Shown here: positions 1 through 64,000 of the stretch, piece after piece
Numbering within the stretch: position 1 is the stretch's first letter
Layout: each line of letters begins with the position of its first letter
NCBI GenBank assembly: GCA_949752745.1
Contig: OX457027.1
Coordinates: 93,567,728 to 93,631,727, forward strand
Length of the DNA stretch: 64,000 nucleotides
Reading direction: 5' to 3'
Source of the DNA: Protula sp. h YS-2021
Lineage: Eukaryota > Annelida > Polychaeta > Sabellida > Serpulidae
The notes under the pieces: model-generated
Database searches by the model: none
What the model was told of the DNA's origin: nothing
The model's input: only the letters and a program-made list of their open reading frames with translations
Translations under genes and position numbers: made by a program

Positions 1-285
1 GTGAACGAGCGAAAAAACGCGTAAGCTCTAAATGAAAATCTGCTTTATCATGTTCTTAATATTCTTCAGCAATTCGTTTTTGATAAAGTTATCAGTTTAA
101 TTAATATTTCTCTATTTAAATCCTAAGGATTTCACAATAAAGCATAATTACTAATTTATCTGATGGGATCTATAAAGTTAAACTCACTGTTTGTTCTTTT
201 TTTAATTTTTAAACTATTAAAATGTTACATTTCACAAGCTTGAAAAAATATTTTTTATGTAATTTTCGTATTAAAAAAGCATTAC

Positions 286-3168
<2,883 letters not shown>

Positions 3169-3479
3169 TCTACACGCCAGAAAGAATATAGGCGTAAAAT
3201 TTTATACGATGGTAAGAAGTGTCCAACATATTTTGTTTTGTGTGAGCTTATAAAAGACACTGGATACTATATATATATATATACATAGTGTCCCGATATA
3301 ACGCCTCCCGGCATAACGACTAGCGACATAAGGCTTCGTGACAAAACGCATCAAAATGTGAATTTATGTGTATTTTTAAATGTTTTAGTTCACGCTATTT
3401 GACGTAGGAAGATGAAATTTGGCTGAGTGATATAGAATGATGAGACGTTGCAAAATCCGCGATTTTTCTTTACCTTGAA

Positions 3480-5420
3480 CTTAAAGAACGATTCACCATT
3501 ATCTCACAAGTTAGAGCGATTTTGAACTCACATTCGGCGAAGTTGACCATTTTCTTGAAACAGGTTTAGATATAAAACCATTTTGAGCTTATTTTCCACT
3601 TTTGAGCCAAAAGACGTTACGTAAGAGGCAACTCTTGGCTTATTTTTGTCACTATGTAAGAGGTACCTGGGTGACCTTAACCACCTCAGTCATGTAAATC
3701 TAAAAAACCGGAAATCGACCATTATCTCGAAAACGGTTAGAGACAGAGCGATTTAAGCATGTTCTCGACCCTCCAGACTTATTTTTGGATCTTATGTAAG
3801 AAGTATCTCGGTGACCTTAATAACCTCGGCCATGGTCAAGGTCAAAAACCGGAAGTTGAACATTATCTCGAAAGTGGCTAGAACTAGAGGGGTTTGAGCA
3901 TATTTTCGACCCTTCAGGCCTAAAACACATAATGTAACAGGTACCTCTTGACCTGATCGGTTTTGGTCAGTATTGAAAACCGGAAGTTGACCACTATCTC
4001 GAAAACGGTTAGATATAGAGCTTTTTTTGTTAATTTCCGGCCCTTTCAGTCTAAAGTTCGTTAAGTCAGAGGTATCTCGGTGACCTTTACTTTATCTGTC
4101 ATTTTCAATGTCAAAAACTGGAAGTTGACCATTATCTTGAAAAAGTTTTAGACATAGAATTATTTTGAACTTATTTTCGACTTTTGAAGCAAAAAGACGC
4201 TATGTAAGAGGCAGCTCTGGGCTTATTTTCGTCCCAATGTAAGAGGTTCCTCGGTGACCTTGACTCCATTGGTCATGTCAATATAAAAACCGGAAGACGA
4301 CCGTTATCTCGAAAAGGATTAGAGACAGAGCGACTTTAGCTTGTTCTCGACCCTCTAGGCTTATTTTCGATCCTGTGTAAGAGGTATCTAAGTCACTTTG
4401 ATATCCTCGGTCATGGTTAAGGTCAAAACTGTAAGTTAAACATTATCTCGAAAACGTTCAGAGACACAGCGGTTTTGAGCTTAGTTTCGGCCCTTTGGCA
4501 ATAAAAACGTAAAAGTAAAAGGTATCTCAGTGACCTTGACCTCTCGAACATGTCATTGTAAAGAAAGCATGTTAACCATCATCTCGAAAATGGTTAGAGA
4601 TTCCACATGCGACCTTTGAGGCCAAAGACGTCACGTAAGTGGTACCTCGGTGATCTTGACCTCCTCGGTTAAATTTTGTATTAAAAACCGGAAGTGAACC
4701 ATTATCTCGAAAACGTTTTGAGACAGAGCGATTTTTAGCTTATTTTCGACTCTATAGGCCTCGGAGATGTTATGTAAGACGTACATCGGTGAAGTTGATC
4801 TCTTTGGTCATGGTCCAGGTCTAGAACCCGGAATTTGACCATTATCTCGAAAATGATTAGAGATAAAGCTATTTTGAGCTTATTTTCGACCCTTTGGACC
4901 TTACAGATGTTATGTAAGAAGTACCACGGCGACCTTGACTCCTCGGTCACGGTCAGGGTCATGGCTTGACCATCTCGAAAAAGTTCAGAAACAGAGCTAT
5001 TGTCAGGTTATTTTATACTCTTTTATGGTATAAGGGACGTTTCTTAAGAGGTACTTCACTGATCTTAACCTCCTCGGTCAAGGTCAAAGTAGAGCACCGA
5101 ACGTTGACCATTATCTCGGAACCGCTCAGAGATAAAGCTATTTTGAGCTTATTTTTGGTCCTTTGGGCCTTTAAGACGATAGGTAAGCAGTATATGGGTG
5201 ACTTTGACCTTCTTGGTCGTGGTCAAGGCCAAAAAACCGGAATTTGACCATTATCTCGAAAACGGTTGGCGATTTTAAGGTTATTTTTTACCATTCGCGC
5301 CCAAAAGACGTTGTGTTTTAGGTACTTCGGTGACCTTGGCCATCTCGGTGATGGTCAAGGTTAATAAGCAGAAGATGGCCATTATCTCGAAAACAGTGTA
5401 GAGATTTTGAGCTTATTTTC
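3480..5420. repeat. diverged satellite, about 14 copies of a roughly 120-225 bp unit (mostly 130-145)
   Basis: The phrase CCATTATCTCGAAAA recurs near 3494, 3719, 3861, 3992, 4129, 4300, 4440, 4578, 4698, 4839, 4970, 5108, 5247 and 5379. It is followed each time by variants of GAGCTTATTTTCGACC, GTAAGAGGTACCTCGGTGACC and CTCGGTCATGGTCAAGG. Copies are strongly diverged, so the array is old. No coding potential was seen. Confidence 0.9.
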
Positions 5421-5459
5421 GACTTCCCTACAAAACTGCCGACGCATAAACGACGTCGT

Positions 5460-6070
5460 TAATCTCTAAATTGCATCGGCAGCGTTGGCAGCGGATTTGA
5501 AACATCGTTTATACGTCGGATATACGGCGGAATATATACGCATTTTTAGAAACATCGTATATACATCGAAAATGAGTCGGAAAAAAGATGCCGATATTGC
5601 CAACGCGTATTATACGTATTTTTTAAACGTCTACAAAACATATATTTTTCTATGTATAAACGACGTCGGAAATACATCGGAAAAAAGATGCCGATATTGC
5701 AATCGTATATTATACGTATTATTTTATACGTCCATAAAACGCATATTTTCCTATATATAAACGACGTCGGAAATACATCGGAAAAAAGATGTCGATATTG
5801 CAATCGTACATTATACGTATTATTTTTTACGTCTATAAAACGCATATTTTCCAATGCATAAACGACGTCGGAAATACATAGGAAAAAAGATGTCGATATT
5901 GCAATCGTACATAATACGTATTATTTTATACGTTTCTAAAACGCATATTTTCCTATGTATAAACGACGTCAGAAATACATCGGAAAAAAGATGCCGAGAT
6001 TGCCAACGTGTATTTTACGTATTTTTATACTTATAATACACGCTTATTCGACGTCGGAAATTTATAGATT
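5460..6070. repeat. 102-105 bp minisatellite
   Basis: Five to six tandem copies of a unit containing AAACGACGTCGGAAATACAT, AAAAAAGATGCCGATATTGC and CGCATATTTTCC. The ORFs of about 60-100 aa on both strands here are repeat-derived. Related unit fragments reappear at 6430-6790 beyond a SINE-like insertion. Confidence 0.9.
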
Positions 6071-6284
6071 GACGTTTTGTAGGGGACATTATGAAGAATC
6101 AATAGTGGAGCATTATGAATATACTTGAAAATTATCATTTGCCTCAATATACTATCCCTCAGCAAACATAAATGAGGAAAAGACAATAAAAAAACTAAAT
6201 TTAAAAGCGCCAGCGGTAACAAAAAACGAAAATGTAAGAAGTACACTTTTTGGGACTAAATAGAAACATTAGACCTCTTAATTA

Positions 6285-6365
6285 CACCCCAGCCGCCGTG
6301 GAGTAGAGGTATGTTCCGCGCCTAGGATGCAAGAGGTCCACGGTTCAAACCAGAGTAAGTACTAG
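6285..6365 (+). repeat. tRNA-derived SINE-like sequence
   Basis: An A-box-like TGGAGTAGAGGTATG is followed about 40 nt later by a B-box-like CGGTTCAAACC. That is the internal RNA polymerase III promoter arrangement of tRNA-derived SINEs. It lies between two stretches of the same minisatellite family, as an insertion would. Confidence 0.45.
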
Positions 6366-6429
6366 TGTTCAGTTGTAATATATAAATGGTTGATAAGTGT
6401 TCAATGGGTCAGTTAAGGTTAGAAACAAT

Positions 6430-6800
6430 TTTTTTTCGAATGAGCACACGCATTTTTATACGTCTGAAAAACGCATATTTTCCGATAGTCACTTGGTCGG
6501 AAATGCGTTGGAAAACCTCGGAAATATGCATTTTATACGTATAAAAATCATCGGAAGTTCGTCGGAAATGCATCGGAATATAAACGTATAAACGACGTAT
6601 AACCGACGTATAGCCGACGGTTGGTAATACGTCGGATATGCGTCGAATATATGCATAAAACACTTCATCGGAAAATATGCGCATAAACGACTAATAAACG
6701 ATGAGCAAAACGGAAAAAATATGCGTATATCCGAGGTATTTTGCCGATATGGCCGACGCATTTTATATGCATCTCCGACGTCGAAGAATTTGTAGGGTTT
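6430..6800. repeat. dispersed copies related to the 102-bp minisatellite
   Basis: Repeated short motifs of the type CGGAAATGCGTCGGAA, CGACGTATAACCGACG and AAAACGCATATTTTCCG resemble the array at 5460-6070 but are less regular. Confidence 0.6.
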
Positions 6801-6944
6801 TGTAAGAGGCACCTTCATGACCTTGACCTCTTCGTTAATGGTCTATTCTGAACTTCACGAGTTCAGAATCATATTTTTTGCCCCAAGTGTAATTTTCGCT
6901 ACTCGGTATCGAATAGGGTCTAGTTTTATATTTGATTAATTTAT

Positions 6945-6950
6945 AATAAG
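6945..6950. repeat. left target-site duplication AATAAG
   Basis: AATAAG abuts the left terminus of the palindromic element and is repeated in direct orientation at 15083-15088 next to the right terminus. A 6-bp duplication is known for Maverick/Polinton insertions. Confidence 0.75.
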
Positions 6951-6982
6951 AGTAGGGTGAAAAGGACAGTTCTACCGCACTT

Positions 6983-7250
6983 TGTGACGTCATCATGTCT
7001 GGAAGTGACGTCATACTGTCTGGAAGTGACGTCATCATGTCTGGAAGTGACGTCATACTGTCTGGAAGTGACGTCATCATGTCTGGACCGGAAGTGCTGT
7101 CTAGACCGGAAGTGCTGTCTAGACCGGAAGTGTTGTCTAGACCGGAAGTGCTGTCTGGAGTGGAAGTGACGTCATCATGTCTGGACCGGAAGTGACATCA
7201 TGATGTCTGGACCGGAAGTGACGTCATGATGTCTGGACCGGAAGTCATGA
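6983..7250. repeat. left terminal array of TGACGTCA and GTCTGGAAGTG/GACCGGAAGTG units
   Basis: Alternating short repeats: the CRE octamer TGACGTCA followed by GTCTGGAAG, then several CTGTCTAGACCGGAAGTG units. CCGGAAGTG also matches the ETS-type consensus. This may be a transcription-factor or replication-factor binding platform near the terminus, which is inference. Mirrored at 14783-15050. Confidence 0.85.
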
Positions 7251-7547
7251 TAAGCGTTAGGATAGGCGCGACCATCTGTGACGTCATCATGGCGTCATAC
7301 TGAGATGATGCTGTCTGGAGCGAAAGTGGTTTGGCCGAGTCAATCAACATGAAGCCAATGAACTCCTGCTGTCAATCATCATGACGTCACTAGTCACGTG
7401 ACCTGTCAATCATCGGTCATGTGACCCTAACCCTAGCGAGACTTCCAGACCACTTTTTGACGTCATACTGACGTCCCTTCTACCATCTGTCTATCATACC
7501 TTCATAATACACATTCATAATACACTCTATGGTTTAGGGGTAGGCTG

Positions 7548-7632
7548 CCCATACCCGGGGCTCGAACCACCAACCTTCTGAGCATGGGTCCGACCAGGAG
7601 TCCCACGCTCTAACAACTGAGCTATTCCGGAC
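7548..7632 (-). repeat. tRNA-like (SINE-type) sequence in the left arm
   Basis: The minus strand contains the A-box-like TAGCTCAGTTGTTAGAGCG and B-box-like GGTTCGAGCCC. The T-stem pairs badly, so this is not a functional tRNA gene but a tRNA-derived sequence captured before the palindrome formed. Mirror copy at 14401-14485. Confidence 0.55.
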
Positions 7633-7953
7633 TGAACAAGAATGTATTGTGAAAACATGCCATGTAAGGCTATAATGCACGATAAATTTCAGACTGCACT
7701 CGTTCAGAGCGTGGGGGAAACCGATCGATAAAATTTCAGAGTGCACTCGTTCAGAGCGTGGGGAAAAAACCGATCGATAAAAATTTTTTAGAGTACACTC
7801 GTTCAGAGCGTGGGGAAAACGATGGTTCTGCCAAACTTGATGACGTCATACTGTCTGGAAGTGACGTCATACTGTCTGGAAGTGATGCCGGTTCTGCCAC
7901 ACTTGATGACGTCATACTGTCAATCATTGTGACATGAGGTGTCATAATGACGT

Positions 7954-9112
7954 CATAGTTACACCTTAGTAACGCCTTGGTTACGCCTTAGTTACCTTAG
8001 TTACGCCTTAGTTACGCCTTAGTTACGCCTTGGTTATGCCTTAGTTACGCCATAGTTACCTTAGTTACTCCTTAGTTACGCCTTAGTTACGCCTTAGTTA
8101 CCTTAGTTACGCCTTAGTTACGCCTTGGTTACAGTGGTTACACCTTAGTTACGCCTTAGTTACCTTAGTTACGCCTTGGTTACGCCTTAGTTACCTTAGT
8201 TACGCCTTAGTTACGCCTTAGTTACGCCTTAATTACCTTAGTTACGCCTTAGTTACCTTAGTTACTCCTTAGTTACGCCTTAGTTACGCCTTAGTTACCT
8301 TAGTTACGCCTTAGTTACGCCTTAATTACCTTAGTTACGCCTTAGTTACCTTAGTTACTCCTTAGTTACGCCTTAGTTACGCCTTTATTTCCTTAGTTAC
8401 GCCTTAGTTACGCCTTGATTTCCTTAGTTACGCCTTAGTTACGCCTTGGTTACAGTAGTTACACCTTAGTTACGCCTTAGTTACCTTAGTTACTCCTTAG
8501 TTACGCCTTTGTTACCTTAGTTACGCCTTAGTTACGCCTTAGTTACCTTAGTTACGCCTTAGTTACGCCTTAGTTACGCCTTAATTACCTTAGTTACGCC
8601 TTAGTTACCTTAGTTACTCCTTAGTTACGCCTTAGTTACGCCTTTATTTCCTTAGTTACGCCTTAGTTACGCCTTGATTTCCTTAGTTACGCCTTAGTTA
8701 CGCCTTGGTTACAGTAGTTACACCTTAGTTACGCCTTAGTTACCTAAGTTACTCCTTAATTACGCCTTAGTTACGCCTTAGTTACCTTGGTTACGCCTTA
8801 GTTACCTTAGTTACGCCTTAGTTACGCTTGGTTACACCTTAGTTACGCCTTAGTTACCTTAGTTACTCCTTAGTTACGCCTTAGTTACCTTAGTTACGCC
8901 TTGGTTACGCCTTAGTTACCTAAGTTACGCCTTAGTTACGCCTTGATTTCCTTAGTTACGCCTTAGTTACGCCTTAGTTACGCCTTAATTACCTTAGTTA
9001 CGCCTTAGTTACGCCTTAGTTACGCCTTAGTTACCTTAGTTACGCCTTAGTTACGCCTTAGTTGCGCCTTAGTTACATCTTGTTTGCGCCTTAGTTACCT
9101 TAGCTACGCAAA
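7954..9112. repeat. TTACGCCTTAG / TTACCTTAG array, left arm
   Basis: More than 1.1 kb of 11-bp TTACGCCTTAG units mixed with a 9-bp TTACCTTAG variant that lacks GC, and higher-order blocks. Mirrored at 12922-14079. The one arm-length difference sits in this array (CTAGGTAAC versus CTAAGGTAAC near 13513). Confidence 0.95.
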
Positions 9113-9424
9113 AACGAGATAACTTTTGTTGTAGTTGAGCGATTTGCATGAAAATTTTACCGTTTGATTCAGTTTTATATCTAGTTTTAACATTAAGTGA
9201 TCACAGGCTATTTACGCCGGTGGTTGTATGCATCATGGATTCACCTTAAAAGTTTTTAAACTTAAAAGTAAGATAACTTTCGTTATGGTTGACCGATTTG
9301 AATGAAAATTTCACCGTTGGATTCAGTTTGATGTCTTAGTTTTAAAGTAGTTTATGCATAGGTAGGTTGTTGGAATGGCGCGCGCCCACCATTTAAACAT
9401 GTGTTTGAATAAGTTTTACGTCAA

Positions 9425-9712
9425 ACTATTGTTCAACAAGTTGTTTAGCAATTGTACAACAATTGTTCAACAAGCTGTTGTTGAACATGTTCAACATGTT
9501 GTTGAACATGTTCAACATGTTCAACATGTTCAACAACATGTTCAACATGTTCAACATGTTCAACATGTTCAACATGTTCAACAACATGTTCAACAAGTTG
9601 AACATGTTCAACATGTTCAACATGTTGTTGCACAAGTTGAACATGTTCAACATGTTCAACTTGTTCAACAACATGCTGTTTAACAAATTGTTCAACAAGT
9701 TGTAGTTCAAGC
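9425..9712. repeat. self-complementary TTCAACATG array, left arm
   Basis: Dense GTTCAACAT and GTTGAACAT 9-mers, often meeting as TTCAACATGTTGAA. Each unit can pair with its neighbours, so the array is hairpin-prone within one arm. The 9-bp period leaves frames open on both strands, giving spurious VEHVQHV and LNMFNM ORFs. Confidence 0.95.
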
Positions 9713-9751
9713 AAAGAAAAAACAAGACATATGTTGAATAGGTTTATTAAT

Positions 9752-9837
9752 ACATTTAAATACACTTAAATACACTTAAATACATTTAACTACACTTAAA
9801 TACACTTAAATACACTTAAATACACTTAAATACATAC
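9752..9837. repeat. ACTTAAATAC array, left arm
   Basis: Eight or so 10-bp units ACTTAAATAC, lying downstream of the C2H2 gene. Mirrored at 12197-12282. Confidence 0.9.
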
Positions 9838-9884
9838 AGCTTAAATCTTTAACAATATTACAATATTTGTTGATCTACAAAGTC

Positions 9885-9890
9885 TTTATT
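9885..9890 (-). terminator. AATAAA polyadenylation signal, left copy
   Basis: AATAAA on the minus strand 22 nt after the stop codon of the left C2H2 gene. Confidence 0.7.
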
Positions 9891-9911
9891 ATAAAGTTTA
9901 GTCAAATAAGT

Positions 9912-10649
9912 CTATTTTTCTTCATCTGCTTCACTCTGTTCACTGGCATCCATATCACTTTTTTCGTCGCTGCTTTCATCTTCCTCCTCCTCATCTAGAA
10001 GCTCTTCAAAGAATGCATCGTTTCTTCTTATAGCCGCCTTTAGTGCCTTTGAATACTCGTAATGTTTTTCATCAACAAAGTAATTGAAGTCTTCTAAAAT
10101 GGTTTCATAATGTTCGTTTTGTTGTAGACGTTGGGCATATTTGAATAGTCTCATAAACAGTTGTTTAAGTCGACGCTTATAAATGGGTCGAAAGTCATCA
10201 CTTGCTATGTCACGCGCATCTTCAAGCCCTTGGTCTTCATATTCTGAAACCTTTTCTTGAAATTTGGTATCATATTCATCGTAGACTTCTTGAACCATAT
10301 CATACCAAACAGAGTCTGTTTCTGACTCACTTTCAGAGTCTGTTTCTGACTCACTTTCAGAGCTGCCGTCATTATCACCCTCAACACAATGTTCCATATG
10401 TTTGAACAAAGCTTCTTGACTGTTGTATAACGCACCACATTCTGTACAAGCATGTGCATTCTTTTCAGTCATGTTGACGCTTTGACTTTCCATAGAAGAC
10501 TCATCTAAAATTTCAGTGATAGGTGGTTTTACAGGGTTTTCCACATCTATCTCCAATTCTTCTTCTTCTGAAGTGTGAGCATTCTTTAAGTGCCTTTTAA
10601 GACTTTGTGGCCAATTGTAAGATTTCAAACAAATGTTGCATTTATACAT
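9912..10649 (-). CDS. acidic C2H2 zinc-finger protein, left copy (245 aa)
   Basis: Identical to the protein of 11385-12122 and transcribed in the opposite direction, toward the left terminus. It has two Cys/His fingers (Cys4-Cys7-His20-His25 and Cys68-Cys71-His84-His87, the latter followed by Cys88), a Ser/Glu/Asp repeat around residues 94-112, a charged helical region from about 113 to 215, and a very acidic tail. The start ATG lies 55 nt downstream of a TATATAA box and is followed after the stop by AATAAA, so it looks like a single-exon gene with its own promoter. It may be a DNA-binding regulator of the element; no enzyme motif is visible. Confidence 0.8.
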   Translation of the reverse strand: MYKCNICLKSYNWPQSLKRHLKNAHTSEEEELEIDVENPVKPPITEILDESSMESQSVNMTEKNAHACTECGALYNSQEALFKHMEHCVEGDNDGSSESESETDSESESETDSVWYDMVQEVYDEYDTKFQEKVSEYEDQGLEDARDIASDDFRPIYKRRLKQLFMRLFKYAQRLQQNEHYETILEDFNYFVDEKHYEYSKALKAAIRRNDAFFEELLDEEEEDESSDEKSDMDASEQSEADEEK

Positions 10650-10703
10650 CCTTTCGGTTCAACATGCACTTTTCAAATGATGAAAAAGCCTTTAAACATA
10701 GCC

Positions 10704-10710
10704 TTATATA
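10704..10710 (-). promoter_or_regulatory. TATA box of left C2H2 gene
   Basis: TATATAA on the minus strand, mirror of 11324-11330. A TTCATCATT initiator-like stretch follows about 25-30 nt downstream. Confidence 0.7.
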
Positions 10711-10775
10711 CAACTTGTTGAACAACATGTTGAACATGTTCAACATGTTGTTGAACATGTTGTTGAACATGTTGT
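10711..10775. repeat. promoter-proximal TTCAACATG array, left arm
   Basis: A short block of the same self-complementary 9-mers sits directly upstream of the TATA box. That places copies of the array on both sides of the gene. Confidence 0.85.
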
Positions 10776-10795
10776 CTATGCCTAGGGGAGTTTAA

Positions 10796-10872
10796 CGTCA
10801 TGACGTCATTATGACGTCATCATTATGACGTCATTATTACGTCATCATTATGACGTCATAATGACGTCATTG
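10796..10872. promoter_or_regulatory. cluster of TGACGTCA (CRE/ATF) octamers, left arm
   Basis: About six near-consecutive ATGACGTCAT palindromes lie about 85-160 bp upstream of the TATA box. TGACGTCA is the known CREB/ATF consensus. Host bZIP control of the gene is inference. Mirror at 11162-11238. Confidence 0.7.
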
Positions 10873-11004
10873 GAACAGGCGCATGCTTTGTCAAAAACTG
10901 ACTCAGCAGAATTTATTGCTGTTTGATATGGATGAAATGCATGTCTCACTCTTCCTTTTATGCTACTTAGATGTAATCAAAATATGGTGTGTAACTCGTC
11001 AAAA

Positions 11005-11029
11005 TCAGCAATTTTTACAAGTTTGGCAT
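11005..11029. other. 25-nt loop at the centre of the palindrome
   Basis: The only non-symmetric internal stretch. Flanked by GTAACTCGTCAAAA and TTTTGACGAGTTAC. The region from 10873 to 11161 around it has no ORF and acts as the shared divergent upstream region of the two gene copies. Confidence 0.9.
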
Positions 11030-11161
11030 TTTTGACGAGTTACACACCATATTTTGATTACATCTAAGTAGCATAAAAGGAAGAGTGAGACATGCATTTC
11101 ATCCATATCAAACAGCAATAAATTCTGCTGAGTCAGTTTTTGACAAAGCATGCGCCTGTTC

Positions 11162-11238
11162 CAATGACGTCATTATGACGTCATAATGATGACGTAATAA
11201 TGACGTCATAATGATGACGTCATAATGACGTCATGACG
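11162..11238. promoter_or_regulatory. cluster of TGACGTCA (CRE/ATF) octamers, right arm
   Basis: Mirror of 10796-10872, upstream of the right TATA box. Confidence 0.7.
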
Positions 11239-11258
11239 TTAAACTCCCCTAGGCATAG

Positions 11259-11323
11259 ACAACATGTTCAACAACATGTTCAACAACATGTTGAACATGT
11301 TCAACATGTTGTTCAACAAGTTG
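11259..11323. repeat. promoter-proximal TTCAACATG array, right arm
   Basis: Mirror of 10711-10775. It ends directly at the TATA box. Confidence 0.85.
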
Positions 11324-11330
11324 TATATAA
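11324..11330 (+). promoter_or_regulatory. TATA box of right C2H2 gene
   Basis: TATATAA 55 nt before the start codon. A TTCATCATT initiator-like sequence follows at about 11350. A short upstream ATG at 11369 opens a 7-codon reading frame that overlaps the main start and could damp translation. Confidence 0.7.
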
Positions 11331-11384
11331 GGCTATGTTTAAAGGCTTTTTCATCATTTGAAAAGTGCATGTTGAACCGAAAGG

Positions 11385-12122
11385 ATGTATAAATGCAACA
11401 TTTGTTTGAAATCTTACAATTGGCCACAAAGTCTTAAAAGGCACTTAAAGAATGCTCACACTTCAGAAGAAGAAGAATTGGAGATAGATGTGGAAAACCC
11501 TGTAAAACCACCTATCACTGAAATTTTAGATGAGTCTTCTATGGAAAGTCAAAGCGTCAACATGACTGAAAAGAATGCACATGCTTGTACAGAATGTGGT
11601 GCGTTATACAACAGTCAAGAAGCTTTGTTCAAACATATGGAACATTGTGTTGAGGGTGATAATGACGGCAGCTCTGAAAGTGAGTCAGAAACAGACTCTG
11701 AAAGTGAGTCAGAAACAGACTCTGTTTGGTATGATATGGTTCAAGAAGTCTACGATGAATATGATACCAAATTTCAAGAAAAGGTTTCAGAATATGAAGA
11801 CCAAGGGCTTGAAGATGCGCGTGACATAGCAAGTGATGACTTTCGACCCATTTATAAGCGTCGACTTAAACAACTGTTTATGAGACTATTCAAATATGCC
11901 CAACGTCTACAACAAAACGAACATTATGAAACCATTTTAGAAGACTTCAATTACTTTGTTGATGAAAAACATTACGAGTATTCAAAGGCACTAAAGGCGG
12001 CTATAAGAAGAAACGATGCATTCTTTGAAGAGCTTCTAGATGAGGAGGAGGAAGATGAAAGCAGCGACGAAAAAAGTGATATGGATGCCAGTGAACAGAG
12101 TGAAGCAGATGAAGAAAAATAG
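11385..12122 (+). CDS. acidic C2H2 zinc-finger protein, right copy (245 aa)
   Basis: Single-exon gene. The N-terminal finger YKCNICLKSYNWPQSLKRH (Cys4, Cys7, His20, His25) is classical C2H2. The second finger has Cys68, Cys71, His84, His87 and an extra Cys88. A duplicated SESESETD segment follows, then a charged, probably helical region (Trp113-Tyr-Asp to Glu-Glu-Leu-Leu near 214) and a terminal Asp/Glu/Ser run. The start has A at -3 and follows TATATAA by 55 nt. AATAAA lies at 12144-12149. I recall similar finger-plus-acidic-helical proteins among marine invertebrate predictions but cannot verify this. Possible roles are transcriptional control of the element or of the host by DNA binding plus an acidic activation region. 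No catalytic motif is present. Confidence 0.85.
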   Translation: MYKCNICLKSYNWPQSLKRHLKNAHTSEEEELEIDVENPVKPPITEILDESSMESQSVNMTEKNAHACTECGALYNSQEALFKHMEHCVEGDNDGSSESESETDSESESETDSVWYDMVQEVYDEYDTKFQEKVSEYEDQGLEDARDIASDDFRPIYKRRLKQLFMRLFKYAQRLQQNEHYETILEDFNYFVDEKHYEYSKALKAAIRRNDAFFEELLDEEEEDESSDEKSDMDASEQSEADEEK

Positions 12123-12143
12123 ACTTATTTGACTAAACTTTAT

Positions 12144-12149
12144 AATAAA
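12144..12149 (+). terminator. AATAAA polyadenylation signal, right copy
   Basis: AATAAA 22 nt after the stop codon, followed by a T/G-rich stretch. Confidence 0.75.
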
Positions 12150-12196
12150 GACTTTGTAGATCAACAAATATTGTAATATTGTTAAAGATTTAAGCT

Positions 12197-12282
12197 GTAT
12201 GTATTTAAGTGTATTTAAGTGTATTTAAGTGTATTTAAGTGTAGTTAAATGTATTTAAGTGTATTTAAGTGTATTTAAATGT
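12197..12282. repeat. GTATTTAAGT array, right arm
   Basis: Mirror of the ACTTAAATAC array at 9752-9837. Confidence 0.9.
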
Positions 12283-12321
12283 ATTAATAAACCTATTCAA
12301 CATATGTCTTGTTTTTTCTTT

Positions 12322-12609
12322 GCTTGAACTACAACTTGTTGAACAATTTGTTAAACAGCATGTTGTTGAACAAGTTGAACATGTTGAACATGTTCAACTT
12401 GTGCAACAACATGTTGAACATGTTGAACATGTTCAACTTGTTGAACATGTTGTTGAACATGTTGAACATGTTGAACATGTTGAACATGTTGAACATGTTG
12501 TTGAACATGTTGAACATGTTGAACATGTTCAACAACATGTTGAACATGTTCAACAACAGCTTGTTGAACAATTGTTGTACAATTGCTAAACAACTTGTTG
12601 AACAATAGT
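12322..12609. repeat. self-complementary TTCAACATG array, right arm
   Basis: Mirror of 9425-9712. Confidence 0.95.
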
Positions 12610-12921
12610 TTGACGTAAAACTTATTCAAACACATGTTTAAATGGTGGGCGCGCGCCATTCCAACAACCTACCTATGCATAAACTACTTTAAAACTAAGA
12701 CATCAAACTGAATCCAACGGTGAAATTTTCATTCAAATCGGTCAACCATAACGAAAGTTATCTTACTTTTAAGTTTAAAAACTTTTAAGGTGAATCCATG
12801 ATGCATACAACCACCGGCGTAAATAGCCTGTGATCACTTAATGTTAAAACTAGATATAAAACTGAATCAAACGGTAAAATTTTCATGCAAATCGCTCAAC
12901 TACAACAAAAGTTATCTCGTT

Positions 12922-14079
12922 TTTGCGTAGCTAAGGTAACTAAGGCGCAAACAAGATGTAACTAAGGCGCAACTAAGGCGTAACTAAGGCGTAACTAAGG
13001 TAACTAAGGCGTAACTAAGGCGTAACTAAGGCGTAACTAAGGTAATTAAGGCGTAACTAAGGCGTAACTAAGGCGTAACTAAGGAAATCAAGGCGTAACT
13101 AAGGCGTAACTTAGGTAACTAAGGCGTAACCAAGGCGTAACTAAGGTAACTAAGGCGTAACTAAGGAGTAACTAAGGTAACTAAGGCGTAACTAAGGTGT
13201 AACCAAGCGTAACTAAGGCGTAACTAAGGTAACTAAGGCGTAACCAAGGTAACTAAGGCGTAACTAAGGCGTAATTAAGGAGTAACTTAGGTAACTAAGG
13301 CGTAACTAAGGTGTAACTACTGTAACCAAGGCGTAACTAAGGCGTAACTAAGGAAATCAAGGCGTAACTAAGGCGTAACTAAGGAAATAAAGGCGTAACT
13401 AAGGCGTAACTAAGGAGTAACTAAGGTAACTAAGGCGTAACTAAGGTAATTAAGGCGTAACTAAGGCGTAACTAAGGCGTAACTAAGGTAACTAAGGCGT
13501 AACTAAGGCGTAACTAGGTAACAAAGGCGTAACTAAGGAGTAACTAAGGTAACTAAGGCGTAACTAAGGTGTAACTACTGTAACCAAGGCGTAACTAAGG
13601 CGTAACTAAGGAAATCAAGGCGTAACTAAGGCGTAACTAAGGAAATAAAGGCGTAACTAAGGCGTAACTAAGGAGTAACTAAGGTAACTAAGGCGTAACT
13701 AAGGTAATTAAGGCGTAACTAAGGCGTAACTAAGGTAACTAAGGCGTAACTAAGGCGTAACTAAGGAGTAACTAAGGTAACTAAGGCGTAACTAAGGTAA
13801 TTAAGGCGTAACTAAGGCGTAACTAAGGCGTAACTAAGGTAACTAAGGCGTAACCAAGGCGTAACTAAGGTAACTAAGGCGTAACTAAGGTGTAACCACT
13901 GTAACCAAGGCGTAACTAAGGCGTAACTAAGGTAACTAAGGCGTAACTAAGGCGTAACTAAGGAGTAACTAAGGTAACTATGGCGTAACTAAGGCATAAC
14001 CAAGGCGTAACTAAGGCGTAACTAAGGCGTAACTAAGGTAACTAAGGCGTAACCAAGGCGTTACTAAGGTGTAACTATG
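12922..14079. repeat. CTAAGGCGTAA array, right arm
   Basis: Mirror of 7954-9112. Confidence 0.95.
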
Positions 14080-14400
14080 ACGTCATTATGACACCTCATG
14101 TCACAATGATTGACAGTATGACGTCATCAAGTGTGGCAGAACCGGCATCACTTCCAGACAGTATGACGTCACTTCCAGACAGTATGACGTCATCAAGTTT
14201 GGCAGAACCATCGTTTTCCCCACGCTCTGAACGAGTGTACTCTAAAAAATTTTTATCGATCGGTTTTTTCCCCACGCTCTGAACGAGTGCACTCTGAAAT
14301 TTTATCGATCGGTTTCCCCCACGCTCTGAACGAGTGCAGTCTGAAATTTATCGTGCATTATAGCCTTACATGGCATGTTTTCACAATACATTCTTGTTCA

Positions 14401-14485
14401 GTCCGGAATAGCTCAGTTGTTAGAGCGTGGGACTCCTGGTCGGACCCATGCTCAGAAGGTTGGTGGTTCGAGCCCCGGGTATGGG
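14401..14485 (+). repeat. tRNA-like (SINE-type) sequence in the right arm
   Basis: Mirror of 7548-7632, with the A-box-like and B-box-like elements on the plus strand. Read through it, a 70-aa ORF is spurious. Confidence 0.55.
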
Positions 14486-14782
14486 CAGCCTACCCCTAAA
14501 CCATAGAGTGTATTATGAATGTGTATTATGAAGGTATGATAGACAGATGGTAGAAGGGACGTCAGTATGACGTCAAAAAGTGGTCTGGAAGTCTCGCTAG
14601 GGTTAGGGTCACATGACCGATGATTGACAGGTCACGTGACTAGTGACGTCATGATGATTGACAGCAGGAGTTCATTGGCTTCATGTTGATTGACTCGGCC
14701 AAACCACTTTCGCTCCAGACAGCATCATCTCAGTATGACGCCATGATGACGTCACAGATGGTCGCGCCTATCCTAACGCTTA

Positions 14783-15050
14783 TCATGACTTCCGGTCCAG
14801 ACATCATGACGTCACTTCCGGTCCAGACATCATGATGTCACTTCCGGTCCAGACATGATGACGTCACTTCCACTCCAGACAGCACTTCCGGTCTAGACAA
14901 CACTTCCGGTCTAGACAGCACTTCCGGTCTAGACAGCACTTCCGGTCCAGACATGATGACGTCACTTCCAGACAGTATGACGTCACTTCCAGACATGATG
15001 ACGTCACTTCCAGACAGTATGACGTCACTTCCAGACATGATGACGTCACA
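14783..15050. repeat. right terminal TGACGTCA / CACTTCCGGTC array
   Basis: Mirror of 6983-7250. Confidence 0.85.
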
Positions 15051-15082
15051 AAGTGCGGTAGAACTGTCCTTTTCACCCTACT

Positions 15083-15088
15083 AATAAG
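15083..15088. repeat. right target-site duplication AATAAG
   Basis: Direct repeat of 6945-6950. Confidence 0.75.
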
Positions 15089-16215
15089 GAATTAAGACTA
15101 TAAGCATTTTCATCAAGAAGCAGAATTTTTCCTGAGACCACTTTTATCAGGTCCTGAACCAATACAAAATAAAAACATAAATAGTGTTTTAATAAATCAA
15201 AGTTGAATAATATTAATTTGCATGAAACTTGAAGTAATAACGCTTACTTGTAAGAAGAAGTGTTGTTCCGATAGATACAACCGTCTGTGTAGTTTGAGTA
15301 TCCGAATGTATTTATCCAGTTTTTGTTTAAACTGCTTTTTTATGTTGCGTAAAAGTGTCTACATAAAGTTCAATTCACAATTGATGACATGTAATATGCC
15401 ACCTCTGTTACCTTCACCAATCCCCAATTAGAATTGCAGTGATGTATAATGTTAGATTTTTAGCATTGAACTAAATAAACCCTTTGCATATCTCCTTTCA
15501 AAAATCGCTGCTGTTTTCCCTTTTTCCTTGAGATTTCTATATTCTGTCAATTTAGTGTTTAGCAATTATTACCTTTATGTTTAAAGTTAACCAAAATTCG
15601 CATGCGAATTTTTTCAAAATGTATTATAAAATTACATGCAATGGAGAGGCGAATGATAAATGATAGATGATGAAATACCACGAGCTCTTGTGCATTGTGT
15701 TCAAAAAACTATATGACTGAGTTTATATTCTATTGTTGCGTAGTGTATGATGCAATAACACGCGTAAAGGTATTACAGTCCGCTAGGGAAGATCAACGAC
15801 TTTTGTTTCCTTGGCTTGCAAAGAATACAGTACGGCCACACTGAACCCACGTGCATAGCTTTGTATACCATGCGCGTGCTTGAGATCGCTGGAAAATATG
15901 AATATAATGATTTTCTTTAATGCACAAGCTGTTCATATAAAAAGACCATAGAACACCAGACAGAAGAGGTTCCACATGCGTTCATGACCTATTCAGTTTT
16001 GATATATGCAGGTCAATTTTACTGTCCCTCGAAGAGAAATAGCCCACTTAGCATGCTGTAGAAAATGCCGTATATTTTGAATTCATAGACGATCAATTTT
16101 AAAACCAAAAAAAAATCATAAAAGAGATTGTCAATAACAATATCTCAACAGTGGGAAGATTTTGCAAATGGCTCGATGTGCGCATGCTTCTGAATATAAA
16201 ATTATTATTTCTCTT
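15089..16215. other. no recognisable gene
   Basis: AT-rich DNA. The two ORFs of 60-70 aa here show no motif that I recognise, and I see no repeat structure. Confidence 0.6.
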
Positions 16216-16227
16216 ACTAAGTTGAAA

Positions 16228-16405
<178 letters not shown>

Positions 16406-16877
16406 TAAACCTGATACTTTAAAATAACTAATGAGAGATTTTAAACAGTAAAATTAAGGGATTTTGCACATAGTGTTTTGCGAAATATAACTATATTTGC
16501 TGTATAAACTAAAAACAAACAAAAATATGTTAATTTTGCGCTTTCTTTGAAATACAAGATGCTGTCTTAACGTTTTGCTCGTAACTGTGACGCAGTATTG
16601 CGCTTCTTGTTGAATGGCTTGAACACTCGCAGGCTGTTGCCCATTCGTTGTTAATTCTTAATAAATAAAAACACACATTCTCCGCAGGCACAAGATAATG
16701 TCAAACGACTGACCGACTGACCAACCCCCCCCCCCCCCCCTCCCCCTGGTGACTGATCAGTACAGGTAGGGCGGGGAAGCGGAAGCGAAAGCGGTGGCCC
16801 AGCGGAAGTGACATCATAATTTGCCCCTGTATCCAGGACATGCAGTCTGTTCTGTATACTGTTGGTAGAGTTATACT

Positions 16878-17362
16878 TATGGCGGTATATTTGAACAAAA
16901 AATCAAAACGTACATGTTGTATATTTTATTTTTTCTCGCGTTCATTTGAATGGCCTCGCGACAATTTTCTTACCCGCGCAACATTTGCATTCCATGTGTT
17001 ATTTGACTATTTATTTCGCGCTCTTTAATTTCGTCATAATTTTTTCGCGCAACATAATTAAACGTCTTGTGTTTTGAAAAACGTTTGTCTGACCATGCGT
17101 TTTATCACGTAATTTAATTTCTTAATTTTGGAACGCGAAAAGTTAATTATAGGGCGCGATAAATTGAATTCATTCTATCATTTATTTTTTAAATAATAAA
17201 AACCACGTGCAGAAATTAATAGTGACTTGGATAACATAAAAATCGGTTCGCGAAAGAATTAAATATCTTCTCATCTATCAATTGCACATAGATACCATAG
17301 CGATCGAAAATGAATGTTGGAGCGCGAACGCCATGAAATTTTTGTACAAATATACCGCCATA
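16878..17362. mobile_element. MITE-like element with TATGGCGGTATATTT ends
   Basis: TATGGCGGTATATTTG at 16878 is repeated inverted at 17362 (CAAATATACCGCCATA). The AT-rich interior has many CGCG motifs and no ORF of note. No clear target duplication was seen. It directly abuts the next inverted-repeat element. Confidence 0.55.
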
Positions 17363-17657
17363 GGGCGATAGTAAGAGGTTTGAGGGGGCCTTAATGACAG
17401 GTTTGATGGGATGGGGGGGGGGGGTGTTAAAAACTTGTACTTGGAAGAAGCAAAAAACCGGAAATGGTCTCTCAGAACGAAACTCTATGTCGACACTCTA
17501 TGACGTTTTAACAGCGCACATTGTCGCACAGACGCGTACAGTATGTATGGCGGTACCATTTCCGGTTTTTGCTTCTTCCAAGTACAAGTTTTTAACACCC
17601 CCCCCCCATCCCATCAAACCTGTCATTCAGGCCCCCTCAAACCTCTTACTATCGCCC
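17363..17657. mobile_element. 295-bp fold-back MITE with about 110-bp inverted repeats
   Basis: GGGCGATAGTAAGAGGTTTG at the left is mirrored by CAAACCTCTTACTATCGCCC at the right. Pairing continues through the poly-G/poly-C runs to the CCGGAAATGG segment. The loop is about 75 bp. No coding sequence. Confidence 0.8.
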
Positions 17658-17679
17658 ACCCCCGCACGTGATCAATGAC

Positions 17680-17972
17680 GTTATAGAGTATCTGTTTTTT
17701 GTTTGTTTGTTTGTTTGTTTTTGTTTTTGTTTGTTTGTTTGTTTGTTTTTTTGGCTTTTTTTTTTTTTTTTGTTGTTGTTTTGTCTTGTTTTGCTTTTTG
17801 AAAATGGAAATGAAAAAAAAAAAAAGACGAAACATGACAACAACTTAATTGAGTATACACATGTTATGTACGTAGTTAATGTTACCACGGTTATACAATC
17901 TATTATGTACTCAGTTTTTCACCTGCATGTTTACAACGTTTCCTTGTTTTTTTTTTTGTTTTTTTTTTTGTT

Positions 17973-18004
<32 letters not shown>

Positions 18005-18022
18005 TCGCTTTTTTTTTTTTGG
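17680..18022. repeat. T-rich tracts with TTTG repeats
   Basis: (GTTT)n and long oligo-T runs, with one oligo-A block at 17812. The ORFs across it are low complexity. Confidence 0.85.
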
Positions 18023-18065
18023 GGGGGGCATTTGATTTGAAAATGTACTCTTTAAAAAATATGGA

Positions 18066-18140
18066 ATACGAGTCTATTATCCGAAGAGGGATTCGAACCC
18101 AGGCCGATATAGAACCTGATCGACTGCGATCCCTATAGCC
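18066..18140 (-). repeat. tRNA-derived sequence, minus strand
   Basis: The minus strand carries the B-box-like GGGTTCGAATCCC about 35 nt after a weak A-box. The oligo-T block upstream on the plus strand would be the poly(A) tail of a minus-strand retroposon, which supports a SINE. Confidence 0.5.
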
Positions 18141-19240
18141 CACGTTTTACCGACGTCGACTGAACGTGGGATTCGCGTGGGAACCGTGGGATAGTATGAC
18201 ACATGGGATTTCCCAAGCATATCCGACGTGGAATTACCGCGGATAATCCCACGGTGGGATTACCCCAGTAAATCCTACGTCGGATATGCGTGGGAAATCC
18301 CCAAGGGAACCCACGGTGGGACTTCCTGCGTGGGATATACGTCTAGTTACCGTGAGAAATACCACCGTGAGATTTCCCCCTTATGTCCACGTTGAATAGA
18401 CGTGGTAATTCTCATGTTAATCCCACGGTGGTGTTCCCCCCATACATCCCACGTGGGAAATGCGTGTTTTTGCCCACGTGTATCCCACGCATATTTAAAT
18501 GGTGGAATCCCACCGTGGAATTTCTCACGCTATTCCAATGTCGGATATACTTGATAAGAACCACGTGTATCCGATGCTTTTTCGGCATATGTGTATCCCA
18601 CGCATTTGTTACATGGGAAATCCCACGATGGGTTTCCCCCCTTCAAATATGCGTGGGATAGACATGGGAAGATCCCTGTACATACCACGGTGTTTTATAC
18701 CACATTAATCCCTTGTCGGATACACGTGCATATTCCCACGCAGGATATACGTCTGCAGTCCCACATGTAATATATGTGGTGTTTTCCCTATGGATCCCAT
18801 GTCTGAGACCAGCGTGGGATGTCCGCCGTGTATCCAACGTGGGACGTCCCGCATGAATCCCACGGTTGTGTTTGCAACCTAAATCCTACGTCTATTAAAT
18901 GCATATAGTCCCACATGGGATATACGTAGGCCGTCCCACATATAATATATGTGGTGTTTTACCAATGGCTCCCATGCGTGGGACCTACGTGGGATGTCCG
19001 CCTTGTATCCAACTTTGGAAGTCCCACTGTGGTGTTCTCAACCGAAATCCCATGCCGGTTACACGCCTATATTCCCACATCAGATGTACGTGGGCCGTCC
19101 AACATATAATATATGCGGTATTTCCCACAATGTTTCCTATGTATGGGCGCTACGTTGGAAGTCCGACGTGTACTCTCCAGGCGACATCCCACATGAACCC
19201 GACTGTGGTTTTTTTTAGTTGGGACTGCGCTGGAAAGGAG
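18140..19240. repeat. degenerate CCCACG/CGTGGG palindromic satellite
   Basis: About 1.1 kb dense in CGTGGGA, TCCCACG, CACGTGGGA and GTGGGATTTCCCAC. The motifs occur in both orientations every 15-30 bp, with a looser higher-order block of about 190 bp (ATGTGGTGTTTTACC-type phrases near 18775, 18950 and 19110). CACGTG E-boxes recur. The ORFs of 60-118 aa here are shadows of the repeat. Confidence 0.85.
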
Positions 19241-19684
19241 TACAAACATAAGTAAACGCAGACGTCCAAGAATATTTTGCTCTGAATGCATATATTTCAT
19301 TTAGCAAAAACAACATCCATCTTCCAGCAATGTACAATTATTTTGAAAAAAACGCAAGAAGTACATAATAGAATTTATGAGCATGCATTAAATACAAATA
19401 TATATTTTGAGAATTAAACATCTGTACAAGTATATACGCAATACAACAAATCGCTTATTTCCAAAAGAAAGTACAAAGAATTCCAAAAATGTGTAAACAA
19501 AGTTACAGCATATCCACTCAGAAGCCGCTTTAAGTAAAGCATCGGACACAACCACTGGCGACCAAGGTTTTGTTTTATCTTTAAACCTTTTTCAAAGTTT
19601 TCAAATACCTCGTATCCCTTTCATCATCGTGCATATACAGTAAAATCCCCGTTAGGTAGCATCTCTGCCCCCTACAGGAGATGT
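19241..19684. other. no recognisable gene
   Basis: AT-rich unique DNA between two repeat blocks. Nothing recognised. Confidence 0.6.
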
Positions 19685-19852
19685 TACTGTACACGCTGTA
19701 GGTTTTTAAAATTACATTTATTTCTTTTTTTTTTTTTTCTTTTTTTTTTTTTTTTCTTTTTTTTTTAAATTTTTTTCTATATTTTTTTGTATTTCCTGTA
19801 TGTCTTGCACAGGAAATCGAACATACATAAAATGTATGTTCGATTTCCTGTA

Positions 19853-19928
<76 letters not shown>

Positions 19929-20152
19929 TCAGCTTGACCTTGCTGTTATGTGGGCATTTTAGACATTGTTATTTTTCGTTGGATCAATTGTATATGCTGT
20001 AATTTTCTTGTATTTATGTTGCATTTTACGTATGTTCGATTTCCTGTACAAAACATACAGGAAATACAAAAAAAATATAGAAAACAAAATTTAAAAAAAA
20101 AATAAATAAATAAATAAATATTATTTTAAAAACCTACAGCGTGTACAGTGTA
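19685..20152. mobile_element. hairpin MITE-like element with central (AT)n
   Basis: TACTGTACACGCTGTAGG at 19685 is inverted at 20134-20152. Internal blocks TGTATTTCCTGTATG and GTATGTTCGATTTCCTG are also inverted across a (TA)n core (19857-19924). A shorter perfect hairpin, AGGAAATCGAACATACAT and its complement, lies at 19812-19850. Confidence 0.75.
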
Positions 20153-20297
20153 TATACTGCGTCATTTTTCCTTTCATTCACTCTCTCATGTACTCACTCA
20201 ATCACTCAGCCATTGACTTGCTCACCCAATCTGTAAACTACTTACTCACACAAGTACACCTCACTTTCTTACTATCACACACTCCAACATATATATA

Positions 20298-21484
20298 TGT
20301 TACAGCGGGTCTGTAGAATCAGCGAATCTTTAGATCCGCTGAAAATTTCAGCAAATCTGTAGATACGCTGGTTCGACCAGCGAATGTATAGATCCGCTGA
20401 AAATTTTAGCGGATCTAACAGATCCGCTGATTTTGGCCCGAGAAAATTCTACAGATCTGCTGAAATGATTGACAAAGCTAAAGTACTGTTGATATTGAGT
20501 ATTGTCATAGTCCATACGACATTGTCATAGCCCAAAAGACATTGTTTTCATTGAAGTGCCATTAGAAGCACATTGATTGCACTTCAATGCTAGTGTTACC
20601 GTCCATGATCGTAGATCAAAGAGCTTTAATTGCAAGCTTCATAACTTGTGATCTTCTTATAAGAAAGCAGTCGTACAAATTATGATTCTACTGGAGTGGT
20701 ATCTGCTGAAAAGTAATTGCAATTTAACAATGCAATGAACATAAATTCGATCTGCTTCGGGTTCTCTAGAGTATATCAATTTGATCTGTGCTCGTTCAAT
20801 TTGATTACCGAAAACGACGTAAAATTAAATGTAGAGCTTTCACTGAGGCAAGCAGTTCAGTTTGAATCAACGTGTGGTGGACAGGGGTTTGTGAAGTGTA
20901 ATTGTGCTGGTAGTAAACGGTGTCAAACAAACAGATGTAAGTGTTTCAAAGCAAAGGTAAAATGTAACTCGAGATGTCACTCTAGCCTGGCGTGTACACA
21001 CAAGATGTAACCCTCCTCAATTGCAATTGGAGCTTCCTTATTGATGAATGAGTTTTTCCAGAGTTGCTGATTTTAATAGCAAATTTTACTTTTAAGTCAT
21101 GATCAAAAGTACTAGTACTTCTATGATCAGTTTTCTTAATTGCAACTGGAGTTTCATTATCGACGAAAGGGTTTCCTAAGAGTTATTGATTGCATGAGTG
21201 AATTTGGCTTTGAAGTAACAATACAGCATTAGTAATAACAGCACCGTTTACACATTAATGCCGTATATTTCGGCCATACTACTCAATATCAACAGTACTT
21301 TAGCTTCATGAGTCATTTCAGCAGATCTGTAGAATTTTCTCGGCCCAAAATCAGCGGGATCTGTTAGATCCGCTAAAATTTTCAGCGGATCTATAGATTC
21401 GCTGGTCGAAACAGCGTATCTACAGATTCGCTGAAATTTTCAGCGGATCTAGAGATTCGCTGATTCTACAGATCTGCTGTAACA
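20298..21484. mobile_element. non-autonomous Ginger-like DNA transposon, about 1.19 kb
   Basis: Terminal inverted repeats of about 204 bp (20298-20501 and 21280-21484) begin TGTTACAGC and end GCTGTAACA, and consist of subrepeats of CAGCGGATCTATAGATTCGCTG type. The flanking tetranucleotides are TATA and TACA. Ginger1 elements are known to have 5'-TGT ends and 4-bp target duplications. Inside is a remnant ORF with the Cys-rich motif that follows integrase domains in Ginger/KRBA2-type proteins. There is no integrase core, so it is an internally deleted copy. Two internal blocks of about 65 bp (21017 and 21136) are a local duplication. Confidence 0.65.
20717..21010 (+). pseudogene. C-terminal Cys-rich fragment of a Ginger-type transposase
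   Basis: The 97-aa ORF ends in a Cys-rich block from about residue 54, GFVKCNCAGSKRCQTNRC followed by KCF and CNSRCHSS, with a closing CTHK. This spacing matches, from memory, the zinc-binding tail seen after the retroviral-type integrase domain in Ginger/GIN and KRAB-A-2-like proteins. Residues before it have no visible DDE motif, so the catalytic region has been deleted. The ORF is confined between the terminal inverted repeats. It could still bind nucleic acid, but no promoter or splice evidence suggests expression. A cellular CXC-domain protein is less likely because of the transposon context. Confidence 0.6.
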
Positions 21485-21619
21485 TACATACATATATACA
21501 AAAAAGGTGGGAGAACACAGGCAATGTTACTGTCACACCACACACACAATGCACTGGGACGTGGGCACGGAATGGAGTCGACTGGTGCACCGGCCTGCCG
21601 GGCAAGGGCTAGGGATTGC

Positions 21620-21735
21620 ACGTAGGTGGACTAGATGGCACAGTGTAAAAATACGTAGGTGGACTAGATGGCATAGTGTAAAAATTCGTATGTACAATGT
21701 TGTTGACTAGATGGCACAGTGTAAAAAGTGAAATG
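21620..21735. repeat. short tandem repeat GTGGACTAGATGGCACAGTG
   Basis: Three to four copies of a 29-35 bp unit (GGTGGACTAGATGGCACAGTGTAAAAAT type), lying between the Ginger-like element and a decayed gene. Confidence 0.8.
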
Positions 21736-21899
21736 TACAATTTTATAGACGGCACAGTTCAATTTTGTTCATAGTGATTTTTTTTGACAATGGTGTTCGG
21801 CTTCAAAATTTTGTTATGTTGCATAACCAAGTGCGTGTCGTTATCAGTTTTTGCGTCAATTTTAAATTTACTGGAATGCCGGATAAAGAATTTCGTTCT

Positions 21900-22232
21900 G
21901 CAGAAGTTGTTGCAAATTCCATCACGAAATGTATTTCCTGTCACAATATCTGCACGTAAACTCTTTTCTGTGTTCCTCCTTGTGTTGCTGTAATGTATCG
22001 TTATCCATGAAAATCTACTTACAAGTTGAACATATGAATACTTCCATCCTCTTTGTGGCACTAGCTGTAGGTTTAGTTTCTTCTGTTGGTCGCTTCTTAT
22101 ATGTTCGTTGCTGTGATGTGGGCTACGGTTGCTCAAAGTCGTCGGAATCATTGAGATGGGGCTCTAATGGCACGATAAATTGTCTTTGTTCTGAAGCTGA
22201 AGTGGATGGTTTTGGCTCTTGCTTTGATGTAG
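21900..22232 (-). pseudogene. decayed C2H2 zinc-finger coding sequence
   Basis: Reading the minus strand from 22232 down gives an open, Ser/Thr/Pro-rich stretch. It leads into FICSTCK-stop-IF...TLQQHKEEH (a C-x2-C-x12-H-x4-H finger) and then EFTCRYCDRKYIS, the start of a second finger that breaks down. Two in-frame TAG codons and a TGA interrupt it: one before the first finger, one inside it and one in the second. It follows the coiled-coil remnant and the JmjC remnant on the same strand, so all three may be parts of one old gene or neighbouring debris. The fingers resemble standard C2H2 types but not closely those of the palindromic element. Confidence 0.55.
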
Positions 22233-22454
22233 TCTTCTTACTAAAAGTACACTATATATTTATATATTTATATACATGTATATTATATTATGTATATTTT
22301 TTTAATCATTTACATTGCTTTTTACATTGCCTATAACTTTCGGGGAACACACCTTTTCACTCTCTTTTTTTTAAATTAATTTGCATTGCTTTTTACATGG
22401 CCTTTAACAATGAGCGGTTAAATATTTAACTTGCTACGTATCCTTTAATTACAC

Positions 22455-22692
22455 ACACCTTTTTGCTTCTTTCAATTCAAATCTCATCACTGCCAACTGT
22501 GCTAACAGCGCCTCATTCTAATCTTTCAGTCTGTTGGATTCCTCTTCCAGTCTGTCCGCCTTGCGCTTATTCTCCTTGGCTTGTTGCTTTTGTTCCTCAA
22601 GTTCCCGTTGCTTTTTCGGCTTTTTCTTTTTTCTTCATTTCTTTTCTGGGCTTCTTCCTTATGGGCCTCGACTTCTATTGTTTTCTGAAATA
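22455..22692 (-). pseudogene. coiled-coil exon remnant
   Basis: After a TTATTTCAG acceptor at about 22693 the minus strand reads KTIEVEAHKEEAQKRNEEK, then with one frame change KKPKKQRELEEQKQQAKENK and a Glu/Lys/Arg/Leu-rich heptad-like continuation. One in-frame TAG splits it (...RLKD-stop-NEALL...). The composition is a typical long coiled coil. The frameshift and stop indicate decay. It may have linked the JmjC-like and C2H2 remnants on either side. No function can be assigned alone. Confidence 0.5.
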
Positions 22693-22883
22693 ACACAATA
22701 AATGTTCAACATTTCACTAATTCAAGGCCTATATGCACTACACAAAATTTAGCTGTATTTTTCTCTTTCATTTACGGCCTTATCTCGTTGTGCCTCTCCA
22801 TGTTTTCCGTTGAAGCTGAGACTACGTACTTTTCAACAATTATTATATAATAGTTATGCAAGGGAACAACGTTTTTTCTATTG

Positions 22884-23843
22884 CTCAAATTACAGATTCA
22901 TAAATTCTTTCAGCAATGTAATTCATTACGTTTCCCCTTGAAAATCCATTGCTATCTTGATCGTGTTTGTCAGACTCATAACCTGTGAATTAATTTGACA
23001 TTTATAATGACTTTACACTATACAGTTCCTTGGTTTTATGCCTACACATTTGCGTAATACGTGAATCGGACTGGAACTATAACCATCTCACCCTGGTGTT
23101 GTACTATTCTCACAGCCTCCGCTCCAGTTGCTTCTGTCATCTGATGTACTTGCTGAGGTGTCATTGTGCTGGTCTTCTCTTCGATCGCTGCAAATATGTC
23201 TTCAGTTTGTCGTATGTATCCTTATGAAATATGGTCCACAGTGAACTGGGTTTCTCTCTTATTTGAACACCTGACTCGAGTGTTTTCTGAATCTCCGCCG
23301 TTTCGTTGTCCCTCGGTGCTTGGGCAAACGTCGCGATGTTTGTCTGTATGAATGATGGTGGCTCTTGTGTGGTCGGTGCATCTCTTTGCGGCGAAAATCT
23401 TTTGGGCCACGTCTGGTACACATGTAGCGGAATGAATATATGAAACGAGGTTAAGCGTCCCTGTCGGCAGCAGATATCTCTTGAAAGGCATCGTGTTGTT
23501 CATCGCCTGTACTATATTGTGGCCAATAACATACACTGCGTCTCTGTCCTCTGGGTAATCTGATAGCTTGAGAAGTGGTGAATGGTACGTTTCGCTGCCA
23601 GGCAGATCTCTAAAGTAATGTCGAGGTTCGACAGGTGAGCTGCGAACCCTTTGGTGTTACTTGCACGTCTCCCTTTCTTCTTCCTTCCTCTCCTTCCTTT
23701 TTTTCCTTTCCCCTTCTTCCTTCGAGCTGCATTCTTCTCCTTCTTTGACGGGGCACTTCATGCATCTCTCTATCCACACGTTGTGCACATCCAATGGGGG
23801 TTCCAAATACATCCCGGACATTCATCACACATCTCTCCTTTTC
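22884..23843 (-). pseudogene. decayed KDM3/JMJD1-type JmjC histone demethylase
   Basis: KDM3 proteins remove H3K9 methyl groups using Fe(II) and 2-oxoglutarate. From an acceptor at 23843 the minus strand reads EMCDECPGCIWNPHWMCTTC, like the KDM3 zinc finger. A Lys/Glu-rich stretch is followed by LKLSDYPEDRD, TGTLNLVSYIHSATCVPDVA (KDM3: LNLAS...RPDLGPKMY) and ATIIHTD, the place of the Fe-binding HxD. Further pieces are REKPSSLWTIFHKDTYDKLK (KDM3: [20 protein letters not shown]), AVRIVQHQGEMVIVPV (AIVQFLGDVVFIPAG) and, after an intron (22993-23031), NTIKIAMDF (SCIKVAEDF). At least three frame changes separate these blocks and the distal His is not evident, so it is inactive. A possible upstream Cys-rich exon lies at 23904-24103 (CNPAKRDC...CEWASC...YTYC), though its phase does not fit. 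Confidence 0.6.
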
Positions 23844-24287
23844 CTACAAATAAATTCAACATTATTTACAACTTCTTCGCTTTACTTGTATATGTGCACA
23901 TACCTTTTTCAATCTTTCAGAAATGCAGTATGTGTAGTTTCCGCCAACGTCACCAGGACAAATACGAAAAAATTGCGCTTGCTCACAACTCGCCCATTCA
24001 CAAGAGGAAGGATGGCATTCACTCTGACAGTCTCGCTTCGCAGGGTTGCACCTGTTCCAATCCAACTCCGTCAGTCTCGTCACAAAGCATGCGCTGTGCC
24101 TGATTGCTACATAGCTGTCGTTATCTGATTTCTACAGTATGACCGCGAACTGATCATGGACGCTCATTAGACCTGAAATTTAATTTTACAGATATCCTGC
24201 CATATTTTACCGTTATCTACTAAGTGACAAAATACTAGTTGCGAGGGCAGCGTATCACAAACTAGTCGTTTCAATCGTTTGTGTAAC

Positions 24288-24375
<88 letters not shown>
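24288..24375. repeat. (TA)n microsatellite
   Basis: About 88 bp of alternating TA. Confidence 0.97.
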
Positions 24376-24377
<2 letters not shown>

Positions 24378-25845
24378 ATTTCTTATCAGGCCCTTTCCGT
24401 GCTAGAGTAAAAAGCGGAGAAGTTGCTGAAATTGTTGAAAAGAAATAACTTAAGAAATGGAGGAATGTGCAAAGGAAACAACTCAAAAGTAAGTTAAAAT
24501 AATATGTCGATGCTTAAAGATGCTCATCGTTTGGTTTTGGGTTTCAAAATGACAAAGTTAGTTGTATTTTGCATGTTTTGTTGAACAATAATAGGGTACG
24601 TAAAATCTATCGACTAGACGAAAAAGTTGTGTGTTGTTAATGCATGCATTCGAGAGTCATAGTTTACCCTGTACAAACAGTTAAGTGGCGGTGCAAGCGA
24701 GGGGAAGCATTATTTAGCCGTAAAAGGGGATGTACAGGAGTGCTTGAAAATTTGTGTAATTATTACTAAGTTCTGTGGCCACCAAATCTCTCTGTGCTTC
24801 ACTTCCACTGTTCATTCAAAAACAGCTGAAAATCCTAGACAAAACTGTGCTAGTGAGCTTCAAGAACATGCTGGAATAATTCTACATAAGCGTCCAAGCG
24901 TCTCAACACGCCGGTCAAGTGATATTTTTTATTCTCACGTTTATATGACAAACTCACATACCTTTTCCGTAAGAAAGCCGACACTTACACAGCCAATTGT
25001 TATGTGGCCTTATATGACAGATTCTGTGGCCCAATTTTAAATTGTTAAGTATATTTAAGGATTATATGCTATTTATAACTAGATGATGTAATAAAACGCC
25101 CTCACGAACCCATTTGTATCGGAACTGGTTGATAGCCGGCTTGCGAGCCTGTTGCGTTGCCCCAGGCTTCTTAAAAAGAGAAAATGTGCATCCGTAACGG
25201 CGGCAAGCGTCACATGTAATGTTGAAGGCCAGCCCGAAAAGGTCAAATGTTGTGACAAAGAAAGCCCTACTATTCCCGTTCGGAATTGTTGTCGGTATAA
25301 ATTTGTGAAATAGAGGCCATTTCGGAGGAACGAGGCATCGGAAAGGTCGGCTTTTTTGGCGATACAGAAAAAGCAACGGCATATGAGCCTGTTTTATATG
25401 GCAATGCAGATTTCCACAGTGAATGTGAAGAACCCTTGACGTCTAGCGACCCAGAGTCTTTCAAGTAAGCTTTTCATCTGAATCGCTTTGACGTGGAATT
25501 TTGATTCGTCTTAGAGAAAGCTACTTAGTGGCTGTCCTGAGACGTGTTTTAGTTACATACACGATTGGTAGTACTTGTGAGCTTAAGGAATCAAAATGCA
25601 ATAAAAACGTAAACGAAGTGCTGCGTAACGAATGTATTCGGGAAAAGTAAAAATATTCTGTCACATGTCATGACTGTTCAAATATAACATGCACATGAGA
25701 ATACCTGTAAGAAAGAACGGAGCCTTTGTGTGTGTTTTGCATGAGGCGTATATGCAAATATTTATACCCGGAAAAATTGCTGAAATCATTGAAGGCCAAT
25801 TAAAATTTTCCTTTATCTAACAACAAGCAACCTACTAATGCTTCT
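24376..25845. other. no recognisable gene
   Basis: ORFs of 98 aa (24744-25040, plus) and 106 aa (25062-25382, minus) are uninterrupted but have no family motif I can name. The latter contains CDACRRYGC. Splice-like sites are present but no consistent gene model emerges. Confidence 0.5.
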
Positions 25846-26235
25846 TTAACCAGTCCCCTTGTACTTTGCTAATGCCTGACAGGAGACACCCTATTTTCAG
25901 CTTGCCATCAGACACTTTTGCAATATACCTTAATCTGACAGAAAACACCCATTCTTCGATTAACCAGCAGTCCCTTATACAGTATCACTTTCCCGAAGAA
26001 AACACACCCTGTTCTCTGTTTGCCATTTCGGTTTTCCACAAGTAAAGGTGTAGCTTGTGCATTACACCTTTACCGGACCGAAACCACGCTATTCTCCGGC
26101 TAGCCATCAGTCATTTGCCTGAACAGAAGACACCTTATTCTCCGGTTAGTCATCTATCGTTTGTGCGTTATCACTTTACCTGACAGAAGACACCATATTC
26201 TCATTTTGCCATCAGTTGCTTACGCACCGCGACAC
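25845..26235. repeat. 65-75 bp tandem repeat
   Basis: Five to six diverged copies carrying CTGACAGAAGACACC(C/T)TATTCTC and TTTGCCATCAG phrases, at about 25876, 25938, 26000, 26095, 26115 and 26190. Confidence 0.75.
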
Positions 26236-26528
26236 TTAGCAGAGTTTTGATGCTTAGACACAAACACATAAATTTTAAATTGAGACATTTTTGTCTTGGC
26301 TGTTGATAAAACAGAACCGAGAAAAGGAAGTATATATGTTCAACAGCTCACCTTTAACTGATACACCTTACGTTCAATATATGTTCGTGACTTTAGCAAA
26401 CCATAAAAGTATTTTACTGTAATACTTAAGCAATAACATTTTTTCAAATAAATTATTATTACTGTAGTATTAAAGTATTATTTCTTTAACTTTTGCATTA
26501 TAAAAGCATAACAGCTAACCATGTTGGG

Positions 26529-29459
26529 CTAGTGTGAGCTTATGTGTGTCTCATAACGCGGTGCATTTCCAACAGAATGGAACTTCTGTGGCATATCCAT
26601 GAGGGTCAATATCATAGGTCTCGACGTGACCTGGACACACAGGAAAGCATTTTTCTGCATCTTTGTTATGAAACATTTTTTATTCCTGCAATGGCAAATA
26701 ACATATATATAGAATGTTGTATAATAAGTAGACTTATTTTGCATAGAATAAACTGATTAAGGTAAATGAAAGTCTAAATCTACATTAATATATTTATACC
26801 AGCATATTCTATTATTTCTTTAATCCCTCACGTGAAGCATTTTACGAGTAAAACGTTTTGTCCATTGTTTTATACCAACTGGAAAATGGTATAGATTTTT
26901 TCTAAATAAGACACCATTCGGTATTTTAATGTTTTTCGAAATACAACACACAAAATTATACATCCCCGGCTTAGTAGATAAGGATAGCTTTAGTATTTTT
27001 TTAATTTATGTATAATCAATAACCATTCTACAGCTACCTCAGATACATACATGCGCATCCAACGAAGCACATAATTCTGTTTTTTTTTTCTTTTGCAACG
27101 TATATCTTAAAACATAATGAGTTTTACTGTCGTATCTTTTGCTTCAGAGCAAACTGCAAGGGATCCAATTTCGGTTAGGATACGGAATCCAGGACGCACG
27201 TCGTATATATCCCTGCCTAGGTACAACTTTTGCTGAGACTTGTCTACGAGGCAAAAAGCAAAAACACATCCGAGATGAGAAGCAGGGAAGTCAATACCAC
27301 AGTGCGCATGCAGGTGAAGAATGGCCTCGCTGTCACAGTCTTGTAGCAGAAGCCAAACTGTTTCTGTGATCTGTAACCGAAGAAGGTTTTCAATTGATTT
27401 AAAAGTAGATGAACAAACTTGAGCATTGAATGTGCTTTTTCTCTACCTATGGACCGATCACCATAGCAATCTCTTATTGATTGACCGCAATCTATCATGA
27501 TGCGTTAATTGTAATGAATGCAGTACTGTGTGAAGGTCTTCCTTGACAAGAACTGCTTTAATAAGAATCAATATTAACTGATAATATCTAATAAGAGCAA
27601 TTGAATTTTACTGACAAAGTACAATTTAAAATATGTCACGGGCATTAGCGCAAGCATACTTAGCGTGATGTTACAGTTAAGACGCAGATAAATCTGTCTG
27701 TTTTTTGCACGGAAAAATTTTAAGGCGTCCTTTTTTCCCGGTAACAAATGGTTTCAATACTTTTAATAGAGTGTGCATAGAAGGTTTTGAGGATTGAAAT
27801 AAAGGAATAAAGAGAAAGCTCTCTCCCCTTAAGCACCCCGACACCACCATTGCTAGGCCAGTTATCACATTGTATCACAAAGCATCCGTATCTCGGCTAA
27901 AGCAACAGTACAACTGTACTGGACTTGTGCATTCTGTATTGCTTCATGTTACTTTGACGTTGCAGTTCTTAAAACTGCAACAACAAAAGCATAGAAGTAG
28001 CAGCACTCAGCTAGATCAAACAAAGAATGGTCATTTAAATTGTCAGTGGATATCTGTTGAAACGGATTTTAGTGAGAGTGTAAAATGGCTTTCTTTACTT
28101 CGTAACGAAGTGCTAACAATACAGTGATTTCATTAAATAGGATTGAAAATTAACGCGGTTGTATTCGTAAGGCATTCCGTTATTACTTTTTAGCACAGGT
28201 GGTCTTCGTCCACACGGGCTGTAGCCTCCGTCGTCTCCCCGTATCTCTATAACCTTTGAATAAATGTTTTTCCTTCTTCATTATTCAATTAACCTCAATA
28301 AAACATTGTTGATAGATTCTCCACTCAGGTTTGGTGGAGAATTGATGCATGCCAAAATTTTGTTTTGGCAATTTTCAAACTTTCACCAATCTGCAGACTC
28401 CATACTGTTTTTGCTAAAAAGTGTTTCTTCCTACCAATTCGTGAAATTTTGCAAGAGGATAGCTAACATGTGTTTGTTCGATTGATTTCTCTCGAACATT
28501 TGCTGTTTTGTATTTATACCTATAAATTTAGACTAAATTAAGCCGAAATGCCATCCACTGCTGAGCTCAGTGTAGGGCCTAGTAACAGTTTGCACGTTAT
28601 TGTCTGACACCTCACATCAATAAATAAACCCATCATCAGATTTCTGTTTTACCAGAATTACCAGAAGGAAACTAACGGAGCAAAAGAATTAGCATGAGTA
28701 ACATTTGAGACAACAGTCGGGCTATCACAGTTGGGTTGCAGCAATGTCTTCTACTTGTCATAGATTTTCTAGGGCAAAATTGGAAAGTAAATGGGTTGTG
28801 GTACTTAGAAACGTCCAGCAAAATTCATTTACGTGCCTGGACACTACTAAGTATTGAATATTTTTAAATATTGATTCTATTCATACAAGTCTGAACAGTG
28901 GCACATATACATATTCCGTTCACTTGAAGAACTTACATAGATCGGGTGCATTAACTTTTTTTATATTTCTTTACAATCCTCCTAGTTTTTTAATTCTTAC
29001 TTTGTCTGTCTGGTATTGGCACTTTATACGTACGTCTATCATTCTAACTAAGCAATACCTCTACATCAGACTCAGAATTAGTTTAGGTATTGTAAATTCT
29101 CTGCTTACTCTAATGCATTGAAAGATATTGATAAACGCATTTCAAAGCAGTTTTGTGGTTTCATAGAAAGCATCTCCGATATCCAATAAATTGAAGTAAA
29201 TAGATTGAAAACTGATTTATTTGAAACATAAACCGGACAAGACGATCTGTCCATGTGATATGCTAAAAATATAAAACATCCACGCATAACTGATGCATCA
29301 AGGTTTTTTACTTGAAGATCATACTTACGCTACATCAGTGATGCTGTCGATGCCAAATTGATCGGGACCTCTATGGCTGATCCTCATACAGCTCTCGTAG
29401 CGGCTCTCACAGATAGTGGCTTCTATATCACAGCCAAATACCACCCAAATGCTGCATTG
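26529..29459 (-). pseudogene. duplicated, inactivated asparagine synthetase N-terminal half
   Basis: A second copy of the gene at 0.3-3.2 kb, same strand. Exon 1 (29459-29329) keeps HRGPDQFGIDSITDV and its GTAAGT donor, but the ATG has become CAA and MCG became QCS. Exon 2 (GFHRLAIVG...NGEIYN) was not found. Exon 3 (27370-27140) has a 4-nt deletion in the DCDGEAI segment and its donor GT has become GA. Exon 4 (about 26694-26530) has a frameshift between the KDAEKCFP and PGHVETYDIDP-like segments. Intron similarity (28618 versus 2440) shows it arose by segmental duplication, not retroposition. Loss of start, nucleophile context and an exon make it non-functional for synthesis. Confidence 0.8.
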
Positions 29460-29464
29460 TCTGC

Positions 29465-32400
29465 ACGACAGTAGGAACATACATTCTAAACGATGGCAAA
29501 AAGCACATCCTAGCTGTTGCGCCAACATATATATCACATTCTTTCACAAAAGTAGCAGTTTTAATTTGCCTTACAATTCCAAAACAAATAGTTTCAATTC
29601 ATTTCTTCTTTGTAATTATTTTAGTACGTTACATAATGATTTCCGTACACTTGGCATGCGTAGAATATGAGAACATAGTGCTGCTGCATTAAGCTTTAAA
29701 TGAGAAACTTCATATACCGTTGGTGCTTAAAGTCCCTTCGAAATCCACTATTAAATACATTCCAAGCTGTCCATTTAGATAGGCTATAGAATAAGAAACA
29801 ATAGTGTTCCTTGTATCTATTCACAGATTGTATATGCAGAGCAACTTTGTTGTCCGGAAAATAGCTTATTAAGTATGCTACAGAAAATAACTCATATATT
29901 AAGTCCATAGCAAATCACTATATATAACACTGGACTTCACAATTGATCATCTATATCCACTATTTTTCAAAATTGAGTATAACGAAAAAATTCAATCTAA
30001 AAGAAGGAACTTGAACGCAGTTCAGTGAACAGCATATAGCAGCATATTTGTAGGTGATTGCTACGCATACTTCCTCCTAACCAGACCATAGCTGACATTA
30101 TGTTTGAATTTTGCTTTTATTCGCACTGTGGAAATATTGCGTTGCTGTTGTTATTCGATTTTAATAATAGAATATGATGTTATAGCACGAAATATATCGA
30201 CTCATGTTATTACTGGTAGCAATAAATCTTCAATCAATTGTGTCTTTCGTGTAACTATTTTCCAGAGTGTTTTATTTAAATGAGATATTTCTAACTTTTT
30301 CAGTTACGTTTTGGTTAAAAGCAAGAAAAGTTAAGAAACAGAATTATGAGAAGAACAATATGTCACAGCTTACGGAAATTTAGTGAACAGTAGTTTGAAG
30401 AGGAAGAATGTGGTTTGAATATGTCAACGCCAGAATCGTGTGATGCCAGTGAATGCGTTATGCATTCTAACTCTTTTTTCATATTGCAGGCATCCACACG
30501 TTTATCATAACATTTGAATCTTTTAAGATGACAAGCAATAAGGCAGACGACTCCAGGATGTCTACAATGTGTACAGCCTAAATTTAGGCCCTTATGAAAG
30601 TGTAAGCTAAAATCCATTTAAAGCAGGAATCATAAAAATCATCAATTTTATCTGTCTATCCATGCTGAGCAGAGCTTATGTGGGAATGGATTAGACGTGA
30701 CGTACTATATAAAGGAGGAAGATTTAATGATGGAATGTCATCCATGACGAATTCATGGTTAGAGCTGCTCACGAAATGCGCTACGTCAAAAGTATAGCCA
30801 ATTCCACTGTTGCTTTATAGATGAATAAAATTTTAAGAATATTTTGAAAGGTTTGCAAAAGTTAGCTTTTTATTTTTTTCTGCACTTTTTCATCATAAAT
30901 ACTATATATATACATTTTAGGTGGACGTGTTATTTTGTTTAGAAAAAACTTCATACGTTTGTACTAGAAAATTTATCACTATTTTACGCCGCTTGAAAAA
31001 AAACTATGAGCACAAAATTTTGCCAATGGGGCCTCTGAAGTAATGTGTTTTTGCAACTGTAGGGCGGCGCCACTGTTGTCAAGGGTTCAGAAGCATTCTT
31101 TTGGGTTTTATAGTATAAACATATCGAATCTTTACTTATAAAACTACATGTTTAATCAAAAATTGAAGCGTTGATTTTGATTTGGGACACTTGACTCTCA
31201 CAGGTAAAAACTCTCAATTATTGAGATGAAAATTTGAGCTTTGTTTCACTGGGTTACGGAAAAAAATTACAAGCTACACATCTCAGAGTAGCTCATATTT
31301 TTCACATCATTTCTAGTCCATTAAGCAAATAAGAACGTTTTAGCGGCCTTTTCTAACAGCATCTGTAATACAAACCCATCACAAGGCCCATGGATAGCGC
31401 ACAGATTAGCCACACTGTGAAATTTCTCTTTTTTCAACACATGGTATGCTTGATCTGTGTTTTGGAAATCAGGATTTTAGCATCAGTAATGAGCGCACTT
31501 CACAGCAGTATTTACTGGGACGTGTCCCTGCGGGTACATATCCGTGATGTATCTGGGGTGAAGGTCAATAGAGAAATGCAGAAAATATTGTTTACATTTG
31601 TAAATCATGATTTAAAAACTACACATTTAGTTTTCAATCACAGCTTTTACTTCATGGAACCTATATTAATTATAGTTAATTAATCATAGTTTTATATGAA
31701 GACTAAATTTATATATATTTCTTAAGAGATTTCTTGCTTAAACCATATTTGATACGCAACTCTCTTCATGAAGTGAATTTAACAAATAACACTGTGCTAA
31801 TTTGGCACAGATTTATTCCACTTAATAGATATTACCCACACTTAATTTATTTAGACAAGATTTGTGAAATAATGTTTTCAACATTCATAACATTTTGGAA
31901 TACATAAGCACGTTTTTGGCATTATAAATGGCAAAAAAATGAAAGTACAACTTTGCATACAAATGTATGAGAAATACCAGGAAGTTTATCTGGATAGGAC
32001 CCTTGTCAACAGCGCATGTCCGAAATTAATTTGTTCTACGGATTTGCCCATCGTTTAATACTAATTTGAAGTTTGCAGATATTTACTCAATTAGGCGTCA
32101 TTATATGTTTCATGTTTTGTGATCTAAACAGCAGAAGTAAACTTTTTGAGAAAATACATAAAAGTTTTAAAGTGGTATAAACCAATTCGACAAAACTTTA
32201 TACTGGTTACATTATTCAAGTCAATGATTACAAAAAGTATTAACTTTGATTTAGACTTAAGTTTGCATTAATCATTAAGGTTTTTGTATGCAAAATAATA
32301 CGTCGACAGAAAATGTGCTGACTTATTGCACAGCATTATAAAAAGGGAAAGAACTGTTGTCCTATTGGCCCCCGGCATACATTTCCTAGTCAGAAAGTTC

Positions 32401-33665
32401 AGACCTTGCTACTGCATGCTATAGGGGACATAGACCAATCACCTGGTGTCTAGAATGTCGTTTCACAACCCGAAACAAAGTACAGAAAAGGACAGAGAAA
32501 GAAAAGAAAATGAGTATTGTCGGGACTGAATAACACAGTCAATTTTATTGTTTAATAGCGATCACATTCGATTTATATTTATCAAAGCTTATTAACAGAA
32601 CAACGGAACGTAACAAATGTTCAACTATTGCTGATTTTACAATAAACGATCTGAAGGATTCCCGACGAAAAAAATCAACACGAGTACCACGTCACGTGAT
32701 GCACAGTACAGTATTAATGTTACTCAACAATGCAGCATAAAAATTCTTTACATTCATTCAGCTTTCCACTCACTACACAGAGATGCTTGCAGGAAAATTA
32801 TTATCACGAAACTCTCTCACATAATGGCGTACAAGATCGCAAATACAGTGAGCTGTGACAAAAATATCTGACTCCCGCATAGAACTCTTTGTATAGATTG
32901 CAACAGCTAATATCGCAGGGCATATAAAAACAGTTAAATGATACCGGATGATACTGACCATCTCGAATTGAACGCATATACAAAGTACTTTAAGGACCCA
33001 TTTTGATAAAAGCGCTGACAAACAAAGTGATTAAGGAATTATGAATTATATATTATGAAAACTAGTGCGCGGTTATTTGAAATAGAAATGCTAATGTATG
33101 TCATAAACTCTCAAAGTACATGTGTCATAAATAAAACTATAGGAATAGCGTTCTGACGAATTTTGGTTCTACATACTACAAAATGGAACTTGTGTTATTA
33201 GAGTTGTGAGACTATAGTGACTTTGTACTGAATTTGCTATTCCTCACACTTTCTCTACATCATAGGAATGGCATTGTAGAATTCAGTACTTTCGAGCAGC
33301 TGATCCTGAAACGATTTTATAGAGAAAGATGATATTATAAATTGTAGCATTGGCCTTTCTGTACATCAGAAACGCTTTTCAGAATAACTGGTTTGCTTAT
33401 TGTTAGATGTCGTTGACAAAGCTCTAACTATAATACCTTTATTACGTATGTAATGAAATGTGATTTTTTCTTCTATATTTAACACAACAGTTGGAACATT
33501 TATCCTGTGACTTCTGTTTAAAATCAACTACAAACTTGATTCGTACTGTACTTTAACGAAAATTACGTGTTCTTCACTTCACCTTCATTTGAAATCTTAC
33601 GACATTTTGCTCCATTTGCTTAGCAACATAAATGTAAATGAAAAGCATACAAACAATATGATCAC
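29465..33665. other. 4.2 kb without a recognisable gene
   Basis: AT-rich unique DNA. ORFs of 60-97 aa (for example 31390-31683 plus and 32773-33021 minus) carry no motif that I recognise. Downstream exons of the ANK-Death gene may lie within it, since its last identified exon ends in a good donor at 33669. Confidence 0.5.
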
Positions 33666-33669
33666 TCAC

Positions 33670-36600
33670 CTGGCCAAGGACCCATTTTCTCGTGCGTTAT
33701 TATCATTTTGATTTCAGACTCCATAGCACAACCGTTGCCTAATGTGTAAAACGCCGAAATCAGCTGTTCTGTCAACTCTTCGTCTGATTTGTCTCCTGAT
33801 ATCTCTCGCCATCTCTTTTAGTTGCAACAAAACAATGTGATAATAAATTTAGTAAACCTTGCAAGATTTATTTAAATTTCTACAATTTTATGTTTTGTAA
33901 CGGAATGTTTGCGTTAATCCGTTAATTTTCTTTTAGAGCTATAATTTCCCATACTTGCTGCTTCAAAGATGCTCACCCTCAAAATGTCTACTGACGTATC
34001 TTGTACTTTGCGATGTTTATTATTCATCTCGAACTGCTCCATTTCATGTGTCTTGACACCTAACAAGATTCCCAGACGTCTTTGTTCGTTACCAATTTTA
34101 TTTGCAATCTTCACAAAGGCATTATCAGTAAAAACACCTGGAAATTTTCATATAAATCTATAATTATATTATTCATATAAACATAACTCTATCAATCAAT
34201 CACTCCATCAAATAATCATTTGAACATGAAAAATAAGGGAGCGATATCTAAGGCAAATTTCGGGCATATGTTCAGTAGTAATTTAATAAATATAGACTTA
34301 CTACTTTCTATGTTATTAGGAATTGCTATCTTTCACTCAGCGATATGTTCGAAATTGATTTTACTAACATTTTGTGCAATTTTAGATATAATAAGGAGTC
34401 ATTTGTCTTATTTATTAGTAGTTACTTGAAATATGAAAATATGATAATCTGAAACAAGCAAAAAGAAGTGAATATGAGTGCAACTAATCCAAATTAGAGT
34501 ACAGTTGTTGGATGTAGTAATCTGAAGAAAGCCAATCGGAATGCATAAGAGAAGTTTGTTCTTATCTCAGTACATTTAATGTATCCGGGCGAATGGTGAT
34601 ATTATTGCACATGCGTTGCAATTCCAGCTTTATTGCGACAAAAATTCAACTATGTGATTTAACTAAACAAGCAAGACATATTTCAACTATGCAAGCACTC
34701 AAACGAAATACTAAAAAAGCTCTGGTAATAAATAAATTAGTATCAAAGCAGTTATGAACACAATTTTACTGGCAAGTTTCTTCCTGCCTCCACCTCTTTA
34801 TAGTTTTACAAACCTGTATATGTGGAACACCTGACGTCACTATGACGCGGTTCATTTGTTTTTCTTCTTTCCTTGTCTTTGTTTTTAGATTCTGATTTGT
34901 GTAGCTGCGGCAAGGTATACGCACTATCATTGTTACTCATAAATGTCACATTTCTCATCCCAACTGTTTTTTTTCTCTTTGCACTACATACACGACTCAT
35001 ATATAAACGATCATAGACGCCACTGGAAGAATCATTAACGTGACTTGAAGCAGAACCTGTCGCCTTAATGTCGTCCACACGATCATCTGCAGTAACACTA
35101 CTCGATGTTGAAAATGTAGACTGGCGCAGTCCATGAGAAAGCACTTCAGTTATTTGATTTCTCTTATGGAACATTGCAACGTCTAGGGCAGTATAACCTG
35201 TTGAGTCCCGTATTGTAGAATCGGCCTCATATTGCAACAAAAGTTTGGTTACTTCTATAGCGTTATGTTCTGCTGTAACGTGAAGCGCTGTTCGACCATT
35301 CACATCAATGACGTTGCAATTGGCGTTGCTTTCTAACAACAACTTCGCAGTATGCTGGTACCTTTGTTCTGAAGCAAAGAACAATGCGCTGCGGCCATCG
35401 TTGTCTGTTACATTTACTGTAGCCCCAGCTTTAAATAAGAAATTCATCACATCATCAGCACTATATCTAGCTGCTATCATCAATGCTGTTGTGCCGTACT
35501 TGTTTGCGTAATTAACATTAGCACGACCTTGTACAAGAGCAATTGCTGCTTCAATGGCATTATTCTTTGCTGCGTAAAATAATGCGGTCCAACTTTTTTC
35601 ATCCAGTTCTTCTGTTTTAGCACCAAATTGAATTAATACAGGGATCACCTTAAAGGCATCATAGACAACTGCAGTCATTAATGGTGTTAATCCATTGTCG
35701 CCATGGTAATCCACATTTGCACCATTCTGCAGAAGAATTTCTGCGACTTGTGATGAATTTTGTTCTGAAGCATAAAATAAAGCGATGGATTTGTCTTCAT
35801 TTATTCTATCAACAGCACCCCCTTTAAGTAATATTTACAGGGCATCAATTGCGGCACTTCTTACTGTTATCATAAAGGCTGTTTGGCCATCTTTATCATG
35901 ATGATTGACATTAGCCCCTCGAATTCGGAGAAGATCTACAGCTCGATGTGCATTGTGTTTTGATGCATGGAGCAAAGCCGTCCAGCTATGCTCATCTGTT
36001 GCATCTATTGTGGCATCAGCGTCGAGTAACATTTTCATTATTTCGACTTCGTCATTTCTCGCAGCAAGCATAAGAGCGGTTAAACCACCAATGATGCAAT
36101 GATTTACATTTGCACCTTTATCTAAAAGAAGTTTTAGGGCTTGACAAGCATTGTATTGAAGAGCCCATATCAATGCGGTCTTTTTCTTTTTGTCCGTTCG
36201 TTCTAACTCAGCTCCAGCTTTAAGTAAGACCAATATTACATCTACTGAATCATATATCACTGCTATTGTCAGTGGCGATACATCATACTGGTTGTAATCA
36301 TTCACATTAGCACCGTGGCTAAGCAGTAGCTCTGCAGCATTTGGGGCATTTCTCTGTGATGCGAAAAATAGCGCGGACCAATAGTTCTGTGTAGTTACAG
36401 CCACAGTAGCTCCGGCTTTCAACAGTAAGAGCATAACATCTGTTGCGTCATTTTTCGCTGCAATCATAAGTGGAGTTAGGTTGTACTTATCGAAACGGTC
36501 AACACCGGCCTCTTCCTGTAGTAGTATTTCAATAGACTGATGAGCATTATTTTCCACTGCGTAAAACAGTGCTGTCCAACCGTTAACATCTACTTTTGTT

Positions 36601-38408
36601 ACACACCGATCAAATTCTAAAAGCGTACGGAGAACATCTACTGCATCATTCTGTGCTGCTACCATTAGCGCTGTTGCTCGATAGTTATTTAAGTGATCAT
36701 ATTTAGCACCTTTTGTACGCAGTAATTTTACAGCCCGAGCAGCATTTTTTTCTGATGCATAAAACAACGCTGTCCAGTTCTTTTCATCTGTCTTTTCTAG
36801 AGCAGCACCAAACTTTAACAATACTGCTATGACATCAACTGCATCATTGGCAGCTGCTCTCATAAGTGGAGTTGTTCCATGGTCATCACAATAATCAACT
36901 CTAGCCCCTTTTGCTAACAACAGCTTTGCTGCTTTGGACGAATTCATCTCGGACGCATATAATAATGCAGTACACTTCTCTCCACTTGCATCTTCTACAA
37001 ATACTCCTTTGTCAATCAACAGCTCTAGTACATCCACAGAATCATGTCGTGCAGCAATTAATAAAGGATTCTCACCGTTCTCATTGCATTGATTAATATT
37101 AGCATTTGCTTCAATCAGCAGTTTTGTTGCGTGGTGAGAATTTCTCTGCGCTGCGTGAAACAGTGCGCTCCATCCGTTTGCGTCCGATGCTTCTACCGCA
37201 GCCCGTTTATTTAGTAATAAAGATGTTACAGCTGCTGCATCATTCCGTGCTGCGATCATCAGTGCTGTAACGCCATCTTTGCTGCAATAATTTACATTAG
37301 AACCCTTCTTTAGAAGAAGTTGCGCTGCTGTATAAGCATTTGTCTCAGATGCGTAAAATAATGGTATCCAGCTTTGTCCATCTGTTGATTTTATATCAAT
37401 ATTCTTAAGCAAAACAGGAATAACGTCCACTGCATTATTAGCTGCAGCTATCATTAAGAGTGTTGTGCCATGATCATTACAATGATTGAGATTCACATAT
37501 TTCTTGACCAATAGGTTTAGAGCTTTTTTAGCATTGTTTGCTGCAGCATAAAATGCTGCTGTCCAGTTCTTATCGTCTGTTTTCTCTGGCACAGCACCAT
37601 GCATTACCAGTAACGGTATCATATCGACTGCATTTTTGGCAGCTGCTATCATAAGCGGTGTTGCCCCATGCTTACTACGATGATGAACATTAGCACCTTT
37701 GCGGAGCAGAACTTTGGCTGTTTCTGAAAAATTGTTCTCCGAAGCGTAAAATAAGGCAGTCCACCCATTGTCATCCATTGCTTCCAGTTCAACCCTGGCA
37801 TCGGCCAACACTTCCACAACATCGCGTGCGCCATGAAGCGCGGCAACCATAAGCACAGTGGCATTATACTTACAGCGATGCTTCATATTTGCACCGTTAT
37901 TCAAAAGCAATTTCACTGCATGGCGGGCATTGCGTGCTGATGCCCAAAACAAAGCCGTTTTACCGTTTTTATCAGTTGCTTCCAGTTCAGCTCTTTTATT
38001 TAACAACACCCCTATTACACATATTGCATTATTGTAAGCTGCAAACATAAGCGCTGTGGCTGAATCGCTTGAACGTTTTGCATTGACGTCCGCTCCGTGA
38101 TCTATAAGGATTTCAGCGATGCCCTTGTGGTCTTTTTGAGTACAAAACATTAGAGAGGTTGTGCCGTCCTGTGTGCTTAAATTGACATCAACTCCTTGCT
38201 TTTGTAGTAAATCGCGCACGCCAATATACTTGCTTTTGATGCAGGCCATGTGTAATGGCACTGACGTTGGCTGCCAGTCTAGACTGTAGCTATAATTGTG
38301 GAGTGAACTCAATAATGTCTCCTCTCTGATATAGGCTCCGTACTGTGAAAAAATTTTACCATGCTCTAACTTCTTTAGCAATTTAACATTCTGTCCTACA
38401 CTTCTTCT
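33670..38408 (-). CDS. ankyrin-repeat and Death-domain protein, one in-frame stop
   Basis: Three minus-strand exons share one frame. Exon A (38408-34814) encodes about 30 ankyrin repeats (TPLMIAAxNDAVDVIxxLLxxGA type), then a Ser/Thr/Lys-rich tail with KRKKT. Exon B (34137-33977) and exon C (33814-33670) encode a Death domain: FVKIANKIGNEQRRLGILLG, VKTHEMEQFE, then across the junction DILRRWREISGDKSDEEL. Splice sites are GT/AG and phases match (1, 0, then 1 out). Such proteins are cytosolic adaptors in immune or apoptotic signalling in invertebrates. Upstream exons are needed, since exon A opens at an acceptor with no ATG. One TAA (35837-35835) interrupts an otherwise perfect frame at residue about 849, leaving 40 more codons before a 302-aa continuation. 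It may be a young pseudogene, a polymorphism, a sequence error or readthrough. Confidence 0.75.
34138..34813 (-). other. intron between the ankyrin exon and Death-domain exon
   Basis: Begins GTTTGT and ends TTTCCAG on the minus strand. AT-rich, no ORF of note. Confidence 0.65.
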
Positions 38409-38850
38409 CTAAATTAATAACAGTATTAGCTTTGTAACCCAATATTTAATTGATAGCTAATATTTAATTTCTGCCAAATTCAGTTTCTGCCAAAGTTATT
38501 TTTTCTTCTTTTGCACATGGCTTGAGTTTATTTGTTAAACCTAGAGTAAAGAGAATATGCATTAAGTGCCCAAAAAATGATAACAAAGCAGCAAAAATAC
38601 AAATTTAAAAAAAATCGATACTAAGGGTAATGAGGTACTGCCCAGTGAAGAACATTATTTATTAGCTACGTGGTTATTTTTAGAGACGAAACAATCCAGT
38701 TATATTTGCATGTTGTGATGGTTGTGATGTCATTTTGGTAACTCAGTTAAATTTGGAACCCTATGTTCCTCGTTGTAAACTGCGTCCTCCCCTAATTCAA
38801 ATTTTTAATCAAATAACATTATAACCCTAGCGTTAGAAACGATTTTGGTA
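38409..38850. other. no recognisable gene
   Basis: Presumed intron upstream of the ankyrin exon. The 5' exon of that gene was not located. Confidence 0.45.
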
Positions 38851-40930
38851 AAAAATGGTCTTTTGTCAATTTTTCAGCATATAATTTTCGGAAATACGGA
38901 AAACAGTAATAACAAGGCAAGTAGTCATCACTATTATCTTTTAACAAAATGTCAAGACACTGAGGCCAGATTTCTGGTGTGAGTTAAGATTTCTCAGATT
39001 TTTTTCTGTTTTTTTTTTTTTTTTTGCTAAAATTTTTAGCCAGTCACGAGAAACAAATAATGTACGGACCAGAAGCAATGATTGCAGTCTTTACTTAAAG
39101 TTGAAGACAATGAAGCTATTTTCCTGAACTGTCTTTTTATTTTTTCGCCAAACTTTCCGCCAATTTTTATCAATCAACAGAGGGGTAATACCAAGGTAAT
39201 AAGTAATACTAGCTACCTTCACCTAATATTTCAAGACAGTAAGACAATTTACTGATTTTATTATTGTAATTTTTTGGTTTTCTTTTTTTTTTTTTTTTGC
39301 AGAGCATTCCACCACATTTTCAACAATCAAGAAAACAAATTAATAACTACATAGATATTATTGTTGGCTACAATTGCTTAAAATTTCAAGGCAGTAAGGC
39401 TATTTTCCTGCAGATAGTTAAGATTTTACCGAAGTATTTTTTTTGTTCTTTGCCACATTTTTTGCAAATTTTTGCACTACAATTTGTAACAGTTAGGAAG
39501 ATAGAAAGTCCTGATACCTTTTCCTGAAATTTCAAGACAGTACAAACAATTTCCTGGGATTAGTTAGACTTTACTGTTTTTATTGTTATATATATATTTT
39601 TTTTTGTTTTTTTTTCGCCGAGAAATCCACCACATTCTTAGCAATCAAAACACCCACATTAATAACTATGTACATATTAATCTGGTTACCTTCACGCATA
39701 ATTTTAAGACAGTAAGGCTATTTTGTTCTGCTACCTTTTCTTGAAGCTTCGAGACAGTAAAACCAATTTCCTGGGGTTTGTTAAACTTTTGCTGATTTTT
39801 TTTCTTTTATTCTTTTATTTTGTGGGTGAGGGGGAGTTGTGAATCACCACAAATTTGATAGCAAGGTAATGTCTGGTACCTTTGCTTGAATTTCCAGACG
39901 GTGAGGCTATTTTTCTGCAATGTATCATGATTGTATTGAGCTTTTCGTCGAAATTGTAGCCAGTATTTGTCAGTCACCCTAAAAGTAAGATCCACGTAGC
40001 TAGCAATGCCTGTTATCTTAACTTAAAATTTCAAGACAGTACGAATTTTTTCCTGGAGTCAGTTCATATTTTCCAAAAATATGATTTTTGCAAATATTTC
40101 GGCTAATTTACGGCGAAACCACAAACAAGAAATAGGTATGTGGACACCTATGCATCCTAACTTCCATCAAACTCGTACAATGTTTTCATGGAAGTTGATT
40201 TGTCGAATTACCAAAAAATTAATAACCTCTTAGGTAGTAATGTGTGCTACTGTCACTCAAAATTATTAAGGAATGAGGTTATTTTCCGAGATTTCGCTGA
40301 AAGATTTTGCTCTTTTTTTCGCCAAAATTTTCACTAATTTTTGGCCAGTCACCAAATTAACTAATAGCTAATTCGCTGAAGTAGTTAATATTTTACTGAT
40401 TTTTCGCCAACTTTTTTTTTTGCCGATTAACAAAAAGTAACAGCAAAGCAAGTGGTAATGCTTGCTACCTTTACATAAGTCTTCAAGCCAGTAAGACTAT
40501 TTTTCTGGAGCTCTTTAAGGTTTTTCTGATTTTTTTAAAAATGCAGAAAACGTAGAGACCCGATAGGTAATAATATTTGCTACCTTCATTTAAAATTTAA
40601 AGGGAAATAGGCTATTTTCCTGCAGATAGTTGAGATTTTAAGAGAGAAAAAATTTTTTGGCCAATATTTTCGCGAATTTTGGGCGAATCGTCAGAAAAGT
40701 ACCAGCCATGTGAAACTATGCACCTACCTTCTACGAAAATTTTAGAAGGTTTCCACGAGAACCTAAGAGGAGAACGTTCTAAAGGAATTTGGTTTTTGGC
40801 CAATATCTCCACCAATTTTTTGAGAATTCCCAGAAATAATAATGACCTGCTAGTTACTTATACCTGCTATCAACAACCGAAATTTTGAGACGTTCACGAT
40901 AAAAACCTAGGAGAATAAACACTTTTTCAA
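38850..40930. repeat. diverged 140-190 bp tandem repeat, about 12 copies
   Basis: The phrases TTTCAAGACAGTAAGGCTATTTTCCTG, TTTTTCGCCAAA and GCTACCTTCACTTAAAATT recur (anchors near 39231, 39389, 39532, 39705, 39894, 40033, 40265, 40483 and 40600). Poly-T tracts occur in each unit. Non-coding. Confidence 0.8.
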
Positions 40931-42020
40931 CCTAAAAGCGTTCATACGCACACACTTTCAACGATTGCCAAAGTTCTGGTTACTTTTATTCTTTAATGAC
41001 CATAGAAATGTCAGCGTGCGGCTTTTCTAAAATACATAAATATTAGCATTACTTGACAAGCTGACAAATTATATCGAAAACTTACTTCAGTGTCACGGCA
41101 TAAACTTACCCCACCCTCAGCCGTATAAGCAGAACGGTTCATGTTGTCACAGAGTAACGCACAGTAAGAAGACGTGCACTCCCGTCGTGTCTTCCCCTTT
41201 TGCCTTATCTGTCTTTTTGTTGAGCTTTATTTAGTTTTCTGCCACACTATTCGCCTAAACCTTAAAAAATGGCAATGCGTTAAGTATTTGTTCTAAAATA
41301 ATTATTTCTTTCCCCATACATATATAACATATATAACAATAACTTATTCATATTTCAAAGTATTTGCAATGTAATTCTTTGCTATGAAAGATTTGCTTCC
41401 TATAGGTAAATGTTTACTTAATAAATAAAGAAATATCTAAATGTTTACTCCTTAGTTCATTTCAAAATCCTGATATCCGGATTGTACTACAGATGCAGAC
41501 TGCTCAGTCCTCAGTAATACATTTGTCTTTGCGTGTAATATTCTACATCTTCTGCTGCAATTTAACGTCTATTAATATTACTGTATCATTCTAGTATGCA
41601 TACACGGAAATAATTTCTATCCTACAATCAATAAGATCAAAGTCTTTCTTTGAAGTTCACAAAGACCTAAACGAGATATTTATTGCACTTATGTTTCGCA
41701 GTAGGAGATAAATAAATGGCCATATGCTGTCAGTAATGATAAGACAAACTTTATGACTTGTCTGTCATCTTTAGGACTTGAATGAGCTTTAATGAAACTT
41801 CAAATGGGAACATTTCCAGTTTAAATCGAAGAATACAACAGCTTAAGAAAACATATCTTCTTATCTGGTAAGGGGCGATAATGAAGCTTTTGCAGCTTCT
41901 CTTGCATCTTAAGTGCCGAGTAGCAAAACGTCGGCAATTTAGAAACTAGAATTATTCGTTATATCTTTTCTATCTACATAATAAATAAGATTCATTGAGT
42001 TCATTTTATCTAGTTTAAAT
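40931..42020. other. no recognisable gene
   Basis: AT-rich unique DNA. Nothing recognised. Part may be the 5' LTR of the BEL/Pao element, but it is too diverged to delimit. Confidence 0.5.
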
Positions 42021-43210
42021 CTAGCTGCTCGATTGCTAGCTGCTTACAGCCGACGAGTTTAACTCCGCACATATTATAATGTGTGTATATAAGGCTCTGA
42101 TTTCAATACATTCGTTCTTTTTTTTAAACTAAATTGAGTTGGTTTATGCTTCTCTACGTTGAAGTTTAATGTAAGTTGGTTTATGCCGCCTCGCAATGAT
42201 GTTATCAAGCTTTCTCTTCGTTTGTCTGCGTATCTGTCTTCATGGAAATCCTGTTTTACCGTCACAGCCGTTAACTTTAATAAACGCGCAACTCAAATTT
42301 TACCTCGTTGTTCTCGTCCGTCCTTCCGGTCGCCGCCGTTCGCTGTAGTAAAACAGGACGTAACGGTTCGATGCGTCTTGTGATGTCTTGCTGTCAAAAG
42401 TTCCTGTGCAATAAACTATTTCATTATCAAACGTCAGGAGACAGGTCACATGACGTCCACTGAATACGCAAGTGACCATTTCCGTTTCACAAGACAGGTG
42501 CTCTAAGGTCACGTGACGTTCGCTGTGTATGCAAATAGCCATTTCCTTTGACTTCGCAAAGCATCACTTAAAGATGTATTGTATCTATACATTGACCTTA
42601 TTGCCTTCGTCGTGGACTGACATTGTAGTTCATGGACTTCAGTTCAGTCATCATTGCATGTTGACTTATTGCATGGGTTCGTGTCAACATGAGCTGATGA
42701 TCCGACTTTTTGGTTGACGTGTTCAAGGTCTGTGAGTGCTACTTGAGATAAAGGTACACTAACTTTGTCGAAAGTGATATCACATTATATTATTACTTTG
42801 TTGGTCTACTCGTTTATGCCAACAGTTTTATTTGGCCTGCATTATTCTACCGCCATAGTGATGTCGTGATATATTATTTGCTTTTTTATTCTTCACTGGA
42901 TTTGTTCACGAGAAACTTAATTGAAACTTATGTTGTTTTTCTTGCTCGGAAACCTTTTCACATTTTATGGAGGCTCGTCTTATTTGACCGTCGTGGTGTT
43001 TTAGTGTGCCTTCGGATTTGTTTACTGATCTTATTTTATGACTCATATTTTTAGATTGACGGAAGCGAACAAATGTGAAGGCTTTTTGCCTGACCTATTG
43101 TAGCAGTAACAATATGTTTTGTTCGGCTAATTCTTAAGTTGGATACATCTTAGCTAGCTTAGTACATAGATAACTATTACACTTAGTATTAGCCTAAAAG
43201 CTACACAAAT

Positions 43211-43766
43211 ATGGAGTTAGAAGGGATAGACGCTGCAAGTGAAGTCAAGATTTACTCTGAGGAAGTTGATGATTTTGAACTTTCCCGTTAAGCAGGTTAT
43301 GTGTTGATACAAGCTTACAGTCGTTTACTTTTGTTGAATGATCCTAATATAGATGATTTGTGTAGGGCTAGGGATACTTACAATCAGAAAGTAAAAGGCA
43401 TTAGCGGTTGTGTAAATTTTTTGAATGAAGCTACAGGCTTTAAGGTTGTTTAGGCGATTCTTGATAAGTTTGAAAAGTAGACGAACAAGCCGCTCGAATT
43501 TTAGTGACTTTACGTAACTATGTGTCAGACAACTCAAATTCAAGATGCGAAGTACTTTTTCGATCACAAAATATCACTCTAGGTGAATTGAACGGCCAGG
43601 TAGTATTAGATCGAACTGTCAAAAGACTTCAGTGCGAACTTAAGTTTTGCGGTACTTCAAACAAATGGCAAAATTTCTTGACATCGAGTCCAAGCATAGA
43701 ACTGTTAAAGATCTCGAAATTGCTAAGATTAGAGTTTACGTGTTATCGCGCTATGAAGGTTTAGTC
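43211..43766 (+). pseudogene. gag-like remnant of the BEL/Pao element
   Basis: A frame starting MELEGIDAASEVKIYSEEVD at 43211 is broken by several stops before the protease region. It holds a place and charge composition that suit a gag N-terminus. No zinc knuckle was seen. Function is assigned from position only. Confidence 0.4.
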
Positions 43767-43823
43767 TGAACTCAGGTTGATAATTCGGTTTCAGTTCCTG
43801 TTGTAGAGTCAAGTAATACTGTC

Positions 43824-44309
43824 GTGATGAAATCATTCTCAAAAGCAATACCTGAGGTTGTTTTGAATCCGGAAGATGTTGATGTATCTCACTCAACTTT
43901 GGTGGATCCTGATCTTGATGCAAATGCTTCTGTCCCTAATGCTCCTAGGAAAATTCGTAAACTTATTGGTAGATTAAAGTCGCAAGTTAAAGTCACCAAA
44001 GCCCTACATGATCCTCCACTGGTTCAGTCTGAGTCCACCAATGGAAAGGTTGTGAGTCTTAGTCCGAATGCCGTACTATTTGAGCCTGGAAAGTCTAACC
44101 AATCTGGAAATATTCAGTCCAGTGAGGCTTTTTCTGGAACGATTTGCATGAGTTCTCTTCAGAATTCCACCTTAAGCTCTATGATTGTGCCTGTCTATCT
44201 CTCAAACCATCCTTACCAAGAACGTTTGGTGCACGCGTTATTGGACTCGCAAGCCGATACTTCCTTCATTCCCTATTCTACTTGTAAAGCGCTAGGACTA
44301 GAAGATTAA
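43824..44309 (+). pseudogene. retropepsin-like protease region
   Basis: The 161-aa open stretch ends VHALLDSQADTSFIPYSTC. LLDSQADT aligns with the LLDTQSDTTFI active-site motif of Pao-type proteases (the aspartate in the D-S/T-G-like triad is shifted to DSQ). It is terminated by an in-frame TAA directly after. The preceding Lys/Arg-rich linker resembles Pao polyprotein spacers. It is degenerate and no longer joined to the reverse transcriptase. Confidence 0.6.
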
Positions 44310-44524
44310 AAAACCAAGCTTTCTTTGTCAATAATGTTTGCAGAAAACAAACAAACCGACAGTGAAAAGGTCACAGATTTCACCGTTCGTGGTTTTTATA
44401 GTCATTTGAAAATTTCTCCTCCTTGTTTCTATGGAAATATCATGCCGTCCAACTGCCGAGATGTGTGAGCAGTGGCCCAACTTGCTTTCAGTGGGCGAAC
44501 ACCTCGTCCCTTTACAATCTTGGG

Positions 44525-44605
44525 TGGGAGACGGTTAGCTCAGTTGGTTAGAGCGTTGTTCTGGTATTCCCGAGTTCTCGAGTCCGATTCCGACTCGGGG
44601 TGGTA
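44525..44605 (+). repeat. tRNA-derived SINE inserted in the retroelement
   Basis: An A-box TTAGCTCAGTTGGTTAGAG and, about 33 nt later, a B-box-like TCTCGAGTCCGATTCC form a tRNA-like head. It interrupts the region between protease and reverse transcriptase, so the SINE inserted later. Confidence 0.6.
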
Positions 44606-44984
44606 AGCAGAGGATTGACATTTGCTCATATTGCTTTAGCTAAGCGAATAAAGTTGGTTAGATCAGCTATCACGGAATTCAAAATTAACGCCCACTGAGG
44701 CTTTCGGCCATTTCTTTAAAACTTCTTATGAAATAGAACTCCTTATAGTATATAACTGTGTTTAGGCCTTAGTTCAAAGAGATGTTATTGCTCCGGAAGG
44801 TGACAGTCCCTAGGCACAACTTACCGATTTAGGTTGGGGTACTGTCCTTGTCGGTACTGCTTATAGCGAGGATGAAGCCAAAGGTGGTAGTCACAGGATT
44901 TTGACTTGTGAAACTTTAGACTCGGATAAACTTTTGCATGTGTCGCTTAAAACAATAACTAAGAAAGTTGGTTCTTCTCTCAGG

Positions 44985-45600
44985 TATTGCTGAAGAAGGC
45001 AGTGGAATTTCAAAGGACGATCAAAGATTTCTTGATCTCTTAGAGGAGGGTGTCATCCATTTGGCTAACGGTCATTATCAAGATTACCTCTGCCTTTCAA
45101 ATCCAATCAAACCCATGATCTTGCAAACAATATTGTTCAAGCTAGAAGAAGGTTAAGCTATCTTCAGTTAAAATTTAAACGGGATCACAACTACAAGAAT
45201 GATTATGTCAAGTTTGTGGATGAAATGATTTCAAGCGGCTACGCCGAAAGGGTTCCTCAAGACGAAATAAACATAGGAGAAGTTTGCTTTATCCAATCAT
45301 CATGGCGTCTACCATTTTCAAAAGAAAAGAATTCGTGTAGTTTTCGATTGCAGTGCTAGGTGTAAATGAAAATCTCTAAACGATTGTTTATTGCAGGGCC
45401 CGATTTAGCAAACTCTTTGTTTAGTGCTCTCTGTCGCTTCCATGAGGAACGTGTCGCAGTTTCGTATGACGGTTTGGTGCTACGGGTTCGCTTTGGCGTT
45501 CACATATTTGTCATCAAGAAAATAGCCTCGGACTATGAAAATGTCTTTCGTTTTGATATAGGTGATTTTATCCAAAAGATATTTTACGTTGACGATGGTT
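44985..45600 (+). pseudogene. reverse-transcriptase remnant
   Basis: KDDQRFLDLLEEGVIHLANG, then LKFKRDHNYKNDYVKFVDEM, SGYAERVP and, in another frame, GPDLANSLFSALCRFHEERV match the order of Pao-type RT N-terminal motifs (FLxxxExGI, YxxFMxDMxxxGYAExVP, QGPDLTNSL). The YxDD catalytic box could not be found. Four or more frame changes occur, so no active enzyme could be made. Confidence 0.65.
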
Positions 45601-45883
45601 GAAATCTGTTCAAACTTCTAGTGGTAATTGTACAAAAGGAGGCATTTTCAGCAGAGATCGAAGTACTCCGAAGTGGGCAGTCTTTATCGCGTAAGAGTTA
45701 AATTGCAAAACTTGATCCGTTTCTTGACGACAGAGGTATTCTCCTCAAACTGTCCCATGCTTCTTTCGAAGTCGAGACATTTTACCTATTTGGTTGTTAG
45801 ACATACTCACACACCATTGTAAAGGCATGACCCTTAATGACATCAGGTCTTCGGGATAGTGGATAATTAGTGGTTCTGCTATT

Positions 45884-46818
45884 GTGTCAAAGTTTGCTCA
45901 CTGTGTGACCTGCAAGAAATTACGCGTAATTTCTCCCTCCCCGAAGATGTCAGACTTACTAACTGATTGGTTGAAACATAGTGCACCGTTGACTAATGTG
46001 GATAATTTTGGGTCGGTCATTGTAAACTATGGTCGAAAGAAGTCAAAGCAATGGGCAGTCCTGTTTACCTATCTTGTGTCTAGGGCGGTCCACATAGAAA
46101 TAATTACATCCCTCATTACAAGCTCATTCATTAATGTTCTTCGTAAGTTTATTTCAATTCGTGGCTCCATTGCTCTATTACGTTCGGATCAAGGCGCAAA
46201 TTTCATTGAAGCTCACAGTGAGTTAGCGCGTGTTCTCGATTCTACGCAAGCAACCTAAATTCGTGATTTCCTTTTAAAAAATGGTGGTGATTTCGAAGTC
46301 AAATTCAATCCACCTTATTCCTGTCATATGGGTGGAGTCTGGGAGAGGATGATCAGAAGTATTCGTAGTATTTTGGAAGTTATCCTCTACCAGCAAGGTT
46401 CATATCTTTGTGTATGAACTTAGTGCTGTTATTAATAGCAGATCTCTTACCTTAAAATTGACAACGAAGTCAAAGGTGATTGTTTCTCCCCGGCGTTTTC
46501 AGGCATCATGATACATATTCTGTTAAACGTTGGCACAGGAGCCAATGTGTTTTGGTCCCGTTAGAAGAAAGAATATTTGCATATTTTACAAACTACACAA
46601 AATGGCTGTTCTCCCAACAAAATTTGAAAGTTGGAGATATAATTGTAATTGAGGATGAGCAGGTAGCTCGCAATGTGTGGTCTTTATCGAGAGTGGTTGA
46701 AACTTATCTTTCAAAAGATGATTTTTGTTCGGTGATAGCAAGCTTGGTAGAAATGGTAACCGTGTTCGAGACACGGTTATTTAGTAAAACAAGCTCACAA
46801 ACTGGTAATATTAACTGA
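45884..46818 (+). pseudogene. integrase remnant
   Basis: The first open piece (45884-46258) reads CVTCKKLRV, DNFGSVIVNYGRKKSKQWAV, FTYLVSRAVHIEI and LLRSDQGANFIEA, which is the rve core with the expected D(N) and SDxG(A/T)NF. The next piece gives [20 protein letters not shown] with the third acidic residue. The last (46480-46818) reads LKVGDIIVIEDEQVARNVWS, the C-terminal GDxVLxxxxxxPRxxWxxGRV-type domain of Pao integrases. Stops at 46258 and a frameshift near 46410 break it. Confidence 0.7.
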
Positions 46819-47262
46819 CGCCTAGTTGTTTTATTGTCAAATACTATTGCAGGTTATTGATTTGGTATTTGTATTTGACAGTATGTTGTGTTTGACAATT
46901 TTTTTGTTTACTTCAGTTTGTTATTGATTAATTACAACGTCATTTATACATATATTGCCGAGGAATTGCGCAACGAAGGAGCAAAGTACATGATCTCCTT
47001 ACAATTATTCTGATAGGCAAAAGGCATGTCTGTTTGGAGATGTTGACTTCGATACTTTTTTTGATAGTGTCAGCTTCTGCTTCTAACGTGTAGTGTATTA
47101 TTGTTATGTTATTTCTCTCTGCACTCATTTATTAAATGAAATTTTATTTAATTTGAGGTGTCATAAAATAAATGTATCTGCTCGATTGCTATCTCCTTAC
47201 ATCCAACCAGTCTAACTCCGCACATTGTATGTTATTGTTATTGCTGTAGTTTTTTCTGTTAC

Positions 47263-47264
47263 TC

Positions 47265-47302
<38 letters not shown>

Positions 47303-47334
47303 CAGTAGTAGTAGTAGTAGTAGTAGTAATAGTA

Positions 47335-47386
<52 letters not shown>

Positions 47387-47387
47387 C

Positions 47388-47418
<31 letters not shown>

Positions 47419-47419
47419 A

Positions 47420-47518
<99 letters not shown>

Positions 47519-47585
47519 AAGTAGTAGTAGTAGTAGTAGAAGTAGTAGTAGTTATAGTAGAAGTAGAAGTAGTAGTAGTAATCGA
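47263..47585. repeat. (AGT)n microsatellite
   Basis: Over 300 bp of AGT triplets with AAT and AGA variants, immediately after the BEL/Pao element. The poly-threonine ORF on the minus strand is an artefact. Confidence 0.97.
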
Positions 47586-47734
47586 AGTAGCAGTAAGAAC
47601 GGAAGTAGTAGCAACAGTATTAGCAGTTGGAATAGTTGTAGCAGTCGCAGTAGTAGTGGTAACAACAATAGCAATTATAATAATAATATTGATTGCAAGA
47701 TATGCAAGGCACTTGGAGCGAGGCCTCAATTATC

Positions 47735-47815
47735 TGTTTCTCGGACTGAAATCGAAACCGGGATATTGGATCTACTATACAAGCACCTTAACCAACTGAA
47801 CTATCGCTACACAGA
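47735..47815 (-). repeat. tRNA-derived sequence, minus strand
   Basis: The minus strand contains TAGTTCAGTTGGTTAAGG (A-box) and GGTTTCGATTTC (B-box) about 30 nt apart. A SINE-like insertion near the (AGT)n tract. Confidence 0.55.
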
Positions 47816-47829
47816 GACGTGTATTTCTT

Positions 47830-48525
47830 TGAAACACCAACGCGTGTCTTTGCATAAGGAATAGATTCTTAAAAGAATATTTGTTGCAAGTTCATACCCA
47901 TGCGTAGTGCTGCCGTTATACTAATATTCAAAACAAACTGAAGATCTTAATCTCATGAATGGATTTATTGTCATTTATAAAAGAACAAATGTGTTGTATG
48001 AAGTCTTTTTCATTTTTAAAGATGCTTTAAACAGAATAATATCATGTAGGGGTATTAACGTTGTGTGCATCGCAATGTTGTATGGATGCAGCAAAAACCA
48101 ACCAAGTAAAGTAGCTTTTCAGTCAGGCCTATTTTCAGGACGCGTCAAGGACATTCTTGTTTGATTTACTATTCAACCCTGACCCAAAAGTAATTATTCT
48201 CTGACGTATTAGATAGAGGCTTCACAAAATGCGACATTAACAATTTTTCAATAAAGCAAATACACATTGACCTGGTTAACATGTTGGTAACAATTGGAAG
48301 AATTTGCAAATCAACACTCTACATTGATTATGTAACTGGTTGGGTTAGCGGGTATATTATTCCAGGGGGAGAATGCGATGGGGATATTTAATTAACTGTC
48401 AGGCATCAGATCAAAGTTTAGTTTTATGTCAACAAAAGTGGCTCTCTCAAAAGAGCTTTGTCACTTGCGATTTTTATTCTGTCGTCATCAATCACTGTTT
48501 GGTCTAGGTGCCGACCGCGGACATA
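47830..48525. other. no recognisable gene
   Basis: AT-rich. A 69-aa ORF at 47955-48164 has no motif that I recognise. Confidence 0.5.
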
Positions 48526-48527
48526 CT

Positions 48528-48685
48528 CACAGCTAAGACTTACAACCACAGGTAAGAATTAAGGTCATTATCACAGGTAAGATAAAGATCACAAGCGCAT
48601 GTAAGAATAATAGTCACACTAACAGGTAAAATAAAGGTCACATTCACATGTAAGGCAAAGGTCAGACTGAGGTCTAGGATAATTG
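48528..48685. repeat. 26-30 bp tandem repeat
   Basis: About six copies of (A)CAGGTAAGA(A)TAAAGGTCAC(A/T). Each contains CAGGTAAG, a splice-donor-like motif. Confidence 0.7.
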
Positions 48686-48928
48686 TTGTCAATTCAAAAG
48701 CCACTGTAAAGATCTTTAAATCTCTTAAATCTTTCCTCATGAAATATTACTTATTCCAGTAGAATTGTATCAAATTACATTTTATTTATAGTTTCTTTAT
48801 TTATTTTATATGGCTTAACTTTATGTTGCCATTTAAATAGCAGAAGCTGATATATTCCTACTGCTGTTTGTTTTATAACGGCCTTTGCAGATCAACTTAA
48901 CTCATTGAAGAATACTTGAGGTGTCACC

Positions 48929-51900
48929 ATGAAACACAGGCCTCGAATAATACTACTTGCATTGGCAATTCTGTATGGTGAGTGTAAATAGCAATTGATA
49001 ATTTAACACGTGTAGTAACATTTAAATGTTATTCAAACATTGGTTGTTGCTATCTGTGATACTCCAAAATAGTGCATAAAAGGATTTATTTTGATTTCAG
49101 CCTTTTTCTACCCTTGTTGCTCGTGGGCTTAATCTACTAAGTCATTACATTAAAACAGTGAATGGTCTTTATTAAATATTTACATTATCATTATCCGATG
49201 TCTTATAGCGCAGAAAAGTGTAAATGATACAACACGAGCGTCAAGAGTGACTTATTTAGCCTTATATTTTATAAGCGAGTGTTTGTTAACGTAAACAATA
49301 GACACGTGGATATCGTCACGAGTGATTTTTCGAACGCAATACTTCGTCCGAAAGGGCTTGGTTACGTAAATGAAGCTGCCACATCCACGAGTGGTTTGTT
49401 TATTTATACAATAGACACGTGGATATTGTCAGGAGTGATTTGTCAAATGCAATACTTCGTCCGAGGGGGCTTGTTTATGTAAATGAAGGGGCTCTTTGAA
49501 ACACCCATAAAAATTTACTTGTACAAAATTCCATAAGACAAACACAGATTTTTATAATATCGGCAAACAACTATAAAGAACACAGCAGTGTAAAGCATTC
49601 AAAAAAGTGTTTATTCTTGGCCAATAAAGGAAGATTTAGCGTAATTTTATTAGCTTTAACAACTTTCCAGCATATCTGCAATCGCTACGATCTTTACAAA
49701 ACCTATAACAAAAGCATCACTTTAATGACTTCAGTCAGTAGCTGGGATTAAACCATGCAGCAGTGAGTGGCAGACAACAGTTTTTTTATATAAATACAAG
49801 CAAGAAAGCAAGAAACTGCAAAAAACTTTAGCAAATATTCTGAAGCACAACAGACAGTAAACTCTTGCAAAAATTGTCTAGTTTGGGATCATCGAGATCT
49901 TCGAATTTTTTTTCAAAAATTAAAACAAAGAAAGGTTATACCAGTTTCTTTAAAACGTCATAATCATCGACACCTAAGCTTCTTAAACCCAAATATTGGC
50001 TGTTTATGATATTGTAATGCAACGGGTAGTTAATCAGTAGTACGTATGTACGCCGCTAGCTTGGCGTCCAGCGATGATGCAGCGACGTTATCAATCTGCT
50101 GATGCATTATGGAGGATATCTGTGTCATTCCTCGATTAACGCTTTGTTCTTTAGGATTCTGATCGAGGCTATAGACTCGCAATTCCAAAACTTGAAAATT
50201 GTTTGCTTGCAAGTGGTTCTGGTAAATCTGCGCAACATGTGGACTCCCACTTTCGTGCACAAAGATTGCCCGCTGGTTTTTCTGTATGTTTAGAATAACC
50301 AAAGTGGTTGGAACCTCGTTTATGTAGCAATTGGCGTTCAAATTTCCTTCAATGATAACTACCTGCGAAAACCAACCAAAACAAATGGCACCCCAGACCA
50401 TAACTGCGCCTCCTCAAAAATGTTCACTTGATTTACGGAACATTCGGTGTAGCGTTCTTCGACGCGTCTATACATCAGCACGGAATAACTCACGTCTTGA
50501 CTTGCGGTTGAATAAAATGCTTCACCAGTTACGATGTTTATAGGATTGTGATATTGCAAAGCGTTTAAAGAACCAAAGGATAACGACTCAGTTTGACTAA
50601 TGAACTACATGACAAACCCCAAGTAAACACCTTGAAAAGTATGCTAGAGAACAAGCACAAAGAAAGGATGTGCAAAATTAGGGTAGAACGTGTTATTAAA
50701 ATGTTGACTAAAATACATATAGCTTGAATCACAAATTGATTTTCAGTTGTTTACTTTTTTGTCCCCCAGTATATATAGACTGGTGGCATACCGCGTGAAT
50801 GACGTCATAGTGCATATCATTATAATGCTGAAATTTTGATATCTTAAAATATAAAAAATACGCAAAATATTCCGCTTAAAAGGTTTCTTGAATAGTCAGA
50901 TCCACATGTGACCAGAAGGCACCCGCTTCTCCCTTTATATTTGGTTAAAATAGTAAATTTTGTTAGAATTTCTTGCTAAAATAATATTTTATTACAATTC
51001 CCTTCTGACACTCTATCTTTCGAAACTTTTATCCGGTCCTATAATGGAGGTGGTAAAACTCAAGAAAATTGTTTTAATGAAGGCTGCATGACGTCACAAT
51101 CTTCTAGAATTTTAGAATTGCAGGTTGTAAATCAATCAATTAATTGCACAATTAGTATTCTTTTGAGCGACAATAATGTTAATACTGCTGAGTATATTTC
51201 TTCATGCTTCCCATACCACTGGCCATTTGCATTTGGGTAAATATTTATAACAGGTTCGCCATATTTCTCAACCAAAGTATGTTTTATTCATTGTGAATAA
51301 TGTGTCGTGAACGCATATTTATGCTCATTATAACAACGTGAAGTGACCGTAGTTATCAATTAACCTAGTGAGTGTTTGTTTTCTCTGTTTTTTTATTTTT
51401 AATTAATTCAAGTTCATATCATTGCTCATACAACTCACAAGGTTCTGTAACTCCTGAAACTTTTAACTTTTAAGTTTACATTCTACAAATCTTCTGGTAA
51501 AGGGATATATCACGCGATTTGTCTGGCGTCAGGGTATTCTTTTCAAATTATTTTTAATATGTGCTCTCCAAATACATTGTTTCAATATTTAGGATGTGTT
51601 TATGCACTAGGTCAAAAATTTGAATCTGAAATTGTGGCTCCGTTCGCTTATATCAAAAGGTCTGATTAGTAGGATCAAACAGTCGAAAATTATTTTCTAA
51701 ACGTCATCTCTCGTAATTTGACGAATTGTTTGAGAAACGCTGCCAGTTGTACAGAAGTATACATTAACGCTCTTGATTACTCTTATTTATGAAAAGGCAC
51801 TAATTATAATTTACTTAGTTGTTAGTTATTTAGTTGTGGAATTTTTGCAACGTCATTAAAATTGAGAGAATATATTTTGGTCCTGTTCTAGGATATCATG

Positions 51901-54311
51901 AAACTGTCGGTCATGCTAAATTGTTTGTCTAATTGTACTATTTTAAGCAAAAAAATTGCTCAAGAAGAAAGGGGAAAATCAAACCCCAGAGTCCCTCTCC
52001 CCTACTTAGTCGTCCTTGTTGTCTAAAGAAAGACGATATATATAATGATATTTTGTTCTTTATTTAAGACGGGTGAAAGTGCACTTTGCACAAAATCGAT
52101 GGAGTTGCCTTGTGGGTATACGCAATAATAGTAGGACTATATCCGCTTCAATTCTCTCCTGGTCGTTGCTTAGCAACTCTGTAAAGAAACAGCAAAAGGA
52201 TCTGCTAATGTCGTTAAAACAGCGTCCATTTGCCAAATATCAAATCATTAAAACTCGAATTGCACAAACACTGTTATATGTCAGTGTTTGCTGTAATCTA
52301 GGGTTCTTTGAACTGTGGCATGAAAATCATTAACATTATATCTCAGCAAATATCTGTTATTTCAGAATAACCAAATGCATATTTGCAAAAAAATGAAGCG
52401 CAAACAACGAAAGCTTTTTGTCTAAACAAAGAAGCAGGTAACAGCAATGTTACAGTTACTAAACATGTTACAGTTACTAACAATGTTACAGTTACTAAAC
52501 ATGTTACAGTTACTGACATTTTATTGCTGCAGTGATCTCTTATTGAAATTGAACCTCGTGCAAAAATAGTTTTGAAAACGTTCCCTCGAAGGAGAAGAAC
52601 TGTTTATTTGTAGACATCTAAAGTAATACAGATAATGCTATTTATCTCTTGCAAAGTTATAAAACCCATGTCAAATCTCTACGTTTTGGTCTCCTCCCCC
52701 TTTTCCAGCCTATCCGTCAACCCCTTGCAAACGTGATTGCACGCCCCTTAAATGGTTAAGAAACATTAAAGGGCCTCAAATGTCTTCACACTTCAGATGT
52801 CATACCGCATACATCCCATATTATACATCATTACACCAGATGCCATATCGCATATCTCCCGTATATTATGTCTGTACGCCAGATTCCATGCCGCATATCT
52901 CAATATTATACATTTGTTGGCTAGGTGCCATACGGCATATCTCCATATTTACATCTATACACCAAAAGTCATACCGCATATCTCCATATTATACTTTTGT
53001 AGGCCAGATGCCAAACCGCATATCTCCCATATTATACATTTGTACGCCAGATGCCATAAAGCATATCTGGCAATTGTCGCTCGTGCGTTGGTGTCTCAGA
53101 CCTGTTTATAAAAAGCAGAACAATAGCTACGTCATTATCGGCATTTACTAAAAATATTTTATAAATAGCGTGAAGTGTCGCAAATCGAATTCTTATCTCA
53201 TTGTTTAAAGCACGTGTGGCAACTCATTCAGTCATTACAGAGGACTACACCTTGGTTTTTTCGTTGAGCAGTCAGGTCATTGCCATCTGCTGCTCGGTAA
53301 TGTGACATAATAAGTTTTTCTGTAAATTCCACGGCATTTCCTGTTATTATCACCCATCATTTTGCTAAAAAGCACATGAAACAAAATACATTTTATTTAT
53401 ATGTTAGTCGTTCACTAATTCGTTTTTCTCTATATTTAATGGATTTACATTTTATTATTGCAGGCTTCAACATGAAAGCAGATTGTCAAGGTGAGTAAAG
53501 AAATGACATAGATGGGTAAATACGTGATCGTTAATTTGGTTAGTAATGCTAAGTCACCAGTTAATTTGTGGGTAATGAGACGTCACCAATGATCTGGTGA
53601 GTAATAACGAGTCACCAGTGATTTAAGGTAGGTATTGGTGAAGGTAATTCTATGCCAACAGTGATTTAGGCAGTAAAGTTAAGTCACCAATTATTTGGTG
53701 GGTGATGCTACGTCAACAATGATTTCGTGATGATGAAACGTCAACAGTGATTTTCTGACTAATGACACGTCACCAGTGATTTGGTGAGTTATGTTACGCC
53801 AGCAATGATCTGGTGAGTAATGACGCGTCACCAGTGACATGGGATAGGAGGTGAGGGTGTAATTCTCTATATCATTAATGACTTTGTGATTTATATAACG
53901 TCACCAGTGATCTGAGCAGTAATTCTACGTCACCAATGACTTGCCGAGTATTGCAATCTGTGATTCTATTACTAAGTAATCACTATGTTAGTCACATTTA
54001 AATATTTGTTTGCATGTACACTTCCAATTTTACGAGCACTAATTTTTAAGCATGAATTCCTTCACACAGAACACTATTTAAAACAAACTGATCATTTTTT
54101 TCAATCTGGGACAACATATTGCGTACGTGCGTGCCCGGGGGAAGGGGGGTCTAGGTCACTGCGTATGCACTGCGTACAGGGGAGATGTAGGGTCAAAAAT
54201 TGACTTTATGGATGTCCCCTTATGTAATTGACTCTGCAGCATCGGCCATTTTTAGCCCAGCTTACGTTACACGTAAGCTGAGGTATTCCTATCGGTCTGC
54301 GGATGGCTTCC

Positions 54312-54391
<80 letters not shown>

Positions 54392-55162
54392 ATTAGTTCG
54401 CCGTAAACTTTGTTTCAAAATGCATCTCCTCCTACAATTTTGATCCAATGTCATTTATTTTTGGTGTGAGGCACCCCTAAGGGGTCGTGCATATGGCTTG
54501 TACTTTTCTAGTCGATCGGGTGATTTTTGAATTTTTGGGAAATTTTTAAAGAAAAAAAATTAAAATGTATCTCCTCCTACATTTTTGACCCGATGTCATT
54601 TGTTTTTGGTATGAGGCACCCCTAAAGGGTCGTGCGTACGGCTTGTGTTTTTTTTAGTCGATCGGACAATTTTTGTATTTTGGGGGATTTTTTTAAGCAA
54701 AAATTTTGAAAAAAAATGCATCTACTCCTACAATTTTGGTTCTATGTCATTTATTTTTGGTGTGAGGCATTCCTAAGCGGTCGTGCATACGGCTTGTGCT
54801 TTTTTAGTCGATCGGATGATTTTTTAACTTTTGGGGATTTTTTAAAGAAATTTTAAAATGTATCTCCTCTTACATTTTTGACCCGATGTCATTTATTTTT
54901 GGTATGAGGCACCCCTAAATGGTCGTTCATACGGCTTGTGCTTTTTTAGTTTGTATTTTTGGGGAATTTTTAAAGCAAAAATTTCGAACATAATTCAAAA
55001 TGCATCTACCCCTACAATTTTGATTCGATGTCATTTATTTTTGGTGTGAGTGCATACGGCTTGTGCTTTTTAGTCGATCGGGCAATTTTTGTATTTTTAG
55101 GGAGTTTTTGAAGAAAAAAACTTCAAAATGCATTTGCCCCTACAGTTTTGAACCGATTTCTT

Positions 55163-55197
<35 letters not shown>

Positions 55198-58100
55198 GTT
55201 TGAGGCATCCCTAAGGGGTTGAGCATACGACTTGCGCTTTTTAGTCGATCCGACAATTTCTGTATTTTTTGGGAATTTTTGAAGAATAACTTCAAAAATG
55301 CATTTCCTCCTACAGTTTTTATCCGATTTCATTTATTTTTGGCTATGAGGCATCCTTAGGTAGGCAGGGGAATTTTTGATGAAAATACCTCAAAATGAAT
55401 TTTCTCCTGCAGTTTTGATCAAACATCATGTATTTTGGGGCTGAGGCATGCTTAGGGTGTCGTGAATATGGCCTGTCTTTTTCTGTCGATGAGAGAATTT
55501 TTGAAGAAAACAATTCAAAATGCATTTCCTCCTACAGTTTTTATCAGATTTCATTTATTTCCGATATGAGCCGTCTCTAGGGGGTCATGCATACGGCTTG
55601 TGCTTTTTGAGTGAATTGGAAAACTTTTGAATTTTTTTCGGAATTTTTGAAAAAAAAATTAAATGAATCTCCTCCTACAACGCATAAACGCAAGTTAAAT
55701 GAACTTGCGCAGTAGTCAGATTTAACAACCGCACATCGACGCGAGTTAAATGAACATTCGCAGTAGTCCAAATTAAGTACTGCGCATCGATGCAAGTTAA
55801 ATAAACATGCGCATTGGTCCGAAATGTGAACCGCGCATCGACGGAAGATAAATAAAGATGCGAACTGGTCCAAAATAAGCACCGCGCATCAACGCAAGTT
55901 ACATAAACATGCGCACTTGTCCGAAAAAAGAACTACGCATCGACGTAAGTTAAATAGACATGCGCAGTGGTCCGAAATGCGAACCGCGCATCAACGCAGC
56001 CTAAAGAAACATGCGCACTGGTCAAAAATGAGCACCGAGCATCAACGCAAGTTAAATAAACATGCGCACTTCTCCGGAATTCGAACCGCGCATCAACGCA
56101 AGTTAAATAAACATGCGCAGTTTCGAAATGCGAACCACGCTCCAGCGCAAGTTAAAAAAAAACATTTGCACTGGTCCAAAATAAGCACTGCGCATCAACG
56201 CAAGTTAAATAAACATGCGCACTGGTCCGAAATTCGAACTGCTCATCAACGCAAGTTGAATAACCACGCACACTGGTCCAAAATGCAAACCGCGCACCAA
56301 CGCAAGTTAAATAAACATATGCACACGTCCAAAATAAGCACCGTGCATCAACGCAAGTTAAATAAACATGCAAACTGGTCCGAAATGCAAACCGCGCATC
56401 AAGGCAACCTAAGGAAACTTGGGCTGTCCCAAATAAGTACCGCTCATCAACGCAAGTAAAATAAACATGCGCATTGGTATGGAATAAGAACCGCACATCA
56501 ACACAAGGTAAATAAACATGCGCACTGATCCGAAATAAGAACCGCACATCAACACAAGGTAAATAAACATGCGCACTGATCCGAAATAAGAACCGCACTT
56601 CCACACAAGGTAAAAAAACATGGGCGCTCGTCCGAAATGCGAACCGCACATCAACGCAAGTTAAATAAACATGTGCACTGTTCCAAAATGAGAGCCGCGC
56701 ATCTACGGAAAATTAAATAAACATGCGCACTTGTCTGAATAAGAACCGCGCATCAAGGCAAGTTACATAAATATGCGCACTGGTCCGAAATGCGAGCGTT
56801 GTTTGAAGGTATCTATGGCAGACTATCCAGTCTACCAGAGATACAAAAAATTTGTTTCCCATTTTTCTGGGAAAGAAATCTTTGTATGCATTTATCGGTC
56901 TATGTTCTGGTCCGGTACTAAATTAATTATTGAGCTAGCTCTTTGCCGTCTCATCTTTTGAAGCCCAATTTTTCAGGAAAATTCCCTTGCTCATGCACGC
57001 TGGAATTGGTCTTATTGCTTTTCATAAGCTGGGACTTTGTCCTTAGACAAATTTGTTATTTATTTCACTGGGAATTGTTGTCGACGGAAATGTTAAGCTT
57101 AAGCAAGTAACTTTTCACACAGCAACGACCGTATAACAAACGGGAGTAACAGTACCCGTTGCCAGTCACAAAGTGGAAGTCTACATCAAGTACCGGTAAT
57201 GCTTTACTACTACGGAAATGATTCTATGGCTGATTTAACAGGGGATGGAGGTATGTCAGGTGATGGAGGCATGTCAGGTCAAGGAGATTCATCAGGGGGA
57301 GGAGGCATGTCAGGCCATGGAGATTCATCAGGAGGAGGAGGCATGTCAGGCCATGGAGATTCATCAGGAGGTGGAGGCATGCCCGGTCAAGGAGATGCAA
57401 CAGGGGGAGGAGGCATGTCAGGTCATGGAGATTCATCAGGGGGAGGAGGCATGTCAGGTCATGGAGATTCATCAGGAGGTGGAGGCATGCCCGGTCAAGG
57501 AGATGCAACAGGGGGAGGAGGCTTGTCAGGCCATGGAGATTCATCAGGGGGAGGAGGCATGTCAGGCCATGGAGATTCATCAGGAGGTGGAGGCATGCCC
57601 GGTCAAGGAGATGCAACAGGGGGAGGAGGCATGTCAGGTCATGGAGATTCATCAGGGGGAGGAGGCATGTCAGGCCATGGAGATTCATCAGGAGGTGGAG
57701 GCATGCCCGGTCAAGGAGATGCAACAGGGGGAGGAGGCATGTCAGGCCATGGAGATTCATCAGGTGGAGGAGGCATGTCAGGCCATGGGGATTCATCAGG
57801 AGGTGGAGGCATGTCAGGCCATGGGGATTCATCAGGAGGTGGAGGCATGCCCGGTCAAGGAGATGCAACAGGGGGAGGAGGCATGTCAGGTCATGGAGAT
57901 TCATCAGGGGGAGGAGGCATGTCAGGCCATGGGGATTCATCAGGAAGTGGAGGCATGCCCGGTCAAGGAGATTTACCAGGAGGCGGAGGAGATACACAAG
58001 AGGATGGAAACCCTAACCGCGAAAACCCTGACGATGATGGTAACAGGGACGATGGCAACACCGGTCAAACAGACAACAGACGTCCTGGAGGTCAGAGCAT

Positions 58101-60342
58101 ATTTGCCTCTTGCTAACATTACTTTGAAATACGGCCTTTCGTTAAGTAAAATCACTTAGCCAGGGCATTGGTTTAGTTGCAGGAATCAGTCCTTGTGACA
58201 GTGTTCAACATTGTTTTGTCATAACAGCGTCAGTATACCGAGGTCTTCTGTTATAAAAAAGAATGCGGTTGTAATTTCAGTGAACGACGACGGAAGCTTC
58301 GATGTTGGAGGATTGACTGAGAGGGTCGTCCGCCTGGAGATTACGGTACGAAAATGCAGAGATATAATTTCTAATATCTTTTGATTGATTGATTGGTTGA
58401 TCTGTTGGTTGGTTGTTGATTGATTCCTATGTGGTTATGTTTAGAAGGAAATATCTGATATCGGATCCTAGAAAAGCAATCAAACTGAAAGAAATAATTA
58501 ATTACATGAAAGATAATGTAAATTATTGAGGGAGGAGTTTTTTTGTTTTTTTCTTGTTTTTTTTTTTTTTAGTTTAACAAAAGGGAAAAAACTAATGCAG
58601 AGCGTTTGCCTGATAATGTCAAGGTCCCTTATTCCTTACAAAAATTACACCACCTCAATACGAATGTGGGGGGTGGGGAGAATTGGCACCCGTTTCCAGA
58701 CAGGGTCCGGATAACTTCCAAAAATTAAACTTATAAGGGTCGGAAAATGACAGCCCTAAGTCACTTTGTAAAGTTACTTCTTGTCCATTATCACTTTAAT
58801 AGAACAAAATATGGCCTAGGTGTGAGCTCTAGGCCTTTACATTCCGAGTTTTGTGTTCTTACCCTGGAGGCGAGAAGCATTGTTGTCACTATTTGTTTAC
58901 ATTTGCGTTGTTGTCGAAGTGCTGATCTATTGACCTGGGTCACAAATAAGGAGTCGCCCATTTGATAACCAGAGTTTAGGTAGGAAAGCCAAATTCTTTG
59001 GTCTATACTTGTATTCCTAGCTATAAAAAAGCAACAAAAATCGTTACGCTCTAGAAAAATAAATTAAGTGAGTGGCCATTCACATGAACATCGGAGTACT
59101 AGAGATCATTCACACGAGCACTAGAGATCATTAACATTAACACCAAAGCATTAAAATCATTCACATGAATATCGGAGTACTGGAGATCATTCACATGAAT
59201 ACCCGAGCACTTAAAATCATTCGTATGAACACCAGAGCACTAATGGTCATTTACATGAACACCGGAGCACTGGGGATCATTCACATGGACACTCACATCA
59301 TCCTCACGTTTTGGTGGAATCTGGTTCACAAGAACCACCATTACAGTGTAGGATGTAAAAATGACCGCGATGAGGTCACAGAAATCAAACACTTCGGAGC
59401 ATATAAAGCATGACCGGTCCTATCTGGGGCGATCATGCGTTGATCCCGATACCTCTTGGCGTCTTATTAGAAGACAGACTGTTGTGAACTGCCCTCGCAA
59501 CCATTGTGTGCAAGCCGTCTCTTACCAGCATCAGAATTGCCTATACCTTTCCCTAAGTGGCCTTTACTTCCATTTTTACGACCGCATTCATAGCATGGAA
59601 GAATAACATGGAAGATTGTTTTTGAACGCCTGCCCCCGTATCCAACAGCTTAGCTTAACATGTCACGGAAGGAAAGGATTTCACCAGCTCTGTTGTTTAA
59701 CTTTACTTCTTTTTTTAGTCTACTTTCTATTCTAGACCTAATTTGAACTTAACTTTTACTTACTGAGTGGCTGAAGCTCATGCTTTGCTCAAGGTTAGAG
59801 TTTGGGCTTAAGTACGAGTTTGAGCCACGTTATTATTGAATACGGATGCTGGCTTTCCTAAGCCTGGTAGCAGAGCGGTTGAGTGGATTGGCTGTATGCC
59901 AAACAGCTCACACAATGAAACGGATTAGTGGAAAAAAGAAAGGGGTGGGGGGGGGGGGGAGTGATGGTGCATGACACCAGTGTTATAAAATAGTTGTTGG
60001 TTTGCAATTATAAAACTTGCAAATTAAAACAAATATGAAAAGAGCGATTTTTTTGCTCCGAATAATTTGGATCCAACAAAAAATAAACAAATAAATGAGC
60101 AGAATAAACAGATTTGTTTAAGAAATTCGCTACGTACGAAAAAAAAGTTTAATGTTTGCACAATAATTGCAGTTAATAAATTCTGTTTGTTGCAGGAAAA
60201 TGGAGAGAACTTTGAGAACGAAAATTCAATTGAACTGTGCATGCATATGTTCGGGGCTTGCGCATCGATAGAGGAAACGTTCGAACTATTGGCTAATTTA
60301 AATCCACCAATCAACTGCCACGACACCGAGGAGTGGGAGATG
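48929..60342 (+). CDS. probable secreted glycine-rich repeat protein, five exons identified
   Basis: Exon 1 (48929-48977) encodes MKHRPRIILLALAILY, a signal peptide, and ends in GTGAGT. Exon 2 (53464-53490) is only 27 nt (GFNMKADCQ). Exon 3 (about 57104-58090) encodes a Ser/Asn-rich lead, LYYYGNDSM, then 20 units of 12 residues (SGHGDSSGGGGM and PGQGDATGGGGM), mostly in the order S, S, P, and an acidic Asn/Asp tail. Exon 4 (58281-58345) reads VNDDGSFDVGGLTERVVRLE. Exon 5 (60196-60342) reads ENGENFENENSIELCMHMFG to DTEEWEM. Phases agree at each junction (1, 1, 1, 0) and all donors and acceptors are GT/AG; the acceptor of exon 3 is the weakest choice. A further exon near 60513-60570 is possible. 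The composition suits an extracellular matrix, mucus or mineral-associated protein; I do not recognise the family. Confidence 0.65.
49303..49492. repeat. two direct copies of about 83 bp
   Basis: GACACGTGGATAT(C/T)GTCA, followed by TTCGTCCGA and TGTAAATGAAG-type ends, begins near 49303 and again near 49407. Confidence 0.85.
50030..50560 (-). pseudogene. Tc1/mariner transposase relic (C-terminal half)
   Basis: The minus strand reads EERYTECSVN then, after one frame change, VMVWGAICFG, VIIEGNLNANCYINEV, RAIFVHESGSPHVAQ and YSLDQNPKEQ. These match Tc1 motifs VMVWGA, FIEGNLNAxRYIDEV, AIFQQDNARPH and YSPDLNPIE. The catalytic Asp of QQDNARPH is replaced (HESGSPH), and a frameshift lies at about 50400, so it is inactive. 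The N-terminal helix-turn-helix part and terminal repeats were not identified. It lies inside the long first intron of the secreted-protein gene, on the opposite strand. Confidence 0.8.
52440..52522. repeat. ATGTTACAGTTACTAA tandem repeat
   Basis: Four copies of an about 20-bp unit. Confidence 0.85.
52780..53075. repeat. 44-48 bp tandem repeat
   Basis: Six copies of a unit with CATACCGCATATCTCC(C)ATATTATAC and GTACGCCAGATGC. The ORFs of 104 and 123 aa here are repeat shadows. Confidence 0.85.
53540..53965. repeat. 30-35 bp tandem repeat
   Basis: About 12 copies of GTCACCAGTGATTTGGTGAGTAATG-like units in intron 2 of the secreted-protein gene. Each unit contains GGTGAGTA, a donor-like motif resembling the exon 2 donor (GTGAGTAAAG), so the array may derive from exon-edge sequence. 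Confidence 0.8.
54312..54393. repeat. (GTTA)n microsatellite
   Basis: About 20 GTTA units. Confidence 0.95.
54410..55675. repeat. 150-165 bp tandem repeat, about eight copies
   Basis: Each unit has AAAATGCATCTCCTCCTACA, ATGTCATTTATTTTTGG, GAGGCACCCCTAAGG, CATACGGCTTGTGC and TAGTCGATCGG. Later copies are more diverged and one holds a long oligo-T (55160-55196). Confidence 0.9.
55676..56790. repeat. 56-60 bp minisatellite, about 19 copies
   Basis: Unit of the type CGCGCATCAACGCAAGTTAAATAAACATGCGCACTGGTCCGAAATG. It keeps frames open on both strands, producing 180-aa and 165-aa ORFs with internally repetitive sequence that are not genes. Confidence 0.92.
56800..57103. other. no recognisable feature
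   Basis: Unique sequence just upstream of exon 3 of the secreted-protein gene. Other acceptors (for example TTTTTCAG at 56972-56979) exist but do not open the repeat frame. Confidence 0.5.
58346..60195 (+). other. intron 4 of the secreted-protein gene
   Basis: Contains a GATTGATTGGTTG tract, an oligo-T run and a 36-bp tandem repeat. A tRNA-like A-box (GTAGCAGAGCGGTTGAG at 59868) lacks a B-box. No gene recognised. Confidence 0.5.
59085..59295. repeat. 36-bp tandem repeat
   Basis: About six copies of CACATGAACACCGGAGCACTGGAGATCATT-like units. Confidence 0.85.
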
Positions 60343-61375
60343 GTAATACAAAAGTTTCCTCCAAAACATTATTCGAAGCAAAGTCAATTTGTTTTGATAT
60401 CGTAAAAAAAAATTCAAGTTGATCGTTATTTTTTTAACGATATAATGATAAACCCCCGAAGCTGGTGAATCAGTAATTCCTGTCACCCCCACCCTCCTCT
60501 CGCATTCTACAGCACTGGTAGCACGAATCTGATAGTGGATTACGAACAGTGTGCAAGGCTAAGAGAGGTTTTATGATTTATGATTTTATGATTAAAAAAA
60601 AAATATTGTTTTATTTATTTATTTATTTTTTTGTTTATTTATTTATCTTTTTTTAAATGCATATTCTCATATAATTTACAATTGCTGTTTCCTTTACACA
60701 CGCGGTGGAAATCATGAAATAAACGACTTTTACAGGGGCATATTTCTGGTATTCAAAGTTTTAGAGGGGTGGGGAAGGAGGTGGGGTAGAGATGGGCCCT
60801 TAATATCATCTGATACTTTTCCCAAGAGTTTCCTCGCGTAGTTTCACTTTCTCGCCAAAATTTAAACCGTTTGTTTTGTCACCATGCTCAATTTTTCAGT
60901 TAAACTCTCTGGGCCGGTGTAAGGAAACGTTTTGACCCCCAAAATAAATCGACCCTCCGGTCGATTTGTTTTAAAACAAACAGACCCCCCGGTCGATTTG
61001 TTTTAAAACAAACAGACTCCCTCTGAAATATTTTAACCCTCTTATTTTTTGTTGATTTCTTTATTTCTTTCCATATATGGCCACCTTATTAGTTTCTTTA
61101 ATTGAAATAAAAACTATATCCCCGAATAACAATCTATCTAGCAACTAACATCTGCATTTTCAAACACGAAAACACTTCCAACACCACTAACATACAGTCA
61201 CCAAAAAATCTGTCTAAGCTCAATAATGGCATTTCAAAGGCTCAAAATAATAATTTTCTACATCAAGAGGTAGAAAATGCTTAAAATAGTATTTTAAAAC
61301 CGCATGCACCTTTTTTACTTCTAGTTTATATTTAAACATGAATATTTGGAGGGGGTCATTTTATTATGGGGGAGG
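60343..61375. other. no recognisable gene
   Basis: A possible exon (60513-60569; TGSTNLIVDYEQCARLRE in one frame) lacks a phase match to exon 5. A direct repeat GACCCCCCGGTCGATTTGTT and a nearby GACCCTCCGGTCGATTTGTT-like copy lie at 60950-61015. Confidence 0.45.
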
Positions 61376-61387
61376 AGTAGGTAATAT

Positions 61388-61479
61388 ATGGGCAAGCTGC
61401 CCCACTTTTTGGATGGGCAAGCTGCCCCACCTTTTCGGTGGGGCAGCTTGCCCATCCAAAAGTGGGGCAGCTTGCCCAT
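61388..61479. repeat. hairpin: nested GGGCAAGCTGCCCCAC inverted repeat
   Basis: ATGGGCAAGCTGCCCCAC occurs twice on the left and its complement twice on the right around a TTTTC loop, so about 43 nt pair with one A/T-run length difference. Each copy also contains AAGCTT-like symmetry (GGCAAGCTGCC). Confidence 0.9.
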
Positions 61480-61749
61480 TCTCATGAGAGAATTGTCCCA
61501 GTTAAGAGGAGCGAGTGTAGTGGGGAGTTGTTACGAGACGATGACGAAAGAAGAACGTCATTTGATGCAAGGATAGCAAAAGTGTGTTTCCGGTGAAACG
61601 TTGTACGTTGTGTGTACAATGGTATGGGGCTGGTATGGGGATGGTAGGGACTTAGGTTGTGAAAAAAAAAAGTGTGGTGTGCCGAGACGTCTCGAGTGAA
61701 AGAGAGAGGGGGGGATTGGAGAGAGTTATAAGAGTTTTATTTAAAAAAA

Positions 61750-61928
61750 AAAAGCATTTCCCACACATTCTCATGCATACACATAGCGGTGAAATTGCTG
61801 TTGATGTTGAGACTGAAAATGCCTCCATGTTTCATAGAGGAAGGCCTGGTAGTCGACATATACCTCTTCACATAAATCGGCATCCTTCTTTGAGAAATGA
61901 TAAGCCGCCACCAGGCGTTCGTCAGTGA
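61750..61928 (+). other. unassigned coding-like stretch
   Basis: The frame reads HILMHTHSGEIAVDVETENA and on to HPSLRNDKPPPGVRQ-stop. It is the only non-repetitive protein-like stretch in the leader region. I do not recognise it, and there is no strong start. Confidence 0.25.
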
Positions 61929-62045
61929 AAAAAATTTTTTCTTAAACTGCATATTTTTTCGACACGTCTGCTCTCTACAAAAGTTCGAAAGCTCTGCAGG
62001 CAATGCAAGCAATGCAAGCAATGCAGGCGGAGATGACGAAATGTG

Positions 62046-62885
62046 TGAAACGTCAGACCACCCCCCCCACCCCTCCTTGTCAATACACAGAGTATTGACG
62101 ACCACCCCCCCCCCACCCCCCCCACCCCTCCCCAATCGCGTTTTCGTCGTTGGCGTCTCGAGTGAAAGAGGCTGCTTACGGGACACACTGGGGGAAGAGT
62201 AGCACAGCAGCAGCACTTGCTTGACGTTTGGCGTTTTCGCCGTTGGCGTCTCGAGTGAAAGAGGCTGCTTACGGGACACACTGGGGGAAGAGTAGCACAG
62301 CAGCAGCACTTGCTTGACGTTTGGCGTTTTCGCCGTTGGCGTCTCGAGTGAAAGGGTGTGTTTGCGCCGAGACGGGTGCGGCATTGCAAAGCATGTCAGA
62401 CCACCCCCCCCCCACCCCCCCCCCCACCCCTCCCCAAAACAAAAAAGCCGAGACGTCTCGAGTGAAAGGGGGTGTGTGCCGTGCCGAGACGGTGTGGAGA
62501 TAGAGTTTTTAAAGCATTTCCCATTCTCATGCATACTTTTCCAAACAGAGTTGTTCTCGAGTGAAGGAGGGTGTGTGTGCCGAGACGGTGTGGAGATAGA
62601 GTTTTTAAAGCATTTCCCATTCTCATGGATACTTTTCCAAACAGAGTTGTTCTCGAGTGAAGGAGGGTGTGTGTGCCGAGACGGGGTGTGGGGTGTGTGG
62701 GGTGTGGAGAGACAGAGACAGAGAGAGTTTTTTTTTTTTGAAAGAAGGTGTGAGTGTCTCGAGTGAACGAGGGTGTGTACGCCGAGACGGGTGCCACATT
62801 GTTGAAACGTCAGACCACCCCCCCCCCACCCCTCCTTGTCAATACACAGAGTATTGACGACCACCCCCCCCCCACCCCTCCCCAA
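62046..62885. repeat. about 85-bp direct repeats bounding a repeat block
   Basis: GAAACGTCAGACCACC, poly-C and TTGTCAATACACAGAGTATTGACGACC occur at 62046-62130 and again at 62803-62885. Each contains the small hairpin GTCAATAC-ACAGA-GTATTGAC. Confidence 0.9.
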
Positions 62886-63545
62886 GCGAGAGACGAGAGA
62901 GTGTGACGAAAGAAAACGTTATATGATGCAAGGATGCTGCTGCATGGATTACGATAGCGAGGCATTGCGAGCGAAAAGTGTGTTTCCGGTGGAAGGATTG
63001 GGAAAGGTTGTAGAATGGTATGGGGGGCTTGTGAAAAAAAAAAAAGCCGAGACGTCTCGAGTGAAAGGGGGTGTGTGCGCCGAGACGGGTTGGGGAGAGA
63101 GAGGGGAGAGAGAGGGGAAGGTGTACCGTGAGCGTCTCGAGTGAAACGATGGTGTGCCGCCGAGACGGGTTGGGGAGAGTTTCTGGGGTTGGGGAGAGAC
63201 AGAGGGGAGAGAGAGAGGGGAAGGTGTGCCGTGAGCGTCTCGAGTGAAACGATGGTGTGCCGCCGAGACGGGTTGGGGAGAGTTTCTGGGGTTGGGGAGA
63301 GACAGAGGGGAGAGAGAGGGGAAAGGTGTGCCGTGAGCGTCTCGAGTGAAAGAGGGGCTGCTTACGGGACACACTGGGGGAAGAGTATGTACACAGCAGC
63401 AACACTTGCTTGACGTTTGGCGTTTTCGCCGTTGGCGTCTCGAGTGAAAGAGGCTGCTTACGGGACACACTGGGGGAAGAGTATGTACACAGCAGCATTA
63501 TTGCTTGACGTTTCGCGTTTTCGCCGTTGGCGTCTCGAGTGAAAG
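62155..63545. repeat. 93-103 bp units sharing TCTCGAGTGAA
   Basis: The GTCTCGAGTGAAAGAGGCTGC...CGCCGTTGGC unit recurs at 62155, 62248, 62341, 63339, 63437 and 63532. Related units with GCCGAGACGG...CTCGAGTGAA(A/G)G lie between them. The core combines GAGACGTCTC and CTCGAG palindromes. Long ORFs of 382 and 320 aa on the minus strand are repeat artefacts. Confidence 0.9.
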
Positions 63546-63654
63546 AGGGGCTGCTTACGGGACACACTGGGCCACTGGGAATCGCTACCAGTGCCACTTG
63601 CTTCACCGTCTCGTTTCGTTGGCGTCTCGCTTGACTCAGCAGCGGATGGTTGGG

Positions 63655-63660
63655 TATAAA
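63655..63660 (+). promoter_or_regulatory. TATA box (TATAAAAG)
   Basis: GGGTATAAAAGAGG is followed about 30 nt later by TCATCAGTACAG, an initiator-like sequence (near 63684-63691), and then by a CAGTGTAGCAGTGTACAGTG repeat in the presumed 5' leader. The start codon is 73 nt downstream. Confidence 0.75.
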
Positions 63661-63727
63661 AGAGGGGGGGTTGTGTGTGGACCTCATCAGTACAGTGTAG
63701 CAGTGTACAGTGTACAGTGTAGCAGTC

Positions 63728-64000
63728 ATGGAGAACAAGACAAGGAGCGCAACAAGCAACAGCAAGCAACAGCAAGCAAGGATGGCTATGAATTCAGACA
63801 CATCAGTGTTTTGTCATGAGTGCAAACAGACATTTCCATTTCTGGACTTGTATGTGGCACATACATGTAAACCAGCAAGGTTGAAACGTGCTATAGAAGA
63901 GCTTGTTCAGCAGATAGAAGTGAAGAGACAAAAGACGATGCAAGATAGCATTATCAGACCTGATCCGTTCCTCTGCGGTGAATGTGCAAAGATATTTCCA
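63728..64000 (+). CDS. Cys/His zinc-finger protein, 5' part, truncated by the window edge
   Basis: The frame from ATG at 63728 is open for 91 codons to the edge. After a Ser/Gln/Asn/Lys-rich N-terminus it reads VFCHECKQTFPFLDLYVAH (Cys29, Cys32, His45) with TC next (Cys47), a C2HC-like finger. A basic/helical stretch follows (ARLKRAIEELVQQIEVKRQK). A second motif, FLCGECAKIFP, begins at the edge (CxxC). Two N-terminal Cys/His fingers separated by a linker is the same plan as the 245-aa protein of the palindromic element, but the sequences are only loosely alike. A strong TATA box and initiator precede it and no intron is apparent. It probably binds DNA; whether it continues into an acidic helical tail lies outside the window. 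Confidence 0.7.
   Translation, partial: MENKTRSATSNSKQQQARMAMNSDTSVFCHECKQTFPFLDLYVAHTCKPARLKRAIEELVQQIEVKRQKTMQDSIIRPDPFLCGECAKIFP

What the first reader, a model, noticed from the sequence alone, without database searches (positions are those of the whole stretch)
6945..15088. An 8.13-kb mobile element that is a single near-perfect palindrome with a 6-bp target duplication
Seen: arms 6951-11004 and 11030-15082 are reverse complements with one 1-bp length difference. Symmetry ends abruptly at AGTAGG.../...CCTACT, and AATAAG flanks both sides directly. Known: 6-bp duplications and 5'-AG termini go with Maverick/Polinton integrases, whose inverted repeats normally span hundreds of bp, not the entire element. 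Inference: a non-autonomous element, mobilised in trans, whose whole genome is inverted-repeat DNA. I know of no named family with this form.
Basis: partly seen in the sequence, partly recalled or inferred. Interest (0 to 1): 0.92.

Follow-up and report, generated by a model that had tools for sequence, protein, structure and literature searches.

The report
Palindromic satellite of Maverick elements
This genome carries many copies of a mobile element that is one long palindrome with the same gene in both halves; it appears to live off large virus-like Maverick elements and to copy one half from the other when it moves.

Summary
In detail: an 8132-bp palindrome (arms 4054/4053 nt, no mismatch, one 1-nt gap, 25-nt loop) flanked by AATAAG. 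It is one of a family. Of 30 short elements read in this genome (window included), 27 have an exact 6-bp target duplication and 18 are palindromic over at least 90% of their length. Resident 17-kb elements share termini and 6-bp duplications; of two scanned, both encode integrase and packaging ATPase and one also gave DNA polymerase B, so they are Mavericks. Each palindrome arm carries a 245-aa zinc-finger gene under purifying selection, near a promoter-like block also found in Mavericks. Arms of a copy are on the whole much more alike than arms of different copies, and ends, repeat number or inner parts often change in both arms together. One relative, L035, is a mismatch-free palindrome made of a Maverick end, turning at a 12-bp dyad. 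Best reading: a Maverick-dependent satellite whose form arises by snap-back or strand switching during protein-primed replication, one arm renewing the other around transposition. Mobilisation in trans and the renewal step are inferred. My paper searches showed no fully palindromic Maverick satellite.

The parts
6945..6950 (.). left copy of the target duplication AATAAG
   Evidence: exact 6-bp duplication in 27 of 30 short elements read (window included)
6951..11004 (+). left arm of the palindrome, 4054 nt
   Evidence: 0 mismatches, one 1-nt gap against the right arm
11005..11029 (.). 25-nt loop; the same loop, in either orientation, was read in L018, L026, L027, L028, L029, L032
11030..15082 (-). 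right arm of the palindrome, 4053 nt
15083..15088 (.). right copy of the target duplication AATAAG
9912..10649 (-). 245-aa protein with two C2H2 zinc fingers, left-arm copy
   Evidence: the ORF is open in 34 of 40 near-full arms of 23 copies
11385..12122 (+). 245-aa C2H2 zinc-finger protein, right-arm copy; nonsynonymous to synonymous ratio 0.36 between copies
11042..11080 (+). promoter-like block ACACACCATATTTTGATTACAT..AAGTAGCATAAAAGG, also about 1.0-1.7 kb inside each of four Maverick end pieces
   Evidence: 4 of 4 pieces (L022-L025), found with up to 10 edits allowed; promoter function not tested
10954..10992 (-). mirror copy of the promoter-like block; the two stand back to back at the centre
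11324..11330 (+). TATATAA about 60 nt before the gene (mirror copy in the left arm)
   Evidence: read from the sequence
12144..12149 (+). AATAAA about 20 nt after the stop codon (mirror copy in the left arm)
   Evidence: read from the sequence
10800..10870 (+). repeated TGACGTCA (CRE-like) motifs between centre and gene; mirror copy about 11164-11234
7956..9109 (+). array of about 31-bp units (GTTACGCCTTA...); mirror copy about 12924-14077; in L027 about 270 nt are missing here and nearby in both arms
6984..7251 (+). terminal 18-26 bp repeats with GACGTCA and CCGGAAGT; resemble Maverick terminal repeats; mirror copy about 14782-15049

Best explanation
The element belongs to a family of Maverick/Polinton satellites. 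Resident 17-kb Mavericks supply the polymerase and the integrase. Replication starts at the AGTAG(T/G) terminus that both share, and the integrase inserts the product with a 6-bp duplication. The palindromic form arises when a growing strand switches strand or snaps back at a short dyad, so that one end is copied twice, head to head. Once a palindrome exists, its displaced strand can fold into a full-length hairpin, so one arm can template or correct the other and the arms are renewed together around transposition. The family carries its own zinc-finger gene, one copy per arm, reading outward from a centre with two Maverick-type promoter-like blocks. Shown: shared termini, 6-bp duplications, arm likeness within copies against divergence between copies, symmetric change of ends and inner parts in several copies, the Maverick-end palindrome L035. 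Inferred: mobilisation in trans, the protein-primed step, hairpin copying as the renewal mechanism.
For: Shared termini with a two-peaked size distribution: 27 facing pairs under 9 kb, 47 at 15-19 kb, 2 near 12.5 kb, 3 above 19 kb among 79 same-ended pairs (from the places listed). Two 17-kb elements were scanned: both give rve + chromo integrase and an Adeno_IVa2/Pox_A32-like ATPase, one also PolB PF03175 and an adenovirus-protease-like match just below cut-off. Target duplications exact in 5 of 5 17-kb elements checked. Arms: over an 871-nt gene stretch in 11 copies with both arms, within-copy differences sum to 14; re-paired arms give a mean of 144 and a minimum of 18, 0 of 20000 reach 14. 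Over the outer 1.5 kb the other end of the same element is the best match for 23 of 28 ends of 14 short elements. Symmetric change: over the first 2.2 kb from the centre L026 and the window have no mismatch (gaps of 12 and 1 nt in both arms, 9 nt in one), then L026 has a strongly diverged outer arm on both sides, while its own two arms show 0 mismatches (20 gap nt) over 4.15 kb. Four copies chosen for an identical gene (L026-L029) have four terminal types, each the same at both ends. L034 has lost the central promoter-like block and L021 the gene on both sides. End exchange with Mavericks: L030 has a core 99.8-99.9% like the window's but terminal 350 nt 98.3% like Maverick C1:22726084. L035: 7651 bp, 0 mismatches between halves, loop 0, arm 97.7% over 3390 nt to one end of a same-ended Maverick, turn at TGCGCATGCGCA, which stands in the Maverick gene.
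Against: Arm renewal on the chromosome by gene conversion after insertion is not excluded. No mobilisation was observed and no reads or extrachromosomal DNA were available. On the 871-nt stretch only 3 of 11 copies (L012, L014, L018) have arms strictly closer to each other than to any other copy; 7 tie with another copy (five of them have identical genes) and L016 is closer to another copy; shuffled pairing also ignores that copies are related. The window's arm is not colinear with a Maverick end (its gene points towards the terminus, the Maverick genes near the ends point inwards), so its own origin from a Maverick by one snap-back is not shown; of the elements read only L035 has that form. 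For L014, L026, L028, L031 and L032 no Maverick end close to theirs was found. L016, L037 and L044 lack an exact duplication; L019, L044 and L045 are hardly palindromic. Two 12.5-kb elements with Maverick ends are not palindromes, so shortening does not always give the form. Arms of one copy can differ in repeat number (L028 203 nt, L029 126 nt).
Confidence: 0.68

Rival explanations
1. Arms are kept alike by gene conversion between the two arms on the chromosome, as proposed for the long terminal repeats of Galileo, not by copying at transposition. A Maverick-derived element became palindromic by repair and stays so by conversion.
For: The Galileo paper proposes such conversion and cites growth of Polinton inverted repeats (PMC3573991, passages). 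Tracts ending at the terminus would leave the target duplication intact. Ties leave room for it.
Against: Some copies have arms that have moved apart (L016: 9 of 872 within the copy, 6 to the nearest other copy). Copies with identical genes differ in both ends together. L035 turns at a 12-bp dyad, which conversion does not need. L009, L010 and L015 share one inherited asymmetric centre.
Confidence: 0.2
2. An unrelated cut-and-paste foldback transposon (FB, Tetris, MULE type) that happens to resemble Mavericks at its ends.
For: Long inverted repeats built of internal tandem repeats, a small centre, no transposase gene seen.
Against: The same 19-25 nt termini, 6-bp duplications and promoter-like block as resident Mavericks. 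Terminal 350 nt of L030 98.3% like one Maverick end with 2 gap nt; of L029 96.8% with 78 gap nt. Tetris duplications are 8-10 bp (PMC4079207, passages).
Confidence: 0.05
3. Assembly or sequencing artefact (read fold-over).
For: Long palindromes are known read artefacts (recalled).
Against: A 6-bp duplication flanks 27 of 30 elements exactly, each with a different 6-mer; copies differ in length, ends and loop; some copies have diverged arms.
Confidence: 0.03

Closest known systems
Maverick/Polinton (adintovirus-like) elements
   Same: Termini AGTAG(T/G), 6-bp duplications, promoter-like block, a few hundred bp of similar terminal repeats. Vertebrate Mavericks use (AGT)2 end motifs thought to serve jumping-back in protein-primed replication (PMC8097293, passages).
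   Different: No polymerase or integrase gene in the element; most short relatives are 3-8 kb instead of about 17 kb; the whole element is inverted repeat; a zinc-finger gene not found in the Maverick end pieces tested.
Foldback elements (FB, Galileo, Tetris)
   Same: Non-autonomous copies made mostly of long inverted repeats with internal tandem repeats; chimeric copies.
   Different: Assigned to other superfamilies (Galileo to P, Tetris suggested Mutator), with duplications of 7 bp (Galileo) or 8-10 bp (Tetris); no gene kept in each arm is mentioned in the passages read (PMC3573991, PMC4079207). Chimeric Galileo copies with two different ends lack matching duplications, whereas here ends change on both sides together.
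Snap-back defective genomes of adeno-associated virus
   Same: One terminus plus partial genome duplicated head to head, self-complementary, symmetric or asymmetric; the 3' type has its promoter head to head at the centre (PMC8235507, passages).
   Different: Products found in particles of a parvovirus with another replication mode; not a heritable integrated family with its own gene.
Adenovirus defective genomes with long inverted ends, and repair of one terminal repeat from the other (recalled, no call)
   Same: Protein-primed replication that can make long inverted ends and restore one end from the other.
   Different: Not integrated, not a lineage.

Membership tests
Autonomous Maverick/Polinton | 6-bp target duplication | tested here: met
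   exact in 27 of 30 short elements read, the window among them
Autonomous Maverick/Polinton | 5'-AG... terminus with terminal inverted repeats | tested here: met
Autonomous Maverick/Polinton | genes for polymerase B, integrase, ATPase, capsid; about 15-20 kb | tested here: not met
   8132 bp; ORFs other than the zinc-finger gene are at most 106 aa. In the 17-kb partners integrase and ATPase met in 2 of 2 scanned, polymerase B in 1, capsid not tested
Maverick-dependent non-autonomous element | termini shared with resident full Mavericks | tested here: met
Maverick-dependent non-autonomous element | moves only when Maverick proteins are supplied | not testable with these tools
   needs an experiment
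Foldback element (FB/Galileo/Tetris) | long inverted repeats with internal tandem repeats | tested here: met
Foldback element (FB/Galileo/Tetris) | duplication length of those families (7 or 8-10 bp in the papers read) | tested here: not met
   6 bp
Snap-back genome of one Maverick end | each arm colinear with one end of a full element | tested here: not met
   window arm matches the Maverick ends compared only in terminal repeats, about 115 nt further in and the promoter-like block; met for relative L035

The most novel reading that the evidence does not exclude
Maverick replication regularly throws off snap-back genomes, and one has become a self-sustaining palindromic satellite lineage. Its entire genome behaves as one terminal repeat, so changes are copied to the other half, and it tracks its helpers by taking over their ends. 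Its zinc-finger protein may act on Maverick or satellite replication or expression, and hairpin forms might travel in Maverick particles.
Probability: 0.35. Interest if true: 0.9.

Novelty: new variant of a known kind. Interest (0 to 1): 0.8.

Why it matters
Replication of Mavericks is modelled on protein-primed viruses but, as far as I recall, has not been watched. Palindromes fixed in the chromosome with a dyad at the turn are fossils of that replication and make its strand switching testable by sequence. The family also shows a genome whose two halves evolve nearly as one, and a satellite that appears to exchange its ends with helper elements in the same genome.

Tried and rejected
Rejected: artefact of reads or assembly; unrelated foldback transposon; window element as a direct snap-back of one Maverick end (gene orientation); homology of the zinc-finger protein with the first Maverick ORF (best E 0.22). 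Led nowhere: relatives of the zinc-finger protein in phage records (none) and viral contigs (none); solved structures gave only generic zinc fingers, best E 0.01. Papers: (listings only, except passages of PMC8235507, PMC3573991, PMC4079207, PMC8097293 and PMC12220804); none that I saw listed or read in passages described a palindromic Maverick satellite, but the listings are capped.

Rows dropped and limits: one search used the 100 places listed of 798, and 76 of the 100 listed of 189; the other 24 were unpaired, except two facing pairs with unequal ends (1.65 kb at C3:82274376 and 16.8 kb at C3:13710057), which were not examined. L026-L029 are 4 of the roughly 22 copies behind the 40 scored hits (2592 candidates of the first look, the rest not scored). 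One search kept 25 arms with near-full matches. One search used only 12 distinct intact ORFs and counted codons with several changes as nonsynonymous. One search left out ORFs with stops or of other lengths, and pairs with dS of 0.01 or less. In one search the L014 rows failed (motif absent) and are not used. In one search L029 scores 0.75 although its arms align throughout.
Full report
OBSERVATION. The palindrome is real: 6951-11004 and 11030-15082 are reverse complements with 0 mismatches and one 1-nt gap, a 25-nt loop, and AATAAG on both sides.

FAMILY. The terminal 19-mer (up to 2 mismatches) occurs 414 + 384 times, the reversed control 6 + 4 times. A second terminal type, found in relative L026, occurs 96 + 93 times (25-mer, up to 2 mismatches), control 0. 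From the places listed, 79 same-ended facing pairs fall into 27 under 9 kb, 47 of 15-19 kb, 2 of 12.4-12.6 kb and 3 above 19 kb (two pairs with unequal ends were left out). All 27 short pairs were read (the window plus 26), together with three copies found by their gene (L027-L029): 30 in all. Exact 6-bp duplications: 27 of 30; the 30 left flanks are all different and 0 of 870 cross-pairings match. Palindromic cover at least 0.9: 18; 0.5-0.9: 9; under 0.5: 3. Several incomplete ones keep only one copy or part of the gene and look as if they lost the inner part of one arm.

HELPERS. Three 17-kb elements compared end to end share the termini and have terminal repeats of about 0.5-1.3 kb; 6-bp duplications are exact in 5 of 5 checked. 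C1:14011730 encodes an rve + chromo integrase and an Adeno_IVa2/Pox_A32-like ATPase; its 841-aa ORF, polymerase-like to my eye, gave only a sub-cut-off Endonuclease_7 match. C4:2236934 encodes the same two and gives PolB PF03175 (1e-06) and an adenovirus-protease-like match just below its cut-off. By these features they are Mavericks; capsid genes were not tested, and the other 15-19 kb pairs were not scanned. Two 12.5-kb elements with these ends and exact duplications are not palindromes.

GENE. Each arm holds a 245-aa ORF with two C2H2 fingers, a TATA box and an AATAAA signal. Among 23 copies with near-full ORFs, 34 of 40 arms are open and 15 copies have both open. Between 12 distinct intact ORFs 35 nonsynonymous and 23 synonymous changes give a ratio of 0.36, p = 0.00025. 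The earlier pairwise median dN/dS was 0.34 over 58 non-independent pairs, range 0.16-0.74. The gene was not found in the Maverick end pieces L001-L008 and L022-L025; Maverick interiors were not searched for it.

CENTRE. Two copies of a promoter-like block stand back to back at the centre. The same block with a TGCTGAGTCAGCA motif (name Maf element recalled) lies about 1.0-1.7 kb inside 4 of 4 Maverick end pieces. The loop is the same 25 nt, in either orientation, in seven copies and 25 nt by spacing in L030 and L031; it is 60 nt and nearly symmetric in L012 and L014, and a shared asymmetric centre marks L009, L010 and L015.

ARMS CHANGE TOGETHER. Over 871 nt in 11 copies with both arms, within-copy differences sum to 14; random re-pairing gives a mean of 144 and never 14 or less in 20000. 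The contrast is uneven: 3 copies have arms strictly closer to each other than to any other copy, 7 tie (five have identical genes), and L016 differs more between its arms (9) than from its nearest other copy (6). Over the outer 1.5 kb the other end of the same element is the best match for 23 of 28 ends of 14 elements (exceptions: both ends of L010 and L019, one of L015). Copies with identical genes show the point most sharply: over the inner 2.2 kb L026 has no mismatch to the window, only small gaps, then differs strongly over the outer part on both sides, while its own arms show no mismatch. L027 lacks about 270 nt in both arms. L026-L029 were chosen by gene and have four terminal types, each identical at both ends over 350 nt. 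L021 lacks the gene on both sides and L034 has a new centre without the promoter-like block. Repeat-number differences between arms do occur (L028 203 nt, L029 126 nt), as would be expected after insertion.

ENDS AND MAVERICKS. L030 is 99.8-99.9% like the window in the core, but its terminal 350 nt are 98.3% like Maverick C1:22726084 (2 gap nt), against 93.8% with 156 gap nt to the window. L034 (98.4%, 72 gap nt) and L029 (96.8%, 78 gap nt) are close to the same Maverick, and the window (97.2%, 196 gap nt) to Maverick C1:52248227 (L008), all with gaps. For L014, L026, L028, L031 and L032 the best of nine Maverick end pieces compared is only 79-88% alike, so the source of their ends was not found.

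A MAVERICK-END PALINDROME. L035 (C1:78976211-78983861, duplication TACACT) lacks the satellite gene. Its arms are one Maverick end: 97.7% over 3390 nt to the matching end of C1:52732195 and identical over the first 200 nt. The two halves show no mismatch, differ by short gaps only (13 and 2 nt) and have no loop; the turn lies at TGCGCATGCGCA, which stands in the Maverick gene in both pieces looked at (L022, L024).

MECHANISM. The simplest account is snap-back or strand switching at a dyad during protein-primed replication by Maverick proteins, followed by renewal of one arm from the other when strands fold, and insertion by the Maverick integrase. Snap-back genomes of this form are known in adeno-associated virus (PMC8235507, passages), and Maverick end motifs are thought to serve protein-primed initiation (PMC8097293, passages). 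Gene conversion on the chromosome, as proposed for Galileo (PMC3573991, passages), is the main rival.

NOVELTY. Nearest kinds are Mavericks, foldback elements and snap-back defective genomes. A heritable, gene-bearing, fully palindromic Maverick satellite was not seen in the searches listed under Tried and rejected, which cover open-licence PMC papers only.

Noticed in passing
34806-38381: Two long ORFs (848 and 302 aa, minus strand) made of ankyrin-like repeats (recognised by eye, not tested).
   Followed up: no
57149-58132: 36-bp tandem array, open in more than one frame and on both strands (305, 304 and 257 aa).
   Followed up: no
55613-56863: 51-bp tandem array with an open frame (180 aa).
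   Followed up: no
3704-5392: Degenerate repeats spaced mostly about 130-140 bp (motif AAAACCGGAAGTTGACCATTATCTCGAAA).
   Followed up: no
463-1065: ORF piece that looks like asparagine synthetase (recalled by eye, not tested).
   Followed up: no
L023 2269-2703: Maverick C1:14011730 carries a NADAR-domain gene (PF08719, 9.7e-19).
   Followed up: no
L019: 655-bp element with the same ends and an exact 6-bp duplication, not a palindrome: a very short derivative.
   Followed up: partly
L046-L049: Two elements of 12.4 and 12.6 kb with Maverick ends and 6-bp duplications; end repeats only about 0.4 kb and no satellite gene in the 3-kb end pieces.
   Followed up: partly
G000:C1:40209357-40240242 and C4:86692979-86734616: Facing ends 31 and 42 kb apart; perhaps nested or composite elements.
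   Followed up: no
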